Origin: a virus
DNA length: 64,000 nucleotides
Virus record (IMG/VR): IMGVR_UViG_3300005748_000026
Coordinates: 1 to 64,000 of that record
Direction: 5' to 3' (one strand)
The notes under the pieces are model-generated. The model was given only the letters and a program-made list of their open reading frames with translations, was not told the origin of the DNA and did no database searches. A program made the translations under genes and the position numbers. This document shows positions 1 through 64,000 of the stretch, piece by piece. Position 1 is the first letter of the stretch. Every line of letters begins with the position of its first letter.

Positions 1-207
1 TTGAGAACCAAAAACTTTTTCAGAAAACTTTTCTGGCTCTAATGTAAACTCAGGGTAAGCATTGGTTAAGTACTTATGAACCTTTCCCACATAAGTTGAG
101 TCAGACATCTTCTCTAAGTATTTATCCTCAGACAAAGTAAACTCAGGGTAAGCGTTGGTCAAGTACTTATGCGTTTTTAGTATATACTCGTTGTTCTTTT
201 CTTCCAT
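1..207 (-). CDS. Large virion protein, N-terminal fragment cut by window edge
   Basis: The reading frame starts at an ATG (positions 205-207) and stays open to the left edge, so only about 69 N-terminal residues are visible. They contain two copies of a repeat with the core HKYLTNAYPEFTL about 28-30 residues apart, and the DNA repeats too (around 48-78 and 148-178). Serial short repeats of this sort are known in very large internal or tail-associated proteins of Bacteroidota phages. It follows the 540-residue gene by five bases in the same operon. A virion or ejection-protein role is inference. Confidence 0.55.
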   Translation of the reverse strand, partial: MEEKNNEYILKTHKYLTNAYPEFTLSEDKYLEKMSDSTYVGKVHKYLTNAYPEFTLEPEKFSEKVFGSQ

Positions 208-212
208 GCTTA

Positions 213-1835
213 CTACATTAAATCTTTAACAATGTTTAAATCTTCTGTGGATTGGCTTGATCTAGGAGATTGGTCAAATATGGTTTCCTTTTGGCTTCTT
301 CTATTATAACTATCTTTTTTACTCATCATGTCATCAAAAGTCTCTTGATTTTCAATAAGCGGATTATCTACACCTTTTCCTAATTCTAATAAAGGTCTAT
401 ATCCTCTATGCTCTTTCCCATCAGAATCTTTGTAATAAAATTCTACAAGCCATTCATAATTATACTTACCTTTTTTTCCTCCAGTAGACTTTCTAACAAC
501 ATCTTCTCCTGCTGTATCTTCTGTAACTATGCTTCCATTAGCATCTAATGGTGCTAATATTGCACCTGAATATCTAAACTCTTTTATATCGGTATCTTTA
601 ATCCTCTCGTTTGAACTAAAGTCTCTCATTCCTTCTGTAACAGTACCACCCATGACAATAGGCTTTTCAACACCCAACCTGTATGGAGTGTCAGCATACA
701 ACCTATCTTTGTTAAATCCAGCTATTTTAGCATCTCTATAATTAACATCTTTAAATGCGTCAGGATTATATTCCTTCATTGCATTGAATAGGGCTTTATT
801 TTGCTCTTCTATTGTTGCTTTTTCATCTAATCCTCTTAGTGTGCTTTCTGCTATATTTCTTGGTATCTCTATTGATTTACCTCCAACTATTACTCTAGGA
901 TTTACTATACCTCCAACTAATGTTTTTTGATTACCTGTATAAGAGTCTCCGTCAGTTATGGATATACCTCTTCCACCACCATTACCTTCCTTGTAGTCTT
1001 TACTAAATGATGGCTTTTGTTTTCTCTCCATTTGAACAGAATCTTCCATCTCTTTAATATAGTACTCTACATAATTGTCAATACCTTGTTTTTTTAATGC
1101 TAACCTATCTTCTTTTGTTAGTTTATTATTCCAAAACCATTCACCTTTAATTGCATTATCTTTACTTGTTAGAACTGACCTTAAAAACTTTTTTACATCT
1201 TCTGGGTCTCTAGTATCTGTTTTTGTGGTAACTACACCTTTTAATTTATCATCTCTATAAACACTTGCTACAGGGTCAAAATTAACTCCTGTATTCCAAT
1301 CAGAAGCCTTTGATATAATTTCTTGAGTATCTATCATGTCTGGCTCTTTTGCATAAGAACCTAGAGAAAAAATAGGATTACCCTCATCATCAAATGGATT
1401 TTCCAATGCAGATTGTATTCTATCTTGACCTAAAAAGTTTTGACCTGCTACAATATTATCTGCTTTCCATTTCTCATAATCCTTTATTTGAGACTTAAAA
1501 GCCTTACTGCTAGATGCAGCGGTATTATATTCATTTATCTTCTGTTGAAGACCTAAATAATTACCTGACTTTATATCATCAGCATGGTCAACAGCCCATT
1601 TATATAAATCTTGTCTTAAAGAATTAAAATAAGGAGTATGACCTTCATAGATTTCTTTATCTAATTTAGCCATAAGGTCTTTAGCCTTGCCTGTGTTAGC
1701 TGCCTCTTCCTCTCTCTTCTTTTGTTCCTCTAATTCTCTTCTTTCCTTTTCTTTGGCAAAGATTTTAAATGTACTTGAAGAATCTACTACTTGAGCTAAA
1801 CCTGTTCCTATGCCCTTACTTGTTGGTGCTGCCAT
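213..1835 (-). CDS. Putative internal virion or structural protein, 540 aa
   Basis: I do not recognise a family. Residues about 25-65 are rich in Lys/Glu and should form a helical or coiled-coil segment. The rest is soluble and polar with no signal peptide or membrane span. It lies between a 232-residue internal-virion-like gene and a repeat-bearing large protein, all on the minus strand with short spacers. Its 24-bp leader holds the recurrent GGTGTGG motif on the plus strand. Position at the distal end of the morphogenesis cluster suggests a virion component, as an inference from order only. Confidence 0.5.
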   Translation of the reverse strand: MAAPTSKGIGTGLAQVVDSSSTFKIFAKEKERRELEEQKKREEEAANTGKAKDLMAKLDKEIYEGHTPYFNSLRQDLYKWAVDHADDIKSGNYLGLQQKINEYNTAASSSKAFKSQIKDYEKWKADNIVAGQNFLGQDRIQSALENPFDDEGNPIFSLGSYAKEPDMIDTQEIISKASDWNTGVNFDPVASVYRDDKLKGVVTTKTDTRDPEDVKKFLRSVLTSKDNAIKGEWFWNNKLTKEDRLALKKQGIDNYVEYYIKEMEDSVQMERKQKPSFSKDYKEGNGGGRGISITDGDSYTGNQKTLVGGIVNPRVIVGGKSIEIPRNIAESTLRGLDEKATIEEQNKALFNAMKEYNPDAFKDVNYRDAKIAGFNKDRLYADTPYRLGVEKPIVMGGTVTEGMRDFSSNERIKDTDIKEFRYSGAILAPLDANGSIVTEDTAGEDVVRKSTGGKKGKYNYEWLVEFYYKDSDGKEHRGYRPLLELGKGVDNPLIENQETFDDMMSKKDSYNRRSQKETIFDQSPRSSQSTEDLNIVKDLM

Positions 1836-1859
1836 ATTATTTTAAGGTGTGGTGTGTTA

Positions 1860-2558
1860 TTAGTAACCTCCTACTAAAGTAGATTGTCTTGCTTGCCAAG
1901 GATTACCTTGCTTATTTCCACTCATATAATCATTAGAAAACCCTTGTTGACCAATATTGTCATTACTTCCATAATTAGGTGAGTTTACGTAATTTGATGC
2001 AAAAATACTAAGGTATGGATTATTAGCAGCATCACTCAATCTTGTATCTGTTGCACCTGCATTATTATTTTGAAAAGCCCCTAACTGTTGTAATCCGCTT
2101 GTAGTTTCAGCAGCCCCGTAAATATTTTGAATCCCTGCTCCAATATTTGATTGGGCTGACTCTAAAGCTGCTTCATAATCTGCTCTTTGCAAGTCAGCAT
2201 ACTTTAATCTTGTATTTCTTAGTGTTTGTGCGTTTGCAATTCTTTGCTGCGCATCAGCAGAACCTAATTGTCTTAAAGAATTATTAGTTTGCCTTTGAAC
2301 AGAAGCGATACCTGCCACACCTGCATTACGACTATTAAGACCTCTTATTGAAGCAGCTTGACTAGCTTGAATATTATCTAAAACAAATTGAACAGACTCA
2401 TCTGGCAAACCCTCCAAAGCAGCTATCTCATCATTACTAAGTTGTTTAAGAAGCTCTGGGGGTATATTCTTACCTTCTAATGCTTTCTTCTCCTGAGAGC
2501 CTTGATACATTTGATATGCTCCTAAACCTAATTGTGCTATAGCTAATACTGGTATCAT
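1860..2558 (-). CDS. Putative internal virion protein, 232 aa
   Basis: The N-terminus (about residues 1-20) is hydrophobic and Gly/Ala rich, followed by a long Ala/Gln-rich helical region (about 70-160) and a Gly/Asn-rich C-terminus. This composition resembles small internal core proteins of podoviruses, which are ejected with DNA, but no specific family was recognised. A -7 promoter box sits 23 bases upstream (2581-2588). The stop codon is followed directly by the plus-strand GGTGTGG motif. The role is inferred from composition and neighbourhood. Confidence 0.5.
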   Translation of the reverse strand: MIPVLAIAQLGLGAYQMYQGSQEKKALEGKNIPPELLKQLSNDEIAALEGLPDESVQFVLDNIQASQAASIRGLNSRNAGVAGIASVQRQTNNSLRQLGSADAQQRIANAQTLRNTRLKYADLQRADYEAALESAQSNIGAGIQNIYGAAETTSGLQQLGAFQNNNAGATDTRLSDAANNPYLSIFASNYVNSPNYGSNDNIGQQGFSNDYMSGNKQGNPWQARQSTLVGGY

Positions 2559-2580
2559 AATATTATAGTGTGTGTATATA

Positions 2581-2588
2581 CAAAAATA
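2581..2588 (-). promoter_or_regulatory. -7 promoter box (TATTTTTG)
   Basis: On the minus strand it reads TATTTTTG, matching the Bacteroidota -7 consensus TAnnTTTG, and lies 23 bases before the 232-aa gene. No good TTG -33 box is visible at the expected distance. Confidence 0.5.
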
Positions 2589-2626
2589 AGGTTAAATAGC
2601 TTATAATCAAAAGATGGTGTGGTGTG

Positions 2627-2842
2627 TTACTTGCAATTCTCGTATGCGTAAACCTTTTTATCCAACTCGCTTATCTTATCCTGCATCTTATTTATCAGCT
2701 TAATCTTTTTCTCAAGTCTTTGCTCCAATATAGATTGGTTTTGAGAGATGGTCTTCATTTCATTGTAAAATGAGCCACAAATAAAGATGAAAGTAACCAA
2801 TGGAATGACATTATTCGATACAAGAGACTTAATCTGTTCCAT
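2627..2842 (-). CDS. Small membrane-anchored coiled-coil protein, 71 aa
   Basis: Residues about 10-27 form one hydrophobic span, followed by a charged heptad-like helix (about 30-65). The layout of an N-terminal anchor plus coiled coil resembles inner-membrane spanins and some holin partners, but a separate lysis block sits at 52-54 kb. It has its own -7 box at 2855-2862. The function is unknown, and a membrane topology is the only firm statement. Confidence 0.5.
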   Translation of the reverse strand: MEQIKSLVSNNVIPLVTFIFICGSFYNEMKTISQNQSILEQRLEKKIKLINKMQDKISELDKKVYAYENCK

Positions 2843-2854
2843 AACCTTTTTTTA

Positions 2855-2862
2855 CAAAGATA
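2855..2862 (-). promoter_or_regulatory. -7 promoter box (TATCTTTG)
   Basis: The minus-strand TATCTTTG matches TAnnTTTG and lies 13 bases upstream of the 71-aa gene start at 2842. Confidence 0.5.
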
Positions 2863-2865
2863 AGG

Positions 2866-3258
2866 CTATTTATGACCATGATTTCGTCTTGCTAAATTTC
2901 CCTTCTTAAAATTCTTCTTGTCTGCTTTCTTAAAACCTTCAAATTTCTTCTTCTTATTCTTCTTAGCCTTAGCTTTTATTTTGGAAAGACTTTTTTCTGT
3001 CATATTACCCTCCAACTCTTCATTTAGCTTTTCGCCTAACAATTTGTTAATGCTTGGCTTATCTATAACATATTCATCAGTAATGTATATTTTCTCTAAA
3101 ACCTCTGGAATGAAGTTTATCTTACCCATGTTGTAATAACACCAACGAAGATACCTTGTCTTCTTCATTAATATTAAATCGGATACTGTTTTGTCAGGGA
3201 ATTTACCCACTTTCATTACGCTTTTAAAAGTTAGCGTTCTCATTAGAATTGTACTCAT
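2866..3258 (-). CDS. Small protein resembling exonuclease X C-terminal domain, Lys-rich tail
   Basis: The N-terminal half contains F-K-x-x-M-K-V-G-K-x-x-D-K-T-V-x-D-L followed by R-Y-L-R-W-C-Y. This resembles the short FGKYKG...YLxW motif of exonuclease X C-terminal and related DUF3820-type domains. The last 45 residues are dominated by Lys and probably bind nucleic acid. Met6 is an alternative start. It is preceded by about 570 bp without a convincing gene. The family link is tentative. Confidence 0.45.
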   Translation of the reverse strand: MSTILMRTLTFKSVMKVGKFPDKTVSDLILMKKTRYLRWCYYNMGKINFIPEVLEKIYITDEYVIDKPSINKLLGEKLNEELEGNMTEKSLSKIKAKAKKNKKKKFEGFKKADKKNFKKGNLARRNHGHK

Positions 3259-3624
3259 ATCTACCTTTTTTGTTCACGATTAAACATACCGATACTTATA
3301 CTTGTAACCCTACTAATCCTTACTTACAGGACTATAGTATTCAAGTTGTAGCTAGCATCTATTTAGTATCCCCTTCGTTCTTTTTATTGGCGAACTACAC
3401 TTTAGAATGTCTTTTACGAACTGTTCTAAAAATACTAAACCCTTTTTCCCTCTATACCAATAATGTTACAAATTATCGAGGAGCGTGTATGTGTCGGTGC
3501 ATTTACACTAAGGTTTTCAACTATAAAATTCTTGAGATTGTTTATTAAGGCGCAAGCTTAGTATGAGGTCAAGATGTATTAACACCCCATTGTATGTTTT
3601 GCTAAATTACAAAAAGTTTATGAC

Positions 3625-3658
3625 AAAAAAAAGAGGAGCTGAACTTAATCAACCCCTC
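3625..3658 (-). terminator. Intrinsic terminator
   Basis: On the minus strand a 10-bp stem (3649-3658 with 3633-3642, two wobble pairs) and a six-base loop are followed by eight T. It ends transcription arriving from the 3833-11 kb genes. Confidence 0.75.
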
Positions 3659-3737
3659 AGTCAAGCTTGCGACTTAACAGCCTTACGGCAGAGCCTCAAA
3701 GGTATGAATAAACATTAATATATCGAAATTATAAAAC

Positions 3738-3776
3738 AAAAAAAAAGAGTCTGAACAACTTAATGCCCAGACCCTC
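3738..3776 (-). terminator. Intrinsic terminator, upstream of a tandem pair
   Basis: The minus strand forms GAGGGTCTG paired with CAGACTCTT, followed by a run of about nine T. It lies about 100 bp before the second terminator, which makes a strong double stop. Confidence 0.7.
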
Positions 3777-3832
3777 TTCCTAACTTTAACTCAAAACTAT
3801 GAAACAACTAGATATTCAAATATACAAATTTT

Positions 3833-4198
3833 TCACATCAATCCTAATTCCCTAATCTCTTTTTTAAGAGCAATCAACTTTTGCTTCTTGGCTTTTAATA
3901 AAGATTGCAATACAAATAACCCTTCTTGGTTATCAACATTAAAAACATCCATAGAGCATTTTGAAGCAGGTAAGTCAATCAATTCATCTTCATCATCCAT
4001 TTCAGCAGACTCTTGGAGAGTAGTGAATAAATTATTTTGATAGTTCCTTATGTTTTCAAATGTATCATGGACGAAATTCAACTCAATAGCCCTCTCCTTT
4101 CCAGAAAACTTCTTTGCTAAAGACTTTATAGACTCAACTTCATTTAGAAGTATCTCATATTCAGTATGTAATTGTGATGCTCTTCTTAACTTTTCCAT
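3833..4198 (-). CDS. Coiled-coil protein after the muzzle gene, 121 aa
   Basis: The protein is almost wholly helical, with charged heptad-like stretches at both ends and an acidic segment (about residues 65-80). No family was recognised. It is the last gene before the tandem terminators and follows the 1282-residue tail gene by 27 bases, so it is probably co-transcribed with the connector genes. A minor virion or assembly role is inference. Confidence 0.5.
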   Translation of the reverse strand: MEKLRRASQLHTEYEILLNEVESIKSLAKKFSGKERAIELNFVHDTFENIRNYQNNLFTTLQESAEMDDEDELIDLPASKCSMDVFNVDNQEGLFVLQSLLKAKKQKLIALKKEIRELGLM

Positions 4199-4225
4199 AA
4201 ATTAAAAATACGAAAATATAGCCAA

Positions 4226-7200
4226 CTACTGATTAGTAAATTGACTTAATTCGTTTCTAATTGTCGTAGAAAACATTCTTACGTAGTCAGTACTATCGTT
4301 TTCTAATGTTAAGGTCATGGTGTGGCATCTCATTGGGTCTCCCTCAAGCAAAGGAAGCTCTACACCGCTGTTTTCGTCCATTAAAAATGGTGAGTAATAC
4401 GTTCCCTCCAACTCTTCAAAATCTGCCTTAATAAGAGAGGTTTTTTGTCCAAACTGGTTGGTCGCTTCGGGCATATCCCAAACGCTATTAGTATCTTGAT
4501 ATATTCCAACGTAAAACTTAATTGATTTAGGGTCGTTGTTGGAAACAATAGTAACTCTACTAGGTGTAAAAATAGCCTTGTCATAGTTTACCTTATCGTA
4601 GAATGTGTTGTAAGATTCATTTGTGTTGTGAGTGTATATTTTACCACTTGAATAAGACACCAAACCATCTCCTGCTTGCCCTATCATTTCAGGATAGTAA
4701 CTGTAGAATGTTACCCATCTCTTTTTAGGCTCACTCCATGCTATTGTAGTAGGCTCTTCTGCATCTCCACCTAATCCCTTGAATAAAGGACTACTCATAC
4801 ATAGTATGTACTCATCATGTCGTATGTCGTATGTTCCTAAGAATCTTGTATATTTTGGTGTGGTGTCTGACCAATAAACTTTCATGGCAGCATCACTAAT
4901 TACTTCGTAGCCACTTTGCCCTAGACGCAACACCTTACGCTTATTCGTATCTACATGATACTTATTAAAGCCATGTACTGCAAAACTCTCTGGCGCATCT
5001 CCAATACCATACTCTCCTGCATAGTAGTTTATTTTTGATAGCACAAGGTTTTCTACGTTTACTTGAACTGTAGATACTCCATCTGAATTGTAAAGTATGT
5101 TTTCTCCTATTAGTGAGAATCCTGTCTTTAGCTTTTGGAAGATAATCATTCTATTATCCTCTGAGTACATCTTTTGTATTGCTCCGTAACGTCTATCGTA
5201 GTCTCTAAATCCATCTCCAAAGAAAGATGAAGCACCATTTATAAAGGTGTTGGATATGTACTCTTCTGAGAATCTAACTGTAGCTTCGTTAAACTGCTGT
5301 TTAGCATCAGCATTGTAGGCAAATCCTCTACCAAAGTCTGTGTAGGCTGAGAAGTAAGCGTCTTCTGAATGGTAATCTTCTACTACTATTGATGGTTCAT
5401 TAAATACTAAACTTCTCTCTTTTATAAATACGTCACCAACATTATTTAGGTTTAATGACAAAGGAATATCTAATGATATATCTTGGTTAACGTCATCAAT
5501 ATGATTGCCACTTAAATGATTCCCTTCTGAATCAATTTCATAAGACTCTCCTACAGTATAGTATAATTTTTCGTCATCCTCCTCAAATTTTTTAGGTCTA
5601 TATATTTCAGCTAAATATATTTTTTGGTCTAAATTAAATGAATCCTCATTAGTTCTTACCTTTAAAACCTTTGTATCTTCATTAAAACTAAGTATGGAAT
5701 AATCCTTATAATCAGTTAAATAAGTGCCAACATCATCTCTTATTAATCTAATTCTATCTCCTTCTTGAAATGAGTAGAATAATTTAGAGAATCCATTATT
5801 AATTGCATAATCAAATACACTTGATAAATTTACATTTGAATATATAGACACATTGTCAATAACAAATTTAATCTCAGCCTGTAGGAATCCTGAAAAACCA
5901 TCAATTAAATTCTTTGTTATGCTATTATTACCATTATACAATATATCATAGTACTTAGCCCAAGATGGTGCTTTTGACCTTATCTTTATAATTGGGTAAA
6001 CTTTAGAGTTATTGTCTACAACATCATACCAATTAACAATAGCTCTCATATTTTCTGGATTCTGAACGCTTCCAACCCTACCTAATTCATCCTTATATAA
6101 TACTGAAAAAGCATGATAAGCACCTCTCTTTAATGATACTTCATTTGTAGATGAGTATGCTTCTACTTTAATCCCTATCCTTTTAACATCTCCAGTTGGT
6201 TTATTAGCGTAATTAAAATACCTGTTTACAAATACACTTTGGGGGTCTCCCATTTGGTCATTTATAGCTTGGAATGAATTATCTATACTTAAAGTATATC
6301 CTATATCAGAACCTACAACAAAGAAATTACTTCTTATTACAATGTCTTCTCTAAATAAAGTAATAGACCCACCCGTGAATACAGAGAAAGATAAATCTCC
6401 AACTAAAGCATTTAAGTTATCCGCTACATCTTGAAGAGTATCATCTGCTGATACTGATAAAACAAAAGATTCTGGAGCTAATGTATAATGCTGAATACCA
6501 CCATCATACTTGAATTGATACCCTATAGCAATATTGTTTACTCTAATAACGAAACTACTCTCTATATCTGGAGTTTCTAAAAAAATAGATGAAAAATTAA
6601 AGAATAAAGAAGAATCGTTAACACCTAAGCTATTTACAGGTATAACTCCAGAAAAAACAGTATTATAAAACCCTGTATCTGAATCTTCAAAACTTTCTCT
6701 AGTAAAATTAAAACCTGTATCTGGATAAGAAAAAGAGTCTGTTTGAAACTTTTCAAAATCATCAAGAAGCTCTACCCTGTCTTCATTACCATATTTATAA
6801 TCCACACTAGCATTTACGAAAGGAGTATCATAACCCTCTAAAACACCTCCATATCCAATCCTGTTATTAAACTCGTCTTGTGTATTAGCTCTTAATGGCA
6901 AAAATTCATTAACTCTATCAGATTCTCTTACATCAATAGCAGTTAGTACATCAGTATTGTAGAAGTCAAATATGTATTCAGAATTGTCAGGTAAATTGTA
7001 GTAGTCCTTATCAAAAGCCCTTATCAATTTATAATCCCCATTATTTTGTCTAACAGATAAGTTTATTGATTTTACATTGCAATTACCTGTATTGAATGAT
7101 ACTTGTATGGCATTTTCATTGTAAGAAAAATAATTTGATTGATTAACTAACGCTTGAGTTTCGGTAAATATTTTAACAGGTCTTTTTGAATCGTATGACC

Positions 7201-8074
7201 AATAACTCTTTGAGTTGTCATCATAAACATATTGATACCTAAACTGCCAAGTAGAGCCATAAAGGTTGTTGGTCTTAAACTCTTCATCTGACACATAATT
7301 AACTTTTGGTGATTTTAGTGGTGGTATTGCAGAATTTATAATATCTGTTTCTATTATATCTCTATAATGATAGATATAACCATAATATTGATTAGCTTGA
7401 TTGAAAGAATTTATAGGTAAAAATGTTATAGACAACTCTAAGCTAAAGTCAGATGGTATAGCCACTATTACTGCATTGCCATCAAAATTATCAGTTTCTT
7501 CTGATGGTTTAGATAAAAAAACTTTAACAACATCACCTACGTTATATTGATTAGCATTTCCAACTACGCTAGTAACAGCAATAGTTCCTACATTAGACTT
7601 TGATGCTGAATTAAACACAAAATCCTTAACAAGAACTTCGTCAGCAATAGTGCTTAGATTTATCTTTCTAGGTTCATTTACCCTGTCATTAAAATAAAGA
7701 TTGTTCTCTATCCTGTCAGAGTCTATAATAAGCATATCCTCCTCAAAAGCTAATACGCTTGATTGTAACACTTTCGTTACGGTGTTCTGTGTTGTATCAA
7801 ACCTTTGTATGGTATGTTCACCAAACTTATTCCAAACGTAGAAATAAACATGACTCCTTACTTCATCCTCAAAAGTTCCTATACATCTGTTCTCATCGTC
7901 TGGTAAGTCAAATTCAACCAAAGTATTTCCCTTCACGTTCTCAATAGAACCCGTTGAACTTGTGTCATTTACTCCATTACGAATGTTTATTGCATAACGA
8001 TAATCAGATTCAGGCAACACCCTATCTTCTAAATCGCTATTTAAACCACCAACAAATGTTTTTATTTCTATCAT
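4226..8074 (-). CDS. Tail muzzle / stabilisation-like protein, 1282 aa
   Basis: The N-terminus carries the pattern G-G-L-N-S-D...R-x-L-P-E-S-D-Y-R-x-A-x-N-x-R. This resembles the start of tail stabilisation or nozzle proteins of P22 gp10 and T7 gp12 type and the muzzle proteins of crAss-like phages. The rest is rich in beta-strand residues with recurrent aromatic and Asn/Ser segments, as expected of large beta-propellers. It overlaps the upstream connector gene by four bases. A distal tail-tube role closing the DNA channel is inferred from motif and order. Confidence 0.6.
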   Translation of the reverse strand: MIEIKTFVGGLNSDLEDRVLPESDYRYAINIRNGVNDTSSTGSIENVKGNTLVEFDLPDDENRCIGTFEDEVRSHVYFYVWNKFGEHTIQRFDTTQNTVTKVLQSSVLAFEEDMLIIDSDRIENNLYFNDRVNEPRKINLSTIADEVLVKDFVFNSASKSNVGTIAVTSVVGNANQYNVGDVVKVFLSKPSEETDNFDGNAVIVAIPSDFSLELSITFLPINSFNQANQYYGYIYHYRDIIETDIINSAIPPLKSPKVNYVSDEEFKTNNLYGSTWQFRYQYVYDDNSKSYWSYDSKRPVKIFTETQALVNQSNYFSYNENAIQVSFNTGNCNVKSINLSVRQNNGDYKLIRAFDKDYYNLPDNSEYIFDFYNTDVLTAIDVRESDRVNEFLPLRANTQDEFNNRIGYGGVLEGYDTPFVNASVDYKYGNEDRVELLDDFEKFQTDSFSYPDTGFNFTRESFEDSDTGFYNTVFSGVIPVNSLGVNDSSLFFNFSSIFLETPDIESSFVIRVNNIAIGYQFKYDGGIQHYTLAPESFVLSVSADDTLQDVADNLNALVGDLSFSVFTGGSITLFREDIVIRSNFFVVGSDIGYTLSIDNSFQAINDQMGDPQSVFVNRYFNYANKPTGDVKRIGIKVEAYSSTNEVSLKRGAYHAFSVLYKDELGRVGSVQNPENMRAIVNWYDVVDNNSKVYPIIKIRSKAPSWAKYYDILYNGNNSITKNLIDGFSGFLQAEIKFVIDNVSIYSNVNLSSVFDYAINNGFSKLFYSFQEGDRIRLIRDDVGTYLTDYKDYSILSFNEDTKVLKVRTNEDSFNLDQKIYLAEIYRPKKFEEDDEKLYYTVGESYEIDSEGNHLSGNHIDDVNQDISLDIPLSLNLNNVGDVFIKERSLVFNEPSIVVEDYHSEDAYFSAYTDFGRGFAYNADAKQQFNEATVRFSEEYISNTFINGASSFFGDGFRDYDRRYGAIQKMYSEDNRMIIFQKLKTGFSLIGENILYNSDGVSTVQVNVENLVLSKINYYAGEYGIGDAPESFAVHGFNKYHVDTNKRKVLRLGQSGYEVISDAAMKVYWSDTTPKYTRFLGTYDIRHDEYILCMSSPLFKGLGGDAEEPTTIAWSEPKKRWVTFYSYYPEMIGQAGDGLVSYSSGKIYTHNTNESYNTFYDKVNYDKAIFTPSRVTIVSNNDPKSIKFYVGIYQDTNSVWDMPEATNQFGQKTSLIKADFEELEGTYYSPFLMDENSGVELPLLEGDPMRCHTMTLTLENDSTDYVRMFSTTIRNELSQFTNQ

Positions 8075-9018
8075 AATTTAATAGACAATTTGAAGCCTGT
8101 ATTATACTCTTGAACTAACTCTCTTAAATTGAAGTTGTTTAATCTTCTCTTAGCTTTTTTCTTCTCAATAACCCATTGCTGCTTCGCCATTTGCTTCTCT
8201 ACAGCAGGTATTCTAAAGTTATCCATTCTAATTATCCAACGGATGTAAGACTTTATAGCATCCCTTAAATAATAGTGAACCTTGATGTTGCAATCTTCAT
8301 CTACATCAATATCTCCTAAATACTCTAGTATAATCTTGTCTCCACAAAACCCTTGTAAAGCAATTCTTCCCTCTCTTGGGAATATCTTGTAAAATCCGTA
8401 TTGGTTTCCTCCTCCACCAATTCCATACCTTTTACCTACATTAGTGCCATTGTCAGTATTTTGATACCTACCATATAAAGGGTAAAGATGGTTGTATCCT
8501 TTCTTAGAACACTTACCTCTTGCTACTTGGCTTCCAAAGTTTTTCTTTTCGTGAATGTCTCCCTCTTGATTTTCTCCACCTGAACCTTCTGCTCCTAATG
8601 GTGTAAAGTCCTCCCAATTCTCGCCTATAGTTTCCCAAATGTCAGGTACTTCCTCCCAATTCAAAGGTCTTTGCCCTCCTGTTCCACTAGAATCAGCATT
8701 AAGCTCAAACTCCTCTATCTCTTTTACACACTCGTAATCTTTGGGCATACACATATTCTTGTTTAATCCTAAAGAATACATCGTACCATTACAATCACAA
8801 ATAGCTATCTTCATGTAGTCAATATAGTCTGGTGGAAGTATTGCCGTATCATTAGGCAAAACCTCTAACTCCTTTATTTTAGCTACACCTCCTCTAGTAT
8901 CCATGTTAAGTTCTCGCATACCGCTTATGGCAATCTGCAACACCCTAGCATATTTATACTCAGTAGTCTCTCCCGACTCTATAAGGTACTCTCTAACTAT
9001 TTGGTCTAATGTCTGCAT
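8071..9018 (-). CDS. Ring/connector protein, 315 aa
   Basis: The first 45 residues are helical, followed by a beta-rich middle (Gly-rich insert at about 125-165) and a long basic helical C-terminus. Similar architecture occurs in ring or tail-tubular proteins that stack below the portal in crAss-like and podovirus tails. It shares one base with the next connector gene and overlaps the muzzle gene by four, which indicates tight translational coupling. The assignment comes from order and general resemblance. Confidence 0.55.
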   Translation of the reverse strand: MQTLDQIVREYLIESGETTEYKYARVLQIAISGMRELNMDTRGGVAKIKELEVLPNDTAILPPDYIDYMKIAICDCNGTMYSLGLNKNMCMPKDYECVKEIEEFELNADSSGTGGQRPLNWEEVPDIWETIGENWEDFTPLGAEGSGGENQEGDIHEKKNFGSQVARGKCSKKGYNHLYPLYGRYQNTDNGTNVGKRYGIGGGGNQYGFYKIFPREGRIALQGFCGDKIILEYLGDIDVDEDCNIKVHYYLRDAIKSYIRWIIRMDNFRIPAVEKQMAKQQWVIEKKKAKRRLNNFNLRELVQEYNTGFKLSIKL

Positions 9019-9641
9019 TAGTTAATGTCTTTACTGTTATTGTCTACATCCTCTGGGTTTCGTGTGGCAGCGAAGAAGTCATAAGTCATTCTAACTAAGT
9101 CCGACTGCATATCATCTGGAATCTCAAACTCTTCCTCTTCATCCAAGTCTCCAAATGGTAGTATCATTGTAATATCAATATCCTTTGGAACTCTCCAATC
9201 TTCTATACCTGTGAAGTATAATCTACTACCCTCTTTGTAATAACCCTTTCTACCAGATAAGCAATGAGAAGTTAATCCGTTGAACATGGTGTGGAATGTT
9301 ATGCCTACAGGTACATAGCTAGATTTTCTATTACTGCTATCCGTAACATTCTTAATATCAACACCATTAGGCAAATCAACACCACTAGAAGGTATTTCCA
9401 AATAATACTCCCCACCTTCGTTAGATAACTTATTGCCTCTTGAACGAAAGTAAATCCTGTCATCCAAACCATTAAATTCAAGACTCTTATTCTCATAATA
9501 TCTTTTCCTCAATAGGCTAGCAAGATTCTGACTAAGAGCAAGGGATATTTCTCTTATATCTAAGTTGCTATCATCTGATGGGTCTCCACCTGACAATAAC
9601 CTCTTAACTTGTTCTGCTAATTTATACTTAGTGGTTTTCAT
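9018..9641 (-). CDS. Ring/connector protein, 207 aa
   Basis: A helical N-terminus (about 1-45) precedes a beta-rich core with F-R-S-R-G-N-K and Y-Y-L-E-I-P segments and an acidic patch (about 170-180). It is the middle of three overlapping connector-like genes. Such sets form the portal-to-tail adaptor rings in crAss-like phages. The family is not certain from sequence alone. Confidence 0.5.
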   Translation of the reverse strand: MKTTKYKLAEQVKRLLSGGDPSDDSNLDIREISLALSQNLASLLRKRYYENKSLEFNGLDDRIYFRSRGNKLSNEGGEYYLEIPSSGVDLPNGVDIKNVTDSSNRKSSYVPVGITFHTMFNGLTSHCLSGRKGYYKEGSRLYFTGIEDWRVPKDIDITMILPFGDLDEEEEFEIPDDMQSDLVRMTYDFFAATRNPEDVDNNSKDIN

Positions 9642-10381
9642 ATTCCTTGCCTTTTCATTTCTTCGCTATAAGACAATAATTTGTCGTCTCTCATGTTGAT
9701 TCCTAAGAAACCTAATGCCCTAACTAATATCTCATTATAAGCTATCTCAGGAGCATCTATATCTACTGAACCAACCTTATTGTAAACAGGTCTTCCATCT
9801 ACAATATCAAAATTCCATACAGGGGCTTTTGGCTCTCTTAAATATGTAAAGTCTACTTGTGTTGCCTCCTTTGGATAAACGTCTACAAAACCATTGTAAA
9901 AAGTGGCTATGGGGTATTTGTAGCTTGGAGCAACTATGGCACTATCCAATCTTTCAGCTAATTCATCATCAGTTACTATCTTACAGTCTCTAATAGATGC
10001 TTTTATGTCTCCACATTTTTTCTTTCTCTTGTAATAAATTCTTAATGAGCTATGGTGCTTGTATTGGGGTGGTATGTTGCCTAAAATGTCTTTAACATCT
10101 TTTCCATTAGGAAGCTGAAAACTCCCCGAAGTAACTTTTAAGTTAACTCTCTCTTTAAGATAACTAAGCCTATCTATTACCGCTTGAGTAGATTCGTATT
10201 GAACCTTAGACAATTTCATTCCAATTTGATACTCTCTATGATTGTCATACATAGATTCAATCCAAGAGGTTAACGCTCTCTGAACTAACCTATTGAATTT
10301 AGCAGCTGATACATAATTTCCTCTACCATTTTTATTAGAAACATAGTCGAAGAATTGTTTGAAGTCGTTTATGTCTATCAT
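9638..10381 (-). CDS. Ring/connector (head-tail adaptor) protein, 247 aa
   Basis: The N-terminal helices contain an A-K-F-N-R-L-V-Q-R-A-L-T-S-W-I-E segment, followed by a beta-rich region with L-P-x-G-K-D-V and V-D-V-Y-P-K-E-A motifs. The layout agrees with adaptor proteins of this cluster type. It overlaps both neighbours by four bases (ATGA junctions). The role in head-tail joining is inferred from position between capsid and muzzle genes. Confidence 0.5.
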   Translation of the reverse strand: MIDINDFKQFFDYVSNKNGRGNYVSAAKFNRLVQRALTSWIESMYDNHREYQIGMKLSKVQYESTQAVIDRLSYLKERVNLKVTSGSFQLPNGKDVKDILGNIPPQYKHHSSLRIYYKRKKKCGDIKASIRDCKIVTDDELAERLDSAIVAPSYKYPIATFYNGFVDVYPKEATQVDFTYLREPKAPVWNFDIVDGRPVYNKVGSVDIDAPEIAYNEILVRALGFLGINMRDDKLLSYSEEMKRQGI

Positions 10382-11442
10382 AATTCAATCACGTATAATT
10401 TTGCTTGTGTTGCAAATAACTTACTATCTAAATATGCTATAATAGTGTCGTTAGAATTACTCGTAATGTCAGCAATATAAATGTCATTACCCTCAACTAA
10501 CAATTCTTGCTCTAAAGGATAGTTGTCAAACCCATCGTTAGCGTAAACCCTTATCTTATAAGGAGTTAGGTTGTAGATGTTTTCAAAAACTCTATCTCCA
10601 GAAGATGTGTAGCATATTCTTTTCTCTCCAAATAAAGCAGTATGAACCTCAGTCCATGAAGAACCACTCTTAGACGCCACAACAGAATATCCCGCACTAC
10701 CCGTAGCTCCAGTTACAAAAGATACGTAGTCTCCATCATCACTAACAAAAAGAGAACTTGAAGAACCATCAGAAACAGAATAGTCTGGATATATACCATT
10801 ACCAACACTAGGTATTATCTCTGATAAATAATCAAATGTAGCTCCATTAAAAGAGTAAGTCTGTATAGTGTTAGAATCCCTATCAAAAATAGCAACGGTA
10901 TCTCCACCATCATAAGAACATGAAACCCCCATTTGTGTAGAAGCAGGTAATGTTGCTACAGTTATAGGAGTAGGGTTTAATGTATCTGTTCCGTAATTGT
11001 ATGAGTAAAATACCACATCATTACCAACCTTAGAGGCTATGTAATACAAGCTGCCACTCTTGAATATAGCAGGCTCTTTTATCAAACCACTAGAAGTTAT
11101 GGACTCTGTAGATACAGAATATGTTGACCCATCTTTCCTCCAAATGTAGATGTTAGAAAACTTATCTACTACTAGAATTACATTTCCATCTCTTGAAGCC
11201 TTTATGTGCAATCCAAACATATCTCCTGACGTTGGATGTGCATAGCTATATATAGAAGTTATACTCCCACTATTATACCCTAAAACTCTAAAACCTCCTG
11301 CCGAAGAATTTTCAAATGGAGAACTTGCAAATATAGTAGAACCATCAGCAGTCATCTCTATTGATGTCATTCCTTCCGCAAAAGAGTCGTCATTAACCTT
11401 CTTCCCTAGAAGAAACCAATATTGTTGTAAAGCAGGTATCAT
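10378..11442 (-). CDS. Beta-propeller-like virion protein, 354 aa
   Basis: The sequence has repeating blades of about 45-50 residues containing S-x-D-G/x-x-I/V-x-V patterns (for example ADGSTIFAS, SRDGNVILV, SDDGDYVSF), typical of beta-propellers. It follows two large fibre genes and may be a receptor-binding or fibre-capping module. It overlaps the downstream adaptor gene by four bases. Specific ligand unknown. Confidence 0.5.
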   Translation of the reverse strand: MIPALQQYWFLLGKKVNDDSFAEGMTSIEMTADGSTIFASSPFENSSAGGFRVLGYNSGSITSIYSYAHPTSGDMFGLHIKASRDGNVILVVDKFSNIYIWRKDGSTYSVSTESITSSGLIKEPAIFKSGSLYYIASKVGNDVVFYSYNYGTDTLNPTPITVATLPASTQMGVSCSYDGGDTVAIFDRDSNTIQTYSFNGATFDYLSEIIPSVGNGIYPDYSVSDGSSSSLFVSDDGDYVSFVTGATGSAGYSVVASKSGSSWTEVHTALFGEKRICYTSSGDRVFENIYNLTPYKIRVYANDGFDNYPLEQELLVEGNDIYIADITSNSNDTIIAYLDSKLFATQAKLYVIEL

Positions 11443-11445
11443 ATA

Positions 11446-13134
11446 TTATGCAAAGTTTTCTCCGATTGTCCAATAGTAAGTTGCTCCAAATCTTGTTACT
11501 CCCAATACCCAAGTCTCACCGTCTGGAATTGTAACCGTATCTCCACCCCCATTAATGCTTACAGAAGTTGCAGGTAACTGAACCTCTACAGGCTGACCCG
11601 AAGCAGTTACTTTGTAAAGACCTGTTCTACCATCAGATAAATCGTTAATAGATAGGTTGAAATCTCCTGTGGCAGTTGTTTGAGCTTGATACCCGTTTAA
11701 ATAATTCCAAGTTATATTAGCAGAATATCCTATCGACTGAGTATCTTGGTATATCTGCTCATTCTCAATATGGAATGTTTCACTATCTCTAGCTACTTTA
11801 ACTCTTCCACCTTCACCTACAGGCTCAAAGAAAACAACAGCGTTACCTCCTACTGTAGTAGATGCTATAGCGTCAGCATTGGATATTCCATTTGCTTGTA
11901 AAGAGAATAAGTATGATTGAATACCTAAGTGAGTTCCAAATTCTGCAATAGTAATCCTTTCTGTTACATTCGTAATGTCAGTAGTTTGAAATATTATAGC
12001 GTTCTCTTGAACTTGAATTAAACTCGTATTAGTAGTAGTAGAAAATATAGAAGCAGTACCTCCCGAAATATCCACACCTAATTCAAGGTTTCCATTTGTA
12101 GGATTGATTATAGCAGGACTAGCTTGACTACCTGTAATAACATCTCCATCAGATACTATCATATCAGTACCTCCTGTAGTGTTTCCTAAAACAAGTGTTT
12201 GCGCTAAGGTTTCTCCTCCACCTCCACCACTAATAGCAGAACCATCAATGGTTATAGTGTCTGTAGCAGGTGTGGCGGTTACGACTATTCCTCCTGTTCC
12301 TGTGAATGTTAATGTGTCTGTAAGGCTATCTGCCACAACATCATTAGAACCATCAGTAACAGTTTGAAATTTATATCCTTGCGCTCCCTCAAGTACATCT
12401 ATCCTTGTATCTAAGTTAGTAATGTCTCCATTAATAGTAGTTACATCACCACTTTGGTCATACCCACTTAAATCTACGTTAAATGTAGCAGGAGCATCAG
12501 TTTCTAAGGTTAATGTATCTCCAGTTAAGTTGAATTGAGTTACATTATCTCCTACACCACCCGTATTTATTGCGTTCTCTAAATCAATAATCCTAAGTTC
12601 GTGGTCGTTAATTACTGTATCGTAATTGTACTTTGATAGGTTTACAGTTTGACTTGGCTTATTCAGCACACCAAGTATTAAGGAATCTCCAGATAAAGTA
12701 GCACTATTTAAGTAGCTATCATTCCCTATACTTCCCTCTAATACAGTAACTCTAGCATCAATATCATTTAGCTCTGTAGTGAGGTCTAAATCATCAATAT
12801 CTATATCATAAGTAGCAGTAGAAGTTACTAATCTTATGGTGTTGCCTGTTCTAAAGAAATTGGTAACTACAGATAGTCCATTCCCAACTTCATCAACCAA
12901 GTCAGTAGCAGTAATGTACTTAACAACATCATTGCTATCAACAACAACTATTTTATCTGAAACACTACCTACTCCTACGTTGGCAATCTTTAAAGATGTC
13001 TTGTTTAGAGAAAGTGGACTAAAACCACCATCCCCATCCATAACTCTCTTAAAAGAAGTTGTTAAACCCGTGTCTCCCTCAAGCTGAATCAATGATTCGT
13101 ATGAGAACTTTATCTTGTTTCCTGTTAGTGGCAT
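11446..13134 (-). CDS. Fibre protein, 562 aa
   Basis: The protein is Thr/Ser/Gly/Asn rich with many beta-strand repeats and no catalytic motifs, the usual look of phage fibres. It shares phrases such as DTxTxDG and TLVLGNTTG with the 907-residue fibre just upstream, so the two are probably related modules. A poly-Gly stretch near residue 300 may be a hinge. It may be a head or tail fibre, and host recognition is inference. Confidence 0.55.
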   Translation of the reverse strand: MPLTGNKIKFSYESLIQLEGDTGLTTSFKRVMDGDGGFSPLSLNKTSLKIANVGVGSVSDKIVVVDSNDVVKYITATDLVDEVGNGLSVVTNFFRTGNTIRLVTSTATYDIDIDDLDLTTELNDIDARVTVLEGSIGNDSYLNSATLSGDSLILGVLNKPSQTVNLSKYNYDTVINDHELRIIDLENAINTGGVGDNVTQFNLTGDTLTLETDAPATFNVDLSGYDQSGDVTTINGDITNLDTRIDVLEGAQGYKFQTVTDGSNDVVADSLTDTLTFTGTGGIVVTATPATDTITIDGSAISGGGGGETLAQTLVLGNTTGGTDMIVSDGDVITGSQASPAIINPTNGNLELGVDISGGTASIFSTTTNTSLIQVQENAIIFQTTDITNVTERITIAEFGTHLGIQSYLFSLQANGISNADAIASTTVGGNAVVFFEPVGEGGRVKVARDSETFHIENEQIYQDTQSIGYSANITWNYLNGYQAQTTATGDFNLSINDLSDGRTGLYKVTASGQPVEVQLPATSVSINGGGDTVTIPDGETWVLGVTRFGATYYWTIGENFA

Positions 13135-13135
13135 A

Positions 13136-15859
13136 TTACGCTATTTTAACCCAACCGCTTGTCGCGCCTTTGTAATAATATAAATCTGTTTCGCTTCCGT
13201 TTATTAATGACACCATCGTACCATTTCTAGGATTTGTTATGTTACCTAAATTTGCAGTTAATGGTGTACCAAAACCTTTATCAGCATTGTCTATGAAAAC
13301 ACCTAATCCATTAACAGTTAACTTCGCTGTATCTGTATTGTCTAATGGGTTAGTGTATAACAACTCCACACCATCAGATGAAGTAGCTTTAACAGCCCCA
13401 TCAATAGCTTGTAAGTTGATGTCATAAGTTATTTTTGGAGTTCCGAATAAGTTTATTGTTTCCTTATTAAAGTAAATCCTAGCCTTATCTTCTTCGTCAT
13501 TTATTCTTGTTGAAGAGTAATTACTTCCTCCCCCTCCAATTCCTGCACTTAAAACTATGTTGTTAAGACCTGTAGTGTTACCTGCATCTAATACATCTGA
13601 CAATGTAGGATTTGCTAATGTCTCTGTGTGTGAACCTAAATCTGTATTGATTGTTAAATCCTTAGTAACAGGGTCAAATACTAAACTTGTAATAGTATCA
13701 CCACCAGACAATCCACCACCTGCTGTAGAGTTAATTGTAACCTCTCTTACTCCACCTATAATGTTTTCTGTAATGGTTACGTTTGTTCCTTCTATAAAAG
13801 TAATTGGAACTACATCATCCTCTGTAGCAAACTTCTTCTTTGTTCCAGAAATGTTACCATAATAAGCGTCATCAGTTGAATCGTAAACTATCCATCCATT
13901 TCTAGCTACTGAAATAGTAGATGAATCTGTAGCTAAAGGCAAATACAATGGCTTGTTGATAGCATCAGCGTAAATACCGCTAGCATCACAAGAAATAGAA
14001 ACCTCTGTATTGGTGTCTTTTTGCCTCAATACTGCACCATTGTTAGAACTTAAAAGTAACGCTCCATTATCGGCTAATATGTTTACAACATTACTTCTTA
14101 CTGTTGCAGCAATGTAATTGAAACCTGTTCCTGCAATAATTCTGTCTTCAAAGAATATTTGACCTTTATTCTCGTTACCCTTTAAAACAATCTTATTTGT
14201 AGATATGTTTTTATCGTCATTTGAAGGAGATAACGCAATGTAATTATCAGTTACATCATTTCCAGAATCTAATACTTCATTTAATGTTTGAGAGAAACTT
14301 GTTCCGCTAATAATGCTTGAAACATAGCTTTCGGTTGCAAATGGACTCCATGATGTAGAATATCCATAAAACTTTCCACTATCACTCTCAAATCCAATAG
14401 AACCATCTTCGGGTGTGGTGGCTTGAGATACGTTTGTGTATAAAGGAATCCTAAACACACCTCCATCAGCACCATTCTCTAACTTAATACTTGAGTCAGA
14501 GTTATCAACTATAAGGTGATTGTTAGCACTAAACTTCCCGTCAACAAATGTAAGTGCAGATTTTAATGTTAGAACCGAACTTGCCACACCAAGATTTCCA
14601 AACTCATTAAAACCTATATGTGCAAGACCTGTCTTACTCTTTATCTTGTTAGAATCACCAATAAGGTTGTCTAAAATGATATTTCTACCATTTGTCTTGT
14701 TTCCTACATCTAAAACTGTACTTAATGAAAGTCCTAAAACATCCACAGTATAAGTCTTCTTACCTCCTACAATGCTCTCAGTAACATTTACATTAGCTCC
14801 TGCCAAGACTTCTACATCTTTCAAAGAGTTAATCTTGTTTACTAATGTGCTTGCTACATTGAATTGGTAAGTTCTAATTCCTCCCAATTCTGTTTCTGTA
14901 ACAGATATTGTTGGAGTATTAGTAACATTGAAAGTATCACCAGATACCCCCGAACCTGTAACTAAAAACATTCCCTCAGTCTTAACGTCTGGAATATGAA
15001 TTTTAGATACCTGCTTTACTTTAATTAAAATATCTTTAACAGCAGAATAGTCTCCACAATCTTGAGCTAACTCCGCTTCTTGAGCTAATGAAGCTACTAA
15101 TAGATAGTCAAATAAGAACTTATTAGCAGTCGTTTGATTCCTGTGGTATAAATCATCAAACTCTTCTCTTTTTCGCTTTAAATAGCAATATATAGTGCAT
15201 AAGGCATCATGGCAGAAAACATCTTCCAAACCAAATGTCTCAATCTCATCTATTACACACCAATCTACAAAGTCATAAGTTAAGTTAGATAACAACTCAA
15301 ATCTATGCCTTGCCCCATCCTTATTCTCTGCATAAAATACAGAAGTGTTAAGAACCTCAGTAGAAACTATGATTGAATCATCACTTGTTCCAGATGGATA
15401 GTGTAGTGTATGAGTTCTTACAATCTCAGGCAACACACCACCAACCAAATAATTAGTAGTATCTTTCGATACCAACAATGGCTTAGAACAATCGTAGTCT
15501 GTACTTAAAGTAGCTGTTGGAGATTTATAGTTGTACTTAATCTCTTTTACTATTGAAGTAACATTTAAGTCAACATCAACAAAGCTGTAGTATATCTGAT
15601 ATGTACCACACTCTACCTCTCCACCATTAATAGTAGGGATAGGAATTGTTGTGCTTGCTGTGTCTCCTGTAGAAAATACAAAGTCTGGACTTCCACTCGT
15701 TACAGGATTCTCATATAGTACAATACCACTTGGAGAAATGACTTTTGTTAAATACCCCGTTGAAGAGGACTTATCTATATTTGGGTCTAAATTGGATATG
15801 TCTTCAAATTCCAAGAAACCCGAAACAAGATTGAATATGGTTTTTACGTTTAAACCCAT
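13136..15859 (-). CDS. Large fibre protein, 907 aa
   Basis: An N-terminal part (about 1-290) with Cys residues and mixed composition probably attaches to the virion. Residues 290-907 are fibre-like, with a repeated V-T-E/I-T-E-x-x-x-G-G-x-x-T/V unit and repeated L-S-x-V-L-D-x-G-N units. It has its own -7 box and follows a hairpin terminator, so it starts a transcription unit. In crAss-like phages fibres near the capsid gene are often head fibres, so head or tail location is open. Confidence 0.55.
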   Translation of the reverse strand: MGLNVKTIFNLVSGFLEFEDISNLDPNIDKSSSTGYLTKVISPSGIVLYENPVTSGSPDFVFSTGDTASTTIPIPTINGGEVECGTYQIYYSFVDVDLNVTSIVKEIKYNYKSPTATLSTDYDCSKPLLVSKDTTNYLVGGVLPEIVRTHTLHYPSGTSDDSIIVSTEVLNTSVFYAENKDGARHRFELLSNLTYDFVDWCVIDEIETFGLEDVFCHDALCTIYCYLKRKREEFDDLYHRNQTTANKFLFDYLLVASLAQEAELAQDCGDYSAVKDILIKVKQVSKIHIPDVKTEGMFLVTGSGVSGDTFNVTNTPTISVTETELGGIRTYQFNVASTLVNKINSLKDVEVLAGANVNVTESIVGGKKTYTVDVLGLSLSTVLDVGNKTNGRNIILDNLIGDSNKIKSKTGLAHIGFNEFGNLGVASSVLTLKSALTFVDGKFSANNHLIVDNSDSSIKLENGADGGVFRIPLYTNVSQATTPEDGSIGFESDSGKFYGYSTSWSPFATESYVSSIISGTSFSQTLNEVLDSGNDVTDNYIALSPSNDDKNISTNKIVLKGNENKGQIFFEDRIIAGTGFNYIAATVRSNVVNILADNGALLLSSNNGAVLRQKDTNTEVSISCDASGIYADAINKPLYLPLATDSSTISVARNGWIVYDSTDDAYYGNISGTKKKFATEDDVVPITFIEGTNVTITENIIGGVREVTINSTAGGGLSGGDTITSLVFDPVTKDLTINTDLGSHTETLANPTLSDVLDAGNTTGLNNIVLSAGIGGGGSNYSSTRINDEEDKARIYFNKETINLFGTPKITYDINLQAIDGAVKATSSDGVELLYTNPLDNTDTAKLTVNGLGVFIDNADKGFGTPLTANLGNITNPRNGTMVSLINGSETDLYYYKGATSGWVKIA

Positions 15860-15877
15860 TTTTTATAGTGCTTTTCA

Positions 15878-15885
15878 CAAAGATA
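15878..15885 (-). promoter_or_regulatory. -7 promoter box (TATCTTTG)
   Basis: The minus-strand TATCTTTG lies 19 bases upstream of the 907-aa fibre gene and directly downstream of a terminator. The stop-then-start layout supports a real promoter. Confidence 0.55.
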
Positions 15886-15925
15886 ATAAAAAGAAAGGCA
15901 GTAAACTATATGTAAACTGCCTTTC
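15882..15925 (-). terminator. Intrinsic terminator
   Basis: A perfect 10-bp stem, 15893-15902 with 15916-15925, is followed on the minus strand by TTTTTATT. It ends the unit containing the 337-aa gene. The arms are nearly symmetrical, but only the minus strand has the T run. Confidence 0.75.
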
Positions 15926-15950
15926 AAATAACTCAATATTAAGATAGTAA

Positions 15951-16964
15951 CTAACTTTCTACATCAGCTTTGATATATTCAAACAACTGAGAATCCTCGT
16001 AGATTTTATCAATAGCAGCTTCTCTCTTAATAGCTAAAGAAGTATCTCCATATTTATACCATAGAGCATTTTTACTGATAACATTAGATTCTAACGCTTT
16101 ATCAAACACAGCTTCTACCTGCTCTCTTGTAATACCTTCTTCATTGATTTCAATTTTTGGTGTGGCAGATAGGCTATTCAACTTAGCATTAATATCAGCA
16201 TAAGTCTCTTTAACTTGACTGTTTTCGTTAACAAGAGAAGCAAAGTAATCTACAGCATCTTTACCCACAGGAGCAGCTAAAATGTCTTGATTTGTCTCTC
16301 CCCATGCAATACTACGTCTTTGTCTATTGTAAGATAAAATGCCTCTATAAATAGCTTCTCTAAGTACCGCTTTGTAAGCAGTCTCAACCTCATCCATAGC
16401 GTTTAAAAACTTCTTAGGATTAGAAGCAACTATTTTAGATACTCTAAGTTTCAATTCATCCGCTTCTGCCGTCATAGCAAAATTGATTTCAGAATTGTCT
16501 AACGATACCGATAAAACAAACCTTCTTAAAGATTCAAAGTCCATGTTGAGTATCTTATACTCCACACCAAGTTCTTCTTTCTTCTTAGCTACAACCTCAG
16601 CAGATTTCTTACGCTTATCAAATCTTGTGAAAATTGTTCTTGAACCTTTTCTCTTATGCTCATTTTCTTTAACGAAGTTCGTTAAGTCCATGAATCTCTT
16701 TAAAGTGTCATTTTGATGGTCAACCATGAATAGGTTGTTATGAACTCTAAGGTATTTAACATCAGAATCTTTTACATCATCTCCTTGTTCGTCAACAAAA
16801 ATACTTGACTCCCCTGCAATGTATCTGATTTTCTTAGTTACAAACCTACCTTTATTCTTCTCGTCTGGGATTGAAATTACATCAATCGGCTTGAATGATT
16901 CAAAAGCACTATTACTGTTTTTTCTTTTAGACAACACATAGATGTCCTGACCTACTATACTCAT
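15951..16964 (-). CDS. Conserved-looking structural-cluster protein, 337 aa
   Basis: No family recognised. The first 100 residues look beta-rich and the remainder is helical and charged, with a Lys/Glu-rich segment near 125-140. It lies between the major capsid gene and the fibres, flanked on both sides by terminators, so it forms its own unit or receives read-through from the capsid gene. An assembly or capsid-auxiliary role is inference from position. Confidence 0.5.
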   Translation of the reverse strand: MSIVGQDIYVLSKRKNSNSAFESFKPIDVISIPDEKNKGRFVTKKIRYIAGESSIFVDEQGDDVKDSDVKYLRVHNNLFMVDHQNDTLKRFMDLTNFVKENEHKRKGSRTIFTRFDKRKKSAEVVAKKKEELGVEYKILNMDFESLRRFVLSVSLDNSEINFAMTAEADELKLRVSKIVASNPKKFLNAMDEVETAYKAVLREAIYRGILSYNRQRRSIAWGETNQDILAAPVGKDAVDYFASLVNENSQVKETYADINAKLNSLSATPKIEINEEGITREQVEAVFDKALESNVISKNALWYKYGDTSLAIKREAAIDKIYEDSQLFEYIKADVES

Positions 16965-16989
16965 TTTATTTTATTTAATTGATTTTAAG

Positions 16990-17024
16990 AAAAAAATAAG
17001 AGGGAGTGTATTTCAACCCCCTCT
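16990..17024 (-). terminator. Intrinsic terminator after the major capsid gene
   Basis: The minus strand forms AGAGGG paired with CCCTCT followed by TATTTTTTT, ten bases after the capsid stop codon. It may attenuate transcription so that capsid message exceeds that of downstream genes. Confidence 0.7.
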
Positions 17025-17033
17025 ATTATTATG

Positions 17034-18443
17034 TTATGCGTTTGCACTCAAATAGATTGCTCTGTTAAGCGCATAAGTTTGAAGACCACAATGAGAACGG
17101 TATCTGAAACCTTTCTTACCTTCACCAGACTCTAACTTATCGTAGTCAATATAATTAACTACCATTTCGTTTCCTGCTAGGTATCTCAAACGAGCTACAG
17201 GTACATTCTCCCCGTTAGTTGGGTTTACAGAAGTGTCCATTGGTAAAATCATACCCTCGTTTCTGTATCCAAATCCACCTGCACCTAAAGTCTGAATATC
17301 AGAGAAAGCAGGAAGTTTCTTCTTATGGAATACGAAGTCACCAATCTTGAATGAACTGAATCCGAAGTCAATCTTCTTTTGCTCATCCCAATTAAACATT
17401 CCGTAGTTGATTCCACCACCTACAAGACCTGCCTCAGAACGCATCTCTTTGTCAATTAAGTGGTTTAAGTCGTTACCAACCCATAGCATATTCTCTACTG
17501 CTCCCTTTTGAACATCAAGAATCTTAGCAGCCTCTTCTAATTCATCATATCCGAATGAAGCACCACCGTAATTAAGTGTGTTACCTCTACTAAGAATAGC
17601 AGGAATTAAACCTTCTGTTTTAGAAACAGGCTTATCTCCTTGTGCATCTGCATAAGTAGTGTTAGTCAATTTTTGACCTACTAAAAGTTGCAACTCTTTA
17701 TAGTTCAAGAACTTAACATACTCCTCAGCTTCCGCTTTAGAACTCCACATTGGCTTACCATTAACCTCGAACCAAGTCATTGCAGCATCAGCCTCAATAG
17801 TTAATTGGTACTCGTTTTTAATAGTTTGTAATTGACCTTGAATTTGGTCTACACCACTGTCTTGAGATTTTGGATAACCAGAACCTTCTCCTGAAACTCT
17901 ACCGATAATAGCAATCTCTTCTGCTGCTGCGATTGCAGGAATAGCGTCTGTTGCAATTACAGGAATAGCGTTAAATTCACCAGAAGATAATCCATCATCC
18001 ACACCTGATGCTGTTACAATAGCCTCAACGTAGTCTCCATGAGAAACACCGCCATTAAGAATTAAAATAACATCACCTTTGTTTGGAGTAAATGTATCTT
18101 TACTTCCTGTTCCAATGTAAGGATTGTATTGTCCGTAACTAATAGACTCATTGATTCCTGCTCCTACAGTTAAAGTAACCTCAGCACCCGCTAATCCACC
18201 TAGGGTAGTTGCAGTAACTTTAGGCATTAAACGTCTCTTCTCGTAGTGGTAGAACTCAATGTTTGAAGTTTCAGCTTTCGCGTCTACTGCATCTAAAATT
18301 CCGATTAAACGCTCTGTTCCAAATGGAGAAACTAAGGTTGAATCTTTATCTTCTTTAATCGCATCATATGTCGATAAGAAGTTCAAGTCTGTAGGCTGAT
18401 AACCTACTTTACCTGCTTTAAAATAATCTGTGTACGTTGGCAT
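17034..18443 (-). CDS. Major capsid protein, 469 aa
   Basis: The length, position after a scaffold-like gene and downstream of portal and terminase, and composition fit a HK97-fold capsid protein. Features include an N-terminal arm, an Ala/Gly/Val-rich middle and the long helix region around residues 240-330 (spine-helix-like). The N-terminal D-Y-F-K-A-G-K-V-G-Y-Q and C-terminal R-Y-R-S-H-C-G-L-Q segments resemble crAss-like capsid proteins as I recall them. It is followed at once by a terminator. I am fairly sure of the role, less of the family. Confidence 0.7.
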   Translation of the reverse strand: MPTYTDYFKAGKVGYQPTDLNFLSTYDAIKEDKDSTLVSPFGTERLIGILDAVDAKAETSNIEFYHYEKRRLMPKVTATTLGGLAGAEVTLTVGAGINESISYGQYNPYIGTGSKDTFTPNKGDVILILNGGVSHGDYVEAIVTASGVDDGLSSGEFNAIPVIATDAIPAIAAAEEIAIIGRVSGEGSGYPKSQDSGVDQIQGQLQTIKNEYQLTIEADAAMTWFEVNGKPMWSSKAEAEEYVKFLNYKELQLLVGQKLTNTTYADAQGDKPVSKTEGLIPAILSRGNTLNYGGASFGYDELEEAAKILDVQKGAVENMLWVGNDLNHLIDKEMRSEAGLVGGGINYGMFNWDEQKKIDFGFSSFKIGDFVFHKKKLPAFSDIQTLGAGGFGYRNEGMILPMDTSVNPTNGENVPVARLRYLAGNEMVVNYIDYDKLESGEGKKGFRYRSHCGLQTYALNRAIYLSANA

Positions 18444-18462
18444 TTTTCTTTGCTTTTAAAAA

Positions 18463-19566
18463 TTAAAATCTTTTGCCAAGATGACTGATAACACTTCTTG
18501 CTGCATCGCTTCCTTTTGGAGTGCTGTCTGCATTGTTCCCCGTTTTGGAATTGCTGTAATCAATGTTGTTGATGTCCTTAACTTGAGACTCTGCACCTTC
18601 TGACCTAGCTTGAGCTGTCGCTGCACTTATATACTTGTCAAAATGTGTTAGCCTGTGGGCATCTTTAATCATCTTATCAAAATCTACTTTCCCGTCCTTA
18701 ACCCAACCAAATGACTCAAGAACTCTGTCTGGCTCTGATACTAAACTCAAAGAGTCTTTAACATCTTCACCATCTATTTTAAACTTAAACTCCTTGCCTT
18801 CTCCATAGGTTACAACGTCTTCGCCTACGTTCTTAGCTTTGGTGTTTAATTCTTTTTGGTATTCTGTCCAATCAAACTTTTGAGGTGTGGCTTCTTGCTT
18901 TGCTTGTGGAGTAGATAATTCTACCATCTTCTCCTCTCTAACTTTCGTTAATTCAGCTCTTGCTTTTCTTTCTAGCCTTCCCCATTCTATCTTTAACGAT
19001 TTTAGCTTCCTTTCAGTTAGCTCACCGTTTTCAATTAATTCATCAGCTCTTTCTTCGCTAAATACAGCTTCGTACTTATCTAAATCGAAGTCTATTTCTT
19101 CATCAGTAGTTTCAGGGTCTATATGCCTCCAATAAGCATCTACAACATCTATAGCGTTCATTGTGCTATAGTCCACACCACTTAATTTAATATACTCCTG
19201 TAAGTCTGTTAAAGAACCATCGTTTAATTTGTCATTAAGCTCCTTTAGCGAAGGATGTATCCCAACTACTTCTTCTGTTGGTTTATCTTCAACTACTTGT
19301 TCCGTAACTTCCTCTACAACTTCTTCCTTAGCTTCTGGTAAAGTTTCCTCCTTATCTGTTGTGGTGTCTTGCTCGACATCTTCACTAACAACCTCAGATT
19401 TTTCTTCAACCACTTCTTCAACTACCTCTTCTTGAGTAGATTCTTTTACTTCTTCAACAACATCTTCCCTAACTTCGTCAGGCTGTTGCTCTTGCTCATT
19501 AGATTCAAAATCTATCCTTTTAAGAGAAGATTGACCTAATGCTTGTTCAAATTCACCTAATGCCAT
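18463..19566 (-). CDS. Putative capsid scaffold protein, 367 aa
   Basis: Residues about 20-105 are extraordinarily rich in Glu and Val (EEVVEEV-type strings). The middle and C-terminus are helical and charged, ending in a small basic tail. An acidic, low-complexity, helical protein immediately upstream of the capsid gene is typical of scaffolds, which guide procapsid assembly and then leave. No protease domain is visible. The function is inferred from composition and position. Confidence 0.55.
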   Translation of the reverse strand: MALGEFEQALGQSSLKRIDFESNEQEQQPDEVREDVVEEVKESTQEEVVEEVVEEKSEVVSEDVEQDTTTDKEETLPEAKEEVVEEVTEQVVEDKPTEEVVGIHPSLKELNDKLNDGSLTDLQEYIKLSGVDYSTMNAIDVVDAYWRHIDPETTDEEIDFDLDKYEAVFSEERADELIENGELTERKLKSLKIEWGRLERKARAELTKVREEKMVELSTPQAKQEATPQKFDWTEYQKELNTKAKNVGEDVVTYGEGKEFKFKIDGEDVKDSLSLVSEPDRVLESFGWVKDGKVDFDKMIKDAHRLTHFDKYISAATAQARSEGAESQVKDINNIDYSNSKTGNNADSTPKGSDAARSVISHLGKRF

Positions 19567-19608
19567 AATAAAATTTTACTTAATTTATATTACACAAAAT
19601 TAAATTAT

Positions 19609-19616
19609 TACATTTG
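19609..19616 (+). promoter_or_regulatory. -7 promoter box (TACATTTG)
   Basis: TACATTTG on the plus strand matches TAnnTTTG. A start near 19623 would leave a leader of about 20 bases before the ATG at 19644. The -33 region is a weak TTA. Confidence 0.5.
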
Positions 19617-19643
19617 GGGCATAATTCTTATATAAGAATAGCT

Positions 19644-19871
19644 ATGGTTAAAAATGAAAGGTATCTAGTTAAGGGAGATGTATTTAGGGAAGCTAGAGAA
19701 AGTAGAGATTTAAGGTATAGAGAGGTGTATTACGATACTGATATATCCACATCTATAATACACAAGATTGAGAACTGTGTCTTTTACAATCCAACAATTA
19801 AAGTCCTACTTGCTTTATGTGACTATTATGAGTTAGATATTAATGATGTTGTTTATCATTTTCGGGAGTGA
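19644..19871 (+). CDS. Small XRE-type helix-turn-helix regulator, 75 aa
   Basis: The protein carries a Cro/C1-type fold: V-F-R-E-A-R-E-S-R-D at helix 1, then D-I-S-T-S-I-I-H-K-I-E-N as the recognition region and L-L-A-L-C-D-Y-Y-E-L-D-I-N-D-V at the end. I prefer the ATG at 19644 over an upstream TTG that overlaps the promoter. It is the only plus-strand gene inside the minus-strand structural arm. It ends convergently inside the 3' end of the phosphoesterase gene (32-base overlap). It could control late transcription. Confidence 0.65.
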   Translation: MVKNERYLVKGDVFREARESRDLRYREVYYDTDISTSIIHKIENCVFYNPTIKVLLALCDYYELDINDVVYHFRE

Positions 19872-21117
19872 AGAAATAAACTCCTTCTAAAACATTGTTA
19901 TCATGCTTTGGAACAATATCGTAGGATACTCCTGCTCTTGTCCATCCAAAGTTAGTATGAATCCATTTGCTTGCTCCAAATAGGCTTGTGCAATTCCTAT
20001 ATCTAAAACTATTGCAGTTGTCTTTACAATCTACGTGAAGGTCTCCTTTTACAAAATGACAATGCCCTTTCAGATTCCTTTCTGTTATAAAGTCCTTTAT
20101 ATATAGTTCTGTTTTTACGTCTAAATGCTTAGGAAATCCATGCTTCATTTCTTTCTTGTCCTTTCCATGACAATACATGAACGTATGCTCTCCGTAACAC
20201 TCCACACCAATAAAATCCTCCTCTATATGAAAATCAATACTTGGTATGGCAGATTTTATATACTGTTCTAACACATAGTAAGCAGCATACTCAAAGTCTC
20301 CACCATGATTAGAATCAGCACAACATCTAATTGATATATTGTTACATACATCCATATCTACTATTGAATGTATAAGTTTGGCGTGTTCCTCAAAGAAGCA
20401 CCTAATCACTTCGTTGTTAGTCATATTCTGAGGTAGCTTGTGACCACCTCTGGTTGTGAATCCATCCATACCATCTAATGAATCACCTAGAAAAAACAAT
20501 GCTATCCTATCTATTCGACCATAAAGACCATGTACGTTCTTTACAATATTTGTCATTTGGTGTAGCCTAGAAGAAAAAACATCTCTGTTGTATTCATTCT
20601 TATACAGACTACCTTTAACATCACAACCTATATGCTCATCAGCTATGTATAGGTTTAAAGATATTTCTGTTGCAGAAGGAAATTTAGGCAGTCTTATTGG
20701 AGTTACCTTTTCGTGAAAGAAACCTTTTATTTCATTCTTAAACCTCTCTAAGTCAAAACCCTTTGATTCATCATAGTCTAATACTATATTGAACTTTTGC
20801 TGCCCTTGATGGTTTACATATTTAGCTGACTTGACTTTTTTAATGTCAATACCCTCGTCATTACAATACTCTTTGAAAGAATCTAATTTGGTAACATCTT
20901 CAAAATAACCAACATTATTCTCTGAATTTGAATAATCGTTAGAATATTTATTCTTGATATAGTTTCCTATATACCTTCTTAGATTAACATGGCTTCCCTT
21001 GTAATTACAGTTTTCTATAATGAAATCCGTAAGGTCTGTTCTATTCAATCCTAATCCTAATTCACCTATCTTCTCCTCTATTATAGAATCGTACTCACTA
21101 CATTTGCTTTGGCGCAT
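19840..21117 (-). CDS. Calcineurin-like metallophosphoesterase, 425 aa
   Basis: The metal-binding motif series is present in order: I-A-D-E-H-I-G (D-x-H), L-G-D-S-L-D-G (GDxxD), A-D-S-N-H-G-G (GNH variant), Y-C-H-G-K-D and K-G-H-C-H-F (GHxH-like). The N-terminal 150 residues look like a DNA-associated helical region. Such proteins hydrolyse phosphodiesters or phosphomonoesters, and in phages they occur beside packaging genes. It directly abuts the portal gene. The substrate is unknown. Confidence 0.7.
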   Translation of the reverse strand: MRQSKCSEYDSIIEEKIGELGLGLNRTDLTDFIIENCNYKGSHVNLRRYIGNYIKNKYSNDYSNSENNVGYFEDVTKLDSFKEYCNDEGIDIKKVKSAKYVNHQGQQKFNIVLDYDESKGFDLERFKNEIKGFFHEKVTPIRLPKFPSATEISLNLYIADEHIGCDVKGSLYKNEYNRDVFSSRLHQMTNIVKNVHGLYGRIDRIALFFLGDSLDGMDGFTTRGGHKLPQNMTNNEVIRCFFEEHAKLIHSIVDMDVCNNISIRCCADSNHGGDFEYAAYYVLEQYIKSAIPSIDFHIEEDFIGVECYGEHTFMYCHGKDKKEMKHGFPKHLDVKTELYIKDFITERNLKGHCHFVKGDLHVDCKDNCNSFRYRNCTSLFGASKWIHTNFGWTRAGVSYDIVPKHDNNVLEGVYFFTPENDKQHH

Positions 21118-23534
21118 TATGGTGTTATGTTTGGTTTGGAGCTAACTATAGCATCATCAGCAGGTTTAGGACTTACTTTTAACATTGAGCCTACTCCCTC
21201 TTTCATATTATTGCCCTCTCCCATCTTTCCCTTAAACTCTTCTGCCAACATATCCTCTTCTGTAGCCTGTTCGATATGTATAGATTTGATTTGACCTTCC
21301 AATTTAAGTTGAGCCATTTTGTTTTGGTGTTTAACCATCTCAATATTAATCTCTTTCTCCTCTTCTACTTTTAACAGTTGAGCCTTAGATTGGGTTGTCA
21401 TTTGAATCTTTTGTGCTTCTGCTTGAGCCGCTACCATTGCAGATTGTTGGTCTGCTTGCGCTCTCGATTGTTGAAGCATCATTTGTTCCTCTTGTTTAGC
21501 CTTGTCAAACTTACGTCTCTTAACGGCTAAGAATCTTTCTGCTTTCTTCTGGTTTTTAATCCTTCTAGCAGTAAAAGCATCCTCTAATCTTAAAGTGTTG
21601 TTTGATATTTCCCTATCTAGGTAAGCATCAAACTTAACTCTATCTTCGTCAGTAACATCTATTTCTATATGGATTCCATATTTTCTAACATGAACGTCTT
21701 TTATGTCCTCCATACTCTTAACTCCTGCTGCACCAATTACATTTTCGTAATCTTTTCTAAACCCTTCAAGGTCAAATCTGCTTCTTTGCTGCAACATTGA
21801 TACAATTACCTCAGCAGTTTTTTCTACTTGAAATATTGACCATTGAAACAATTCTCTAGTGGAGTTATTTGAAGATAGTAACGCTTGCTGCCTAACACCC
21901 TTTAAATCCTTTGAATTAGGACTTGAACCATCCCTAACTTCATTTATACCTGTAACTGCTCTAATTTGGTCTAATTGGTATCTGTATAGCTCTATAAATT
22001 GAACGATACTTCTTGACACACCATTGTCTAAAGGTGTAATTGGAACTCCCTGTCTCATTTGACCTGTCTCAGAGTCCACACCATTATATAAGACAATACC
22101 CTTTTGTTCGTACAGCTTAATAGCTTCATGTGGCTCAAGTGTTTGCCCTTTTGAGCCTATATCCAAATCTGAAATGGCAGATAAGTCTACAGCAATACCA
22201 GATGGTGCTGCTTGAGCTAAGAACTGCTGAATCTTTAAGTTAAGTATTTGGATTTGGTCTGCGTGAGGTCTCATCCTGTCAACCAAAGACTTAGAAACCA
22301 TATTCCTAGAGTTAGGCATTATGGCTATGAACTGCTTAGTAACGTATGGACTCATGCCATGAAACTCATTAGGTCTTATGATATTTTTAGACCTACCATA
22401 CTTTACAAGTTTACTCATACCCAAAATATAAAGACCTTCGTAAGATGTCTCTACACTCTTTTCATACAAGTTTCCTTTAACCTTTCCTTTGTGCTTAAAT
22501 TTCTTTTTGTTGAAGAAGAAACCATCATACTTATTAGGCTTTTTCTCCCACTTATTTACATCAATACTATAGTAAACAAAATCCAAGCAATCAACTAAGT
22601 AATTATCGTAGTTGTAGATGTTAGAGTCATACCTATCCTCTCTATAAGTATCTCCATAAAGCCATTTGTCGCCATTGTTCTTTGCTGTTGCTTTAGCTAT
22701 CTCAAATAAATCAAACTCAGTAATATGAGAGCCTGCCATTTGTCTTATTTGACGAATAGATAACTTCTGCTTTTCAGCTTCAAAGTCTACATCTGAAAGG
22801 TCTGGTTGGTCTGAGAATGAGCTAACGTAGTTTACGATGTCAACATATCTTAAAACTATTCGGTTTGCCGTATCGTACTTAACACGCAACACCGCCTTCT
22901 TATTCTCTACTAAATCTCTACACAGTCTAGGGTAAATCTTCTTCTTAAAGTAGTTTGACTTCATTACCTCTGAAATCAACTGCTCCATTGCAATTTCACC
23001 TGCTTGCTTCTCGTTTAAGTCAACGTATATTTCAATGTCGTCATCATCCTCTGGAATGTAATCCCCCTCTGGAATAATAGACATACCCGTAATCTCTTTT
23101 TGCTGTTCGTTATAATCCTTTAAGGTCATGTTGATAAACAACTCATCCTTTCTCCTCTTTTTTTCTCCTAAAGAAATAGGGTCTATAGAATTACATTCAA
23201 TGCTCCAATCAGCATTAATCATCTCACCTACGATAATGTCAACGAACTTAGGTACTATAGGAATAATAGAGAAGTCCATGTTAAGATAACTCTCATCACT
23301 ATCACCATTCAGTTTAGGCTTATAAACATTAGGGTCATTAGTTCCTTCTGCATATTGCCTATTGAGAATATACCTGTCAATGTTTGACGTATCTCCATTT
23401 AAGTCATACAAGTACCTCGCCTCTATAGCCTTAGCTACTTTCATCCCAAAGTCAAGATTTTCTTTAACTTTTGGGTCTATGTGGTCATTCGGAAACGGGT
23501 TCTCGTCTATTTTGCTCCTATACTTCTCAGACAT
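21117..23534 (-). CDS. Portal protein, 805 aa
   Basis: The size, location directly downstream of the large terminase, and a long helical C-terminal region rich in Gln/Ala/Lys (about 660-740) support a portal. Portals form the dodecameric DNA gate at the capsid vertex. The middle holds the D-Q-I-Q-I-L-N-L-K-I and Y-R-Y-Q-L-D-Q-I-R-A-V-T-G-I-N segments common to large portals of Bacteroidota phages. It shares a base with the phosphoesterase gene and has its own -7 box at 23562-23569. Confidence 0.7.
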   Translation of the reverse strand: MSEKYRSKIDENPFPNDHIDPKVKENLDFGMKVAKAIEARYLYDLNGDTSNIDRYILNRQYAEGTNDPNVYKPKLNGDSDESYLNMDFSIIPIVPKFVDIIVGEMINADWSIECNSIDPISLGEKKRRKDELFINMTLKDYNEQQKEITGMSIIPEGDYIPEDDDDIEIYVDLNEKQAGEIAMEQLISEVMKSNYFKKKIYPRLCRDLVENKKAVLRVKYDTANRIVLRYVDIVNYVSSFSDQPDLSDVDFEAEKQKLSIRQIRQMAGSHITEFDLFEIAKATAKNNGDKWLYGDTYREDRYDSNIYNYDNYLVDCLDFVYYSIDVNKWEKKPNKYDGFFFNKKKFKHKGKVKGNLYEKSVETSYEGLYILGMSKLVKYGRSKNIIRPNEFHGMSPYVTKQFIAIMPNSRNMVSKSLVDRMRPHADQIQILNLKIQQFLAQAAPSGIAVDLSAISDLDIGSKGQTLEPHEAIKLYEQKGIVLYNGVDSETGQMRQGVPITPLDNGVSRSIVQFIELYRYQLDQIRAVTGINEVRDGSSPNSKDLKGVRQQALLSSNNSTRELFQWSIFQVEKTAEVIVSMLQQRSRFDLEGFRKDYENVIGAAGVKSMEDIKDVHVRKYGIHIEIDVTDEDRVKFDAYLDREISNNTLRLEDAFTARRIKNQKKAERFLAVKRRKFDKAKQEEQMMLQQSRAQADQQSAMVAAQAEAQKIQMTTQSKAQLLKVEEEKEINIEMVKHQNKMAQLKLEGQIKSIHIEQATEEDMLAEEFKGKMGEGNNMKEGVGSMLKVSPKPADDAIVSSKPNITP

Positions 23535-23561
23535 TTATCAGACATTTACAAGGTGTTCTCA

Positions 23562-23569
23562 CAAAAATA
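23562..23569 (-). promoter_or_regulatory. -7 promoter box (TATTTTTG)
   Basis: The minus-strand TATTTTTG lies 28 bases upstream of the portal start, just before the terminase stop codon. No TTG is present 18 bases further upstream. Confidence 0.45.
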
Positions 23570-23572
23570 CAA

Positions 23573-25633
23573 TTATAATTTGTATTTCTTAAATATAGGT
23601 TTCCTTATAGTCTTAGTTTTCACTATAATAGGGTCTTTCTTTTTAGCTGCCATTAACGCTAAACCACTACTTACAGCGGAGTCAAATTCAGTCCACTTAT
23701 ACATATCGAAATTCATCCAATCCTCTAAAGTTTCGGAAAAATAATTTCGGCTATACACCACATCATCTACATCATAAATTCCCAACTTCTCTAAATTAAG
23801 AACTCCAACATAATGATAAATGTAAGACGACAAGGTATCTACTAAATCTGTTCTAGCGTGTTCACCTGACATTGGAATACCATATTCTACTTTTCCTCTT
23901 TTTGTAGAGTACTTAGTTGAATCTGGTCTCTTCATTAAGAATCCCTCAAAACCATTCTCTCTAAAGTAGTTGATTATACCTATCTTATTATTCTCAATCA
24001 AAAGTTCTGAGCCATAGAATATAGCTATCTTCAAAACGTCTTCATAAAACATTGATGCTAACTCTGGTCTACCTAAGTAATGACACACAAAGCAGTTTGA
24101 GTTATAAGGGTCTAATCCATTGAACTTCCTGAATATATGGACTGAACCATCAGACCTTCTCTTGTCTGCTACATAGTTATGGTCAAATGGGTCAACTCCT
24201 CCTTTCATTGTTGTGGAGTTCTCAGGATGCCATTTCCTGTTCTTGTAAAACATTTTATTTCTATCTTCATGGTGTGGCATCCACGATACACGACAAAACC
24301 CTTTAGGGTCATCAACAAACTCTACCGACTTGTATTTCTCTACCCAAATAAAATTACCTCTCCTTACATAATTATGAGAACCAATTTTTTCATTGTATTC
24401 TATCTGCTCTTGTATTTTGTGAACAGGAAAAGGACTTTCATCTGAATCCATCATAAAAGCCTCAGATGGGCTAAAAGGATATTTCCTCTTCTCTTTTATA
24501 AGTAAGTCGTTCTGTAAATTCCTTCTTTTATTAAGTAAGAATGTTTTAGCACCTATTACAACTTCTTTACCTTTCTCATTCTTAGTTGGTTTTTCAGGGT
24601 CTTCTACTATCGAGTACCCATATTCATCTATGTATCCTTCAAATCCTAAATATGCAGGTTGAAAGTATCGAATAAGGCCAGATACAGTACGTCCGTTGTC
24701 GTCAACCATGTCGGGGTTTGTAACGTCAGATTCCTTCCATAGCTTGTAACACGCCCCACCGCCACTTTCCATATCTTCAACAGTAGAAGTTAGCAATGCT
24801 TTACCGACAATATCATCTCCTGTTTCAAGACAAGGTTTTACTACATACCATCTTTCTCTAATATCAGCGTCAGACTTCTTTCCTACCTCATCTCCATAAT
24901 ATCTATACTGCTTAGTACCATCATAAGCCTCTTCATTTGATGGAGCATAATCTACATAAGAATCTAACACCTCTTTGTACTTACCCCTATTCTCTTTGGC
25001 TCTTGATGAAGGCTCTTCAAATCTTAATGCTGACTTTGGGTTTGTTTCTCCTGAATCGGTTGGTCTCCAGAAGTATGGCATCTTTCTCCATCCAAAAACT
25101 AACTTCCCAAATATTTTCTTAGCATCAGTATTTGTCTTACTTTGAATACCGCAATGAGCGTTCTTTTTTCTTGTGATAGAGTCGTATAAGTAACTAATAG
25201 CCTTGTACGTCTTACCCTGTCTACGTTGGGCAATAAACAACACCCCATGAATACTATCGCTTTTCTCAGCGTAATCTACTAAGTAGTAAAAATCCCTATC
25301 TGTTTCTCTCCATTTAGGTAGTCCAACATCTAGCTTCCAATAGTTACAATAGAAGTAGTGCGCTCCTGTCATGTACTCAATGTTCCCATTGTTGTAGAAC
25401 CAATATCCATTCTTACGCCTATCCATCTCCCTAAAAATGAACTCCCTCTGCTCTTCTTGACTTCTGTTTTCTAAGTCGTTAGGAATTTCTACAGGAACAA
25501 ATCTTTGTTTTTTAATAGGTAAATCATGCCCATCAATATCTTTTACAGGAGGTGGTTTTGGCAACACAATCTCATGGTCGCCTATCTTTCGCTCTCGAAT
25601 AAAGTTATTTGGGGATAGTTTCTTTTTAGCCAT
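23573..25633 (-). CDS. Terminase large subunit, 686 aa
   Basis: The ATPase has a Walker A variant A-Q-R-R-Q-G-K-T (about residues 133-140) and a Walker B-like Y-R-Y-Y-G-D-E-V (about 243-250). The nuclease carries G-V-D-P-F-D-H (about 478), an acidic L-I-E-N-N (about 545) and a C-terminal D-x-A-V-S-S-G-L-A-L. This is the DNA-packaging motor and headful nuclease. It is intact and overlaps the upstream small gene by eight bases. Identification is secure from motif order and from the portal next door. Confidence 0.85.
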   Translation of the reverse strand: MAKKKLSPNNFIRERKIGDHEIVLPKPPPVKDIDGHDLPIKKQRFVPVEIPNDLENRSQEEQREFIFREMDRRKNGYWFYNNGNIEYMTGAHYFYCNYWKLDVGLPKWRETDRDFYYLVDYAEKSDSIHGVLFIAQRRQGKTYKAISYLYDSITRKKNAHCGIQSKTNTDAKKIFGKLVFGWRKMPYFWRPTDSGETNPKSALRFEEPSSRAKENRGKYKEVLDSYVDYAPSNEEAYDGTKQYRYYGDEVGKKSDADIRERWYVVKPCLETGDDIVGKALLTSTVEDMESGGGACYKLWKESDVTNPDMVDDNGRTVSGLIRYFQPAYLGFEGYIDEYGYSIVEDPEKPTKNEKGKEVVIGAKTFLLNKRRNLQNDLLIKEKRKYPFSPSEAFMMDSDESPFPVHKIQEQIEYNEKIGSHNYVRRGNFIWVEKYKSVEFVDDPKGFCRVSWMPHHEDRNKMFYKNRKWHPENSTTMKGGVDPFDHNYVADKRRSDGSVHIFRKFNGLDPYNSNCFVCHYLGRPELASMFYEDVLKIAIFYGSELLIENNKIGIINYFRENGFEGFLMKRPDSTKYSTKRGKVEYGIPMSGEHARTDLVDTLSSYIYHYVGVLNLEKLGIYDVDDVVYSRNYFSETLEDWMNFDMYKWTEFDSAVSSGLALMAAKKKDPIIVKTKTIRKPIFKKYKL

Positions 25634-25961
25634 GTGATAATATTACTGAGTCCGCTATATTACCATACTCTTTAGATATTTCATCTGCCTTCTGAGGAGT
25701 TATCTTCTCAGACAAATAGGCTATGGTTTCTGCAATAGATTTAGACTTTAAAACTATCTGTAGGTATCTATCAAACACTTTGTCGTCTTTGCTTTCTAGT
25801 GTGGCTGTATTTATGGTGAAGTTCTTGCAAAGTTCCTCCATATCAACAATCATCTTTATCTGTATTTTGTAAAGACGAGCTAACATGGACTGACTTCTAA
25901 AAGCCTCAAGCTCTTGCTTCAACTCTTCTATCTCAGACTCTAATTCTTTTACTTTACTCAT
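25626..25961 (-). CDS. Small coiled-coil protein upstream of terminase, 111 aa
   Basis: The first 30 residues form a strongly charged coiled coil and the remainder is helical. It overlaps the large terminase by eight bases and has its own -7 box. Small terminase subunits have this size, position and helical character, so that is the leading guess, but no DNA-binding helix-turn-helix is obvious. Confidence 0.45.
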   Translation of the reverse strand: MSKVKELESEIEELKQELEAFRSQSMLARLYKIQIKMIVDMEELCKNFTINTATLESKDDKVFDRYLQIVLKSKSIAETIAYLSEKITPQKADEISKEYGNIADSVILSHG

Positions 25962-25980
25962 GCTTACTTATTTCTATATA

Positions 25981-25988
25981 CAAATATA
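25981..25988 (-). promoter_or_regulatory. -7 promoter box (TATATTTG)
   Basis: The minus-strand TATATTTG lies 20 bases before the start of the 111-aa gene. It is a good match to the -7 consensus. Confidence 0.55.
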
Positions 25989-26000
25989 CTTAAAAACAAC

Positions 26001-27389
26001 CTACTCAAAGAAAGTGTCATCTACATCAAAATCTACACTTCCACCAAATTCTGTAGATGGTGACAATGTTGACATAGGAATATCATCTTCATAAAACCTT
26101 GTGAGTTTACCATTCCACCTTAAATTAACCTCTCCTAATGTTCCTTGCCTAAACTTACAGAATATCCATACCGCAAAATTATCTGTTGGTGTCTTGTCTC
26201 CATCGGGTAATACATACTCAGTTATTCCATATTGCTCTGGTCTATGCAACATTATTATACAATCAGCCGCGTTCTCAATACCTCCAGACTCTCTCAAGTC
26301 ACTCATTTGAGGCTTCTTATCCTCTCTTTGGTCTACACTTCTTCCTAATTGTGCTAATGCTATAGTTGCCACACCAAGCTCTTTGCTTACAGCCTTTATC
26401 TCAGCAGATATTTGGTCAATGGCAGTAACTCTATTTGCTGTCTTACTCTTAACAAGTTGTAAATAGTCAATAATAAAACACTTAACTCCATGCTTTCTAC
26501 TAAGAAGTCTCATCCTAGCCACTAAATCTTCTATGTATAAAGAAGCTGTGTCATCTATAAATAGTTTTCTGCTCCTTAAATCATCAAGCCTACTTCCATA
26601 AACATCCATGTCCAAAACTTCTTTCCCTAAATCTCTGTAGGACTTATCAACCCTCTCAGAAACTAAACGAGCCATAACCTCCTCAGAACTCATTTCCATT
26701 GAGAATACACCACAAGGCATTTTAGCAGACAAGCATCCGTTTATTATGTTTTTTATAGCAGAAGATTTACCAATAGAAGGTCTAGCTGCAATTACTGTAA
26801 GTGTTCCAAATCCAAAACCTCCTGTATGCCTATTAATTACAGGTAAATCAGTAGGAACTCCAGTTATTGTATTGTTTTTTAAAGCGTCTACTTTCCTCTT
26901 AGAGTCTTCCATAAATAAATCAAATACAGTAGCACCATCCTTTTCTACTGCGTTTGAATTATCTACACTTAATGTCAATATATCACCACCTAACTTAGCT
27001 GCCACATCAGATGCTAAAATCCCTAAGTCATCAATTTTACTAACGCCATTTTTAATAAGTTTCTTTACTTTATCCCTAACACTATAGTCAACTAAAATAG
27101 CAGCATATTCTTCTAATCTAGCAGGAGAATACATTTGGGATAACTCTGAAATATAAATCACATTTACAATGGAATCTAATTGATTATCTCTAACATACCT
27201 TGATATGTAAACTAAATCTGGCTCTGTTCCTTTTTGAAAACCATCCTTTATAGCCTTGTATATAATTCTATGTCTCCTATCCGAAAATAAATCCTCATTC
27301 AACTTATGGGAAACCTCAAAGTACTTTTTAGGAAAAGCAAGTATCGTACCTAATAAATACTGCTCCTCCTTAATTCTAATGTCGCTCAT
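26001..27389 (-). CDS. dnaB: Replicative DNA helicase, DnaB family, 462 aa
   Basis: The N-terminal domain starts with E-E-Q-Y-L-L-G-T-I-L. The RecA-like domain shows Walker A A-A-R-P-S-I-G-K-S-S (about 200), F-S-M-E-M-S-S-E-E (about 225), Walker B F-I-I-D-Y-L-Q-L-V (about 315) and L-A-Q-L-G-R-S-V-D-Q-R (about 345). The length is usual for DnaB. It unwinds DNA at the phage fork. It is divergent from the plus-strand regulator at 27483, so the 93-bp spacer between them is a control region. Confidence 0.9.
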   Translation of the reverse strand: MSDIRIKEEQYLLGTILAFPKKYFEVSHKLNEDLFSDRRHRIIYKAIKDGFQKGTEPDLVYISRYVRDNQLDSIVNVIYISELSQMYSPARLEEYAAILVDYSVRDKVKKLIKNGVSKIDDLGILASDVAAKLGGDILTLSVDNSNAVEKDGATVFDLFMEDSKRKVDALKNNTITGVPTDLPVINRHTGGFGFGTLTVIAARPSIGKSSAIKNIINGCLSAKMPCGVFSMEMSSEEVMARLVSERVDKSYRDLGKEVLDMDVYGSRLDDLRSRKLFIDDTASLYIEDLVARMRLLSRKHGVKCFIIDYLQLVKSKTANRVTAIDQISAEIKAVSKELGVATIALAQLGRSVDQREDKKPQMSDLRESGGIENAADCIIMLHRPEQYGITEYVLPDGDKTPTDNFAVWIFCKFRQGTLGEVNLRWNGKLTRFYEDDIPMSTLSPSTEFGGSVDFDVDDTFFE

Positions 27390-27436
27390 GTTTTATCTAG
27401 TTTTTGGCAAATATGAAAAAAAATTCTCAATACACT

Positions 27437-27465
27437 TTGTATTTCAGTTAAAATTATTACTTTTG
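27437..27465 (+). promoter_or_regulatory. Bacteroidota-type promoter (TTG-N18-TACTTTTG)
   Basis: The -33 TTG at 27437-27439 and the -7 TACTTTTG at 27458-27465 are spaced by 18 bases, which fits the Bacteroidota consensus. Initiation near 27472 gives a short leader to the regulator at 27483. It is the best promoter in the window. Confidence 0.7.
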
Positions 27466-27482
27466 GCTAAAACAAATACGAA

Positions 27483-27782
27483 ATGAATATAGGAAAAGTT
27501 ATTAAAGAACAGCGAAAGAAGTTGAAACTTACTCAGATGGAGTTTTCTAAGATGGTTGGATTGTCTCAAACTTATGTTTCTCAGGTGGAGCATGGTCATA
27601 AGACAATTAGTTTACCAACTTTAGAGGCAGTATGCCACACCTTAAAGATGCCCATGCCTGTTTTAATCTGGATGTCTTTAGAGAAGAAAGATGTTAGTAA
27701 AGATAAGCGAGAGGCTTTTGATTTATTAAAACCACAGATAGACGATTTAATTTCAAATCTTTATTACTTGAAAAATGACTGA
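27483..27782 (+). CDS. XRE-family helix-turn-helix regulator, 99 aa
   Basis: The classic HTH reads I-G-K-V-I-K-E-Q-R-K-K-L-K-L-T-Q-M-E-F-S, then G-L-S-Q-T-Y-V-S-Q-V-E-H-G and L-P-T-L-E-A-V-C-H-T-L. It heads the plus-strand accessory region, is divergent from the helicase gene and has a strong promoter. It could be the repressor or activator that chooses between the two transcription arms. Its 3' end overlaps the next small gene by eight bases. Confidence 0.8.
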   Translation: MNIGKVIKEQRKKLKLTQMEFSKMVGLSQTYVSQVEHGHKTISLPTLEAVCHTLKMPMPVLIWMSLEKKDVSKDKREAFDLLKPQIDDLISNLYYLKND

Positions 27783-27933
27783 GGGTTATAGACAAGAGCA
27801 GCTAGATGATTACTTTGCTTCGCAAGACACCACAACAGAAATTTGCGAAAAATGTGGAGAAGTCACATCTTTTAACGTAGAAGACGAGAATCCTATATGT
27901 AACCATTGCTTCGAGAGTTTGTGCGAAGAATAA
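27775..27933 (+). CDS. Small zinc-ribbon-like protein, 52 aa
   Basis: The ATG overlaps the regulator stop (ATGACTGA), indicating coupled translation. The protein is acidic and has two Cys pairs, C-E-K-C (about 24-27) and C-N-H-C (about 42-45), plus one more Cys, a pattern that can hold one zinc ion. No family recognised. It is the last gene before the cassette region. Confidence 0.6.
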   Translation: MTEGYRQEQLDDYFASQDTTTEICEKCGEVTSFNVEDENPICNHCFESLCEE

Positions 27934-27949
27934 CTATTTATATGTTTTT

Positions 27950-28012
27950 GCGTATGAAATATCATTCATTACTCAAATTATATGCGATAACGTATGAAAT
28001 GTCATTCATAAC
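27950..28012. repeat. Imperfect direct repeat at the array entry
   Basis: Two copies of a 22-24-bp sequence with the core CGTATGAAAT-T-TCATTCAT occur at 27950-27971 and 27989-28012. The second ends in the R'' box of the first attC-like site. It could be a recombinase accessory site or the relic of an earlier cassette. Confidence 0.45.
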
Positions 28013-28135
28013 GGTTTGTATAAGATTTGAAGCGGATTAAACGCACGAACCAAACGATTAAAAACAGAATTAAATAAATAATATTAACCAATGAAAAAGC
28101 AATTACACCGCTTTTAATTTTATATGGTGTTACCA
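28006..28135 (+). other. attC-like site 1 (130 nt)
   Basis: The R'' box ATAAC lies at 28008-28012 and the core GTTACC at 28129. Inverted arms 28018-28035 and 28109-28126 pair over about 18 positions, with G-T wobbles on the plus strand. The long loop has no clear ORF. Confidence 0.7.
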
Positions 28136-28164
28136 TTAGTTTTTTCGATAAATCACAAACAAAA

Positions 28165-28446
28165 ATGAATATACCTTTAATAATCAAAGAAATTAAAAAA
28201 CTGTTACCTAAAGATACTCGCGAGTATTCGGATTATAAAAAATGGAAAGCATATTGCACTTTCTATGGAAGTGATGAAGATGGTTATTTTGACTTATATT
28301 TTAGGGAAACTTTGTGCGGTAGGCAAACCATTGAAATAGCGAGACAAACCGATAACCCAATGAAGTACGTAGAAATGATTAAAGAAATAGACCAAAAAGC
28401 GGTTATTCTTTATTATAAAACTACACAAATAGAAGTTACTGCCTAA
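28165..28446 (+). CDS. Cassette-borne hypothetical protein, 93 aa
   Basis: This is the sole gene of the first complete cassette. It begins 36 bases after the core and ends two bases before the R'' complement (TAATGGTAAC mirrors GTTACCATTA). The protein is soluble, with an aromatic-rich middle (D-G-Y-F-D-L-Y-F-R-E-T). I recognise no family. Small free-standing proteins of unknown function are typical cassette cargo. Confidence 0.65.
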   Translation: MNIPLIIKEIKKLLPKDTREYSDYKKWKAYCTFYGSDEDGYFDLYFRETLCGRQTIEIARQTDNPMKYVEMIKEIDQKAVILYYKTTQIEVTA

Positions 28447-28447
28447 T

Positions 28448-28512
28448 TAATGGTAACGTAGCGGCTATGAATTGCGAAGCGAAGCGGAGTTGTTTATAGC
28501 TAATGTTAGTAA
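28448..28512 (+). other. attC-like site 2 (62 nt)
   Basis: This is a compact site: R'' GGTAAC, left arm GGCTATGAA, right arm TTTATAGC, core GTTAGTAAT at 28505. The length is near the classical 59-60-nt attC. Confidence 0.75.
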
Positions 28513-28535
28513 TAATTATTTTAAAAAAAAATGTA

Positions 28536-29417
28536 ATGGATAAGAAAATAATTGGATGGTGGTCTGGTGGAATAACATCAGCCGTAGCTTGTAAAATATC
28601 TATAGAATTGTATGGTAAAGATAATGTTAAGGTTATTTTTATTGATACAAGAAACGAAGACGATGATACTTACAGGTTTATGAAGGATTGTTCTGAATGG
28701 TACGGTTTACATATAGAAACAATAAGTAGTGATAAACACGATAGCATTCAAGATGTATGGTTGAAATACAAGGCTTTGAATAATGCGAATGGTGCTGTTT
28801 GTAGTTCTGAAATGAAAAGAAGGGTTAGAGAAACTTGGGAAAAAAATAACGAATGGGAGCATCAAGTTTTTGGCTTTGAGTTAGATGAATACAAGAGAGC
28901 TAAAGGGATGGTATTAAATCATCCTCACACGAAACCTATATTTCCGTTGATGATGTTTGGGATGAATAAAAAACAGTGTATTGATATAGTTTCAGAAGCA
29001 GGAATAACACCTCCAAGAATGTATCAATTAGGTTTTTTAAATAATAACTGTTTTAAAACAGGATGCGTTCAAGGGGGAATAGGTTACTGGCAAAAGATGG
29101 GTAGAGATTTTCCAGATAAGTTTGATAAAATGGCTGAAATGGAGCATAAGCTGACTGATGAAAAAGGAAGCCCTGTTACAATGTTAAAAGACCAAAGTAA
29201 AGAAGCGAAAGATGCTGTAAGTGAGAGTGGCAATAAATGGTCTCAATTTGTTTTCTTGAAACCGCATCCAGATTACCCTAATATTAAAGATATATCTATG
29301 ATGAAAGGGAGAGAACCTAAACCTTTATTTGAGTGTAATGGTTTATGCGGAATAAATGACCTTGAAAAAAGAAGTGATACTGAGAGTGAGATAAATATGC
29401 AGCGTACGCTATTTTAA
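28536..29417 (+). CDS. PAPS reductase-family (PP-loop) protein, 293 aa
   Basis: The N-terminus carries a PP-loop W-W-S-G-G-I-T-S-A-V-A-C-K followed by V-I-F-I-D-T-R-N-E-D. The C-terminal part has Cys clusters (G-C-V-Q-G-G-I-G-Y-W and C-N-G-L-C-G). Family members bind ATP and act in sulfate reduction or sulfur transfer, and phage homologues may modify nucleic acids. I start it at the ATG at 28536, because an upstream in-frame ATG lies inside the recombination core. It is the largest cassette gene here, with a 14-nt perfect terminal complement. The substrate is unknown. Confidence 0.8.
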   Translation: MDKKIIGWWSGGITSAVACKISIELYGKDNVKVIFIDTRNEDDDTYRFMKDCSEWYGLHIETISSDKHDSIQDVWLKYKALNNANGAVCSSEMKRRVRETWEKNNEWEHQVFGFELDEYKRAKGMVLNHPHTKPIFPLMMFGMNKKQCIDIVSEAGITPPRMYQLGFLNNNCFKTGCVQGGIGYWQKMGRDFPDKFDKMAEMEHKLTDEKGSPVTMLKDQSKEAKDAVSESGNKWSQFVFLKPHPDYPNIKDISMMKGREPKPLFECNGLCGINDLEKRSDTESEINMQRTLF

Positions 29418-29421
29418 TTAT

Positions 29422-29552
29422 TACTAACGGCTAAGTATATGAAGCGGTGGCGATTAATAGCTAATAGATTGCCGACACGCTTAAACTAAATTAAATAGCT
29501 AAAAGTGGTTAAATAGACGTACAACGCCACTGATTTATATACAATGTTGTGC
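29422..29552 (+). other. attC-like site 3 (131 nt)
   Basis: The R'' CTAAC ends at 29428. The left arm GTATATGAAGCGGTGGCG pairs with a right arm ending in TTTATATAC. The core GTTGTGCGCA is at 29546-29555. Confidence 0.75.
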
Positions 29553-29564
29553 GCAGTTATTATT

Positions 29565-29930
29565 ATGAATATTTCACTTACGTTATGTGATAAAAAATTA
29601 AATGGTGACATACCTAATTATCAATTTAAAAATGTTTTAAAAGGCGAAAACTTAAACGAAGCGCAAGAACTTTTTTATCACTGGTTAGAAGGCAAAGACT
29701 TAGAAAAAAGCGTCTTAGTTTGCTTTGAAAATATTAGAGAATTACCAAACGAACAATTAAGGAATGAGCAAAAATCAATTTTAGTTAGCCATAACTGGGA
29801 TGATATTACAGATTTTTGTGAAAAGCATTTAGATGGAAATGCAGATTATGATATTGATTTTGCGGTGTTTGAGTTTAGCGATTATCAAGACGCTTTTAGT
29901 TATTGCAAAGACCTTAGGGAAAGTTTCTAA
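29565..29930 (+). CDS. Cassette-borne acidic protein, 121 aa
   Basis: The start ATG lies 19 bases after the core, and an upstream in-frame ATG belongs to the attC end. The protein is acidic and looks like a single small alpha/beta domain. The region E-L-F-Y-H-W-L-E-G-K-D and D-F-A-V-F-E-F-S-D-Y resembles antirestriction (ArdA-like) proteins in acidity and composition, but I cannot confirm this. Stop is immediately before the R'' box. Confidence 0.6.
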   Translation: MNISLTLCDKKLNGDIPNYQFKNVLKGENLNEAQELFYHWLEGKDLEKSVLVCFENIRELPNEQLRNEQKSILVSHNWDDITDFCEKHLDGNADYDIDFAVFEFSDYQDAFSYCKDLRESF

Positions 29931-29931
29931 T

Positions 29932-30028
29932 TGCGCACAACGGCTAGGCTATGCGTATGTGCCGTTAAACCATGCGCTTAAATTTATAACAAGACCTTAC
30001 AAGTCATTACGTATAGCCATTGTTAGGC
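29932..30028 (+). other. attC-like site 4 (about 95 nt)
   Basis: R'' TGCGCACAAC (29932-29941), left arm GGCTATGCGTA, right arm TACGTATAGCC, core GTTAGGCAC at 30022. The core matches the classic GTTRRRY form. Confidence 0.75.
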
Positions 30029-30040
30029 ACTTTTAAAATT

Positions 30041-30211
30041 ATGGAAATATATAAAATAGACTTTGAAAGTAATTACAACGATGGAGGCGATAAAGAATGC
30101 TTTTTTATAGTAAAAGACTTTAAGGAATTAATGGACGATTTAATTGAAAATACAGATTTAGATAATGTAACAATCAAAAGCATTATTTTTTTAGGCAGGA
30201 AATATAATTAA
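30041..30211 (+). CDS. Cassette-borne small acidic protein, 56 aa
   Basis: The ATG lies 19 bases after the core. The product is acidic with a beta-rich N-terminus and a short amphipathic helix (K-E-L-M-D-D-L-I-E-N). No family recognised. The cassette ends 12 bases after the stop with GTGCCTAAC, the complement of its start, and near-complementarity extends to about 20 nt. Confidence 0.6.
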   Translation: MEIYKIDFESNYNDGGDKECFFIVKDFKELMDDLIENTDLDNVTIKSIIFLGRKYN

Positions 30212-30222
30212 CAATTTTAATT

Positions 30223-30354
30223 GTGCCTAACGTTTCGATGGTATGAAATGTAGGCGATATAGAGTAATACCCTTTCAAATTACACAGGCGTTAATTGGTG
30301 CTAAAAGGCTGACATCACCACTAAACCGCCTATATTTTATACCATGTGTTAGCC
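30223..30354 (+). other. attC-like site 5 (about 130 nt)
   Basis: R'' GTGCCTAAC (30223-30231). The left arm ATGGTATGAAATGTAGGCG pairs along its whole length with the right arm CGCC...ATACCAT. Its two differences are both G-T wobbles on the plus strand. Core GTTAGCCACC at 30348. Confidence 0.8.
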
Positions 30355-30366
30355 ACCGTTTTTATT

Positions 30367-30558
30367 ATGATGACAATAAACTTGAACATAAAAGCAAATG
30401 TAAATAACCTATCTCTTTCGCAGATTTACGAACTGTTGCAAAAATACAGCCTTGAAAAAGTGAAAGACCAAAAAGTTTATGAGTTTAACGGCTATAAATT
30501 CCAAATTGAAACAGAAATAAATATGGCTATAAATTATGTGATTACCGAGCTTCCTTAA
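30367..30558 (+). CDS. Cassette-borne hypothetical protein, 63 aa
   Basis: The start is 19 bases after the core (a second Met follows at once). The small soluble protein has one helix (S-Q-I-Y-E-L-L-Q-K-Y) and two predicted strands. No family recognised. It is the last cassette of this segment. Its closing box GGTGGCTAAC (30561-30570) is followed by only half an attC site. Confidence 0.6.
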   Translation: MMTINLNIKANVNNLSLSQIYELLQKYSLEKVKDQKVYEFNGYKFQIETEINMAINYVITELP

Positions 30559-30562
30559 ATGG

Positions 30563-30586
30563 TGGCTAACAACTGGCTATATGCAC
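30563..30586 (+). other. Truncated attC-like site 6
   Basis: R'' and the left arm GGCTATATGCA are present, but no right arm or core follows within reach. It probably marks a deletion or the boundary with older accessory DNA. Confidence 0.55.
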
Positions 30587-30607
30587 TTTTACCTATACGA
30601 TAAACGA

Positions 30608-30823
30608 ATGAAAACACTACAAAAGAAATATAGAATTAAGTGGATTATTGAAGGGTATTCAATATCTGAATGTAACAAGATTTTCAACTCTAAAAATGGA
30701 AGGGAATTAAAACAGTCTATGGTCAATTATTCAATAGGTTATTACCTTAATGGGAAATTCAGAACATTATCTTGGATTAAAAAGAATTGTAAAAAAGTAG
30801 AAAGAATTAAATTACCATTTTAA
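30608..30823 (+). CDS. Small basic hypothetical protein, 71 aa
   Basis: A Lys/Arg-rich protein that may bind nucleic acid, with no family recognised. I use the ATG at 30608, since an earlier in-frame ATG lies in the truncated attC. Two bases separate it from the next gene. It begins the non-cassette accessory stretch 30.6-31.7 kb. Confidence 0.55.
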   Translation: MKTLQKKYRIKWIIEGYSISECNKIFNSKNGRELKQSMVNYSIGYYLNGKFRTLSWIKKNCKKVERIKLPF

Positions 30824-30825
30824 CC

Positions 30826-30966
30826 ATGAGCGAACAAGAAAGAAATGAGAACTTAATCCTAATTATTAGGAAGCAACTAAAAACAGATACTAATACCGCT
30901 AAGAAGTACCTTCACGTATTTAAAGGGTTTTCTGATAAGTGGATAAAACAACAACTATGGAACTAA
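30826..30966 (+). CDS. Short helical protein, 46 aa
   Basis: A short charged protein (M-S-E-Q-E-R-N-E-N start) with two likely helices. The stop overlaps the start region of the next gene by ten bases, and the leader spacing is only two bases, so it is translated as part of an operon. Function unknown. Confidence 0.5.
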   Translation: MSEQERNENLILIIRKQLKTDTNTAKKYLHVFKGFSDKWIKQQLWN

Positions 30967-31244
30967 AGACAGCAATAGATAGATTTCAAAATGAGTGCGC
31001 TAAAGTAATCACAGAAGTAAAAAATTACGAGTTTAAAAATCTTGATTCGGATGAACACATATTCAACTTCAAGAACGGAGAGTGTGAGGACTATACGATT
31101 CAATTAAAGGATACCATGATTTATAGCCATTCATGCCCTACTGGAACAACAACATTCAATACAGTGAATGATATGATAGCTTTCGCTAATGGTGACTTTA
31201 GCAGAGGTAAGAGAAAGTCTAATCCTAAACATTGGTCTTATTAA
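30957..31244 (+). CDS. Hypothetical accessory protein, 95 aa
   Basis: The ATG at 30957 overlaps the preceding stop region and is preferred to an upstream GTG. A mixed alpha/beta composition, an N-terminal helix and a basic C-terminal tail (G-K-R-K-S-N-P-K-H) are visible. No family recognised. Operon context is small accessory genes. Confidence 0.55.
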   Translation: MELKTAIDRFQNECAKVITEVKNYEFKNLDSDEHIFNFKNGECEDYTIQLKDTMIYSHSCPTGTTTFNTVNDMIAFANGDFSRGKRKSNPKHWSY

Positions 31245-31257
31245 ATTAACGAAAGAT

Positions 31258-31494
31258 ATGAAGAGATTAAAAATTGAATGGATAAAATGTGAAGACCAAC
31301 TCCCTAAGTACGGAGAAAAGGTTTTGATAGGTAGTAAATCATCTGTTTTTGGAAGAGGAGGTGTATTTATTGGTAAATTACTAAGAGTAGAAACAAATAA
31401 ATTAGGAACATCATTCGTTTGGGAATATGAAAACCCTACATACAACGCTAGGTTGAAGTATTGGAGTCCTCTTCCTTATTGCCCAGAAGATTAA
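31258..31494 (+). CDS. DUF551-like protein, 78 aa
   Basis: The pattern W-I-K-C-E-D-Q-L-P-K-Y-G-E-K-V-L-I-G near the start and Y-W-S-P-L-P-x-x-P-E-D at the end match the small DUF551-type family common in phages. Its function is unknown. The ATG at 31258 gives the usual family length. An upstream in-frame Met would read through the previous gene's 3' end. Confidence 0.65.
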   Translation: MKRLKIEWIKCEDQLPKYGEKVLIGSKSSVFGRGGVFIGKLLRVETNKLGTSFVWEYENPTYNARLKYWSPLPYCPED

Positions 31495-31512
31495 CAGTAA
31501 ACACACCACACC

Positions 31513-31686
31513 ATGAGCGAAACAGAAGAAACACTAAGTAAAATAAGAAAACTAGAAGCATTTGAGCTATTTGTTATAAACCAAATTACACATAGCGAAG
31601 TAATTCTGGAAAAAGGGATTAAAGGAAGAGATGTCATCAAATCAATATTTGAGTATATAGATTGGGCGGATAAACATGACTGGTAA
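31513..31686 (+). CDS. Small helical acidic protein, 57 aa
   Basis: Almost all helix, with a charged N-terminus and I-D-W-A-D-K-H-D-W at the end. The ATG directly follows ACACCACACC, the reverse orientation of the genome-wide GGTGTGG motif. It is the last gene before the plus-strand terminator at 31778-31804. No family recognised. Confidence 0.5.
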   Translation: MSETEETLSKIRKLEAFELFVINQITHSEVILEKGIKGRDVIKSIFEYIDWADKHDW

Positions 31687-31777
31687 CACACCAAAACCCC
31701 TTCTCAGATACATACAACAGATATGTCAAGTAGATGACACAAAAAACTTGACAAGTAATACACCACACACTAAATCA

Positions 31778-31804
31778 GCACATCATCTCAGGTGTGCTTT
31801 TTTT
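31778..31804 (+). terminator. Intrinsic terminator of the first accessory operon
   Basis: GCACA (31778-31782) pairs with TGTGC (31793-31797) around a short loop, followed by seven T. It lies 90 bp after the last gene and closes the 27.4-31.7 kb plus-strand unit. Confidence 0.65.
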
Positions 31805-32200
31805 ATGCCCAATTTTAACCCCATAAACCCGTCTCCAACCCGTGTAACATCCTGACCAATCCCAATAATACCGCCAATCCTAAAATTACAAAACAACCAA
31901 TTCCAACCACAAATCATCCGCAAAACCAACACACCACATACTAAACAATCACAATACAACCTAAATAACCCACTTTACCAAATTATATTCCGACTAAACC
32001 ACAGAAAACAAACAACTTCTTTGTATCCACTCGGTAACACACAAAATTATATTCTTATAAATGCCTGTTTTACATCAATATTTATAGCATATTCTAATAA
32101 ACGCCTTAAATATCTCTTAACTCAATTCATATAGTCCAATCTACCTTCAAAAATATAAAAGCCTTTAAAAAGCCCTTCAAAATCAGTTGTAGAGGGTAGT
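31805..32200. other. Non-coding C/A-rich stretch (left half of skew switch)
   Basis: No credible ORF. The plus strand is strongly enriched in C and A and poor in G, with repeated ACACACCACA elements. Composition flips abruptly near 32200. See the origin hypothesis in the findings. Confidence 0.6.
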
Positions 32201-33208
32201 CAATATGTTTTGGGGAGGGATAGAAAAAATTGGAGGGTGGAGAGAAAAAATGGTAGGGGAGTAGAGAGATGGGGTTATAGTACATTACACGGGGGTGGGG
32301 TGGCGAAAAGAAAACGGCTTTATTTCATGGGGGTGGGGTGCGTTTCCGCGTCTCCCATTCCCTCGCGTGGGATTCATTGCCGCCCGTGTCCGCGTGTGAG
32401 CTTGGTTGGCTTGCTTCCCTTGATATTACTTAGCTGCATACTCTCGCGGTGTGGCGTGTTCCCTTCCTTCCATCCTGTTCAGTATATTCTATTTCATTCG
32501 CTGCCATTCGCCGCATTTTATGTGGTTATGTATGCCAGTATATTGTATTGCTAGGCTTTTACAGGATTCTGTTTAGCTGCGAACCCTTGTAATATATTAA
32601 CACTCAATTAGTTAGGGCATTTTCTATTTGTCAAATAATTATTATTATGTTAAGTGACCTAAAAAAGTGACAGTATTTTATTCTGTTGGTGTGATGTTGT
32701 TAGATGTGTTGATATTGTTGGGGTTGAGTGGTGGTTTCTGGTGGGTTATTAGCTTGTTTTGTGGTGTTTTGTGTGTTGGTTGGGTTGTGGGGTTATTCTC
32801 CTTCTTAATTCTATTCCCTTGACTGTTATTTTTGTTTGGTTTCTCCCTTGCTTTTTTAGTGGGGTGTTTTATTGTTTTGCTTTCCTTGTTTATTACTTTC
32901 TTATGTACTGGTTTTATTTGTTGGTGTGGTGTCCTGCTAATTAATTTCACTTCCTTGCCTGTTGTTTTCGCTTGGTTTGTTTTGGTTGGGTTGGTTACTT
33001 GTTTTTTGTTCCGCTATGTTTGTTTATTGTCTTTTCTTTTTAGTTGTTTCTCTTTCTGATGTGGTGTGTTGGTTGTCATTCCTGTTTGGCTTCCTATTTG
33101 GTTGGTTGGTTGGTCGGTTGGCCGGTTGGCTTGTGTGCTTTTATCTTATTCCTGTTACTTCTTATTTACCTGTATTGTTCTTTGCTTACCTTTCTGTTGT
33201 GGCATCTT
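32200..33208. other. Non-coding G/T-rich stretch (right half of skew switch)
   Basis: The plus strand becomes G/T rich for about 1 kb, with GGTGTGG-like words and GGTT runs. Frames in it are low-complexity and I reject them as genes. Transcription through it would give a G-rich RNA able to form R-loops. Confidence 0.6.
33100..33129 (+). repeat. GGTT repeat, potential G-quadruplex
   Basis: About seven GG pairs spaced by two bases occur in a row, enough for a two-tetrad G-quadruplex on the plus strand. It lies inside the G/T-rich region. Confidence 0.5.
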
Positions 33209-33289
33209 GCTAACTTTATTAGCACATTACTAAACATATTAGCAGCCTTTTTAACTAACTATTTTAGCATTTTGCTAACGTAATTAGTT
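33209..33289 (+). repeat. Four palindromic iterons
   Basis: Four copies of RCTAAM-NNN-WTTAGCA start at 33209, 33229, 33254 and 33274, at spacings of 20, 25 and 20 bp. Each is itself an inverted repeat (GCTAA/TTAGC). Such clusters bind dimeric initiators or repressors. Confidence 0.65.
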
Positions 33290-33433
33290 TTTTCAATTTT
33301 CTTTGTTTTGCTCAACCCGTTGGTATTATTAGGATGTAGCACTATTCAGTTAATTCTTAGCGTTATTTATATTGATTCTTAATAGTTTTATTCGGTATTT
33401 AGCACCGTCAAACGATAACAACCAACGCGTTAT

Positions 33434-33504
33434 CAACTGACCAGATGCTTGACAACCTGTGATTCAAGCCCACGTGTGAGCCACGTATAAAGCTCTGGAA
33501 GTTG
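33434..33504 (+). ncRNA. Candidate structured RNA, three-way junction
   Basis: CAAC (33434-33437) and CCAGA (33441-33445) pair with TCTGG (33494-33498) and GTTG (33501-33504), enclosing two hairpins: 33447-33452 with 33464-33469 and 33472-33476 with 33482-33486. It lies between the iterons and the next gene. I do not recognise the class. It may be a ribozyme, an origin RNA or a leader. Confidence 0.4.
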
Positions 33505-33655
33505 AAGTCCCAGTAAGTCGCACTTCGCACAGTCCTGCAAAAGACATAGCAGTTAGGTGAATGTTTATTAATGCAGCCGCAATAATGCGATAGTTACAAG
33601 CCTATTAAATGCAGAGTAGTAAACAATTTTATTATTAACCTATAAATTTAAAACA

Positions 33656-33901
33656 ATGGACATCGTAAATTTAAACAACGGTATTGATGGAAATCCTAGA
33701 AAAGCTATTCACTTTTTAGAATTTACAAAGGAAATAGGCGAAGACTTTACAACAGCTTTAAACAGAGCTAAACAATTTCAAAGCACTGCAAAAGCTTACA
33801 GGGGCAAAAAATATGGAGGCATGATTGTATTTACAGACCTTTGGATGAGCAAAAGTCAAATTGAAGAGGCTATTAATGGATTTATGAGTAACTGTGAATA
33901 A
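33656..33901 (+). CDS. Hypothetical accessory protein, 81 aa
   Basis: First gene after the non-coding region. A mixed alpha/beta protein with a basic central stretch (K-A-Y-R-G-K-K-Y-G-G), no family recognised. The A-rich leader before the ATG resembles those of the next genes. Its stop codon is followed by the GGTGTGG motif and then by hammerhead ribozyme 1. Confidence 0.55.
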   Translation: MDIVNLNNGIDGNPRKAIHFLEFTKEIGEDFTTALNRAKQFQSTAKAYRGKKYGGMIVFTDLWMSKSQIEEAINGFMSNCE

Positions 33902-33924
33902 CAAGGTGTGGCATCTTGCCAAAA

Positions 33925-33978
33925 GTAATACTGAAGAGGCTTCACTAGCCGAAACCTAGCTTTTGCTAGGTCTATTAC
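33925..33978 (+). ncRNA. Type I hammerhead ribozyme 1
   Basis: Stem I GTAATA/TATTAC (33925-33930, 33973-33978), core CTGAAGA, stem II GGCT/AGCC with loop TCACT, GAAA (33951-33954), stem III of 7 bp with loop TTTT, then GTC. All conserved hammerhead core positions are present (position 7 is variable). Predicted cleavage is after C 33972, 27 bases upstream of the next start codon. The ends open in stem I, so it is type I. Confidence 0.8.
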
Positions 33979-33999
33979 AAACTTAAAAACTAAAGCAAA

Positions 34000-34155
34000 A
34001 TGGACGAAATTAAAGAAAGATTTGAAATATTCGAGGAAATAGAAAGAGACCAATATTCTACTGTTTTTGAAGCATATGACAAAATTAAAAAATGCTATTG
34101 CTATTTAGAATTACCAAACATAAAAACAAGCTGGCAATTTGATGTTACATATTAA
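34000..34155 (+). CDS. Short acidic hypothetical protein, 51 aa
   Basis: The ATG at 34000 follows an A-rich leader that would become the new 5' end of the message after ribozyme 1 cleavage. Charged and helical N-terminus, then K-C-Y-C-Y-L-E-L-P. No family recognised. Confidence 0.5.
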   Translation: MDEIKERFEIFEEIERDQYSTVFEAYDKIKKCYCYLELPNIKTSWQFDVTY

Positions 34156-34190
34156 CTATTTACCTATAAATTTTAAAAAAACTAAACAAT

Positions 34191-34424
34191 ATGAAAACAA
34201 CTGAACCAATTTACAACGGATACAGCATAAGACAGATACTAAACAACTTTCCTGAAACCTTTAGCAGTGCCGAAAAAAGGTTTTATATAAAAAACTGCAT
34301 CGAAGTTAACCGGATTGAAAAAAGCGGGCTAAACAGGCACTTATTGGAGGGATTAAGGAATTTTAATTTTGCAATGATTAGAAGACACTACGAAATGAAC
34401 AAAAGTAATACTGATGAGGATTAA
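34191..34424 (+). CDS. Hypothetical accessory protein, 77 aa
   Basis: A basic, helical protein with R-F-Y-I-K-N-C-I-E and L-R-N-F-N-F-A-M-I-R-R motifs, no family recognised. Its last codons (K-S-N-T-D-E-D-stop) overlap the 5' strand of hammerhead ribozyme 2, so self-cleavage would leave its message with the stop codon intact and a defined 3' end. Confidence 0.55.
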   Translation: MKTTEPIYNGYSIRQILNNFPETFSSAEKRFYIKNCIEVNRIEKSGLNRHLLEGLRNFNFAMIRRHYEMNKSNTDED

Positions 34425-34459
34425 ATATCCGAAACTGGGCGCAATGCTCAGTCTATTAC
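34405..34459 (+). ncRNA. Type I hammerhead ribozyme 2
   Basis: Stem I GTAATA/TATTAC (34405-34410, 34454-34459), core CTGATGA (34411-34417), stem II GGAT/ATCC, GAAA (34431-34434), stem III of 7 bp with loop GCAAT, then GTC. It is the canonical core. Cleavage is expected after C 34453. Stem I is identical to ribozyme 1 while stems II and III differ in sequence but keep pairing, which is covariation between the two copies. Confidence 0.85.
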
Positions 34460-34478
34460 AATTTAAAACTTAAACAAC

Positions 34479-34712
34479 ATGGAATTTACAATCGAACTTG
34501 GTGCAAACGAAAAAGTCTTTTTAATAACTACTAGCACAGGCAAAAGCCAATTTTGCAACTTACTAGATATACCTTACATGATTGAGAAATTAGGAACAAC
34601 GGAAGGTTATTACAAGGTATTTCATTTCTGGAACAACAAAATGAGAGTAGCAAGTGTAAAATACATTAATGAAATGCTTAAAGCTGCTGGAGTTAATGAA
34701 GTAATTTATTAA
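34479..34712 (+). CDS. Hypothetical accessory protein, 77 aa
   Basis: Follows ribozyme 2 by 19 bases with an A-rich leader (AAACAACATG). A small alpha/beta protein with a beta-hairpin-like N-terminus (F-T-I-E-L-G...V-F-L-I-T-T-S-T-G). No family recognised. A GGTGGGGTGTGTTGC variant of the recurrent motif follows its stop. Confidence 0.55.
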   Translation: MEFTIELGANEKVFLITTSTGKSQFCNLLDIPYMIEKLGTTEGYYKVFHFWNNKMRVASVKYINEMLKAAGVNEVIY

Positions 34713-34752
34713 TCTGGTGGGGTGTGTTGCCTCACCAAAAAAACTAAACAAT

Positions 34753-34953
34753 ATGAAAACTTTAGCAAAAATACACAAAGAAGAAATTACAAAAATGATT
34801 AAAGATAACGAGCCTGTAAGATGCTTCAAAGCATATTGCAAAGGAGCTGGATTTGACACAGATAGTTACTCTAGTCCAATCCATATTTCAGAAGACGGGA
34901 AATTAACAATGAGATATAGAACTATTAACACCTACCACTATATTAGATTGTAG
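34753..34953 (+). CDS. Hypothetical accessory protein, 66 aa
   Basis: The ATG at 34753 follows the shared leader AAACTAAACAATATG, and an earlier in-frame Met would start inside the GGTGGGG motif. Helical basic N-terminus, two Cys (about residues 24 and 29), beta-rich end. Function unknown. Confidence 0.55.
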   Translation: MKTLAKIHKEEITKMIKDNEPVRCFKAYCKGAGFDTDSYSSPIHISEDGKLTMRYRTINTYHYIRL

Positions 34954-34976
34954 TGGTTTTATAAGTACAAGAAACA

Positions 34977-35009
34977 ATGAAAGACTTAATAAATAACATA
35001 AAACGATGA
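34977..35009 (+). CDS. Possible 10-residue leader peptide
   Basis: A very short frame ends in ATGA that overlaps the next start codon, which suggests translational coupling. It could equally be chance. Confidence 0.3.
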   Translation: MKDLINNIKR

Positions 35010-35323
35010 CAACAGCAGAATTAAATACAAAGATAGAAGAAGGAACTAAAAAACATGGTAGCAAAAATGCTTATTTATGTTCGATTGAATATCAAATGGC
35101 ATATAGAAAATGGCAAAGAGCAGATAATAGCAATACCGTAAAAAAAGAAGTTAAGGAAGTAGAGATATTGAAACGTGAAGATGGATATGTTGTAAGTTTT
35201 GGCAACAATAGGTATTTAGCGCATACTGGAACTGGTTTTGGTATGCTTGCTGGAATGAGTATTTTTAAAACATATATACAAGCTAAAAAAGTATGTAACG
35301 ATTTAAATTATAAAGTAAAATAA
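35006..35323 (+). CDS. Hypothetical accessory protein, 105 aa
   Basis: A basic N-terminus with K-H-G-S-K-N-A-Y and a C-terminal half with G-N-N-R-Y-L-A-H-T-G-T-G-F-G that looks like a beta-hairpin or nucleotide loop but lacks a Walker motif. No family recognised. A GGTGGGGCATATTGC copy of the recurrent motif follows its stop. Confidence 0.55.
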   Translation: MTTAELNTKIEEGTKKHGSKNAYLCSIEYQMAYRKWQRADNSNTVKKEVKEVEILKREDGYVVSFGNNRYLAHTGTGFGMLAGMSIFKTYIQAKKVCNDLNYKVK

Positions 35324-35363
35324 TAAGGTGGGGCATATTGCCTCATCAAAAAATCAAAACAAC

Positions 35364-35513
35364 ATGAAACGAATCTACAAAATGACCTTAGAGCAAATCT
35401 ATTTAGAGTACGTAAACAATTATTTAACAGTAGCTAAAATGGCTGAACATTACGGGATAGATGAAAGCCTATTAAATAGCTTAATAAATGAAGTTAGACC
35501 ATCTAAAAACTAA
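35364..35513 (+). CDS. Small helix-turn-helix-like protein, 49 aa
   Basis: The segment Y-L-T-V-A-K-M-A-E-H-Y-G-I-D-E-S-L-L-N-S-L-I resembles an HTH of transposase or sigma-like type. I use the ATG at 35364 after a leader CAAAACAACATG. It may bind DNA as a small regulator. Five bases precede the next gene. Confidence 0.5.
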   Translation: MKRIYKMTLEQIYLEYVNNYLTVAKMAEHYGIDESLLNSLINEVRPSKN

Positions 35514-35518
35514 ACAAC

Positions 35519-35743
35519 ATGAACAAAGAAAAATTAAACCTACTCCCAAACAAATGCACTCTGGAAGAATTAAGCGAAGCTATTAAAAAGCTAAAGCAAG
35601 TTGAAGCAATCATAAATACATTTGACGAAAATGAGCCGATGTACTCAGAATGTATAAGAATTGATAACGAACTGAGCGTATTAGGTTTCTCAATAGAATA
35701 TGGATTATGTGGAACAATAACGGATTTAATAAAGATAGCATGA
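35519..35743 (+). CDS. Helical hypothetical protein, 74 aa
   Basis: A charged helix-rich small protein with the pattern L-E-E-L-S-E-A-I-K-K-L-K-Q-V-E and a C-terminal hydrophobic patch. The stop overlaps the following ATG (ATGA), so the two are coupled. No family recognised. Confidence 0.5.
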   Translation: MNKEKLNLLPNKCTLEELSEAIKKLKQVEAIINTFDENEPMYSECIRIDNELSVLGFSIEYGLCGTITDLIKIA

Positions 35744-35895
35744 AAAATTTAAAAAGAATACTAGCGGCAATATGCGCTATAATAGCAATACTTTGTTTAG
35801 TCTTCCTTATGGATGCGGATAATGACAAAGAGACAATAACTGGAGTAATCCTATTTAATGTATATACTCTAATGGGGTATTTTTTAATCAAATAA
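35740..35895 (+). CDS. Small membrane protein, 51 aa
   Basis: Two hydrophobic stretches (about residues 6-24 and 34-50) separated by an acidic loop D-A-D-N-D-K-E suggest two membrane spans. The ATG at 35740 overlaps the previous stop. The GGTGTGGCATCTTGC motif follows the stop codon directly. Confidence 0.5.
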   Translation: MKNLKRILAAICAIIAILCLVFLMDADNDKETITGVILFNVYTLMGYFLIK

Positions 35896-35919
35896 GGTGT
35901 GGCATCTTGCCCACCTCCA

Positions 35920-35980
35920 CCCAATGAACAGGTGTTACCCGAAATAATAAGTGTTGGAAGTTCGATTCTTCCCTTTGGGG
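35920..35980 (+). ncRNA. tRNA-like element with canonical T-arm
   Basis: A perfect 5-bp T-stem GGAAG/CTTCC encloses TTCGATT (35956-35972), and CTTTGGG that follows can pair with CCCAATG (35920-35926) with one mismatch. The 29 nt between are too short for normal D and anticodon arms. It may be a reduced tRNA relic or mimic. Confidence 0.35.
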
Positions 35981-36003
35981 CTAACTTAAAAACAAACAAC
36001 AAA

Positions 36004-36318
36004 ATGAACTTACTTAAACAACTTGAAATGGCAAACATTAAAAGTAAAATAGACTTAAATAGTTTGTCAATAGAGGAATTAAACAAGGTTATTGCTGATG
36101 CAAATAGGCTTTTAAGGCTCAAAGAATATGAATCGAGAGTGCAAAGGAAAGAAGCAGCGAAAACCAACCTAAAAATAGGTGACATTGTTACCGTATCAAG
36201 CAAAAGGTTTGATGGTGAAATATGGGAGGTGTTAAAGCTAAATCCTAAGAAAGTAAAATGCAAAAGAGAAAATGGTGAGGTGTGGCATATACCTTATTCA
36301 AACATAATAATCAACTAA
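36004..36318 (+). CDS. KOW/SH3-like protein, 104 aa
   Basis: The first half is helical (leucine-rich). The second half carries L-K-I-G-D-I-V-T-V-S-S-K-R and K-V-K-C-K-R-E-N-G-E-V-W-H-I-P, a small beta-barrel pattern seen in KOW-like nucleic-acid-binding modules. I use the ATG at 36004, after the tRNA-like element. The GGTGTGGCAT word lies inside the coding region encoding E-V-W-H. Confidence 0.5.
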   Translation: MNLLKQLEMANIKSKIDLNSLSIEELNKVIADANRLLRLKEYESRVQRKEAAKTNLKIGDIVTVSSKRFDGEIWEVLKLNPKKVKCKRENGEVWHIPYSNIIIN

Positions 36319-36344
36319 CGGCAACACGCCACAACAAACAAGAC

Positions 36345-36539
36345 ATGAAAGTGAGAGAAATATTTGAAGAGAAAATTAAGATTGAGAAGATTGAGAAAGG
36401 TATTGGAGGGTTGGTGGAAATAACAGCCAACACACCATACCAGAGCATTAATATATCATGCTCAAAATCCTACTTAAACTTACTTACAAAAGAATTTTTA
36501 GGTAAAAAGGTGAATGATTTGAAAATATACAAAGGGTAA
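36345..36539 (+). CDS. Hypothetical protein adjoining array segment B, 64 aa
   Basis: A Lys/Glu/Ile-rich protein with no recognised family. Its stop codon is part of the R'' box of attC-like site 7 (GGGTAAC), so it occupies the cassette position. The matching opening core is uncertain: a GTTACCC at 35934 is the best candidate. Confidence 0.5.
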   Translation: MKVREIFEEKIKIEKIEKGIGGLVEITANTPYQSINISCSKSYLNLLTKEFLGKKVNDLKIYKG

Positions 36540-36596
36540 CGAAAACATATAAGATACGTTGCCTTTTTCGGCAATGGATTTTATACAGTGTTAGCA
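36534..36596 (+). other. attC-like site 7 (63 nt)
   Basis: R'' GGGTAAC, left arm TATAAGATACGTTGCC, a tight GCC-TTTTTC-GGC loop, right arm ending TTTTATA, core GTTAGCAGTA at 36590. A single long hairpin. Confidence 0.75.
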
Positions 36597-36649
36597 GTAT
36601 GTATTTTTAAACTTTTTGAGCGTAGGATTTAATAACAAAAAAATATAAA

Positions 36650-37057
36650 ATGAAAGTATTTGTAGCAGAAATAAGAGAAAAAGGAAACTACTCGCCAACC
36701 GATTACCATTGGTGTGATGACAATGATTTGCTTATGTTCGGGCAGTTTCAGTTAGGAAATGGAAACCCGTCAGAAGTAGCGATGTGTGGTATTCAAAGCA
36801 GGAAGTTTACAACCCATATTTTGGTAAAGGACTTAAAAATTGATAAAGACTTTTATCGTGAGTTAATTACTGAAAGTGTAGAAAAAGCAATGGGTTGTAC
36901 TATTGACAGAAATGGTGATTATGAAATTGAGATGGGTTTCTCGCATCATTTTAACATCTACGATATTATGAATGAATTACTTGAAAAAGCAAATCATTTT
37001 GAAGATGGTGAAAAAGTGAAATGCTTTGGTAGAACGCTGAGTGCGGTGGCAGTTTAA
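36650..37057 (+). CDS. Cassette-borne hypothetical protein, 135 aa
   Basis: Begins 60 bases after the core. The protein is soluble alpha/beta with H-W-C-D-D-N-D-L and G-F-S-H-H-F-N-I-Y patches rich in His/Asp. A metal site is possible but not shown. No family recognised. Closing box TACTGCTAAC (37064-37073) complements its opening core. Confidence 0.6.
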   Translation: MKVFVAEIREKGNYSPTDYHWCDDNDLLMFGQFQLGNGNPSEVAMCGIQSRKFTTHILVKDLKIDKDFYRELITESVEKAMGCTIDRNGDYEIEMGFSHHFNIYDIMNELLEKANHFEDGEKVKCFGRTLSAVAV

Positions 37058-37063
37058 AAATAT

Positions 37064-37161
37064 TACTGCTAACGATTTGTATATGGTGTGTAGCCGAAGC
37101 ACCAAAATTATTCGGTTAAAAACAAAACATTAATAGGCTATACATTATATACTTTGTTATA
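37064..37161 (+). other. attC-like site 8 (about 98 nt)
   Basis: R'' GCTAAC, left arm GTATATGGTGTGTAGCC, right arm GGCTATACATTATATAC. Three differences are all plus-strand G-T wobbles. Core GTTATATTT at 37156. Confidence 0.8.
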
Positions 37162-37190
37162 TTTTAGTGCGGTTAATTAAAAACAGAATT

Positions 37191-37418
37191 ATGAAAAATA
37201 TAGAGATTAAACCAAGAGAAAATGAGAGCAGAAAAGATTATTTAATTAGAGTAGCTGTTGCTTATTTAAAAGAAGTTGACCATACGGGGCAGTTTCAAAC
37301 AAACTACCCTGACACAATTAAATATGATGATGCAGATTGTGATGGGTGTTGTTTAGCTGATGACTTAGAAAATGAGTTTTCTCATATAGAATTTGATGAC
37401 TTAACAGGCGAGTGGTAG
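37191..37418 (+). CDS. Cassette-borne hypothetical protein with CDGCC motif, 75 aa
   Basis: I use the ATG at 37191, after GTG in the core region. The protein is acidic with D-D-A-D-C-D-G-C-C-L-A-D-D in the second half, possibly metal-binding. Helical N-terminus. No family recognised. The cassette closes with AAATATAAC (37423-37431). Confidence 0.6.
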   Translation: MKNIEIKPRENESRKDYLIRVAVAYLKEVDHTGQFQTNYPDTIKYDDADCDGCCLADDLENEFSHIEFDDLTGEW

Positions 37419-37422
37419 CATT

Positions 37423-37553
37423 AAATATAACGATTTGTATATGGTTAGTATTACCATTGAATTATAAACGAATTAAATAAATAAAGATGAAAAATATATT
37501 AAAAACAGAAGATTTTAAAGAAGAAGGAATATTAACTATATACGGTGTTATGG
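37423..37553 (+). other. attC-like site 9 (about 128 nt), with ORF start in its loop
   Basis: R'' ATAAC, left arm GTATATGGTTAGTATT, right arm AATATTAACTATATAC, core GTTATGGGTA at 37547. The loop contains the ATG of the next ORF. Confidence 0.75.
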
Positions 37554-37708
37554 GTATGTTGCCTGATGCCGAAAAAGTTGATGAATTGGCTGAAAAATGG
37601 TGTGATGAAAATGCGGAATCTTGGAATGCACAAAACTCTGCTTACATAGCTGGTATGACTGATTTAATTGAAGCAATAAAAGAACTTGGCAAACTAAACA
37701 GGTACTAA
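37487..37708 (+). CDS. Cassette ORF reading through the recombination core, 73 aa
   Basis: The frame begins in the attC loop and continues through the core, which encodes G-V-M-G. An alternative start is the ATG inside the core itself (37550), giving 52 residues. The C-terminal part (D-E-L-A-E-K-W-C-D-E-N-A-E-S-W-N) is a charged helix with no recognised family. The closing box TACCCATAAC (37715-37724) fits the core at 37547. Confidence 0.55.
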   Translation: MKNILKTEDFKEEGILTIYGVMGMLPDAEKVDELAEKWCDENAESWNAQNSAYIAGMTDLIEAIKELGKLNRY

Positions 37709-37714
37709 GGCAAT

Positions 37715-37849
37715 TACCCATAACGTATATGGTATGGTGACGTTGCGACCTTATAGCACGAACTTAATTAATAATTACAAAACTTTGAATTATGAATACA
37801 GATAGAAAAAAAACAGAAACCAAGCAATGCACTATACCAAGTGTTAGCG
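37715..37849 (+). other. attC-like site 10 (about 130 nt), with ORF start in its loop
   Basis: R'' CATAAC, left arm GGTATGGTGACGTTG (one bulge), right arm CAATGCACTATACC, core GTTAGCGGTA at 37843. It is closely similar to the site at 49.4 kb. Confidence 0.75.
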
Positions 37850-38088
37850 GTAGTTTTATTTTTGATAAGAACTTAATTGAAAGAGCAATGACTGCTGACA
37901 AGCCTTATTATGCGATAGGTGTTGATACTTATGACAAAAGTAATCTTGCTTATTGCCTTACCCGAAAAATAGATGGTGTGATTGAGGTATTACTATCTAA
38001 AACAATGAGAGACGAAACTGAATTTAAGCAAGATGTTGAAACACTCGCAAAGTGCTTTGAAGCAGATGTATTTACAAGTGGTGACTAA
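37792..38088 (+). CDS. Cassette ORF reading through the core (SVSGS), 98 aa
   Basis: The N-terminal 17 residues are encoded in the attC loop. The core gives P-S-V-S-G-S, the same crossing peptide as the minus-strand gene at 49.2-49.45 kb. The cassette part (from about residue 22) is soluble alpha/beta with no recognised family. A shorter start at Met33 is possible. Closing box TACCGCTAAC at 38091-38100. Confidence 0.55.
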   Translation: MNTDRKKTETKQCTIPSVSGSFIFDKNLIERAMTADKPYYAIGVDTYDKSNLAYCLTRKIDGVIEVLLSKTMRDETEFKQDVETLAKCFEADVFTSGD

Positions 38089-38090
38089 AT

Positions 38091-38187
38091 TACCGCTAAC
38101 GGTTTGGCTAAGAAGCGTAGCCACGTAATCACGCTTCATTAAAAGACAAAAAAGTCGCATATCTATGCTTATTAGCTGTTGTTGTGC
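38091..38187 (+). other. attC-like site 11 (about 95 nt)
   Basis: R'' CGCTAAC, left arm GGCTAAGAAGCGT, right arm ATGCTTATTAGC, core GTTGTGCGCA at 38181. The same core occurs at 29546. Confidence 0.7.
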
Positions 38188-38199
38188 GCAGTACGGATT

Positions 38200-38394
38200 A
38201 TGATGACGATAAAAGATTTAAAGAAAAAAATCGCAAACTACCACGATGATATGCCTATTGTAATAGTTCCCGAAAATGATGACAGAGATGAATCACAGGT
38301 AGTAATGACAAACGAAATGTGGGATAGGTTAAGAACTAAAAAAGCTAACGGAGTATCAAAAAGTGTTGCGATTTTATGCGTGCCGTTCGGGTAG
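38200..38394 (+). CDS. Cassette-borne hypothetical protein, 64 aa
   Basis: The ATG lies 10 bases after the core box. The start is K-D-L-K-K-K-I-A-N-Y-H-D-D-M-P-I-V-I-V, typical of small phage proteins with D-M-P-V-xx motifs, and C-terminal strands S-V-A-I-L-C-V-P. No function known. An upstream TTG in frame belongs to the core. Closing box TGCGCACAAC at 38398-38407. Confidence 0.6.
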   Translation: MMTIKDLKKKIANYHDDMPIVIVPENDDRDESQVVMTNEMWDRLRTKKANGVSKSVAILCVPFG

Positions 38395-38397
38395 TAT

Positions 38398-38460
38398 TGC
38401 GCACAACGGTTTAGCTATGCACCGTAAAGCATAGCGTATGGTGTATAGGTGTTGTTGTGT
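38398..38460 (+). other. attC-like site 12 (about 60 nt)
   Basis: R'' GCACAAC, arm TATGCACCGTA with TATGGTGTATA, core GTTGTGTGTA at 38454. Short form. Confidence 0.7.
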
Positions 38461-38655
38461 GTATGTTAAAATGCGGTAATGGTTGTAAGTTGGTTCGATT
38501 CTAACTACCGCAACGAGAGAGGTTCGAATCCTCAAACCCTTGTAGTCAGCAGGTGTCGAGTACTGCATTAGCCGAAACAGGTAGTTAGGTTGTAAATGGA
38601 GCATGGCTTTGCAAGGTGACGGCTCGGAAAGACGAGCATTTTTATTACACACAAC
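38454..38655 (+). ncRNA. RNA cassette with tRNA-like minihelix and terminator hairpin
   Basis: A full cassette (GTTGTGTGTA to TACACACAAC) without a convincing ORF. It holds a 41-nt element, 38472-38512, with 7-bp acceptor TGCGGTA/TACCGCA stacked on a 5-bp T-stem around TTCGATT. A second T-loop TTCGAAT lies at 38523-38529. A hairpin GCTCG/CGAGC (38622-38637) is followed by five T. Short frames (for example 38479-38574, 31 codons) exist but look incidental. The product is probably a structured RNA of about 160 nt. Confidence 0.5.
38622..38643 (+). terminator. Terminator-like hairpin inside the RNA cassette
   Basis: GCTCG and CGAGC flank GAAAGA and are followed by ATTTTT, a minimal intrinsic terminator just before the cassette end. 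Confidence 0.5.
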
Positions 38656-38838
38656 GGAATCGGCTATGCTTAGTGCGAATATTAACGATAAAATTTAATT
38701 GAAATGGAAGATGTAAAACTAACGAAAGAACAAGAGATACTATTTGAGGTATATGATAAAGGTGTGCAAAATGAAGATTGCGACCTAGATGCTTATATTG
38801 AAAAGATGAAGCAAGCATTAAGTATAGCCAATGTTACC
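38646..38838 (+). other. attC-like site 13 (about 190 nt), with ORF start in its loop
   Basis: R'' TACACACAAC (38646-38655), left arm GGCTATGCTTAGTGC, right arm GCATTAAGTATAGCC, core GTTACCTG at 38833. Arms pair along 15 positions with two G-T wobbles. The 120-nt loop is coding. Confidence 0.75.
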
Positions 38839-38994
38839 TGCCGTTTTTTATTTATTTACGTAGATGGTGACTACAAGCTAATACAATATGTGGAAGCTAA
38901 AAACCAAGAAGAAGCTGAAAGTAAAATGGAAGAGGGTTGGGCTAGGATTGTTGAACTAGAAGAAGACATGCAAGTTGTTTATAATGGTAGGTAA
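38704..38994 (+). CDS. Cassette ORF spanning attC loop and core, 96 aa
   Basis: The first 43 residues (acidic helical, E-D-V-K-L-T-K-E-Q-E) come from the attC loop. S-I-A-N-V-T is encoded by the right arm and core. The remainder (F-L-F-I-Y-V-D-G-D-Y...Q-Y-V-E-A-K-N-Q-E-E-A) is a small beta-alpha domain of the cassette. No family recognised. Its stop codon overlaps the R'' box that joins the attI-like site before the recombinase. Confidence 0.6.
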   Translation: MEDVKLTKEQEILFEVYDKGVQNEDCDLDAYIEKMKQALSIANVTCRFLFIYVDGDYKLIQYVEAKNQEEAESKMEEGWARIVELEEDMQVVYNGR

Positions 38995-39036
38995 CTAACA
39001 TATATATTACACCTACTATAACTAATTGATAATCAA
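38992..39036 (+). other. attI-like site 1 (45 bp, inverted copy at 42810-42854)
   Basis: A 45-bp sequence starting TAACTAACATATATATTACA directly follows the last cassette and ends 11 bases before the recombinase ATG. It recurs perfectly in inverse orientation at 42810-42854 and partially at 49166-49204. Read from the recombinase it presents the core ATATATGTTA-GTTA and an upstream TTAGTTA direct repeat. Confidence 0.7.
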
Positions 39037-39047
39037 AAAGAAACGGC

Positions 39048-39872
39048 ATGGATATTCCCAACTTAACCGAAAGACTTAGGAGAGAATTAGAGTTTGCTAA
39101 CTATAGTAATTCTACAATTAATCAATATGAGTCATGTTTAAAACAATTCATCAATTACTTTAACTCCAAGTATAATGAGCCTAAGAAGATACCTACATCA
39201 GCTATCAAAGAATATGTAACAAGTCTACACGGAATAGCTAAAAAGAAACAGGCTATAGGATGTTTGAAGCTATTCTATAAACACGTTTGTAAACAACCGA
39301 AAAAACTATCTGGTGTGGCGTATCCGAAAGGAGAGTCAAAGAAAGCAATCATCCTAAGTGATAGTGAACTTCGAGCATTGTTTGGAGCTTGCACTAACCT
39401 TAAACATAGAACTATTATGGAGGTCATGTATGGTACTGGTGTACGTGTATCAGAACTTCTCAACATCAAACTATCAGATATTGACAGAGCTAATGGAGTT
39501 ATTCACATACATGATGGTAAAGGGTGTAAGCAAAGGCACGTAACATTGTCTTCTAAACTTCTTAGTAGTATTACTAGGTATTGGAGAGCGTATAGGAGTG
39601 AGGTTTATTTATTTGAAGGTGTGGCGTGTAGAAAATACTCAGCATCAAGCATTAACCAATTCTTAAAGAAGTACGCTGCCAAAGCAGGTGTTAAGAAGCG
39701 TATCTACGCTCATTTACTACGCCACAACTACACAACTTCTTCTTTAAAAAATGGTGAGAACTTATACATTACCCAAAAATGCTTAGGGCATAAAAGTCCA
39801 TCTACAACTTCTAACTACTATTACCATATAAGCCCTGAGATAGTCTCTGGTGCTTTTCAACCAACAATCTAA
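39048..39872 (+). CDS. Tyrosine recombinase (integrase), 274 aa
   Basis: The N-terminal SAM-like core-binding domain occupies about residues 1-85. The catalytic set is complete: R in T-G-V-R-V-S-E-L-L (about 130), K in G-K-G-C-K-Q-R, H-L-L-R-H (about 225-229), L-G-H-K-S (about 250) and the nucleophile Y in S-N-Y-Y-Y-H (about 263). It is short and Xer-like. I do not see the extra insert typical of integron integrases. It starts 11 bases after an attI-like site and is the obvious candidate for moving the cassettes. Confidence 0.85.
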   Translation: MDIPNLTERLRRELEFANYSNSTINQYESCLKQFINYFNSKYNEPKKIPTSAIKEYVTSLHGIAKKKQAIGCLKLFYKHVCKQPKKLSGVAYPKGESKKAIILSDSELRALFGACTNLKHRTIMEVMYGTGVRVSELLNIKLSDIDRANGVIHIHDGKGCKQRHVTLSSKLLSSITRYWRAYRSEVYLFEGVACRKYSASSINQFLKKYAAKAGVKKRIYAHLLRHNYTTSSLKNGENLYITQKCLGHKSPSTTSNYYYHISPEIVSGAFQPTI

Positions 39873-39877
39873 AAATT

Positions 39878-39979
39878 ATGGCATCAATTATAGGAACAAC
39901 ATTCGCTTTAATGGCTTTTTGCTTTATCTTAATAACTATTGGTGTGGTGTGTTTCACACTATTAGACCGAGATGAATAG
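39878..39979 (+). CDS. Single-span small membrane protein, 33 aa
   Basis: Five bases after the recombinase stop. Residues about 8-28 are hydrophobic and the end is L-L-D-R-D-E. A GGTGTGGTGTG word encodes part of the span (G-V-V-C). No family recognised. Confidence 0.5.
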   Translation: MASIIGTTFALMAFCFILITIGVVCFTLLDRDE

Positions 39980-39987
39980 TATATTTG
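39980..39987 (+). promoter_or_regulatory. -7 promoter box (TATATTTG)
   Basis: TATATTTG on the plus strand, 14 bases before the ATG at 40002. -33 region weak. Confidence 0.45.
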
Positions 39988-40001
39988 TAAAAACAATTAT
40001 C

Positions 40002-40214
40002 ATGGAAAGAAAAGATTACACAGGAGGAAAGAACTTCTTCCAATGGGTTTTAGCCCAAAAGAAATTAGCAGCAGGTGGAGTAATTATACTTCCTTTACTA
40101 GCATTAGTAATGGGATTCCCACTAGAAGCTCTTATCCTAAGTTCAATGACCATCATAACATTTGTTATGCTAGTGTCTCAGTATCGAAAACTTAAAAGAG
40201 GATTTAGAGAATGA
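40002..40214 (+). CDS. Membrane protein, 70 aa
   Basis: Two hydrophobic segments (about residues 24-40 and 44-60) with a charged N-terminus and a basic C-terminus (Y-R-K-L-K-R-G). An ATG at 39972 would add ten residues but precedes the -7 box. The stop overlaps the next start by four bases. Holin-like in outline, yet far from the lysis block. Function unknown. Confidence 0.5.
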   Translation: MERKDYTGGKNFFQWVLAQKKLAAGGVIILPLLALVMGFPLEALILSSMTIITFVMLVSQYRKLKRGFRE

Positions 40215-40720
40215 GATATACTATTAGAAAGGGGAGGAACTATTCTTCCCCTATTTTAGCTAAGATTAGAGGTTTTTTTGGTGTGGCATCTTGGAATGTA
40301 TCATTCAAAATACCTACTAACTTCAATGTAGCTCAAGAAGATGCTATAAGTAAATTATGGGGAGTTTCCTTAAATGGATACCACCACAAAAACTCTTATA
40401 GAATAGGCATAAGACCTTATTCATCTAACTTAGCTCAACTATACCACTATTCATATCAAAATGGAGAAAGAATATACAAGCCATTTGGAGTTGTTCTTCT
40501 TGGTAAAAAGTATAAGATGAATGTATCCATTAAAAATGGTATGGTAACTATTAAAACTATCGAAGGTAACATTGACCCGATACCAGAGGGAGGTTCTAAA
40601 TTCCCAATCAAAGTGGATAGGATTAAATATGGATATTACCTATATCCTTATCATGGTGGTGAGGACAAAGCAAAAGAAACTATGAAATTTGATTTGAAAA
40701 TATGCTCTATCAGAAAGTAA
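40211..40720 (+). CDS. Hypothetical protein, 169 aa
   Basis: Basic and aromatic-rich beta-type protein (R-Y-T-I-R-K-G-R-N-Y start). The FGVASW segment is encoded by the recurrent GGTGTGGCATCTTG motif. Coupled to the preceding gene by ATGA and overlapping the next by 19 bases. No family recognised. Confidence 0.55.
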   Translation: MRYTIRKGRNYSSPILAKIRGFFGVASWNVSFKIPTNFNVAQEDAISKLWGVSLNGYHHKNSYRIGIRPYSSNLAQLYHYSYQNGERIYKPFGVVLLGKKYKMNVSIKNGMVTIKTIEGNIDPIPEGGSKFPIKVDRIKYGYYLYPYHGGEDKAKETMKFDLKICSIRK

Positions 40721-41082
40721 AGAAAATAATAGAGTCTTCAAAAGAGGACAATATAAAAGACCACAAAGAAAAGAATCTAGTAAACAAATATGTTTTTGTC
40801 TCTTACTTTGATACGGTAATTTTTGATTTTGTTACTGTTACAATATCTAAAGGGAATACTTATAAAACTGAGGTGGAAATATATTGTCCTAAAACTAATT
40901 TTAAAACAAGAGGTGTGGCAGACTGCATGATTATGAGGCAATCTGTTCACACCGCTTTTGAATATGCAGGAGTCAAGTTCCTTAGACCTGTATTAGCAAG
41001 TCAAAAAGGAATTGAAGATGCTGTAGCTGCTATTGCTAAAAAACTAAAGCACACAAAACTCCACACCGTAAAGTTACTCTAG
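40702..41082 (+). CDS. Hypothetical protein, 126 aa
   Basis: Charged helical N-terminus, then a beta-rich centre (V-F-V-S-Y-F-D-T-V-I-F-D-F-V-T-V-T) and a basic C-terminus. Last plus-strand gene of the accessory arm, it ends nine bases inside the convergent 110-aa gene. No terminator is visible at the junction. No family recognised. Confidence 0.55.
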   Translation: MLYQKVKKIIESSKEDNIKDHKEKNLVNKYVFVSYFDTVIFDFVTVTISKGNTYKTEVEIYCPKTNFKTRGVADCMIMRQSVHTAFEYAGVKFLRPVLASQKGIEDAVAAIAKKLKHTKLHTVKLL

Positions 41083-41406
41083 TATATACTTATCAAATAT
41101 ATGCTTATAGTCTTTATCTAAGGCAAAAGGTATTTCCACTCCTTTTCTTTTTAATTCTTCATGGGTGTGGAGTATTGTTAAAGCAAATCTAGCTAACTCT
41201 TCATCAGCTACCTTAAAACAATTAACCAACCTTTTCATCTCTTGTAACTTATACTCTCTCTTATTAAAGTCTGATTGGCTTAACAACCTTTGATTCAACT
41301 TACCCTGTATAGTCTCCCAAGACTTCTGAATCTTATACTCAAACTTTAGTATCTCTTGACTTAAAGATGTTGTGTCAATATTTCGTTGACTTTCCGTTAC
41401 TCCCAT
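41074..41406 (-). CDS. Helical hypothetical protein, 110 aa
   Basis: Strongly helical, charged (K-I-Q-K-S-W-E-T-I-Q-G-K-L-N-Q-R). Last gene of the right minus-strand arm, convergent with the plus-strand arm. Overlaps the upstream 84-aa gene by 32 bases. No family recognised. Confidence 0.5.
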   Translation of the reverse strand: MGVTESQRNIDTTSLSQEILKFEYKIQKSWETIQGKLNQRLLSQSDFNKREYKLQEMKRLVNCFKVADEELARFALTILHTHEELKRKGVEIPFALDKDYKHIFDKYILE

Positions 41407-41629
41407 TTCTTGCTCTGTTTTTAGATTTGTTCTCTAATACATATCCACCAGACTTAGTATGACTTACATCATCACCACCTTTGCCCATAACACCCCTCTT
41501 CCTACGCTCCTTATTTAGTTGCGCTCTATATTTACGTCTCTTAGCTGTGCTATGGTACTTCTTATCGTAGGCAGCTTTCTTTTTCCTAGCCTCTGGATTC
41601 TCTTTATAATATTTCGCTGATTTCTTCAT
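41375..41629 (-). CDS. Basic phage protein with DVSHT-SKNRARNG motif, 84 aa
   Basis: The N-terminus (K-Y-Y-K-E-N-P-E-A-R-K-K-K-A-A-Y-D-K-K-Y) and the end (D-V-S-H-T-K-S-G...S-K-N-R-A-R-N-G) are, to my memory, widespread in aquatic phages without assigned function. Its extreme basicity suggests nucleic-acid binding and its D-V-S-H-T/N-R pattern is vaguely HNH-like. A -7 box lies directly upstream. Confidence 0.6.
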   Translation of the reverse strand: MKKSAKYYKENPEARKKKAAYDKKYHSTAKRRKYRAQLNKERRKRGVMGKGGDDVSHTKSGGYVLENKSKNRARNGSNGKSTKY

Positions 41630-41633
41630 CTAA

Positions 41634-41641
41634 CAAAGATA
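41634..41641 (-). promoter_or_regulatory. -7 promoter box (TATCTTTG)
   Basis: Minus-strand TATCTTTG five bases before the start of the 84-aa gene, so transcription could begin almost at the start codon. It may serve the 110-aa gene as well. Confidence 0.45.
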
Positions 41642-42748
41642 CTACTTAACAGCAAAATACTCTCTAGCTCTATGCTCATCCTTCCTTTTAAATACTACCT
41701 CTCCTTCTTCTCCATACTCTTCCCAATTCATTCTTTGATTATCCTTTAAGGCTTGGAGTAGCTTGTTTTTTAGCTCAGACTTCTTGTTGCGCATCTGAGT
41801 TTCTAAATCTTTCACCTCAATATACTCGTTCCTAATTTTCAATGTATCTAAGTCTCCTTGAATAACAGACTCTTCTTCAATATTCTTCCACTTATCTTTT
41901 AAGAACTTCTCTTCATTCTCACCGCCTTGTGCTATTGGCTCGTTAGAGTAAATTCTACTCATAATCTCAGCTCTAATATCAGCGTCTTCATTCTCATCAT
42001 ACAAGCTATAAAGCTCTCTGCATAATTGTACGTTATCCCAAAATTCTTTCGCTTTTAATAACACCTCAGCTACATCATCCTCTGTAATAGTTACAGATTG
42101 AACCTTAAACTCTCTCTCTACTAAGTATGCTATTTCTCCATAGTCTACCTCCATTACTATACATTGCTCCTTTATCTGGTCAAAGTAGTTTGGCGGAAGT
42201 CCTGCTTCGTACATATCTGATACTATCTTTTTGATAGCCTTACACTCTACAGGGAATGGGTGTGGTATGTTGCTTCCTGTAAATGGGCTTTCTTGATTAC
42301 CATGAGCCATGTAGTCAATAGACGCGGATAAGTAAGGGAATTTAGTGTTTACCGCAAAGCAATTAATGTTACGTAACTTTCTTACTTCAACACTATTTAC
42401 AATGTTATCTATCCAAGACTCCACACCATCATAATGCTCCCAATACTTTCCAATTATAGGCTCTGCAAATCTTCCGTATATAGTATCTGCATTATTGAAT
42501 TGAGGTGGTATCTCTTTAAACACTTTCTCATGCCATACTTTTAGAGTAGAACCATACTTATTATTCCCAAGTACTGTACCTATCTCAGAACTTCCAATTA
42601 CTTCTGTTCTAAAGTCAAGCCAATCATAATTAATGTTATTTGTACCTTCTATAAATTGAGGGATGTAAAATCCCCATACTGTACCTTTAATTCTCTTTGC
42701 ATATCCTGAGAATCTTTCTAAGTGTGATAATTCTTCTGGTAGTTTCAT
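41642..42748 (-). CDS. YqaJ-type viral recombinase / exonuclease, 368 aa
   Basis: The motif series I-G-S-S-E-I-G-T-V-L-G-N-N-K-Y-G, V-W-H-E-K, Y-G-R-F-A-E-P-I-I-G-K-Y-W, F-P-V-E-C-K-A and Q-C-I-V-M-E-V belongs to the YqaJ / lambda exonuclease-like PD-(D/E)XK family. It would resect double-stranded ends for annealing with the ERF protein at 46.2 kb. I use Met at 42748. It sits in the segment bounded by the inverted attI-like sites. Confidence 0.75.
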   Translation of the reverse strand: MKLPEELSHLERFSGYAKRIKGTVWGFYIPQFIEGTNNINYDWLDFRTEVIGSSEIGTVLGNNKYGSTLKVWHEKVFKEIPPQFNNADTIYGRFAEPIIGKYWEHYDGVESWIDNIVNSVEVRKLRNINCFAVNTKFPYLSASIDYMAHGNQESPFTGSNIPHPFPVECKAIKKIVSDMYEAGLPPNYFDQIKEQCIVMEVDYGEIAYLVEREFKVQSVTITEDDVAEVLLKAKEFWDNVQLCRELYSLYDENEDADIRAEIMSRIYSNEPIAQGGENEEKFLKDKWKNIEEESVIQGDLDTLKIRNEYIEVKDLETQMRNKKSELKNKLLQALKDNQRMNWEEYGEEGEVVFKRKDEHRAREYFAVK

Positions 42749-42809
42749 AATATTTAGGTATTTACCCCAAGTTATTTGTGACACTTGGGAGTTTTAATGT
42801 TCTTTCGTA

Positions 42810-42854
42810 TTGATTATCAATTAGTTATAGTAGGTGTAATATATATGTTAGTTA
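42810..42854 (-). other. attI-like site 2 (inverted copy)
   Basis: Perfect 45-bp inverted copy of 38992-39036. On the minus strand the last cassette's R'' GTAGATAAC runs into TAACATATATATTACA, as at site 1. Confidence 0.7.
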
Positions 42855-42855
42855 T

Positions 42856-43164
42856 CTACAAGGCTAACTTTGTGCTATCATAAAGAATATTTCCCAACTT
42901 AATACAAAAACGCACTTCATCATCTGCACCCCATTCTTTATTTCCTTTACCAATTCTTATTCCATCAAATTCAACTACCATTGTAGGTGCGTTTTTTGCG
43001 TAACCGTTTTTAAAAACAATTTTATCATAAGGTATAAAGGCGTGGAATGGCTCTTGTAAACTCATATCTTTTAATCGCTTAATCCAGTAGTCTTTTATTT
43101 CTCTATATTCTTCTTTCTTCACGCCTTTTGAAATCATATCGAACCATTGTTTTTTAAGGGTCAT
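42856..43164 (-). CDS. Cassette-borne ASCH-like domain protein, 102 aa
   Basis: M-T-L-K-K-Q-W-F-D-M-I-S-K-G-V-K-K-E-E-Y-R-E-I-K is the typical start of ASCH-type domains, small RNA-binding-like folds found in phages and sometimes in toxin/antitoxin or tRNA-modifying proteins. A longer frame to 43245 reads back through the attC core (L-Y-T-L-L-S-T-G), but the domain begins exactly at the ATG at 43164, so that start is preferred. Confidence 0.7.
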   Translation of the reverse strand: MTLKKQWFDMISKGVKKEEYREIKDYWIKRLKDMSLQEPFHAFIPYDKIVFKNGYAKNAPTMVVEFDGIRIGKGNKEWGADDEVRFCIKLGNILYDSTKLAL

Positions 43165-43182
43165 GTGTAAAATCCGCCCAGT

Positions 43183-43311
43183 AGATAACAATGTATATAA
43201 TTCAGGCTGTGCATCTGCTTTTTTATAATCTTCTGTACTTATCATAGTTTTGTATTTATCTGTTATTTAATGGCTTTAAAAACGCCCGAAATCATATACT
43301 CAACGTTACCC
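43183..43311 (-). other. attC-like site m4 (about 129 nt)
   Basis: On the minus strand R'' GGGTAAC, left arm GTATATGATTTCGGGC, right arm GCCTGAATT-ATATAC, core GTTATCTAC at 43189. Long loop with an in-frame ATG. Confidence 0.75.
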
Positions 43312-43315
43312 ACCA

Positions 43316-43522
43316 TTAGAGTCCCTGTTCTAAGGCGAGTTTGGCAGCTTCACCCTCTTTGAGCATTTTCTTTAATCCTTTAAGGTCGTCTTGCCACGCA
43401 TGGTCAGATTGATACTCGCCACTTGCTTTATGCTTTCCATTTATAGTAATACTATAATCGAATGTGTAGTACCATTGGTCGGTATCTATGTTTGTAATCT
43501 CTACTTCTATTGTTGTTTTCAT
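43316..43522 (-). CDS. Cassette-borne small protein, 68 aa
   Basis: Starts 25 bases after the core. N-terminal beta-strands (T-T-I-E-V-E-I-T-N-I-D...Y-S-I-T-I-N-G-K) and a C-terminal charged helix. No family recognised. It ends directly before GGTGGGTAAC, the complement of its core. Confidence 0.6.
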   Translation of the reverse strand: MKTTIEVEITNIDTDQWYYTFDYSITINGKHKASGEYQSDHAWQDDLKGLKKMLKEGEAAKLALEQGL

Positions 43523-43537
43523 TTCTTAAATTTTAAC

Positions 43538-43604
43538 GGTGGGTAACACTATATAAAAACAAGTTCGTACCTCACCAGATTTTTATACTCAACGTTGTGT
43601 GTAA
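43538..43604 (-). other. attC-like site m3 (about 60 nt)
   Basis: Minus strand: R'' CACAAC, left arm GAGTATAAAAATC, right arm GTTTTTATATAGT, core GTTACCCACC at 43547. Confidence 0.75.
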
Positions 43605-43717
43605 TAGGTGGGGATTGGATTCGAACCAATGCAAGTACCAACCATTTTTCAGGTCATTCCTACCACAGGTCAATTACGGTAAACGCCCACCTACTACTAA
43701 GCCTTTCGGCACACAAC
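43594..43717 (-). other. RNA cassette carrying a tRNA-like gene
   Basis: The whole cassette, GTTGTGTGCC at 43717 to TTACACACAAC at 43594, is filled by the tRNA-like sequence. There is no ORF. Its core family (GTTGTGTG) matches the RNA cassette at 38.45 kb. Confidence 0.55.
43607..43691 (-). tRNA. Degenerate or unusual tRNA, anticodon possibly GAA (Phe)
   Basis: Acceptor GGTGGGC/CCCCACC (last pair mismatched; 43685-43691 with 43607-43613). Perfect T-arm ATTGG-TTCGAAT-CCAAT (43614-43630). Possible D-stem TACC/GGTA with a long loop. Anticodon stem TGACC/GGTTG with two wobbles around an eight-base loop containing TGAAAAA. At 85 nt without a long variable arm it departs from a standard tRNA, so it may be non-functional or a tRNA mimic. 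CCA is not encoded. Confidence 0.45.
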
Positions 43718-43932
43718 AAAAGCTATAAATAATAAATATTACTTACCATTTTTGTAAATAAAATGCAGAAGCAACCAACCAAAGGCATATCCCTTTATAA
43801 CATCTTTGTCCCATTTTGTACCAACACTAGCCCAATATGGTAGTATACTTATTTGTGGTTTTAATTCTAAATAAAATCTAACTTTCATATTTCGTAATTT
43901 TTAAAATTCATAGCCAAATACGTTGTAGGCAA
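43708..43932 (-). other. attC-like site m2 (about 215 nt) with an ORF in its loop
   Basis: Minus strand: R'' CCTACAAC, left arm GGCTATGAAT, right arm ATTTATAGC, core GTTGTGTGCC at 43717. The loop holds a 49-codon frame. Confidence 0.65.
43739..43888 (-). CDS. 49-aa ORF enclosed in an attC-like loop
   Basis: ATG at 43888-43886, stop TAA. The product has L-K-P-Q-I-S, P-Y-W-A-S-V-G-T-K-W-D-K-D and a hydrophobic G-Y-A-F-G-W-L-L-L-H-F segment, coherent enough to be a real small, possibly membrane-associated protein. No family recognised. Placement wholly between the arms of a recombination site is unusual. Confidence 0.45.
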   Translation of the reverse strand: MKVRFYLELKPQISILPYWASVGTKWDKDVIKGYAFGWLLLHFIYKNGK

Positions 43933-43940
43933 TAGCCTTG

Positions 43941-44189
43941 CTAAAGTTCTTCACCGCATTTAAGACATTTGTTTATTTCCCCATTGCATTTACTCATTAC
44001 CGAAGCAAAAGGGTGTTCGCAAGGCAACTGTTCGCTTTGCCCTACAACACTGTGTAAACGTAATTGCTCAAGCATATAATCGTAAGCAGTATCGTTTATT
44101 TGTTGTCGCTTTTCTATTGGTACTTCTGCTAAATCAAATAGCTGTGCTAATATTCCAATCGCTTGTTTTTCTAATTTGTTTTTATCCAT
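43941..44189 (-). CDS. Cassette ORF reading through the core, zinc-finger-like C-terminus, 82 aa
   Basis: Residues 1-46 (helical, E-K-Q-A-I-G-I-L-A-Q-L-F-D-L) come from the attC loop. H-S-V-V-G-Q is encoded by the core GTTGTAGGG. The cassette part has C-E-H, C-N and C-L-K-C-G-E, a likely zinc-binding knuckle. It looks like a chimera of two modules joined at the recombination point. No family recognised. Confidence 0.6.
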   Translation of the reverse strand: MDKNKLEKQAIGILAQLFDLAEVPIEKRQQINDTAYDYMLEQLRLHSVVGQSEQLPCEHPFASVMSKCNGEINKCLKCGEEL

Positions 44190-44243
44190 AATATTCGTTT
44201 TTAATGTCGGTCAAAAACTACCCATATCTGTTTACGTTAATCA
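44040..44243 (-). other. attC-like site m1 (about 200 nt), weak arms
   Basis: R'' TTAAC follows the stop of the DUF3310-like gene; core GTTGTAGGG at 44048. Only GTAAAC/GTTTAC pairs obviously, so this site is less certain than the others. Confidence 0.45.
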
Positions 44244-44491
44244 GATAGTTCTTTAGCTTTATTCTCATACCACTTAGCCTTTTCTAAATCTCTCTCTATA
44301 GGTTGGTGTGGCTTGTTTCCTAATCTAAGTCTATACTTAAATGCACACATCTCACAATGGGCTATGAACTTATCCTTTCCCCATACCTTTAACATCATTT
44401 CCCAAACTTCTATACTTGAGTTCTTGTAATGCTCTGGATTGACATAATCATAGTTCTCACTATCAATATTCCTTGACATGAAATCTCCCAT
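44237..44491 (-). CDS. DUF3310-like protein, 84 aa
   Basis: V-N-P-E-H-Y-K-N...E-V-W-E-M-M...G-K-D-K-F-I-A-H-C-E-M-C-A-F-K-Y-R-L-R-L-G-N-K...D-L-E-K-A-K-W-Y is the signature of the small SaV-like/DUF3310 phage family, often near nucleotide-metabolism genes. Function unknown. It lies one base after the MazG-like gene. Confidence 0.75.
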   Translation of the reverse strand: MGDFMSRNIDSENYDYVNPEHYKNSSIEVWEMMLKVWGKDKFIAHCEMCAFKYRLRLGNKPHQPIERDLEKAKWYENKAKELSD

Positions 44492-44492
44492 A

Positions 44493-45011
44493 CTAATTAA
44501 ATCTTGGCTCTTGAAACGACAAAGACTTCATAACTTTTTTGTCTGACTCTCTTCTAACTATCCAAAAGCTGCCATTCCTTTGAATGTAACAATCTATCTT
44601 TTCATTAGGCTTATTTGGGTGAGTTCCGTTTCCGTATGCTTTTACAGTATTTCTTGCTTCATCTATAGTCTTACATAGCTTGGACATATTAGACTCGTAA
44701 ACAGCCTCAGTAACGTCTTTAATATCTATATTGCAGCACTCCATTAACTGTATTAGACTAAACAATACATCAGCACCACCATCTTTAACTTCTCTTACGT
44801 TCCCCTCCATTAAAGCGGTCATCAATTCATCTACTTCCTCATTAAGCAAGTCAACACATGAATTAATTACATCATTTTCTGGCATGGATGGTCTGCCGTC
44901 TGATAGTTTTAATCCAAATACACTTCTCCAATGCCTTACTAAATCTACTACGTCTCTTTTCTCGTATTTACCTATTGTATTCATCTCTTCTGATTCTTGT
45001 GTTATGTTCAT
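44493..45011 (-). CDS. MazG-like nucleotide pyrophosphohydrolase, 172 aa
   Basis: The helical core L-L-N-E-E-V-D-E-L-M-T-A-L...E-V-K-D-G-G-A-D-V-L-F-S-L-I-Q-L carries the E-E-x-x-E and D-x-x-x-D metal-binding pattern of the MazG/PRA-PH superfamily, which hydrolyses nucleoside triphosphates or related nucleotides. The 50-residue C-terminal tail is extra. ATGA overlap with thyX indicates coupling for deoxynucleotide pool control. Confidence 0.7.
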   Translation of the reverse strand: MNITQESEEMNTIGKYEKRDVVDLVRHWRSVFGLKLSDGRPSMPENDVINSCVDLLNEEVDELMTALMEGNVREVKDGGADVLFSLIQLMECCNIDIKDVTEAVYESNMSKLCKTIDEARNTVKAYGNGTHPNKPNEKIDCYIQRNGSFWIVRRESDKKVMKSLSFQEPRFN

Positions 45012-45730
45012 ATACCGAAGGCTTGTATTGTATGTTTAAAAGGATTCCCTTCAATGTTTTTAACGGCATCAACCATATCAGATGCTATTTCTCTAATCTC
45101 TAACTGAGCTGCATCATCTCTCCTTAAACTTATAAAGTTGTAAAAGCAACTCATATTCATCATTACAGATAATGTTATTTGAGAGTTCATTGTCTTGAAG
45201 TACCTAGCAGATTCCTTTGCTCTTTTTCTGCCTAAAATTGGGGTTAATTCTTTTAATGACTGATGGTATAAGGCATTGCCTAACTTAGTGTACTCTTCTA
45301 AAACTTTACTCCAATCAGTCCACCCTTTTCCATTTTTAAAATTTGTTGAAGTATCATCTCCGATGAGATAACCTTGAGTCATTGTTATAGGTAAATCACA
45401 AGTAATGCCTTTCCAATCTTTTGGAATGTAGTATTTATCATGCTTTAATTCCTTGTACCTAGCACTCTCTCCATTTATATTAGCTAAACGATGCTTGATG
45501 GCATGAATATGTGAAGCCTGCTCGCATACTATATTAAACTCTACTATACCTCTTTCAAATGGAGATTTATGGGGATTGCCTGAACTATTGTTCCATAGTT
45601 TCTCATTAATAAGTACTCCAATTTCTTCATCTGTTTTAGAGTCTACCTCTATTTGAGTAGATGTCCAAGCTGCTCTTGCTATAGCTTTATCTCCACCATA
45701 CCAACCTATTAACTCAACTTCATTTACCAT
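45008..45730 (-). CDS. thyX: Flavin-dependent thymidylate synthase, 240 aa
   Basis: The ThyX signature region appears as S-P-F-E-R-G-I-V-E-F-N, H-R-L-A-N-I-N-G-E-S-A-R-Y and downstream A-R-Y-F-K-T-M-N-S-Q-I. The enzyme makes dTMP from dUMP with methylene-tetrahydrofolate, FAD and NADPH. The RHRxxSxNxxSxR motif is modified here (K-H-R-L-A-N-I-N-G-E-S-A-R), which still keeps the key Arg and Ser. It is linked to the MazG-like gene by overlap. Confidence 0.8.
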   Translation of the reverse strand: MVNEVELIGWYGGDKAIARAAWTSTQIEVDSKTDEEIGVLINEKLWNNSSGNPHKSPFERGIVEFNIVCEQASHIHAIKHRLANINGESARYKELKHDKYYIPKDWKGITCDLPITMTQGYLIGDDTSTNFKNGKGWTDWSKVLEEYTKLGNALYHQSLKELTPILGRKRAKESARYFKTMNSQITLSVMMNMSCFYNFISLRRDDAAQLEIREIASDMVDAVKNIEGNPFKHTIQAFGI

Positions 45731-45906
45731 TCCTTTCTCAAGTATTTCCTTTTTATTTCTTCTGGGTCTCTTCCTTTCTTGTAACTGATTACCATACCAT
45801 TAACCACAATAGTCTCTAAATCATCTTCATTAACCTTAGATTTTAATTCCTCTAAGTAAATTCTTGAGGCTGATTTCTCTTCTTCCTGTTCGGTGTTCTT
45901 TATCAT
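45724..45906 (-). CDS. Small charged protein, 60 aa
   Basis: Glu/Lys-rich with L-E-T-I-V-V-N-G-M-V-I-S-Y-K-K-G-R-D. I start at Met 45906 (a Met at 45933 is upstream). Overlaps thyX by seven bases, suggesting translational coupling. No family recognised. Confidence 0.5.
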   Translation of the reverse strand: MIKNTEQEEEKSASRIYLEELKSKVNEDDLETIVVNGMVISYKKGRDPEEIKRKYLRKEW

Positions 45907-45953
45907 AGTATTAGATGTAAAAAGGGGCAGCAATACACCACCCCTTATTAGTA

Positions 45954-46232
45954 TTACTCAGCTTTCTCTTCTTCTACACTACTCTTTAGTTTAGAATTTA
46001 ATTCCTCCAACTCTTTAGCTGCCTTAGCATAAAACTCTGACATCTGTGTTAAGAAGTCTGGATGAACTCGCATTTCAACTATGCTAAACTGAGGAACTAA
46101 CTCAATATCATTCTTTTTGTTTAACTCTGCTGATACGCTCTCTACTGTTTGAGATACATTTACATAAGGAGATAACCCTTTTTCTGTTTTTTCGTAAACA
46201 ATTCCGTAAGATACTGTTCTTAAATGATTCAT
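45954..46232 (-). CDS. Hypothetical protein next to ERF, 92 aa
   Basis: Mixed N-terminus and a coiled-coil-like acidic C-terminus (L-E-E-L-N-S-K-L-K-S-S-V-E-E-E-K). Overlaps the ERF gene by four bases (ATGA), so it is likely part of the recombination set. No family recognised. Confidence 0.5.
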   Translation of the reverse strand: MNHLRTVSYGIVYEKTEKGLSPYVNVSQTVESVSAELNKKNDIELVPQFSIVEMRVHPDFLTQMSEFYAKAAKELEELNSKLKSSVEEEKAE

Positions 46233-46885
46233 TTCTTTTTTGGTTTTGATATTAACGTTTTGAATTTTCTTTTCTCTGCATCTGTAGTTGATATAACATC
46301 GTCTATAGTTTTGTACTTACCTTCTGTTAAGCCTTCTATGTCTGATTCTTTATATCCTCCCTTCATTAGTAATGCAGTTAGTACTTCTTTTGCTCCCGCT
46401 TTTGGTGTGGCAGGTTGCTTTGGTGTGGCAGTTTTGTTTGAGTTTGATGTCCTATTCTTTAAGTCAGGGTCATTCTCATCAGTTGGAATACCAAACAAGT
46501 TAAGCCAAAAGTATCTTTGACCATAAGTGTAAGCAGAACCTACTCCTTGCTCCTCATTATTACAACCGCTTGAGAACCACGGAATCTCAACAGACTCATT
46601 ATCCTCAGTATCAACGATAGTATATACCATTGATATAGTGTATAGGGTTTCGTGCTTAATTACCGTCTCTCCTGTTTTGTTGTTTATCTTCTCGCCAGTA
46701 ACTACTCTTTCATAGCTAGAATCAACAACTCTTGGAAATACAAATAAATTATGCTTTTCCAATAAAGGATTTACTGTAGATAGTATGTTCATTCCACTTA
46801 CATACTTGTATCCGTAACCAGACTTATCCTTCTTTAAGAACGGAAGTTCCCCTTTTACTTTTAATAACTTAGCGTGAACTGCCAT
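46229..46885 (-). CDS. ERF-family single-strand annealing protein, 218 aa
   Basis: The ERF hallmark is G-V-G-S-A-Y-T-Y-G-Q-R-Y-F-W-L-N-L-F-G-I-P-T followed by D-E-N-D-P-D; the N-terminus Y-G-Y-K-Y-V also fits. It anneals single strands during phage recombination, with the YqaJ exonuclease and the SSB-like protein upstream. A linker with A-T-P-K repeats follows, encoded by two GCCACACC words (GGTGTGGC on the plus strand), then a helical domain. Confidence 0.8.
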   Translation of the reverse strand: MAVHAKLLKVKGELPFLKKDKSGYGYKYVSGMNILSTVNPLLEKHNLFVFPRVVDSSYERVVTGEKINNKTGETVIKHETLYTISMVYTIVDTEDNESVEIPWFSSGCNNEEQGVGSAYTYGQRYFWLNLFGIPTDENDPDLKNRTSNSNKTATPKQPATPKAGAKEVLTALLMKGGYKESDIEGLTEGKYKTIDDVISTTDAEKRKFKTLISKPKKK

Positions 46886-46887
46886 GA

Positions 46888-47223
46888 TTAAAATGGTAAA
46901 TCGTCCTCAGTTTCAGCTTGTGGTTGAATGTCGGCAGTTCCTCCAATCATCTGAACGCCTACTGCCTTCAAAGAATTAAAGTACTTTGTTCCATCTTTAC
47001 CATCCCACTTTCTACCTCCTACATAGAAAGCAACTTCTACTACAGAATTTAATTCTGCCTTGTCTACTTCACTTCCTTTTTCTCCCCACAATTCAAACTT
47101 AATGTGGTTTGGATAGTTAGAGTCTAGGTCTTTACCTAGAATAAACTCTGTCTTTGTAGTTTTACCTACTTGAATTGGGTCTTGAACTTCTAACAAGACT
47201 CCCTCGATTTTAAACGGTGTCAT
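46888..47223 (-). CDS. SSB-like OB-fold protein (DUF3127-like), 111 aa
   Basis: The protein has an OB-fold-like pattern (F-K-I-E-G-V-L-L-E-V...F-I-L-G-K-D...I-K-F-E-L-W-G-E-K) and ends in an acidic E-D-D-L-P-F tail like that of bacterial SSB, which recruits partners. It is two bases upstream of the ERF gene. It probably coats single-stranded DNA during annealing. Confidence 0.7.
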   Translation of the reverse strand: MTPFKIEGVLLEVQDPIQVGKTTKTEFILGKDLDSNYPNHIKFELWGEKGSEVDKAELNSVVEVAFYVGGRKWDGKDGTKYFNSLKAVGVQMIGGTADIQPQAETEDDLPF

Positions 47224-47226
47224 AAT

Positions 47227-47547
47227 TTACCTGTTTTGATTATATACTTGTTTTAACTTTTCTTTCTTGTCATACACCACACTCCAGTCACATTTCATTC
47301 TTTTAGCGTAAGCCTCTCTTTGAGCTATTGTTCCTGCATCTAAAAGGTTATGCTCCTCAAATGTCAAAAGCATGATGTTATCCTTGTTTAATCTTTCGGA
47401 TGAATAGTACCCTTTGTTTAGAAGGTGAGCGAAATTACTTACGTTAAAGTATGGTAGATATATGCCAGACAACTCACTCTTATGAGGTCTTTCATTCCAT
47501 ATCTCTTTAAACATCTCTAACTCGCCTGTTTTCTTACGCCTTTTCAA
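47227..47547 (-). CDS. HNH-like nuclease candidate, 106 aa
   Basis: The core H-K-S-E-L-S-G, F-N-V-S-N-F-A-H-L-L-N-K-G, L-N-K-D-N-I-M-L-L-T-F-E-E-H-N-L-L-D resembles a short HNH/NinG-type fold with His (A-H-L), Asn (D-N-I) and His (E-E-H). It would cut DNA, perhaps at branched structures. Met12 is an alternative start; the longer form overlaps the GroES-like gene by 14 bases. Confidence 0.5.
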   Translation of the reverse strand: MKRRKKTGELEMFKEIWNERPHKSELSGIYLPYFNVSNFAHLLNKGYYSSERLNKDNIMLLTFEEHNLLDAGTIAQREAYAKRMKCDWSVVYDKKEKLKQVYNQNR

Positions 47548-48133
47548 AAGCTAGTAATGTTCTGTTATCAACTCTCCAATAATGCTCTCCCTCTACTAAT
47601 ATATCGTAGTTAGGATGAGAACCGAAGTAACACTTATCTCCTGACTCTACTCCTTCCTCTTCCATTTCTGGGCTTGGGTGTGCCATGTTGCCATACTCCA
47701 TTATATACTCAGGCTTGTTTTCAACACCAACAATTCCACTATCACTTTCATAAATCTCTCTTTTAATAGGCTTAATCAAGTTCCAATTAGGCATAGTTAT
47801 CAACTCACCATCTCTAACTATGCAATATACAGAAGCACCTCTTATTTCATATAGAGTTTCGTTGTCAAACACTATTTGTTGGTCTTCTCTCAATCCATTA
47901 TGAGTGAAATAGACCTTATCTCCTTCTTTAATTTGTGGTATCTTGGCTGTAGGATATTTTACAATACCAAATTGCCTTACGTACTTGTAATTAAATGGGT
48001 CAAATTTAGTGTCTATAACTAAATCTATCTCATTACCATCTTCGCCTTTTATTGAAACAGTATCGTTACGCTCTTTATCTACGTCAACGTATATGTATCC
48101 ATTGATTGCTCTGAAATTCTCTGTTGTATTCAT
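47534..48133 (-). CDS. GroES-like co-chaperonin fold candidate, 199 aa
   Basis: Two similar halves each show a V-x-x-P...E-G-D-K-V/C-Y-F...E-I/Y-W...V-R-D/V-D pattern, reminiscent of GroES-type beta-barrels (phage co-chaperonins such as T4 gp31 replace host GroES for capsid folding). The second half (V-E-S-G-D-K-C-Y-F-G-S...L-L-A-F-E) is the clearer. The mobile loop is not obvious. Inference from motif only. Confidence 0.45.
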   Translation of the reverse strand: MNTTENFRAINGYIYVDVDKERNDTVSIKGEDGNEIDLVIDTKFDPFNYKYVRQFGIVKYPTAKIPQIKEGDKVYFTHNGLREDQQIVFDNETLYEIRGASVYCIVRDGELITMPNWNLIKPIKREIYESDSGIVGVENKPEYIMEYGNMAHPSPEMEEEGVESGDKCYFGSHPNYDILVEGEHYWRVDNRTLLAFEKA

Positions 48134-48170
48134 AACTTATTTTAGCTGCAATTTAAAAATAATATTCTAT

Positions 48171-48641
48171 CTACGAAAATCTATGTGACTTTTCTCTAAA
48201 ATATCTAGCCCTAGTTTCTACTTGTATTTTTTTATCTAAATGTGTACCTATCTCTTGCCCTACTTCTATTGGGTCGTATCCTAACTTTAAATACTTTACA
48301 ATGTCTTGCCCCTCATTATCTAAATACTTCTTCAACAACTCTACTTCCTCTCTCTTTTGTTGCCTTGTTAATTCGTATAATTCGGTGTCGGAGTCTGGGG
48401 TTAATGTTTCTTTATGTTGTGGTATGTTGCTTGCATACAAAGTACTATCCCACTCCCATTGATTTAAAACAGAAGTAGCTTCTTCTTCAATATCACACCA
48501 CACCAGATAGTCCTCGCAGTCAACTTTAATTACATTTCCATTCTGCACATGAACATCTAAGTCTAATGTATTACCATTAACATCAAACTTTACTGAGAAA
48601 ACTTTAGTTGTAGTTTTTAGTATGTCAGATATTATTCTCAT
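48171..48641 (-). CDS. Hypothetical protein, 156 aa
   Basis: Beta-rich N-terminus (K-V-F-S-V-K-F-D-V-N-G-N-T-L-D-L-D-V), acidic middle and a helical C-terminus (R-Q-Q-K-R-E-E-V-E-L-L-K-K-Y). Overlaps the upstream gene by four bases. No family recognised. Confidence 0.5.
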   Translation of the reverse strand: MRIISDILKTTTKVFSVKFDVNGNTLDLDVHVQNGNVIKVDCEDYLVWCDIEEEATSVLNQWEWDSTLYASNIPQHKETLTPDSDTELYELTRQQKREEVELLKKYLDNEGQDIVKYLKLGYDPIEVGQEIGTHLDKKIQVETRARYFREKSHRFS

Positions 48642-49096
48642 CGTATTTGCTTGCTTGTTGGTGATTTTTTTGTTGGCTTCTTCAACTCCATCATTCTTTT
48701 TACATCAGCCCTATAGTCTGTTGTGTAATATTTCTGGTTAATATACTTGGATAAACTAGCAGGCTCAGGAACGAAAGAACCTTCTTCCTTTTTAAGCTCT
48801 CTATACTTTAACTCAATAGCGTAGACTTTCCTTAGATGTGGAACTACCTTACTATAGTCTTTAATCTTCTTTTTAAGATTACTCCACTCTACATCTAATC
48901 CTCTCTTTGTTCCAATATACATTAGTCTGAATAAATTAAACTCTTGTTTAAGTTCTGATTCATTAGTCTCTTCTGTTTTAACGAATCCATATTTAGTTAG
49001 CTTAAATGTTCCCTCAGAACTTACCCATTCATTATTTCCCATATCCATCATACCTAGATGTTGGGCTAAGTCTAAATAGCATTTGTTTTCGTACAT
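48638..49096 (-). CDS. Hypothetical protein, 152 aa
   Basis: I start at Met 49096, directly behind the CACACCACACC form of the recurrent motif. The N-terminal half looks like a winged-helix-type small domain (L-A-Q-H-L-G-M...F-K-L-T-K-Y-G-F-V), the second half is helical and basic. A replication accessory role is possible. No family recognised. Confidence 0.5.
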   Translation of the reverse strand: MYENKCYLDLAQHLGMMDMGNNEWVSSEGTFKLTKYGFVKTEETNESELKQEFNLFRLMYIGTKRGLDVEWSNLKKKIKDYSKVVPHLRKVYAIELKYRELKKEEGSFVPEPASLSKYINQKYYTTDYRADVKRMMELKKPTKKSPTSKQIR

Positions 49097-49126
49097 GGTG
49101 TGGTGTGTTAAAATTAGAAAGCTCAA

Positions 49127-49165
49127 GAGTTAACTTTCTAAAATAAATATGTTAAATACTTGATA
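49127..49165. other. Spacer before attI-like site 3
   Basis: AT-rich, no feature seen beyond the leader of the minus-strand 152-aa gene. Confidence 0.4.
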
Positions 49166-49204
49166 GTTAGTTGGTTGGATTAGATGCACTATATATGTTA
49201 GTTA
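49166..49204 (-). other. attI-like site 3 (diverged copy)
   Basis: On the plus strand TTAGATGCACTATATATGTT runs into AGTTAG, matching the TATATATGTTA-GTTA core of the two 45-bp copies. A TAGTTAG direct repeat lies about 25 bp upstream. It adjoins the end of a single cassette. Confidence 0.6.
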
Positions 49205-49220
49205 GTGGCAATTAAAATGA

Positions 49221-49448
49221 CTAGCTACTACCTACGCCATATTTGGTATGCAGTTTTTTTGCTGCGTATATTTCTTGTTTTTGCTTTTCAGATATTTTTC
49301 TGTAAAACGTTGAACGGTTTATACCAAATTTGGCTAAAGCATCACTTATATTCCATCCTTCTTCAACTAATTTAAGTATCGAAGAATAACTGCCACTAAC
49401 ACTATGTAAAGTGCATTGCGTAGTAGTTTTGTTTTTGTTTTTGCTCAT
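49221..49448 (-). CDS. Cassette ORF with homeodomain-like HTH, reading through the core, 75 aa
   Basis: Residues 1-15 come from the attC loop, H-S-V-S-G-S from the core. The cassette part L-V-E-E-G-W-N-I-S-D-A-L-A-K-F-G-I-N-R-S-T-F-Y-R-K-I-S is a clear resolvase/transposase-type helix-turn-helix. No ATG follows the core before this domain, so translation from the loop ATG seems required. It is the strongest case for core-crossing translation. Confidence 0.65.
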   Translation of the reverse strand: MSKNKNKTTTQCTLHSVSGSYSSILKLVEEGWNISDALAKFGINRSTFYRKISEKQKQEIYAAKKLHTKYGVGSS

Positions 49449-49513
49449 AATATTTAAGTTTTATTCTTTGTTTAACATTGGTGCAGCAACGCACCTTACA
49501 TTCAACGTTAATT
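49391..49513 (-). other. attC-like site m5 (about 120 nt)
   Basis: Minus strand: R'' AATTAAC, left arm ATGTAAGGTGCGTTG, right arm CAATGCACTTTACAT (two G-T wobbles), core GTTAGTGGCA at 49400. The start codon of the 75-aa ORF is in the loop. Confidence 0.8.
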
Positions 49514-49945
49514 ATGCTTGTAAAATATGAATGGGGCAGCTATTTCACTTAGCCTTACAAATTTCCCTTTCTCTTCAAGAACACAATCTATTACACCATC
49601 ATTATTCTCTAAAAATACAATCATGCTTTCTTCTATAGCTCTTGCTGTATTTACCTTCTTTTCTGAATCTTCAACTTCTTTGGAAAATAAATCTATAAGT
49701 CTTTGGCGAGTATTTGGTGTGGCAGATAAGAAGTCTTCCTTAGTAAAGTCTCCAGATAAATAAAGCTGCAAAGATTCAAACCTGCATATAAGGTCTGTTA
49801 AATCATCTCTCATTCTAACAACCTCAGTTTCAAACGAAACATCCTCCAATAATGATTCAAGCCTACTTCTTTCCGATAAGTCTTGAGTAATTGTTCTTAA
49901 ACTATCTTTTAAGCTCTCTATTGTATGAGTGTAAAATCCTTCCAT
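49508..49945 (-). CDS. Coiled-coil hypothetical protein, 145 aa
   Basis: Long helical region with heptad-like leucines (S-L-K-D-S-L-R-T-I-T-Q-D-L-S-E-R). The L-S-A-T-P-N segment is encoded through GCCACACC. Its stop codon merges with the R'' box of attC-like site m5. No family recognised. Confidence 0.5.
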   Translation of the reverse strand: MEGFYTHTIESLKDSLRTITQDLSERSRLESLLEDVSFETEVVRMRDDLTDLICRFESLQLYLSGDFTKEDFLSATPNTRQRLIDLFSKEVEDSEKKVNTARAIEESMIVFLENNDGVIDCVLEEKGKFVRLSEIAAPFIFYKHN

Positions 49946-50217
49946 TATGAAATAGTATATGTGTTATCTATGTTTTTAGTCATTACTGGTACTCCTGTTA
50001 ATTTCTTAACATTATGAGTAAGCATCCTCTTTTCAAATTTATTTCTCTCTAACTCTCTTAATAAATGGTTTCTCTTTTCAATACAACAACACCCATCCTC
50101 AGTAAACAAACCATTAATCATACGCTCTTCAACATTGTCAAGAAGACTTCTGATGTCTTTTATTTGAGAATTTAAAACATCCACCTCTTCCCGTTCTTTT
50201 TTATTCAGAGACTTCAT
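49945..50217 (-). CDS. Small helical protein, 90 aa
   Basis: Charged helical protein with G-C-C-C-I-E in the middle. Shares one base with the downstream gene and overlaps the upstream gene by 17. The D-I-R-S-L-L-D-N-V-E-E-R helix may form a coiled coil with its neighbours. Function unknown. Confidence 0.5.
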   Translation of the reverse strand: MKSLNKKEREEVDVLNSQIKDIRSLLDNVEERMINGLFTEDGCCCIEKRNHLLRELERNKFEKRMLTHNVKKLTGVPVMTKNIDNTYTIS

Positions 50218-50557
50218 CTTCTCTAAGTATTAAGTTAGTTCCGTTTCTCATAACCTCTGATGCTTCTGCTAATGTAAACAACTGACTAGGAGTTATCTTA
50301 CCTATATTCCTAGCAAGTATATCAAAGGACTTTGAAACCTCTACATAAGTATCTGAGTTTCCTTCGTATATGGCTTTACCATAGTCATCCATGATACTCT
50401 CTGCTGTCTTTAAAAAGTTGTTGGCTGAGTTTTTGAACTTATGCTTAAAAACCTTATACCCAGAAAGCTCGTCATAAGCCTCTAAAAATGCTTGCGCTCC
50501 CAATACACTCATGGTTACATAAAGCATCTCCCTTTTAATCCTATCCTCTCTTGTCAT
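50201..50557 (-). CDS. Hypothetical protein, 118 aa
   Basis: Helical protein with no recognised motif, overlapping both neighbours by 17 bases, so it belongs to one polycistronic message with the replication/recombination genes. Confidence 0.5.
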   Translation of the reverse strand: MTREDRIKREMLYVTMSVLGAQAFLEAYDELSGYKVFKHKFKNSANNFLKTAESIMDDYGKAIYEGNSDTYVEVSKSFDILARNIGKITPSQLFTLAEASEVMRNGTNLILREDEVSE

Positions 50558-50930
50558 ATTGATTTAATTTTATTTTTAAATAATCCTTGTAATAATCTAC
50601 TTCTGATTCCACAACCATATAACCTACTCCATTTATAGTAATAATAGCATTGGCTTCTAATACCATTTGGAAATTAATCTCCTTTATCTTCTCATTTCCC
50701 TTGTAGAACTTGGTGGTGTTGCATCTTGTCTCAACATAATACAATGCTTCATCGTCAAACTCATTATTTGTAAATGCTGCCCTTGATACCAATAGATTCT
50801 TAATAACAGACTTGATGAAATTTAACTCAGTCAAAGCATCAACACCAGTACCTTCAAATACACCCTCATGCTCTTTAATTAAATTAATTGCTAACTCTTC
50901 TCCCTTCATTTGTTCCTTTGTTTGGTGCAA
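50541..50930 (-). CDS. Hypothetical protein, 129 aa
   Basis: Helical N-terminus followed by a beta-rich end (I-N-F-Q-M-V-L-E-A-N-A-I-I-T-I-N-G-V-G-Y-M-V-V). No family recognised. Next gene upstream is RusA, 14 bases away. Confidence 0.5.
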   Translation of the reverse strand: MHQTKEQMKGEELAINLIKEHEGVFEGTGVDALTELNFIKSVIKNLLVSRAAFTNNEFDDEALYYVETRCNTTKFYKGNEKIKEINFQMVLEANAIITINGVGYMVVESEVDYYKDYLKIKLNQYDKRG

Positions 50931-50944
50931 TATAGTAATTATTT

Positions 50945-51337
50945 TTAATTCACAGTAATACTCACTTCTATTCTTGGATTTTTTTTGTCGATACTAAATG
51001 TTTCTTCCCATCCATCTATCTCAGCCCATCCATCATTATCCATTTTCTTTGCTGTTACCAACCCATCAAATATGAATTTCTTAGCAGCGGATATATTATC
51101 CTTGTCTTTGCGTTTAGAAGAGCAATAGTATGTTATTGAGAAGAAAGCATCTTTGGGTATGGCAGGCAACTTGCCGCAACATAAAGCTACATATCCAGTC
51201 CATTTCTTTTTCATCTTAGAGTAGTTCCCATAGTGTGACTTTGCAGCTTTCACTATCTCGTTCATAGATGGTAACTCTCCTTGTATTGTGAAGTGTAGAT
51301 TAGATTGACTCAAGGATGTTTTGGTTTGTAAGACCAC
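50945..51337 (-). CDS. rusA: RusA-like Holliday junction resolvase, 130 aa
   Basis: F-T-I-Q-G-E-L-P-S-M-N-E-I opens the fold. The catalytic acidic set is seen in K-D-K-D-N-I-S-A-A-K-K-F-I-F-D-G-L and N-D-G-W-A-E-I. RusA dimers cut four-way junctions made during recombination or replication. It overlaps the DnaA-like gene by 38 bases. Confidence 0.75.
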   Translation of the reverse strand: MVLQTKTSLSQSNLHFTIQGELPSMNEIVKAAKSHYGNYSKMKKKWTGYVALCCGKLPAIPKDAFFSITYYCSSKRKDKDNISAAKKFIFDGLVTAKKMDNDGWAEIDGWEETFSIDKKNPRIEVSITVN

Positions 51338-51668
51338 TTACTATTTCTAGTAGCCTGTTGTTAAGGTATTTTTCTTTGATACTATCAGATGGTGTGGCGT
51401 GTAGCCTTATCACTTCCATACATTCATCCAACAATTTTTTTACACTTTTATTCTGTTCTATTTCGTAGAACTTGCTCATGGCGTAATGTACTGTTGAATG
51501 GTCTCTATTCACCTCACTACCTATGTCTTGTGAAGAATATGATGTGTGGTTTTTAGCAATGTAAAAGTACACCAACCTTGCAAATACGTGTTTTGTTCTT
51601 CTGCTTTTTGAAGACAAATCTACTCCTGCTTTTGACTCTACAAGTCTTTTTATCTGTTTAAGTGTCAT
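51300..51668 (-). CDS. DnaA domain IV-like DNA-binding protein, 122 aa
   Basis: The segment S-R-R-T-K-H-V-F-A-R-L-V-Y-F-Y-I...S-S-Q-D-I-G-S-E-V-N-R-D-H-S-T-V-H-Y-A-M-S-K-F corresponds to the C-terminal DnaA domain with its D-H-S/T-T-V signature loop that reads DnaA boxes. The AAA+ part of DnaA is absent. It may bind the phage origin or exclude host DnaA. The start at 51668 gives a TAATG junction with the upstream stop. Confidence 0.75.
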   Translation of the reverse strand: MTLKQIKRLVESKAGVDLSSKSRRTKHVFARLVYFYIAKNHTSYSSQDIGSEVNRDHSTVHYAMSKFYEIEQNKSVKKLLDECMEVIRLHATPSDSIKEKYLNNRLLEIVSGLTNQNILESI

Positions 51669-51940
51669 TATGTATTGAAGATTAGTTCGCATGGTTGGTC
51701 TATAATCATTCTCAAGACTTTTTTCTCTTCTGTTTTGTCTGTTGTTCCGATAATCTGGTAAGCCACCACACCAAATAGTTCATAATAATTAGAATCCATT
51801 ACAATATCAGTAATTCTTATTCTACCTGAGTTCATTTCTTGACCTACACATAATGACATCTTACCACCGCCTGCCGAAGCATAAGGGTATGTTATTTTAT
51901 AAATGTCAAATGAGTCCATGTATTCTGTTAACTTGTTCAT
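51668..51940 (-). CDS. Hypothetical protein, 90 aa
   Basis: Beta-rich small protein (Y-K-I-T-Y-P-Y-A-S-A-G-G-G-K-M-S-L) with no recognised family. Coupled to the DnaA-like gene by TAATG. Confidence 0.5.
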   Translation of the reverse strand: MNKLTEYMDSFDIYKITYPYASAGGGKMSLCVGQEMNSGRIRITDIVMDSNYYELFGVVAYQIIGTTDKTEEKKVLRMIIDQPCELIFNT

Positions 51941-51951
51941 GTTGTTTTATT

Positions 51952-52281
51952 TTAATTAACTATCCACACCGTAGCAGGAGTACAATGTGCTTTAGGATTA
52001 CTTACTGATTTATATCCACCTCGTCTTATCAATCCACTTTTAGCAGCACTTCTTACAATGCCACCCCAAGCTCTTGCACTAGGAGGTGAGGGAACTTCGC
52101 CTACAGACGCTTCCCTAACTTCTTCTATCATAAATAAACGATGAGACTTTGCGTACTTAACTAAGAAACTATACGCAATTTCACTCCAAGAAGGCTCTAC
52201 TTCATTTGCATGGTCTAAGGCTTTCTGAATACCTATCTCCATCTGAATAGAGCCATTGAAAATATCTAATTGATTCCCCAT
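51952..52281 (-). CDS. Conserved phage protein with NPKAHCTPATVW motif, 109 aa
   Basis: The helical middle V-K-Y-A-K-S-H-R-L-F-M-I-E-E-V-R-E-A-S followed by S-A-R-A-W-G-G-I-V-R-S-A-A-K-S-G-L-I and the end N-P-K-A-H-C-T-P-A-T-V-W form, to my memory, a recurring small phage family with a winged-helix look. Function unknown. It may be a regulator or replication accessory. Confidence 0.6.
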   Translation of the reverse strand: MGNQLDIFNGSIQMEIGIQKALDHANEVEPSWSEIAYSFLVKYAKSHRLFMIEEVREASVGEVPSPPSARAWGGIVRSAAKSGLIRRGGYKSVSNPKAHCTPATVWIVN

Positions 52282-52307
52282 AACAAGTTGTTTATGGGTG
52301 CAATGTA

Positions 52308-52778
52308 CTAAAATATATTACTCTCAGCAAAACAATTTGAACGTAACCACTCAGAAACATCGAAACTTGGGCAGGCTTTTGAAGCTACTTGGTTATGACC
52401 CAATACTTTAACGTCTGGATTGTTTTCTATCTCTTCTCTGATTAATCTTTTGAGTGTAGCTATTTGAGCATCCGTTCTTGTGTCTTTAGGCTTCATCTTA
52501 CTATCACACCCTCCTATGTAACAGAAGTGCCTTGTAACGCTGTTATATCCTCTTGCTCCATTGGTTATTTCGTTAGCATCTATCCAAGAATCTTCATTAT
52601 AGTCATGTAGTACATCTACTTCTCCATCTAACTTTATTACTTTGGAATATCCTGCTCTTTTCCATCCTCTACCTCTTGGTTTTGGTGCGGTGTGCATCAG
52701 CTTTATATCCTCTCCGTCTAAATCTCTACCTTCTGGTGTGGCAGAACAATGAATCATTAAATACTTGTACTTTCCCAT
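52308..52778 (-). CDS. N-acetylmuramoyl-L-alanine amidase (endolysin), 156 aa
   Basis: Amidase_2 / T7 lysozyme-type fold: M-I-H-C-S-A-T at the start gives the first zinc His, then R-H-F-C-Y-I-G, V-L-G-H-N-Q (second His) and A-C-P-S-F-D-V (Cys ligand). It cuts the peptide from muramic acid in the cell wall at the end of infection. No signal peptide, so release through the adjacent holin-like proteins is expected. Confidence 0.85.
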   Translation of the reverse strand: MGKYKYLMIHCSATPEGRDLDGEDIKLMHTAPKPRGRGWKRAGYSKVIKLDGEVDVLHDYNEDSWIDANEITNGARGYNSVTRHFCYIGGCDSKMKPKDTRTDAQIATLKRLIREEIENNPDVKVLGHNQVASKACPSFDVSEWLRSNCFAESNIF

Positions 52779-52779
52779 A

Positions 52780-53154
52780 CTACTTAACTATTGCGTAAAT
52801 TATTAATGCTCCTCCAATTATCTTAACAACATCTCTTTCCCACCACTTCTTATCTTCATTTAACTCAATCAACTTCTGAATCTTATCTCCTAACTGTTTG
52901 TTTCTTTTATCTAACAACAACATAGAAGACTCAAGAGTATCTAAGGTGGTTCTGTATGACGAAATTATGGTGTGCTGTGTTGCGTAAGTGCTATCAAATG
53001 CAACGCTTAAATCGTCACAAGCCCTACTCTTTATAACTAATGAATTGTAAATGGTTGTTGGTAATGTAACAGTTAAACCGTCACTACTCAACTTCTGGGA
53101 ATAAAGGCAATTCCCCAATGTTAGAACTAACAGAATCAATAATAACTTTCGCAT
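52780..53154 (-). CDS. Spanin-like exported protein, 124 aa
   Basis: Start at Met 53154 yields a signal-like N-terminus (R-K-L-L-L-I-L-L-V-L-T-L-G-N-C), where the Cys may be a lipid attachment site, though Asn at -1 is atypical. A coiled coil follows (T-T-L-D-T-L-E-S-S-M-L-L-L-D-K) and a C-terminal hydrophobic span. It overlaps the preceding inner-membrane spanin-like gene by 71 bases, as Rz/Rz1 pairs do. It may fuse membranes at lysis. Confidence 0.55.
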   Translation of the reverse strand: MRKLLLILLVLTLGNCLYSQKLSSDGLTVTLPTTIYNSLVIKSRACDDLSVAFDSTYATQHTIISSYRTTLDTLESSMLLLDKRNKQLGDKIQKLIELNEDKKWWERDVVKIIGGALIIYAIVK

Positions 53155-53404
53155 CTCTCCCTTTTTGGTAATACACCACAACACGTTTTGACAAAGAAGA
53201 ATCAATTACTCCCATCCTTTTCATAACGGAAACAGAACTTACATATATACTATCTATATCTTGGCTTATAGTTCCTATTTCGGTGTGGAGTATTGAAACT
53301 TCATCTCTAAGTTCTTCATTCTTATTGCTTAAATCTGAAATGAAATACCCTAGACACAACACCAACAATATCAAAACTATTTGAAGTATAGTATCAGTCT
53401 TCAT
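53084..53404 (-). CDS. Inner-membrane spanin-like protein, 106 aa
   Basis: N-terminal membrane span (about residues 8-24) and then a coiled coil (N-K-N-E-E-L-R-D-E-V-S-I-L-H-T-E). The arrangement and overlap with the following gene match i-spanins. It lies between holin-like genes and the amidase. Confidence 0.55.
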   Translation of the reverse strand: MKTDTILQIVLILLVLCLGYFISDLSNKNEELRDEVSILHTEIGTISQDIDSIYVSSVSVMKRMGVIDSSLSKRVVVYYQKGRDAKVIIDSVSSNIGELPLFPEVE

Positions 53405-53606
53405 CTTCTACAAATAAATCCTTTGCCCACATTGATACTACCGCTAATACTAAGAATATATATCCAACATAATCAGAAGGAGCTTTCATTATGTCAAAAG
53501 CAGAAATACCACCGAATATTGACGATGTTACTTTAGCTAACGAAACAATCCAATCAGGAGTTTTCTTAGCTCTTCTCTCCTTTATTTTTGTTACGACTTT
53601 TATCAA
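53394..53606 (-). CDS. Holin-like membrane protein, 70 aa
   Basis: Basic N-terminus (K-I-K-E-R-R-A-K-K), two hydrophobic stretches (about 20-38 and 45-62) and an acidic tail (V-E-D-E-D), typical holin charge layout. Overlaps the preceding holin-like gene by 41 bases. It may set the lysis clock or act as antiholin. Confidence 0.55.
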   Translation of the reverse strand: MIKVVTKIKERRAKKTPDWIVSLAKVTSSIFGGISAFDIMKAPSDYVGYIFLVLAVVSMWAKDLFVEDED

Positions 53607-53793
53607 TTCTTATCTTTTGACGGATTATAAAATACATATTAACACAAGCCATTACAGATAGTATTGCTCCTGCTATTATGCCTATTGGCTTAAACACATT
53701 CGACACATCTAACAACAACCCTGTGGCTGTACTAGCAGTACCTAATACCGCTGCTAAATAAGTCTTTATGTTAGATATACTTTCGTGCATCAT
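53566..53793 (-). CDS. Holin-like membrane protein, 75 aa
   Basis: Two hydrophobic segments (about residues 10-28 and 36-55 from the start used) and a strongly basic tail (R-I-D-K-S-R-N-K-N-K-G). I start at Met 53793. An earlier Met at 53820 overlaps the fibre stop and the -7 box at 53801-53808. It heads the lysis block. Confidence 0.55.
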   Translation of the reverse strand: MMHESISNIKTYLAAVLGTASTATGLLLDVSNVFKPIGIIAGAILSVMACVNMYFIIRQKIRIDKSRNKNKGEKS

Positions 53794-53800
53794 CTTAATA

Positions 53801-53808
53801 CAAATATA
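53801..53808 (-). promoter_or_regulatory. -7 promoter box (TATATTTG)
   Basis: Minus-strand TATATTTG just upstream of the holin-like gene; the lysis genes may have their own, nearly leaderless, transcript. Confidence 0.45.
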
Positions 53809-53816
53809 CGGATTTA

Positions 53817-56204
53817 TCACCCAACTAAATATTTCTTAATCGTTAAAGACGCTTCTCCTGTAGTTATGTTTGTCCCTGTGTTTTCATAAGCTCTAACTGA
53901 AAGACTTATATTTCCCCCTACCACACTAAATTGTGCTTTAGATGACACACCTGCATCTGAGGTAGAACCAGCACCTAAACCACCAGATGTAACAACACCA
54001 TACTGTCTATAAGTTCTTCCTGTAGAACCTCCTATCTCTACCCCATCTGCAAACAAAGCTAATGAACCTTTATCATCTGAACCAATATTCATCCAACCAC
54101 TATAAAGAACCTCGTATAAATCAGCAGGAGGGAGAGTAATAGTAAGACCTGATAATTCGGTATAAGTTCCTGTTAATGCCTGCCCCCCATTATGTTCTAA
54201 ATCTAAATTACCCACTAGGTCAAATCTTACAGGTCTTGCAGAGTGAACTCTTACACTTAAAATACCATTAACTGTATTTGTGACAACCTGCCCTATTTCA
54301 ACTACATAATTAGGGTCTGCTGTAATTGCAGATACAGGTGGTTTTGTATTAGATAACCCACCAACTACTGTGTGAGATAGGTAAAGTATATCTCCTACAT
54401 TAAATGAACTTAAATCCATACCTAACCTACCTATAGATGTAGCATATCCTTTTGTGCCATCTGGAACATCATGTGTTGCTACTCCAATAGGATTATTCCC
54501 TGCAAAGGTAGAATCTGCTATTGCAGGTACAGCATTTCTATATAAGCCTGTAACAGTACCGTCTGCTGAAACTACTGTTCCATTTGTAATTGTAGAACCT
54601 GTATCATTCCAAAACTCTACTAATGTCTCTTTACCTACCTGAATACTCATGTCAGATACTTCATTGTAGTAAGAAAGACCATATTCTTGGTCGTAATACA
54701 TTCTGCCCTCTTGATGAGTTGGGTTAGCAATACTTGTTTCTAAATCTATACCATTAAACTTCCAAATGTTAGTTATGGTTTGGACTGTTGTTTTAATATT
54801 AGACCACCATGCTCCCAATTTACTTGGGGTAATAATTCTAGTATTATCTGATTCAGCTATTGTTTCAGCATTAGTAGCTATTTCTGCAATACCTTGTACC
54901 GATTCTGTAGCCTGAACTTCATCTCCTGTATTGGTTGCAGCATCAGCATATCTTCCATCTAAATCAACTACTACATCTGATTGATTTAATACGTTTAAAG
55001 TAAGTTCTCCGTTAGAAGTATTAAAACTCCCTCCATTTAAGTAATCATTTCCATCACCTCCTGCCCCACTAATATCTGTGAAGTTAGCAGTTAAAGTACC
55101 TCCGTCTTGTTGTGTTAATGTTATTGTTTTAGTAGTTGTTCCCGATACAGATACACCTACTATATGATTATCATAAGCCGTATTCCAATCAGTAGAATTA
55201 TCAGTAAACCCATAGTCGGTTAGCAAGTTGCTAGGTGTGAAATGAGATAAGTCTGATATTTGACTTTCTGTAATTGTTATTGCGCTCTCATGTTGAGTAA
55301 CGTCTAGCTCTGTAACAGTATAAGATGATATGTAACCACTATCATTTGTTAATTCAGATATGTTATCTCCACTTTGCAAAGCACTATCTGCTAATGCTCC
55401 TTGTGCGGCAGTAGCATAATCAGCATCATTAAAATCCGTTATGTCTGCTTTTACATGAGTGTGGTTTAGTAAAGAATATCTCCCATCTATACTCTCTACA
55501 ATGTTTGGCTGACCTGTTACTTGGAATGTTAAATCTCCTGTTGTATTGTTGAATGTAACACTACTTAAAAAGTCATTACCATCTGCGCCAATGCCAGATA
55601 AATCATTAAAGTTAGCTGTTAATGTTCCACCATCTTGCTGTGTTAGCGTAATTGTCTTTGTTGTTGTTCCAGTAACCTCTATATCGACAATATGATTATC
55701 ATAAGCTACATTCCAATCAGTAGAATTATCAGTAAACCCGTAATCAGTTAAAAGGTTACTTGGTGTAAAGTGAGATAAATCACTTATTTGGCTTTCTGTA
55801 ATTGTTAATGCTGCTTCGTGCTGTGTTACATCTGATTCTGATACCGAAGTTAAGTATCCACTATCATTTACTAACTCAGAAATATTATCCCCACTTTCTA
55901 AAGCACCCACATCAGAAGCGGTTGTACCATGTGGATTAGTACCATCATCTAAGTTTAATGCACTATGTTCTGTTACTCCACCGCCTAAAACCTTTGCCAC
56001 AAGGTCTCCATCTGCAATAGTGGGATGATACCAATATTCAGTTCCGTTAATTGAAACTGTTAAATTAGGGTATCTTAATACTGCGCTTATACCTGCATTT
56101 ACCTCTGCTACGCTAGTCCAAGGAGTATTATCTGCTCTATGGTATCTAGGGTCTTGTGGCTTATTAGCTTGTACGGATATATTATCATTTAAAGGTATTG
56201 CCAT
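53817..56204 (-). CDS. Tail fibre protein with internal repeats, 795 aa
   Basis: Two long near-identical repeats are present (about residues 95-270 and 270-420), each containing S-G-D-N-I-S-E-L-x-N-D-S-G-Y, E-x-x-I-T-E-S-Q-I-S-D-L-S-H-F and T-T-K-T-I-T-L-T-Q-Q-D-G-G-T-L. The C-terminal 300 residues are different and probably hold the receptor-binding or trimerising part. It shares the repeat with the next fibre gene, so recombination between them is possible. Confidence 0.65.
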   Translation of the reverse strand: MAIPLNDNISVQANKPQDPRYHRADNTPWTSVAEVNAGISAVLRYPNLTVSINGTEYWYHPTIADGDLVAKVLGGGVTEHSALNLDDGTNPHGTTASDVGALESGDNISELVNDSGYLTSVSESDVTQHEAALTITESQISDLSHFTPSNLLTDYGFTDNSTDWNVAYDNHIVDIEVTGTTTKTITLTQQDGGTLTANFNDLSGIGADGNDFLSSVTFNNTTGDLTFQVTGQPNIVESIDGRYSLLNHTHVKADITDFNDADYATAAQGALADSALQSGDNISELTNDSGYISSYTVTELDVTQHESAITITESQISDLSHFTPSNLLTDYGFTDNSTDWNTAYDNHIVGVSVSGTTTKTITLTQQDGGTLTANFTDISGAGGDGNDYLNGGSFNTSNGELTLNVLNQSDVVVDLDGRYADAATNTGDEVQATESVQGIAEIATNAETIAESDNTRIITPSKLGAWWSNIKTTVQTITNIWKFNGIDLETSIANPTHQEGRMYYDQEYGLSYYNEVSDMSIQVGKETLVEFWNDTGSTITNGTVVSADGTVTGLYRNAVPAIADSTFAGNNPIGVATHDVPDGTKGYATSIGRLGMDLSSFNVGDILYLSHTVVGGLSNTKPPVSAITADPNYVVEIGQVVTNTVNGILSVRVHSARPVRFDLVGNLDLEHNGGQALTGTYTELSGLTITLPPADLYEVLYSGWMNIGSDDKGSLALFADGVEIGGSTGRTYRQYGVVTSGGLGAGSTSDAGVSSKAQFSVVGGNISLSVRAYENTGTNITTGEASLTIKKYLVG

Positions 56205-56207
56205 TTC

Positions 56208-57674
56208 TTAGCTATTTCTTAACTGCATAGAACCACTTGTATTTGTGGCATAGTTTGATACATAAAATTTGTATTCAATATTATTCCAAAATACACTAGG
56301 GCTGTCTATTAAAAGTAATTGTTCATCTCCAAATAAGTTAGCTCCCCCTCCTATACTTCCATTATTTAGTGCATCTACATACCATTTAGTTTTACTAGTA
56401 GATGTTGAAGGTATTGCAAACCATATATACTCAGCACTTGCTCCAAATGTTACAGTCACCGTCCCTGTAGATGTAGATACTTGCTTTGTAGCTCCGTTTA
56501 CTAATGCTTGATTGATTGTTGGGGAAGATACTGATGTTCCAAAAAATACAGGGTAAATACCTACTACTGTTCTATCTGTTGAATCCACCGAACCTGCTAG
56601 TATCTTACCTGTTGGGTCTGGTACTCCTAAGTTGTTGTTTTTTGTTGCTCCTTCATCATAATAAACTGTACCATCATACACAGTGTTTCCTAATGGCACG
56701 GTCAATGTTTCGCTGAATACGTTTGTGGCTGATACTATTACTCCATTCTTTTTAATTTCCTCACTATTCTTAGCACCTGCATCATTCTGATTAAAGGTTT
56801 GAGTAATATTTATACTTTCATCAGTACCTACCTCTCTTGTTCTGTTTACATTTGTTATACTTGCAGTAGGCTGTGTGTATGTAGGTGGTTCTGAAATTTC
56901 AGCTAGTATCACACCTATTGTATCATTTGCAACTACATCCGTCAAATAGGTATGCTCATCCTCTGTTATGTGATAGTACTCATTTGCTATACCTCCTTGT
57001 AGTCCATTTAAGTCGTTGTGGTCTATTGCTGATAATGACGTTAAATATCCACTATCATTTACTAATTCACTTATATTATCCCCACTTTGAAGTGAAGAAT
57101 CAGCTAATAAACCTTGTGCTGACGTTGCATAATCAGCATCGCTAAAGTCGGTTATATCAGCTTTTAAGTGCGTGTGTCCTAATAAAGAGTATCTACCATC
57201 TATGTTTTCTACAATGTCTGGCTGACCTGTTACGCTATAAGTTACATCTCCCGTTGTTGGATTGAAAGATACCGAAGATAAATAATCATTCCCATCAGCA
57301 CCAACACCACTTAAATCTACAAAGTTTGCGCTTAATGTACCTCCACTTCTTTGAGTTAATGTTATTGTCTTATTTGTTGTGCCTGTAACTTCTATATCTG
57401 TTATAGTCTCGTTATAAGCATCATTCCAATCAAATGAGTTGTCTAACTCTTCGGCAATAGCCTCTCTACTTGTTATCCACTCACCACCTTCATATTGATA
57501 CCAACCACTCGGATAATAAGTGCCTCCAAGTGAATAAGGTAGCCAACTAGTTCCTTGAGATTGTCTTACATAAGCCAAGTCTCCTTCTTCACCTGCAACT
57601 AAATCATTATAAGTACCTACATTTTGATATGCAGGGGCAGTAGAAGGTGGTGTATATGATAATCCTTGAGCCAT
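56208..57674 (-). CDS. Tail fibre protein, 488 aa
   Basis: The middle (about residues 85-220) is one copy of the repeat found twice in the 795-aa fibre (I-T-D-I-E-V-T-G-T-T-N-K-T-I-T-L-T-Q-R-S-G-G). The N-terminus is distinct (Y-L/V-attachment-like, aromatic). The C-terminus resembles adhesive beta domains. Shares one base with the preceding 109-aa gene. Confidence 0.6.
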   Translation of the reverse strand: MAQGLSYTPPSTAPAYQNVGTYNDLVAGEEGDLAYVRQSQGTSWLPYSLGGTYYPSGWYQYEGGEWITSREAIAEELDNSFDWNDAYNETITDIEVTGTTNKTITLTQRSGGTLSANFVDLSGVGADGNDYLSSVSFNPTTGDVTYSVTGQPDIVENIDGRYSLLGHTHLKADITDFSDADYATSAQGLLADSSLQSGDNISELVNDSGYLTSLSAIDHNDLNGLQGGIANEYYHITEDEHTYLTDVVANDTIGVILAEISEPPTYTQPTASITNVNRTREVGTDESINITQTFNQNDAGAKNSEEIKKNGVIVSATNVFSETLTVPLGNTVYDGTVYYDEGATKNNNLGVPDPTGKILAGSVDSTDRTVVGIYPVFFGTSVSSPTINQALVNGATKQVSTSTGTVTVTFGASAEYIWFAIPSTSTSKTKWYVDALNNGSIGGGANLFGDEQLLLIDSPSVFWNNIEYKFYVSNYATNTSGSMQLRNS

Positions 57675-58003
57675 TAATCTACTGTATCATCGTGGGTAAA
57701 CTGGTCATCAAATACAGGAATAATTTGATTATTCTTTACTTGGTCTCTGTCAGCTTTTACACTACTATGTAGTTTTCTAAATGATGCTAAGTTAAGTTGG
57801 AAGTTTCTACCTGTTTCCCTGTAAAGTACTTCATTACCTTCTTCATCTTTATTACCTAAGCAACCATAATACTTTGCTTCCTTACCTGATTCTGTGGTAA
57901 TAGGGTAATCAATTACTCTAAAGTAAATTCTGTTACATGGCTTCTCGCCTAATAATGCAGGTAAAGTCATTGGGCTTAATCCTACTGCTTCGTGATTATT
58001 CAT
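57674..58003 (-). CDS. Small fibre-cluster protein, 109 aa
   Basis: Soluble protein with P-C-N-R-I-Y-F-R-V-I-D-Y-P-I-T-T and a charged helical C-terminus. Lies between two fibre genes. It could be a chaperone or adaptor of fibres, by position only. No family recognised. Confidence 0.45.
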   Translation of the reverse strand: MNNHEAVGLSPMTLPALLGEKPCNRIYFRVIDYPITTESGKEAKYYGCLGNKDEEGNEVLYRETGRNFQLNLASFRKLHSSVKADRDQVKNNQIIPVFDDQFTHDDTVD

Positions 58004-58022
58004 TGTTTATTTGTTTTTATTG

Positions 58023-59741
58023 TTATAATTTAATTCTTAGCTCTCCTGTTGCAGTCATATAAATATCTCCTTGTACTAACCCTCCTACACCTGCTGCTGC
58101 ATCATCAACATAGGTAGATAATTGAGAAGCATTTATAGTTCCTTTAGCATAAGTATGTGTGATACTATCATTACCAATAGTAACTGTATTAGAACCTTTA
58201 CCTTCAGCTAAATGCCCTATAACAATCTGATTGGTTTGGTTAATGTCTTGAGGTTTTGTTAATGCACCTAAGAACAATGAATTATTTGATTTAGTATTGT
58301 TGCCACCAACTACAACTTCTCTACCCGCATAGTACCCTATTGATACTGTATTTAAACCAACTGAATATCTAAGTGATTCTGTACCTATTGCTATGTTTTG
58401 ATAAACTTGTGTAGAGCCATCAACAGCGTCCCTCATAGCGGATGTCCCTAATGCTATGTTTTGATACCCTAAAAAGGGAGTGGTTATATTCGTTAAAAGT
58501 GAACTATGTCCTATTGCTATATTTAATTGACTATTATCTAAATACCTTGCAGCCCTATATCCGAGTGCTGTGTTACCACTGTTTCCAACTACCTCAAGTG
58601 ATTCTTTACCTACAGATGTATTGAAACTCGCTAAAAGGTTATTTGTTTGTGAACCTCTACCTATTGCAGTATTATCATTACCTCCCGTTTTATTAGACAT
58701 GGATAATACCCCAACTGCTGTATTTGATGAAGCATTGTTTAGGGATTTTAATGTTTGGTAGCCAATAGCAACATTAGAGCTGATACTATCCCCATCGCTC
58801 AATGTTTGGTATCCAATAGCAACATTTGAAGTACTATCAACCACCGAATTTAATGCTCGAAATCCAAATCCAGTATTGCTTCTATTTGCTAAATCATCAT
58901 TAACACCTGCTCCTTCACCAAAATAGGTACTAAACCCTAATCCTGTCTGTGATACTAAACCTTGGAATAAGGTATTACCTTCTACCTGCAACTCTTCCCC
59001 TGTTGAAGCTACAGAACGATTTATCATTACTTTACCTAAAACATCTAAGGCTTCTCTTGGGGTATCAGTTACATCTGCTGCATTTAATAGTGTGTTACCT
59101 CTATAAGACTGGTAAGTGTTATCCATGTACCAATCATCATTATTAGTAGTACCTCTATATTTCAATGAATAATTAGACGTATCATAGATAAAGTATCTTG
59201 CTGATGCCCCAGATGTTATCCCGTTAGACATTATAATTTGAGAATCATCAGGAGCTATTAAGTCAATAGGGTATGAGTCTGATTTTACTATAAATCTATT
59301 AGTCCTAATCCCGATTTCACCTCTTAGTGTAGCTCCTTGATAAAAGGACATCCAAGCATTTCTCGTCCCTGAACTTCCCATATTGAACCTTAATTCAGGG
59401 TCTTCTGCTACAAGTGTTAGCACATTATTGGTACTTCCTGTAAGATATGTATCTCCTAATACATTTAAAGAATAATTAGCATCATCATTGCCATCTAATA
59501 CACCTATATTTAACCTATCACTTATCCAAGCATTAGAAGTAGTTTGAGGAGAAGCTATTTGATTTTGGATAAAGTCGTCTTCAAGATTTACAAAGTCCGT
59601 ATTTACCCCATTAGGGTCATCATACTCAATCTCAATAATATATGGGTTTGAAGGATTTTTTCTAAAGTCTAAAACCGTTAAACCGCCATTTTCTCCTACA
59701 ACTGCGCCTCCACGCGAAAAATCTAATCCTTGTCCTCCCAT
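58023..59741 (-). CDS. Tail fibre with YadA/Hia-like head repeats, 572 aa
   Basis: Residues about 270-500 are tandem 14-18-residue repeats of the form N-T/V-A-I/V-G-x-x-S/T-L (for example SNVAIGYQTL, NTAIGRGSQ, NTALGYRA), the signature of trimeric-autotransporter-type left-handed beta-rolls also used in phage fibres. The C-terminus ends in a short tail without an S74 peptidase. It should form a stiff trimeric fibre for attachment. Confidence 0.7.
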   Translation of the reverse strand: MGGQGLDFSRGGAVVGENGGLTVLDFRKNPSNPYIIEIEYDDPNGVNTDFVNLEDDFIQNQIASPQTTSNAWISDRLNIGVLDGNDDANYSLNVLGDTYLTGSTNNVLTLVAEDPELRFNMGSSGTRNAWMSFYQGATLRGEIGIRTNRFIVKSDSYPIDLIAPDDSQIIMSNGITSGASARYFIYDTSNYSLKYRGTTNNDDWYMDNTYQSYRGNTLLNAADVTDTPREALDVLGKVMINRSVASTGEELQVEGNTLFQGLVSQTGLGFSTYFGEGAGVNDDLANRSNTGFGFRALNSVVDSTSNVAIGYQTLSDGDSISSNVAIGYQTLKSLNNASSNTAVGVLSMSNKTGGNDNTAIGRGSQTNNLLASFNTSVGKESLEVVGNSGNTALGYRAARYLDNSQLNIAIGHSSLLTNITTPFLGYQNIALGTSAMRDAVDGSTQVYQNIAIGTESLRYSVGLNTVSIGYYAGREVVVGGNNTKSNNSLFLGALTKPQDINQTNQIVIGHLAEGKGSNTVTIGNDSITHTYAKGTINASQLSTYVDDAAAGVGGLVQGDIYMTATGELRIKL

Positions 59742-59745
59742 AATA

Positions 59746-60225
59746 TTACCTTTGTGCTGCTACTGTTAATTGCGCTCCTGTTGCATCTACTACTAAAGGA
59801 TGTCTTTTTTGACCACCTACATTAGCACCTTTGTTTACATTCTCAAACGTAACTGACTTACCTACAGGAAAAGGAACTGAATCAACTGTTGGTGTTCCCG
59901 AATCGGTAACTACTGATATAGACTTGTAAGATTGTCTTGTTACCCTCTTAAAAGTAGCTCCTGCTAATGAGGATGAAAATGCTTCATCAACCCAAATCTC
60001 AGTAGGAGACACCATCTTTACAACCCTTCTAACCTCAAGTTCATCTTCTACAAATATCCAATCACCATTTTGAAAAGAAGCACCAAAATCTGTTCCTGTT
60101 CCAAATACTCTTCGTCCAGAATTAACAGATGTGTTGTCAGTAGTTATTGTTCCTGCTACTGCTATAGATGATGGTATGGTGTCTATTTCATCTATGATTT
60201 GGTATAAAATATTGTTCTTAGGCAT
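59746..60225 (-). CDS. Putative tail-associated protein, 159 aa
   Basis: Beta-rich with G-T-G-T-D-F-G-A-S-F-Q-N-G-D-W-I-F-V and V-R-R-V-V-K-M-V-S-P-T-E-I-W-V-D-E-A-F, a small domain I associate with fibre or baseplate proteins. First of a fibre operon with a -7 box 21 bases upstream. Function inferred. Confidence 0.5.
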   Translation of the reverse strand: MPKNNILYQIIDEIDTIPSSIAVAGTITTDNTSVNSGRRVFGTGTDFGASFQNGDWIFVEDELEVRRVVKMVSPTEIWVDEAFSSSLAGATFKRVTRQSYKSISVVTDSGTPTVDSVPFPVGKSVTFENVNKGANVGGQKRHPLVVDATGAQLTVAAQR

Positions 60226-60245
60226 TTTAGTAAGTTTGTTTATTA

Positions 60246-60253
60246 CAAATATA
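60246..60253 (-). promoter_or_regulatory. -7 promoter box (TATATTTG)
   Basis: Minus-strand TATATTTG, 21 bases before the 159-aa gene, between it and the large virion gene. Confidence 0.5.
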
Positions 60254-60285
60254 CGAATATGTGGTAGACTTTTTGGTGTGGTGTG

Positions 60286-63200
60286 TTAGCGTATATCAAA
60301 TTTACTTCCCCTCTTTATAGAGCCAGTATTTCTCAAGCTACTTGAATTACTATTATAACCTCTACCCCTTTTCTTTTTAGGCTTATTTTCTCTTACATTA
60401 TATCCCATTTCAGAAATATCCCTTCTTGTCTCTTTAAATAAAGGAATGTTCTTTCCTCCAAGTCTTAATGCTAAATCTATCCCTTTAAACGCTATGTTGT
60501 ACGTAAGAAGTTTAGCCTTATCTTCATCACTTAAATCTTCTTGATTTTGGATTAGGTAATAACTATCAGAAACTATATTTGCGCTCTCTCTACCTAAAGA
60601 TTCTAATATACCTGTTGATTTAGCGGCAACATCAGAGAATTGTCTTGGTGCTTTTGTAAAGAATTGGTCTTTCATAATCTTATCTATAGCATCCTTTTCT
60701 TCTTTTGTTTTTGCGTTTTTATATGCTATGTGAGACCAATATAAAGCCCCTATCTTTGCTAAAGAACCCATTTGACCAGACACCCAATACATTGACACTC
60801 CAATAGATTGCTTCAACCAATACTCTGAATCCTCTAAAGACTCGTATTCCTTCTCTATTTTATCAATCTTATCTTCATCCTCTTCATCATCTCCCAACAT
60901 CATTTTAGCTATAATCGTACCTGCCACACCATAAGATATTGCTGACGAAAACAAAACTGATAAATTGTATAAAGAGCTACCTACATTTTGACCTGTTATA
61001 ACATTTCCAAAATTCCTCTTTACTGCTGACGAATCTACAAATGCTTGCCCCATAAGATTTGTCCATAAAGCAGACCAAACTCTATTTGAATCAATACCTT
61101 TATTTACAAATGGCAACAACTTAGTTTTAGTTCTACCTTCTCCTGACTGTGGTTTTCTAAATTGACCCCATTCACTATCAGCATAATCCATAGCCTTCAA
61201 TATAGCGTCTCTATATTTATTCTTATACTCTTCTGTTCTGAATTTATTAGGATTAAAGTTTTCACCAGTAATTTTCTTAAACTCACTAGCAAACATAGTT
61301 TGATGAGCTAACAACTTCATAGATGATGTAGTTAAGCCTAACAAGTCTCCTGTAGATGAGAATAGAGTTCCTAGTGTTATTTTCTTTTTTTCATAACCAT
61401 CAGATTTTTTCTTAAATCTTGAAAAATCATTCTTCACAGTACTATTTGTGAAATCCATTAACTCTGATGTCAAGCTATTATTAAAGAAACTCTCGAAGTT
61501 ATATCTAATAGATGACGGGAGTCCTTTTATGTGCTTAACAATAGTAGCTCCGTTTAATATGGTGTGGGTTATTGCCTCTTTAAAAACTCTCTCACCGAAT
61601 AAAACACCTAAACTTGCTCCACTTAATGCTTTTTTAGCCATAGAGTTATAGTCACTCTTCTCTGAATCAAACTTGCTTTTCATTCTATCAGATATAATAT
61701 CCATAGCTGAACTGAATTGTCTTGAAGACATTCTTGTAGATTCTTTTTGCGCTCCTTTTATTCTATCAGCCAATCTTCTTTTAAATGTAGCTAAATGGTA
61801 ATCTCTTAATGTCCTTTCAGCGGTATAATTCATTAAGGTTATTAAATTAGGATTTATAGCTTTGGCTGAATGTTCTGTTCTTGCATTAGATGAACCACTC
61901 TCTAGCGAAACACCATCTCCAACAGACATCTCTCCATCAGAAACCCTGCCTACAGTATCTATTCTCATATACATTTTCAAAGGCTCAAACCCAATTCCTT
62001 TTTGAAACAAATTAGACTCTTGCATCATTGGAGAATATTCATCCCCCATCTTTAAAGCCTTGTCATATAATTTTCTTTCTCTTGGAGTTAATTTAGATAT
62101 AGCCTTGTCTGTATCTATAACATACGCTACAGAACCAACATCTTTAGAAGATAACATATCATTCCAATCAGAAGTATTGTACGTTACTTCTATTTCAGTA
62201 TCTATACCACCGCTTTTGTTGTATTTAATCGTTGGCTTTTCTGATTTAATAATATCTATATCTGGTAGAAACTCACTTGTTGTTCTTACTGTAGTAGTTC
62301 CATCTCCATTATCAGTAACATTATATGCGCTTGTTTCTAATTTAGCCTTGTTAAACATTACATCAGACTTCTTGAATTTTTTAGGCAAATCAGTCCATAT
62401 CTTTATTAATTGGTCAAAGTCTATTCCAGATTTTCCCTTGATATTATCCCAAGCTGAACCATCTCTCAACTGTCTCCATACATTTTCTATCCTTTCATTG
62501 CTTTCCCAATGTAGCTGCATAAATATCATGCCTACTTTAGATGCTTTTTTATCATCAATAATTCTTTTACCCAATCTATTATGAGTAATATTTAACATTG
62601 AATTTCTAAAACTATCTATAGACCTGCTATAATTAGCTAATGCCTTTTGATAAGGTCTAACTACTATATCTTTCCATATTTCTTGCTGCTCTATCTTTGG
62701 AAATATTTTTGAAGCTATATCTGATAGATTTGAAAATGAAGTAGACTTTTTAAGGTTATTCAAGTCTATTTTAAAGTTGTATAATCCATGAATAAACTTT
62801 ACCAACTTGCTAGTTCCAAGACTTATCTCTTCTACTTGAGAACTGGCTTTAGAACCTAATATATTGTCATGTTTTTCTCTGAATTTTGAGAACGTACCAT
62901 CCAAACTCTTCCCATCTGAAAATACTAAGTTAGAAATTTGATGCAAATACATTTCAGCATATCTGTAATCTCCGTCTAAAGGACTTCTAAGATATTCGTT
63001 AAAAATATCCTTCATCATTCCATCTAGCTTTGAAATTAAGTTTGAATCTTTTATTAAATCCTTAGCAGATTCCATCAACTCTTTCTTGTAAACCTCTTCT
63101 AACTCTTCAAATACATCTAAGTCATAATCAGTCATTTTCTTAATGTCTAAGAATTGAACTTCACTTATTTTACCTTCATTAAATGATATTTCAGCTTGTC

Positions 63201-64000
63201 TGATTATTTTATTAACTCTTCTTCTGCCTTTAGAACCATCAAACATATCTATAAGTTCAGAGTATGATTTTGGCTTTACTTCTTTTGGTGTGGTATATTG
63301 CTCTACCTTATTTTTTATTTCATTATTCCAATCTTTATGATTCAATAACTTACTCAAAGTATTTTCAACAAAATCGTTAAGTTCGTCTATATCCTCTATG
63401 GTTTTCAAGTCTACGTTTGATGCGTTTGTTATAACATCTCTCATTTCTTTATCTAAGAAATTACCATAGTGATTGCTTTTTATTTGCTTCTTTAACTTCT
63501 TCTGTATAGCCTTCCCTTTTGATACAGCCTCTTTAACTTCTCTCTTTGAGACAACATTATCTATCATCTCTTTTAACATCTTCATTCTGGCAAATGTCTT
63601 TAAAACACCACTCTCTGTAACATTAGTTTTACCTATGTAAGCAGCCATTTTAATTATGCCTTTGTAGATTGGAGTATTTGACTTAAAGTTGTCTTTAATA
63701 TATCCTATAGCTTCTGCTATAAATTCATTCTTAACATCATTCAACTCTTTTATAGCCGCCTCTCTATCTTTCGCTTCTTGTCTTATCTGTTCTTTGCTTT
63801 CCTTTGTTTTTTCTTTTACTTCGGCAGCTTTTTTCTTAGCTTCTTCTTGAGCTTCTTTCTTTCCTAATCTACCTCCGATATTCATAGCTCTTAGACGCTC
63901 TTTATAAACGTCATAAGTACTAAATCTCTTCTTACTATCAGTAGCAGAAGCCCTTTTGTCTGTAGATTCTTTAATAACTTCTTTTGTAGTCTTTTTAACT
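60286..64000 (-). CDS. Very large virion-associated protein, 3' part (5' end outside window)
   Basis: The frame stays open to the right edge (at least 1238 codons); the Met at 63885 is internal. The visible N-terminal 700 residues are mostly charged helix. The last third has hydrophobic or amphipathic regions (A-I-S-Y-G-V-A-G-T-I-I-A-K-M-M-L-G followed by D-D-E-E-D-E-D) and a basic end. Such giant proteins in podovirus-like and crAss-like phages are carried in the virion and ejected. No enzymatic motif recognised. A GGTGTGG motif follows its stop. Confidence 0.6.
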   Translation of the reverse strand, partial: VKKTTKEVIKESTDKRASATDSKKRFSTYDVYKERLRAMNIGGRLGKKEAQEEAKKKAAEVKEKTKESKEQIRQEAKDREAAIKELNDVKNEFIAEAIGYIKDNFKSNTPIYKGIIKMAAYIGKTNVTESGVLKTFARMKMLKEMIDNVVSKREVKEAVSKGKAIQKKLKKQIKSNHYGNFLDKEMRDVITNASNVDLKTIEDIDELNDFVENTLSKLLNHKDWNNEIKNKVEQYTTPKEVKPKSYSELIDMFDGSKGRRRVNKIIRQAEISFNEGKISEVQFLDIKKMTDYDLDVFEELEEVYKKELMESAKDLIKDSNLISKLDGMMKDIFNEYLRSPLDGDYRYAEMYLHQISNLVFSDGKSLDGTFSKFREKHDNILGSKASSQVEEISLGTSKLVKFIHGLYNFKIDLNNLKKSTSFSNLSDIASKIFPKIEQQEIWKDIVVRPYQKALANYSRSIDSFRNSMLNITHNRLGKRIIDDKKASKVGMIFMQLHWESNERIENVWRQLRDGSAWDNIKGKSGIDFDQLIKIWTDLPKKFKKSDVMFNKAKLETSAYNVTDNGDGTTTVRTTSEFLPDIDIIKSEKPTIKYNKSGGIDTEIEVTYNTSDWNDMLSSKDVGSVAYVIDTDKAISKLTPRERKLYDKALKMGDEYSPMMQESNLFQKGIGFEPLKMYMRIDTVGRVSDGEMSVGDGVSLESGSSNARTEHSAKAINPNLITLMNYTAERTLRDYHLATFKRRLADRIKGAQKESTRMSSRQFSSAMDIISDRMKSKFDSEKSDYNSMAKKALSGASLGVLFGERVFKEAITHTILNGATIVKHIKGLPSSIRYNFESFFNNSLTSELMDFTNSTVKNDFSRFKKKSDGYEKKKITLGTLFSSTGDLLGLTTSSMKLLAHQTMFASEFKKITGENFNPNKFRTEEYKNKYRDAILKAMDYADSEWGQFRKPQSGEGRTKTKLLPFVNKGIDSNRVWSALWTNLMGQAFVDSSAVKRNFGNVITGQNVGSSLYNLSVLFSSAISYGVAGTIIAKMMLGDDEEDEDKIDKIEKEYESLEDSEYWLKQSIGVSMYWVSGQMGSLAKIGALYWSHIAYKNAKTKEEKDAIDKIMKDQFFTKAPRQFSDVAAKSTGILESLGRESANIVSDSYYLIQNQEDLSDEDKAKLLTYNIAFKGIDLALRLGGKNIPLFKETRRDISEMGYNVRENKPKKKRGRGYNSNSSSLRNTGSIKRGSKFDIR

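Follow-up and report, generated by a model that had tools for sequence, protein, structure and literature searches.

The virus DNA analysed here (the window, 64.0 kb out of a 66.8-kb virus record) very probably carries a phage-borne integron-like system in which the cassettes are reversed and the attC site, lying on the 5' side of the ORF, for that reason doubles as the 5' expression module of the gene. The anatomy of the arrays, the mobile unit, the preservation of the reading frame and the occurrence of one loop and leader with many bodies are directly supported by the data. In the proposed mechanism, an XerA-like tyrosine recombinase, in a putative role, would insert and remove circular cassettes at an attI site beside its own gene. 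Read along the ORF, a cassette would have the form C-[attC loop]-GTTyyy-[ORF]-yyyAA, and its single coding strand would fold into the attC stem-loop and be cut at AA|C (the bar marks a cut, a junction or the core boundary). In many cassettes, translation is predicted to begin in the loop and to continue through the core, usually as Val-Ser-x-Ser, into the body. In ordinary integrons, attC lies downstream of the gene, and expression need only tolerate it. Here it lies ahead of the gene and seems to be translated, which would make the recombination site a protein start as well, and the N-terminus of many small "hypothetical" phage proteins may be encoded by a recombination site.

Four cassette arrays are present in the window. 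In every cassette, 8–18 nt starting at GTT form the complement of the stretch leading up to the final AAC, and this core-arm pattern (GTTxxxx...xxxxAAC) was recovered independently of the six core-crossing ORFs discussed below. The attC loop separates the AAC that closes one cassette from the GTT that opens the following one; its length is about 45, 80 or 115–121 nt and sometimes 177–204 nt. Array 1 (28129–30570, plus strand) has cores at 28129–28457, 28505–29428, 29546–29941, 30022–30231 and 30348–30570; its ORFs start mostly after the core, and a search for a copy of attI beside the array found none. Array 2 (36590–38995, plus strand) has cores at 36590–37073, 37156–37431, 37547–37724, 37843–38100, 38181–38407, 38454–38655 and 38833–38995, separated by attC loops of 82, 115, 118, 80, 46 and 177 nt. 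Array 3 (42851–44236, minus strand) has cores at 44048–43922, 43717–43594, 43547–43305 and 43189–42851 with loops in between, and array 4 (49201–49506, minus strand) is a single cassette with a loop at 49506–49401 and a core at 49400–49201. The loop-length clusters of about 45, 80 and 115–121 nt are spaced about 37 nt apart in all arrays. Position 11 of the core arms frequently forms a G.T wobble with the G on the GTT side, both in the window and in relatives; such a wobble favours the folding of one of the two strands. One large gene for a phage cassette (28503–29417, plus strand) resembles PAPS reductase-type ATP-pyrophosphatases (PF01507).

The gene at 39048–39872 (plus strand) encodes a XerA/XerC-like tyrosine recombinase of 274 amino acids with conserved catalytic residues R-K-H-R-H-Y and no IntI-specific I2 domain. 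Its best match is XerA (5hxy, NF040815), with 188 bits against a curated cut-off of 220 and hence below the family threshold. The integrase_gron profile gave 131 bits against a cut-off of 265, with the match split where the I2 domain is expected, and the alignment to IntI4 is interrupted (query 174–202 versus chain 176–247). IntI membership was ruled out because the I2 domain is missing. Directly upstream of the recombinase gene lies the attI of array 2 (38996–39040, plus strand; reverse strand ATTAGTTATAGTAGGTGTAATATATATGTTAG|TTAC). A second copy, at array 3 (42810–42850, minus strand), is identical over the core 40 nt and lies upstream of a YqaJ exonuclease gene, and a third copy, at array 4 (49160–49200, minus strand), is diverged. 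Arrays 2, 3 and 4 terminate 3' of their ORFs in this common sequence, AAC|TAACATATATATTACACC... (two identical copies and one diverged). A recombinase search recovered about 15 viral contigs with the order array, attI of ~50 bp and recombinase; the order is found in L002, L003, L005, L007, L008, L011, L012, L014–L019 and L022, and in at least 12 loci the constant site lies ~50 bp upstream of the recombinase ATG. Loci L020, L021 and L023–L028 have other recombinases and no such arrays, and a genome-contig search with the recombinase matched only an unrelated Erysipelotrichaceae recombinase. The system is also present in the isolated phages P12002L/S, Danklef and Freya; a search of P12002L/S, which have arrays, for a recombinase of the XerA-like family found none. 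From position and co-occurrence, we infer that the XerA-like recombinase is the enzyme that moves the cassettes.

The main ORFs of the mapped arrays point towards attI with attC 5' of the ORF, and not away from attI with attC 3' of the ORF as in ordinary integrons. In addition, excised attC sites fold better as the coding strand than as the other strand in 38 of 39 cases, by a mean of 5 kcal/mol (Wilcoxon p 6e-8, for sites that are not fully independent), so that single-strand folding and strand asymmetry are both observed. Given this folding and the 3' position of attI, the coding strand corresponds to the "bottom" strand of ordinary integrons and is probably the strand used in recombination. 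It is extremely improbable that this is an ordinary integron or CALIN acquired from a bacterial host, with attI left of the ORFs and the cassettes oriented as usual. Although attC-like sites are known in phages including P12002L, and one of these was recombined by IntI1 (PMC9892861), wherever an array has an attI, this site and the constant flank are found 3' of the ORFs, the recombinase is without the IntI I2 domain and the folding asymmetry favours the coding strand. The canonical orientation, with attI left of the arrays, was ruled out by the constant flanks and by the isolate junctions described below.

The six ORFs that an earlier note had described as starting in an attC loop and crossing the core are all present with those starts, and the core GTT is, as claimed, read as an in-frame Val in five of them. 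In array 2, the ORF 37487–37708 (plus strand), from the cassette 37432–37724 (loop 37432–37546, core and body to AAC), has 20 codons before the core and crosses it as YG|VMG in the Val frame; an ATG one codon past the core makes the loop start optional. The ORF 37792–38088 (plus strand), from the cassette 37725–38100 (loop 37725–37842 of a 118-nt family, and body), has 17 codons before the core and the leader MNTDRKKTETKQCTIPS|VSGS (PS|VSGS; Val frame). The ORF 38704–38994 (plus strand), from the cassette 38656–38995 (177-nt loop 38656–38832 and body), has a 43-aa leader and crosses as IAN|VTC in the Val frame. On the minus strand, the ORF 43941–44189 has a 47-aa leader with HS|VVGQ (Val frame), and the ORF 49221–49448, whose product is an HTH protein (Pfam HTH_23), has the 16-aa leader MSKNKNKTTTQCTLHS|VSGS (HS|VSGS; Val frame). 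The observation that this HTH gene has no ATG after the core was borne out, and no in-frame GTG or TTG occurs there either. The sixth ORF (42856–43245, minus strand) encodes a phrog_625 protein with a 19-aa leader and crosses as TL|LSTGR in the Leu frame, the core being read as TTG-TTA. A homologue in L029/L030, outside any array, keeps ADAQPELYTL|LST across the core, and more distant homologues begin roughly at the core position. Other window cassettes, for example those at 28505, 29546, 30022, 37156, 38181 and 43547, contain ORFs able to start after the core. Crossing of the core is common among the window cassettes and is not universal.

Loop starts were surveyed in 73 cassettes from relatives, 45 of which contain a long reading frame that is open at the core. 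An in-frame loop ATG is present in 31 of the 45 core-open ORFs, against 13.9±2.9 expected when the loops are shuffled. The crossing frames are not evenly distributed: 19 use the Val frame (4.7±1.9 expected with shuffled loops), 10 the Leu frame (8.1 expected, without group enrichment) and two the third frame (1.1 expected), which meets a stop in GTTAG cores. The excess of loop starts lies in the Val frame and is not due to chance. In the Val frame the consensus core translates as V-S-G-S, an innocuous linker, which is the likely basis of the preference for this frame; translated in the Leu frame it gives L-A-V-V. Single Leu-frame crossings that look real are L007 4997–5266, with a lipoprotein-like signal sequence, and the methylase L002 9181–9924. 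The start lies 13–27 codons upstream of the core in loops of ~118 nt and mostly 43–49 codons upstream in longer loops, and the leader peptides are short, mostly 14–49 aa. In Freya, the depositors' gene call of Freya2_67 begins at the loop ATG, and its tryptic peptide EQNEQCTIPSVSSSLFDLTTSEK spans the core. The loop has a conserved AAAACTTTGAATTATG and may hold a promoter. No report of loop starts or in-frame attC extensions was found in the open-access literature.

The crossing frames might instead be by-products of the sequence constraint on attC, with the true starts downstream of the core. Several cassettes have good ATGs past the core, about a third of the core-open ORFs are without an ATG in the loop and have a possible start downstream of the core, the leader amino acids are not clearly conserved, and the Leu-frame crossings are near chance. 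However, 21 crossing ORFs have no in-frame ATG within the first 15 codons past the core, and a downstream start would cost the methylase bodies, whose domains start 8–22 residues beyond the core, their first motif. Moreover, 19 unrelated bodies share one frame with a leader in which 3-nt indels occur. The by-product explanation is very unlikely on this evidence, and translation from the loop remains the preferred reading.

These 19 distinct bodies follow a single 118-nt loop family with the leader MNTDxKKTETEQCTIPS|V or a variant of it, always in the Val frame, and have no mutual blastp similarity. The set was obtained with a right-arm pattern that recovered 20 contigs, to which Freya, P12002S and the window were added; the loop of the window copy (37725–37842) is common to at least 18 other bodies. 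The family loops are mostly 72–96% identical, and in BLAST their similarity extends leftward to AAC and rightward to GTT, and no further. The sharp right boundary is partly a product of the right-arm search pattern, but it was reproduced by a second search conditioned solely on the left arm, about 100 nt from the core, which gave 13 intact Val-frame leaders, one decayed leader (L108) and one contig ending at the core. The dN/dS of the loop codons is about 0.8–1.3, with no sign of strong constraint on the leader amino acids. A value near 1 indicates that the frame and the start are kept and not the peptide, and the leader thus resembles a module for starting translation more closely than it does a protein domain. 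The decayed copy (~1129–1550, reverse strand of the 130-kb contig L108) combines the body cassette of Freya with a leader that has no ATG and contains a stop, and it lies upstream of another gene, at a site resembling attI.

The mobile unit is defined by junctions in paired contigs and in isolates. In the pairs L007/L008 and L015/L016, the flanks are alike and the cassettes different, with divergence at ...CAACG| and ...TAACG| on the left and at TAAC|attI on the right. Danklef_1 and Danklef_5 contain a methylase gene that is absent from Danklef_2, 3 and 4, and the difference is the gain or loss of one 781-bp methylase cassette at the junction TCTAAC|TAAAAAG. The cassette-free junction of Danklef_3 reads ATTAACTCTAAC|TAAAAAGTATATG, and Danklef_5 reads TCTAAC|GGTACTCGTATATG... 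(loop, core, methylase ORF) ...ATTACAGGTAAC|TAAAAAGTATATG. Freya_1, 2, 5 and 6 are nested, with steps of 842, 903 and 474 bp in turn, each adjoining attI; the junctions of this ladder are all AAC|ACCCCTATAAC, and the recombinase is intact. Some of the Freya junctions fall no more than about 12 nt away from the point where the circular record was arbitrarily opened, and those of Freya_5/Freya_6 and of Danklef are unaffected. A cassette common to Freya and the otherwise different L108 shows similarity over exactly AAC-loop-core-body-AAC. These junctions at AAC establish that the moving unit is loop, core and body, with the cut point AA|C at the 5' boundary of the loop, away from the core. Each cassette therefore brings its own leader, and the core that is crossed is internal and not a cassette edge. 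Natural Danklef and Freya junctions thus show whole cassettes gained and lost at G|TT, which on the folded strand is AA|C. The exception is P12002S versus P12002L, which differ by three cassettes (extra in P12002L) with a breakpoint 14–19 nt inside the loop and not at AA|C; this pair was dropped as a clean cut-site test. The Danklef recombinase is degenerate (L064, Danklef_1 40994–41476; profile positions 105–267 only, one TGA), and the array is polymorphic nonetheless.

The earlier note had proposed that cassette exchange swaps C-terminal modules behind loop-encoded N-terminal modules. Under such a mechanism, a G|TT recombination event in the core would replace the body alone, while the loop with its leader would stay in place. 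One leader does occur with 19 unrelated bodies, as that proposal would have it, and similarity does stop at the core GTT. The exchange at the core was not supported, since the loop travels with the body in isolates and paired contigs with breakpoints at AAC, the unit moved in isolates being AAC-loop-core-ORF-AAC, and attI is located at the 3' end of the ORFs. Body exchange at G|TT is already contradicted for the events seen, and as an explanation it is highly unlikely.

With movement of whole cassettes at AA|C as the preferred reading, the same loop with new bodies requires an event that breaks the DNA at both AAC and GTT. This joining of loop and body might come about by two-strand exchange between folded stems, by homologous recombination or by some other process of cassette genesis. 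The I2 domain has been tied to the block of second-strand exchange in IntI (PMC4792948). As this domain is missing here, it is conceivable, although rather doubtful, that the recombinase carries out a two-strand exchange between a pair of folded attC stems and thereby swaps whole loops among cassettes. If so, the loop would be a mobile 5' module, with start site and leader, that is placed before new genes, and cassette genesis would have a route yielding in-frame fusions. There is no reliable model of cassette origin (PMC4792948). Loops joined in frame to many bodies may represent a readable scar of cassette genesis, and the culturable Freya and Danklef isolates, which differ by single cassettes, make this genesis testable.

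The system shares several features with integrons (IntI; class 1, Vibrio superintegrons), including attC hairpins with complementary core boxes, cassette bounds at G|TT on one strand, an attI beside the recombinase gene, polar insertion next to attI, and near-identical attC sites with unrelated ORFs. In contrast to integrons, the recombinase is without I2, the ORFs are directed towards attI with attC at the 5' end of the gene, the core arms reach 14–16 bp, and the attC loop appears to encode a translated leader. The absence of I2 and the reversed ORF polarity set it apart from an IntI integron. Qi et al. (2023; PMC9892861) have listed the Polaribacter phage P12002L as a phage CALIN and have reported the recombination of its attC2 with attI1 by IntI1. 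P12002L has at least two attC sites and no IntI, as in a phage CALIN, its arrays are of the present type, and its gp37 and gp60 begin within a loop and read through the core. The window encodes a recombinase of its own. The loop starts, the reversed polarity, the XerA-like recombinase and the present attI are not reported in that study. XerA and XerC/D recombinases include the best sequence match of the window recombinase, but cassette arrays are found here instead of dif sites, and the score is below the XerA family cut-off. The Freya and Danklef phages (Forsetiviridae) are isolates containing the system; an integrase and genome variation of 44.0–48.9 kb have been reported for them (PMC8776804), and integrons and cassettes are not mentioned in that paper.

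Cassettes or loops without a clear ORF contain hairpins resembling a tRNA T-arm (GGTTCGAATCC), frequently two per cassette; examples are found at 38454–38655 (plus strand) and 43717–43594 (minus strand) of the window and at L007 4153–4280. An ARAGORN scan of the window, cassettes included, gave no tRNA genes. A match resembling the Twister-P1 ribozyme lies at 33565–33622 (plus strand) and scores 47 bits, short of the Rfam gathering threshold of 67. In addition, two copies of a hammerhead-like sequence (CTGAAGAG/CTGATGAG ... GAAAC; repeat D17) precede small genes at 33908–33977 and 34388–34462 (plus strand), with a weak match of 28 bits to the RAGATH-1 hammerhead.
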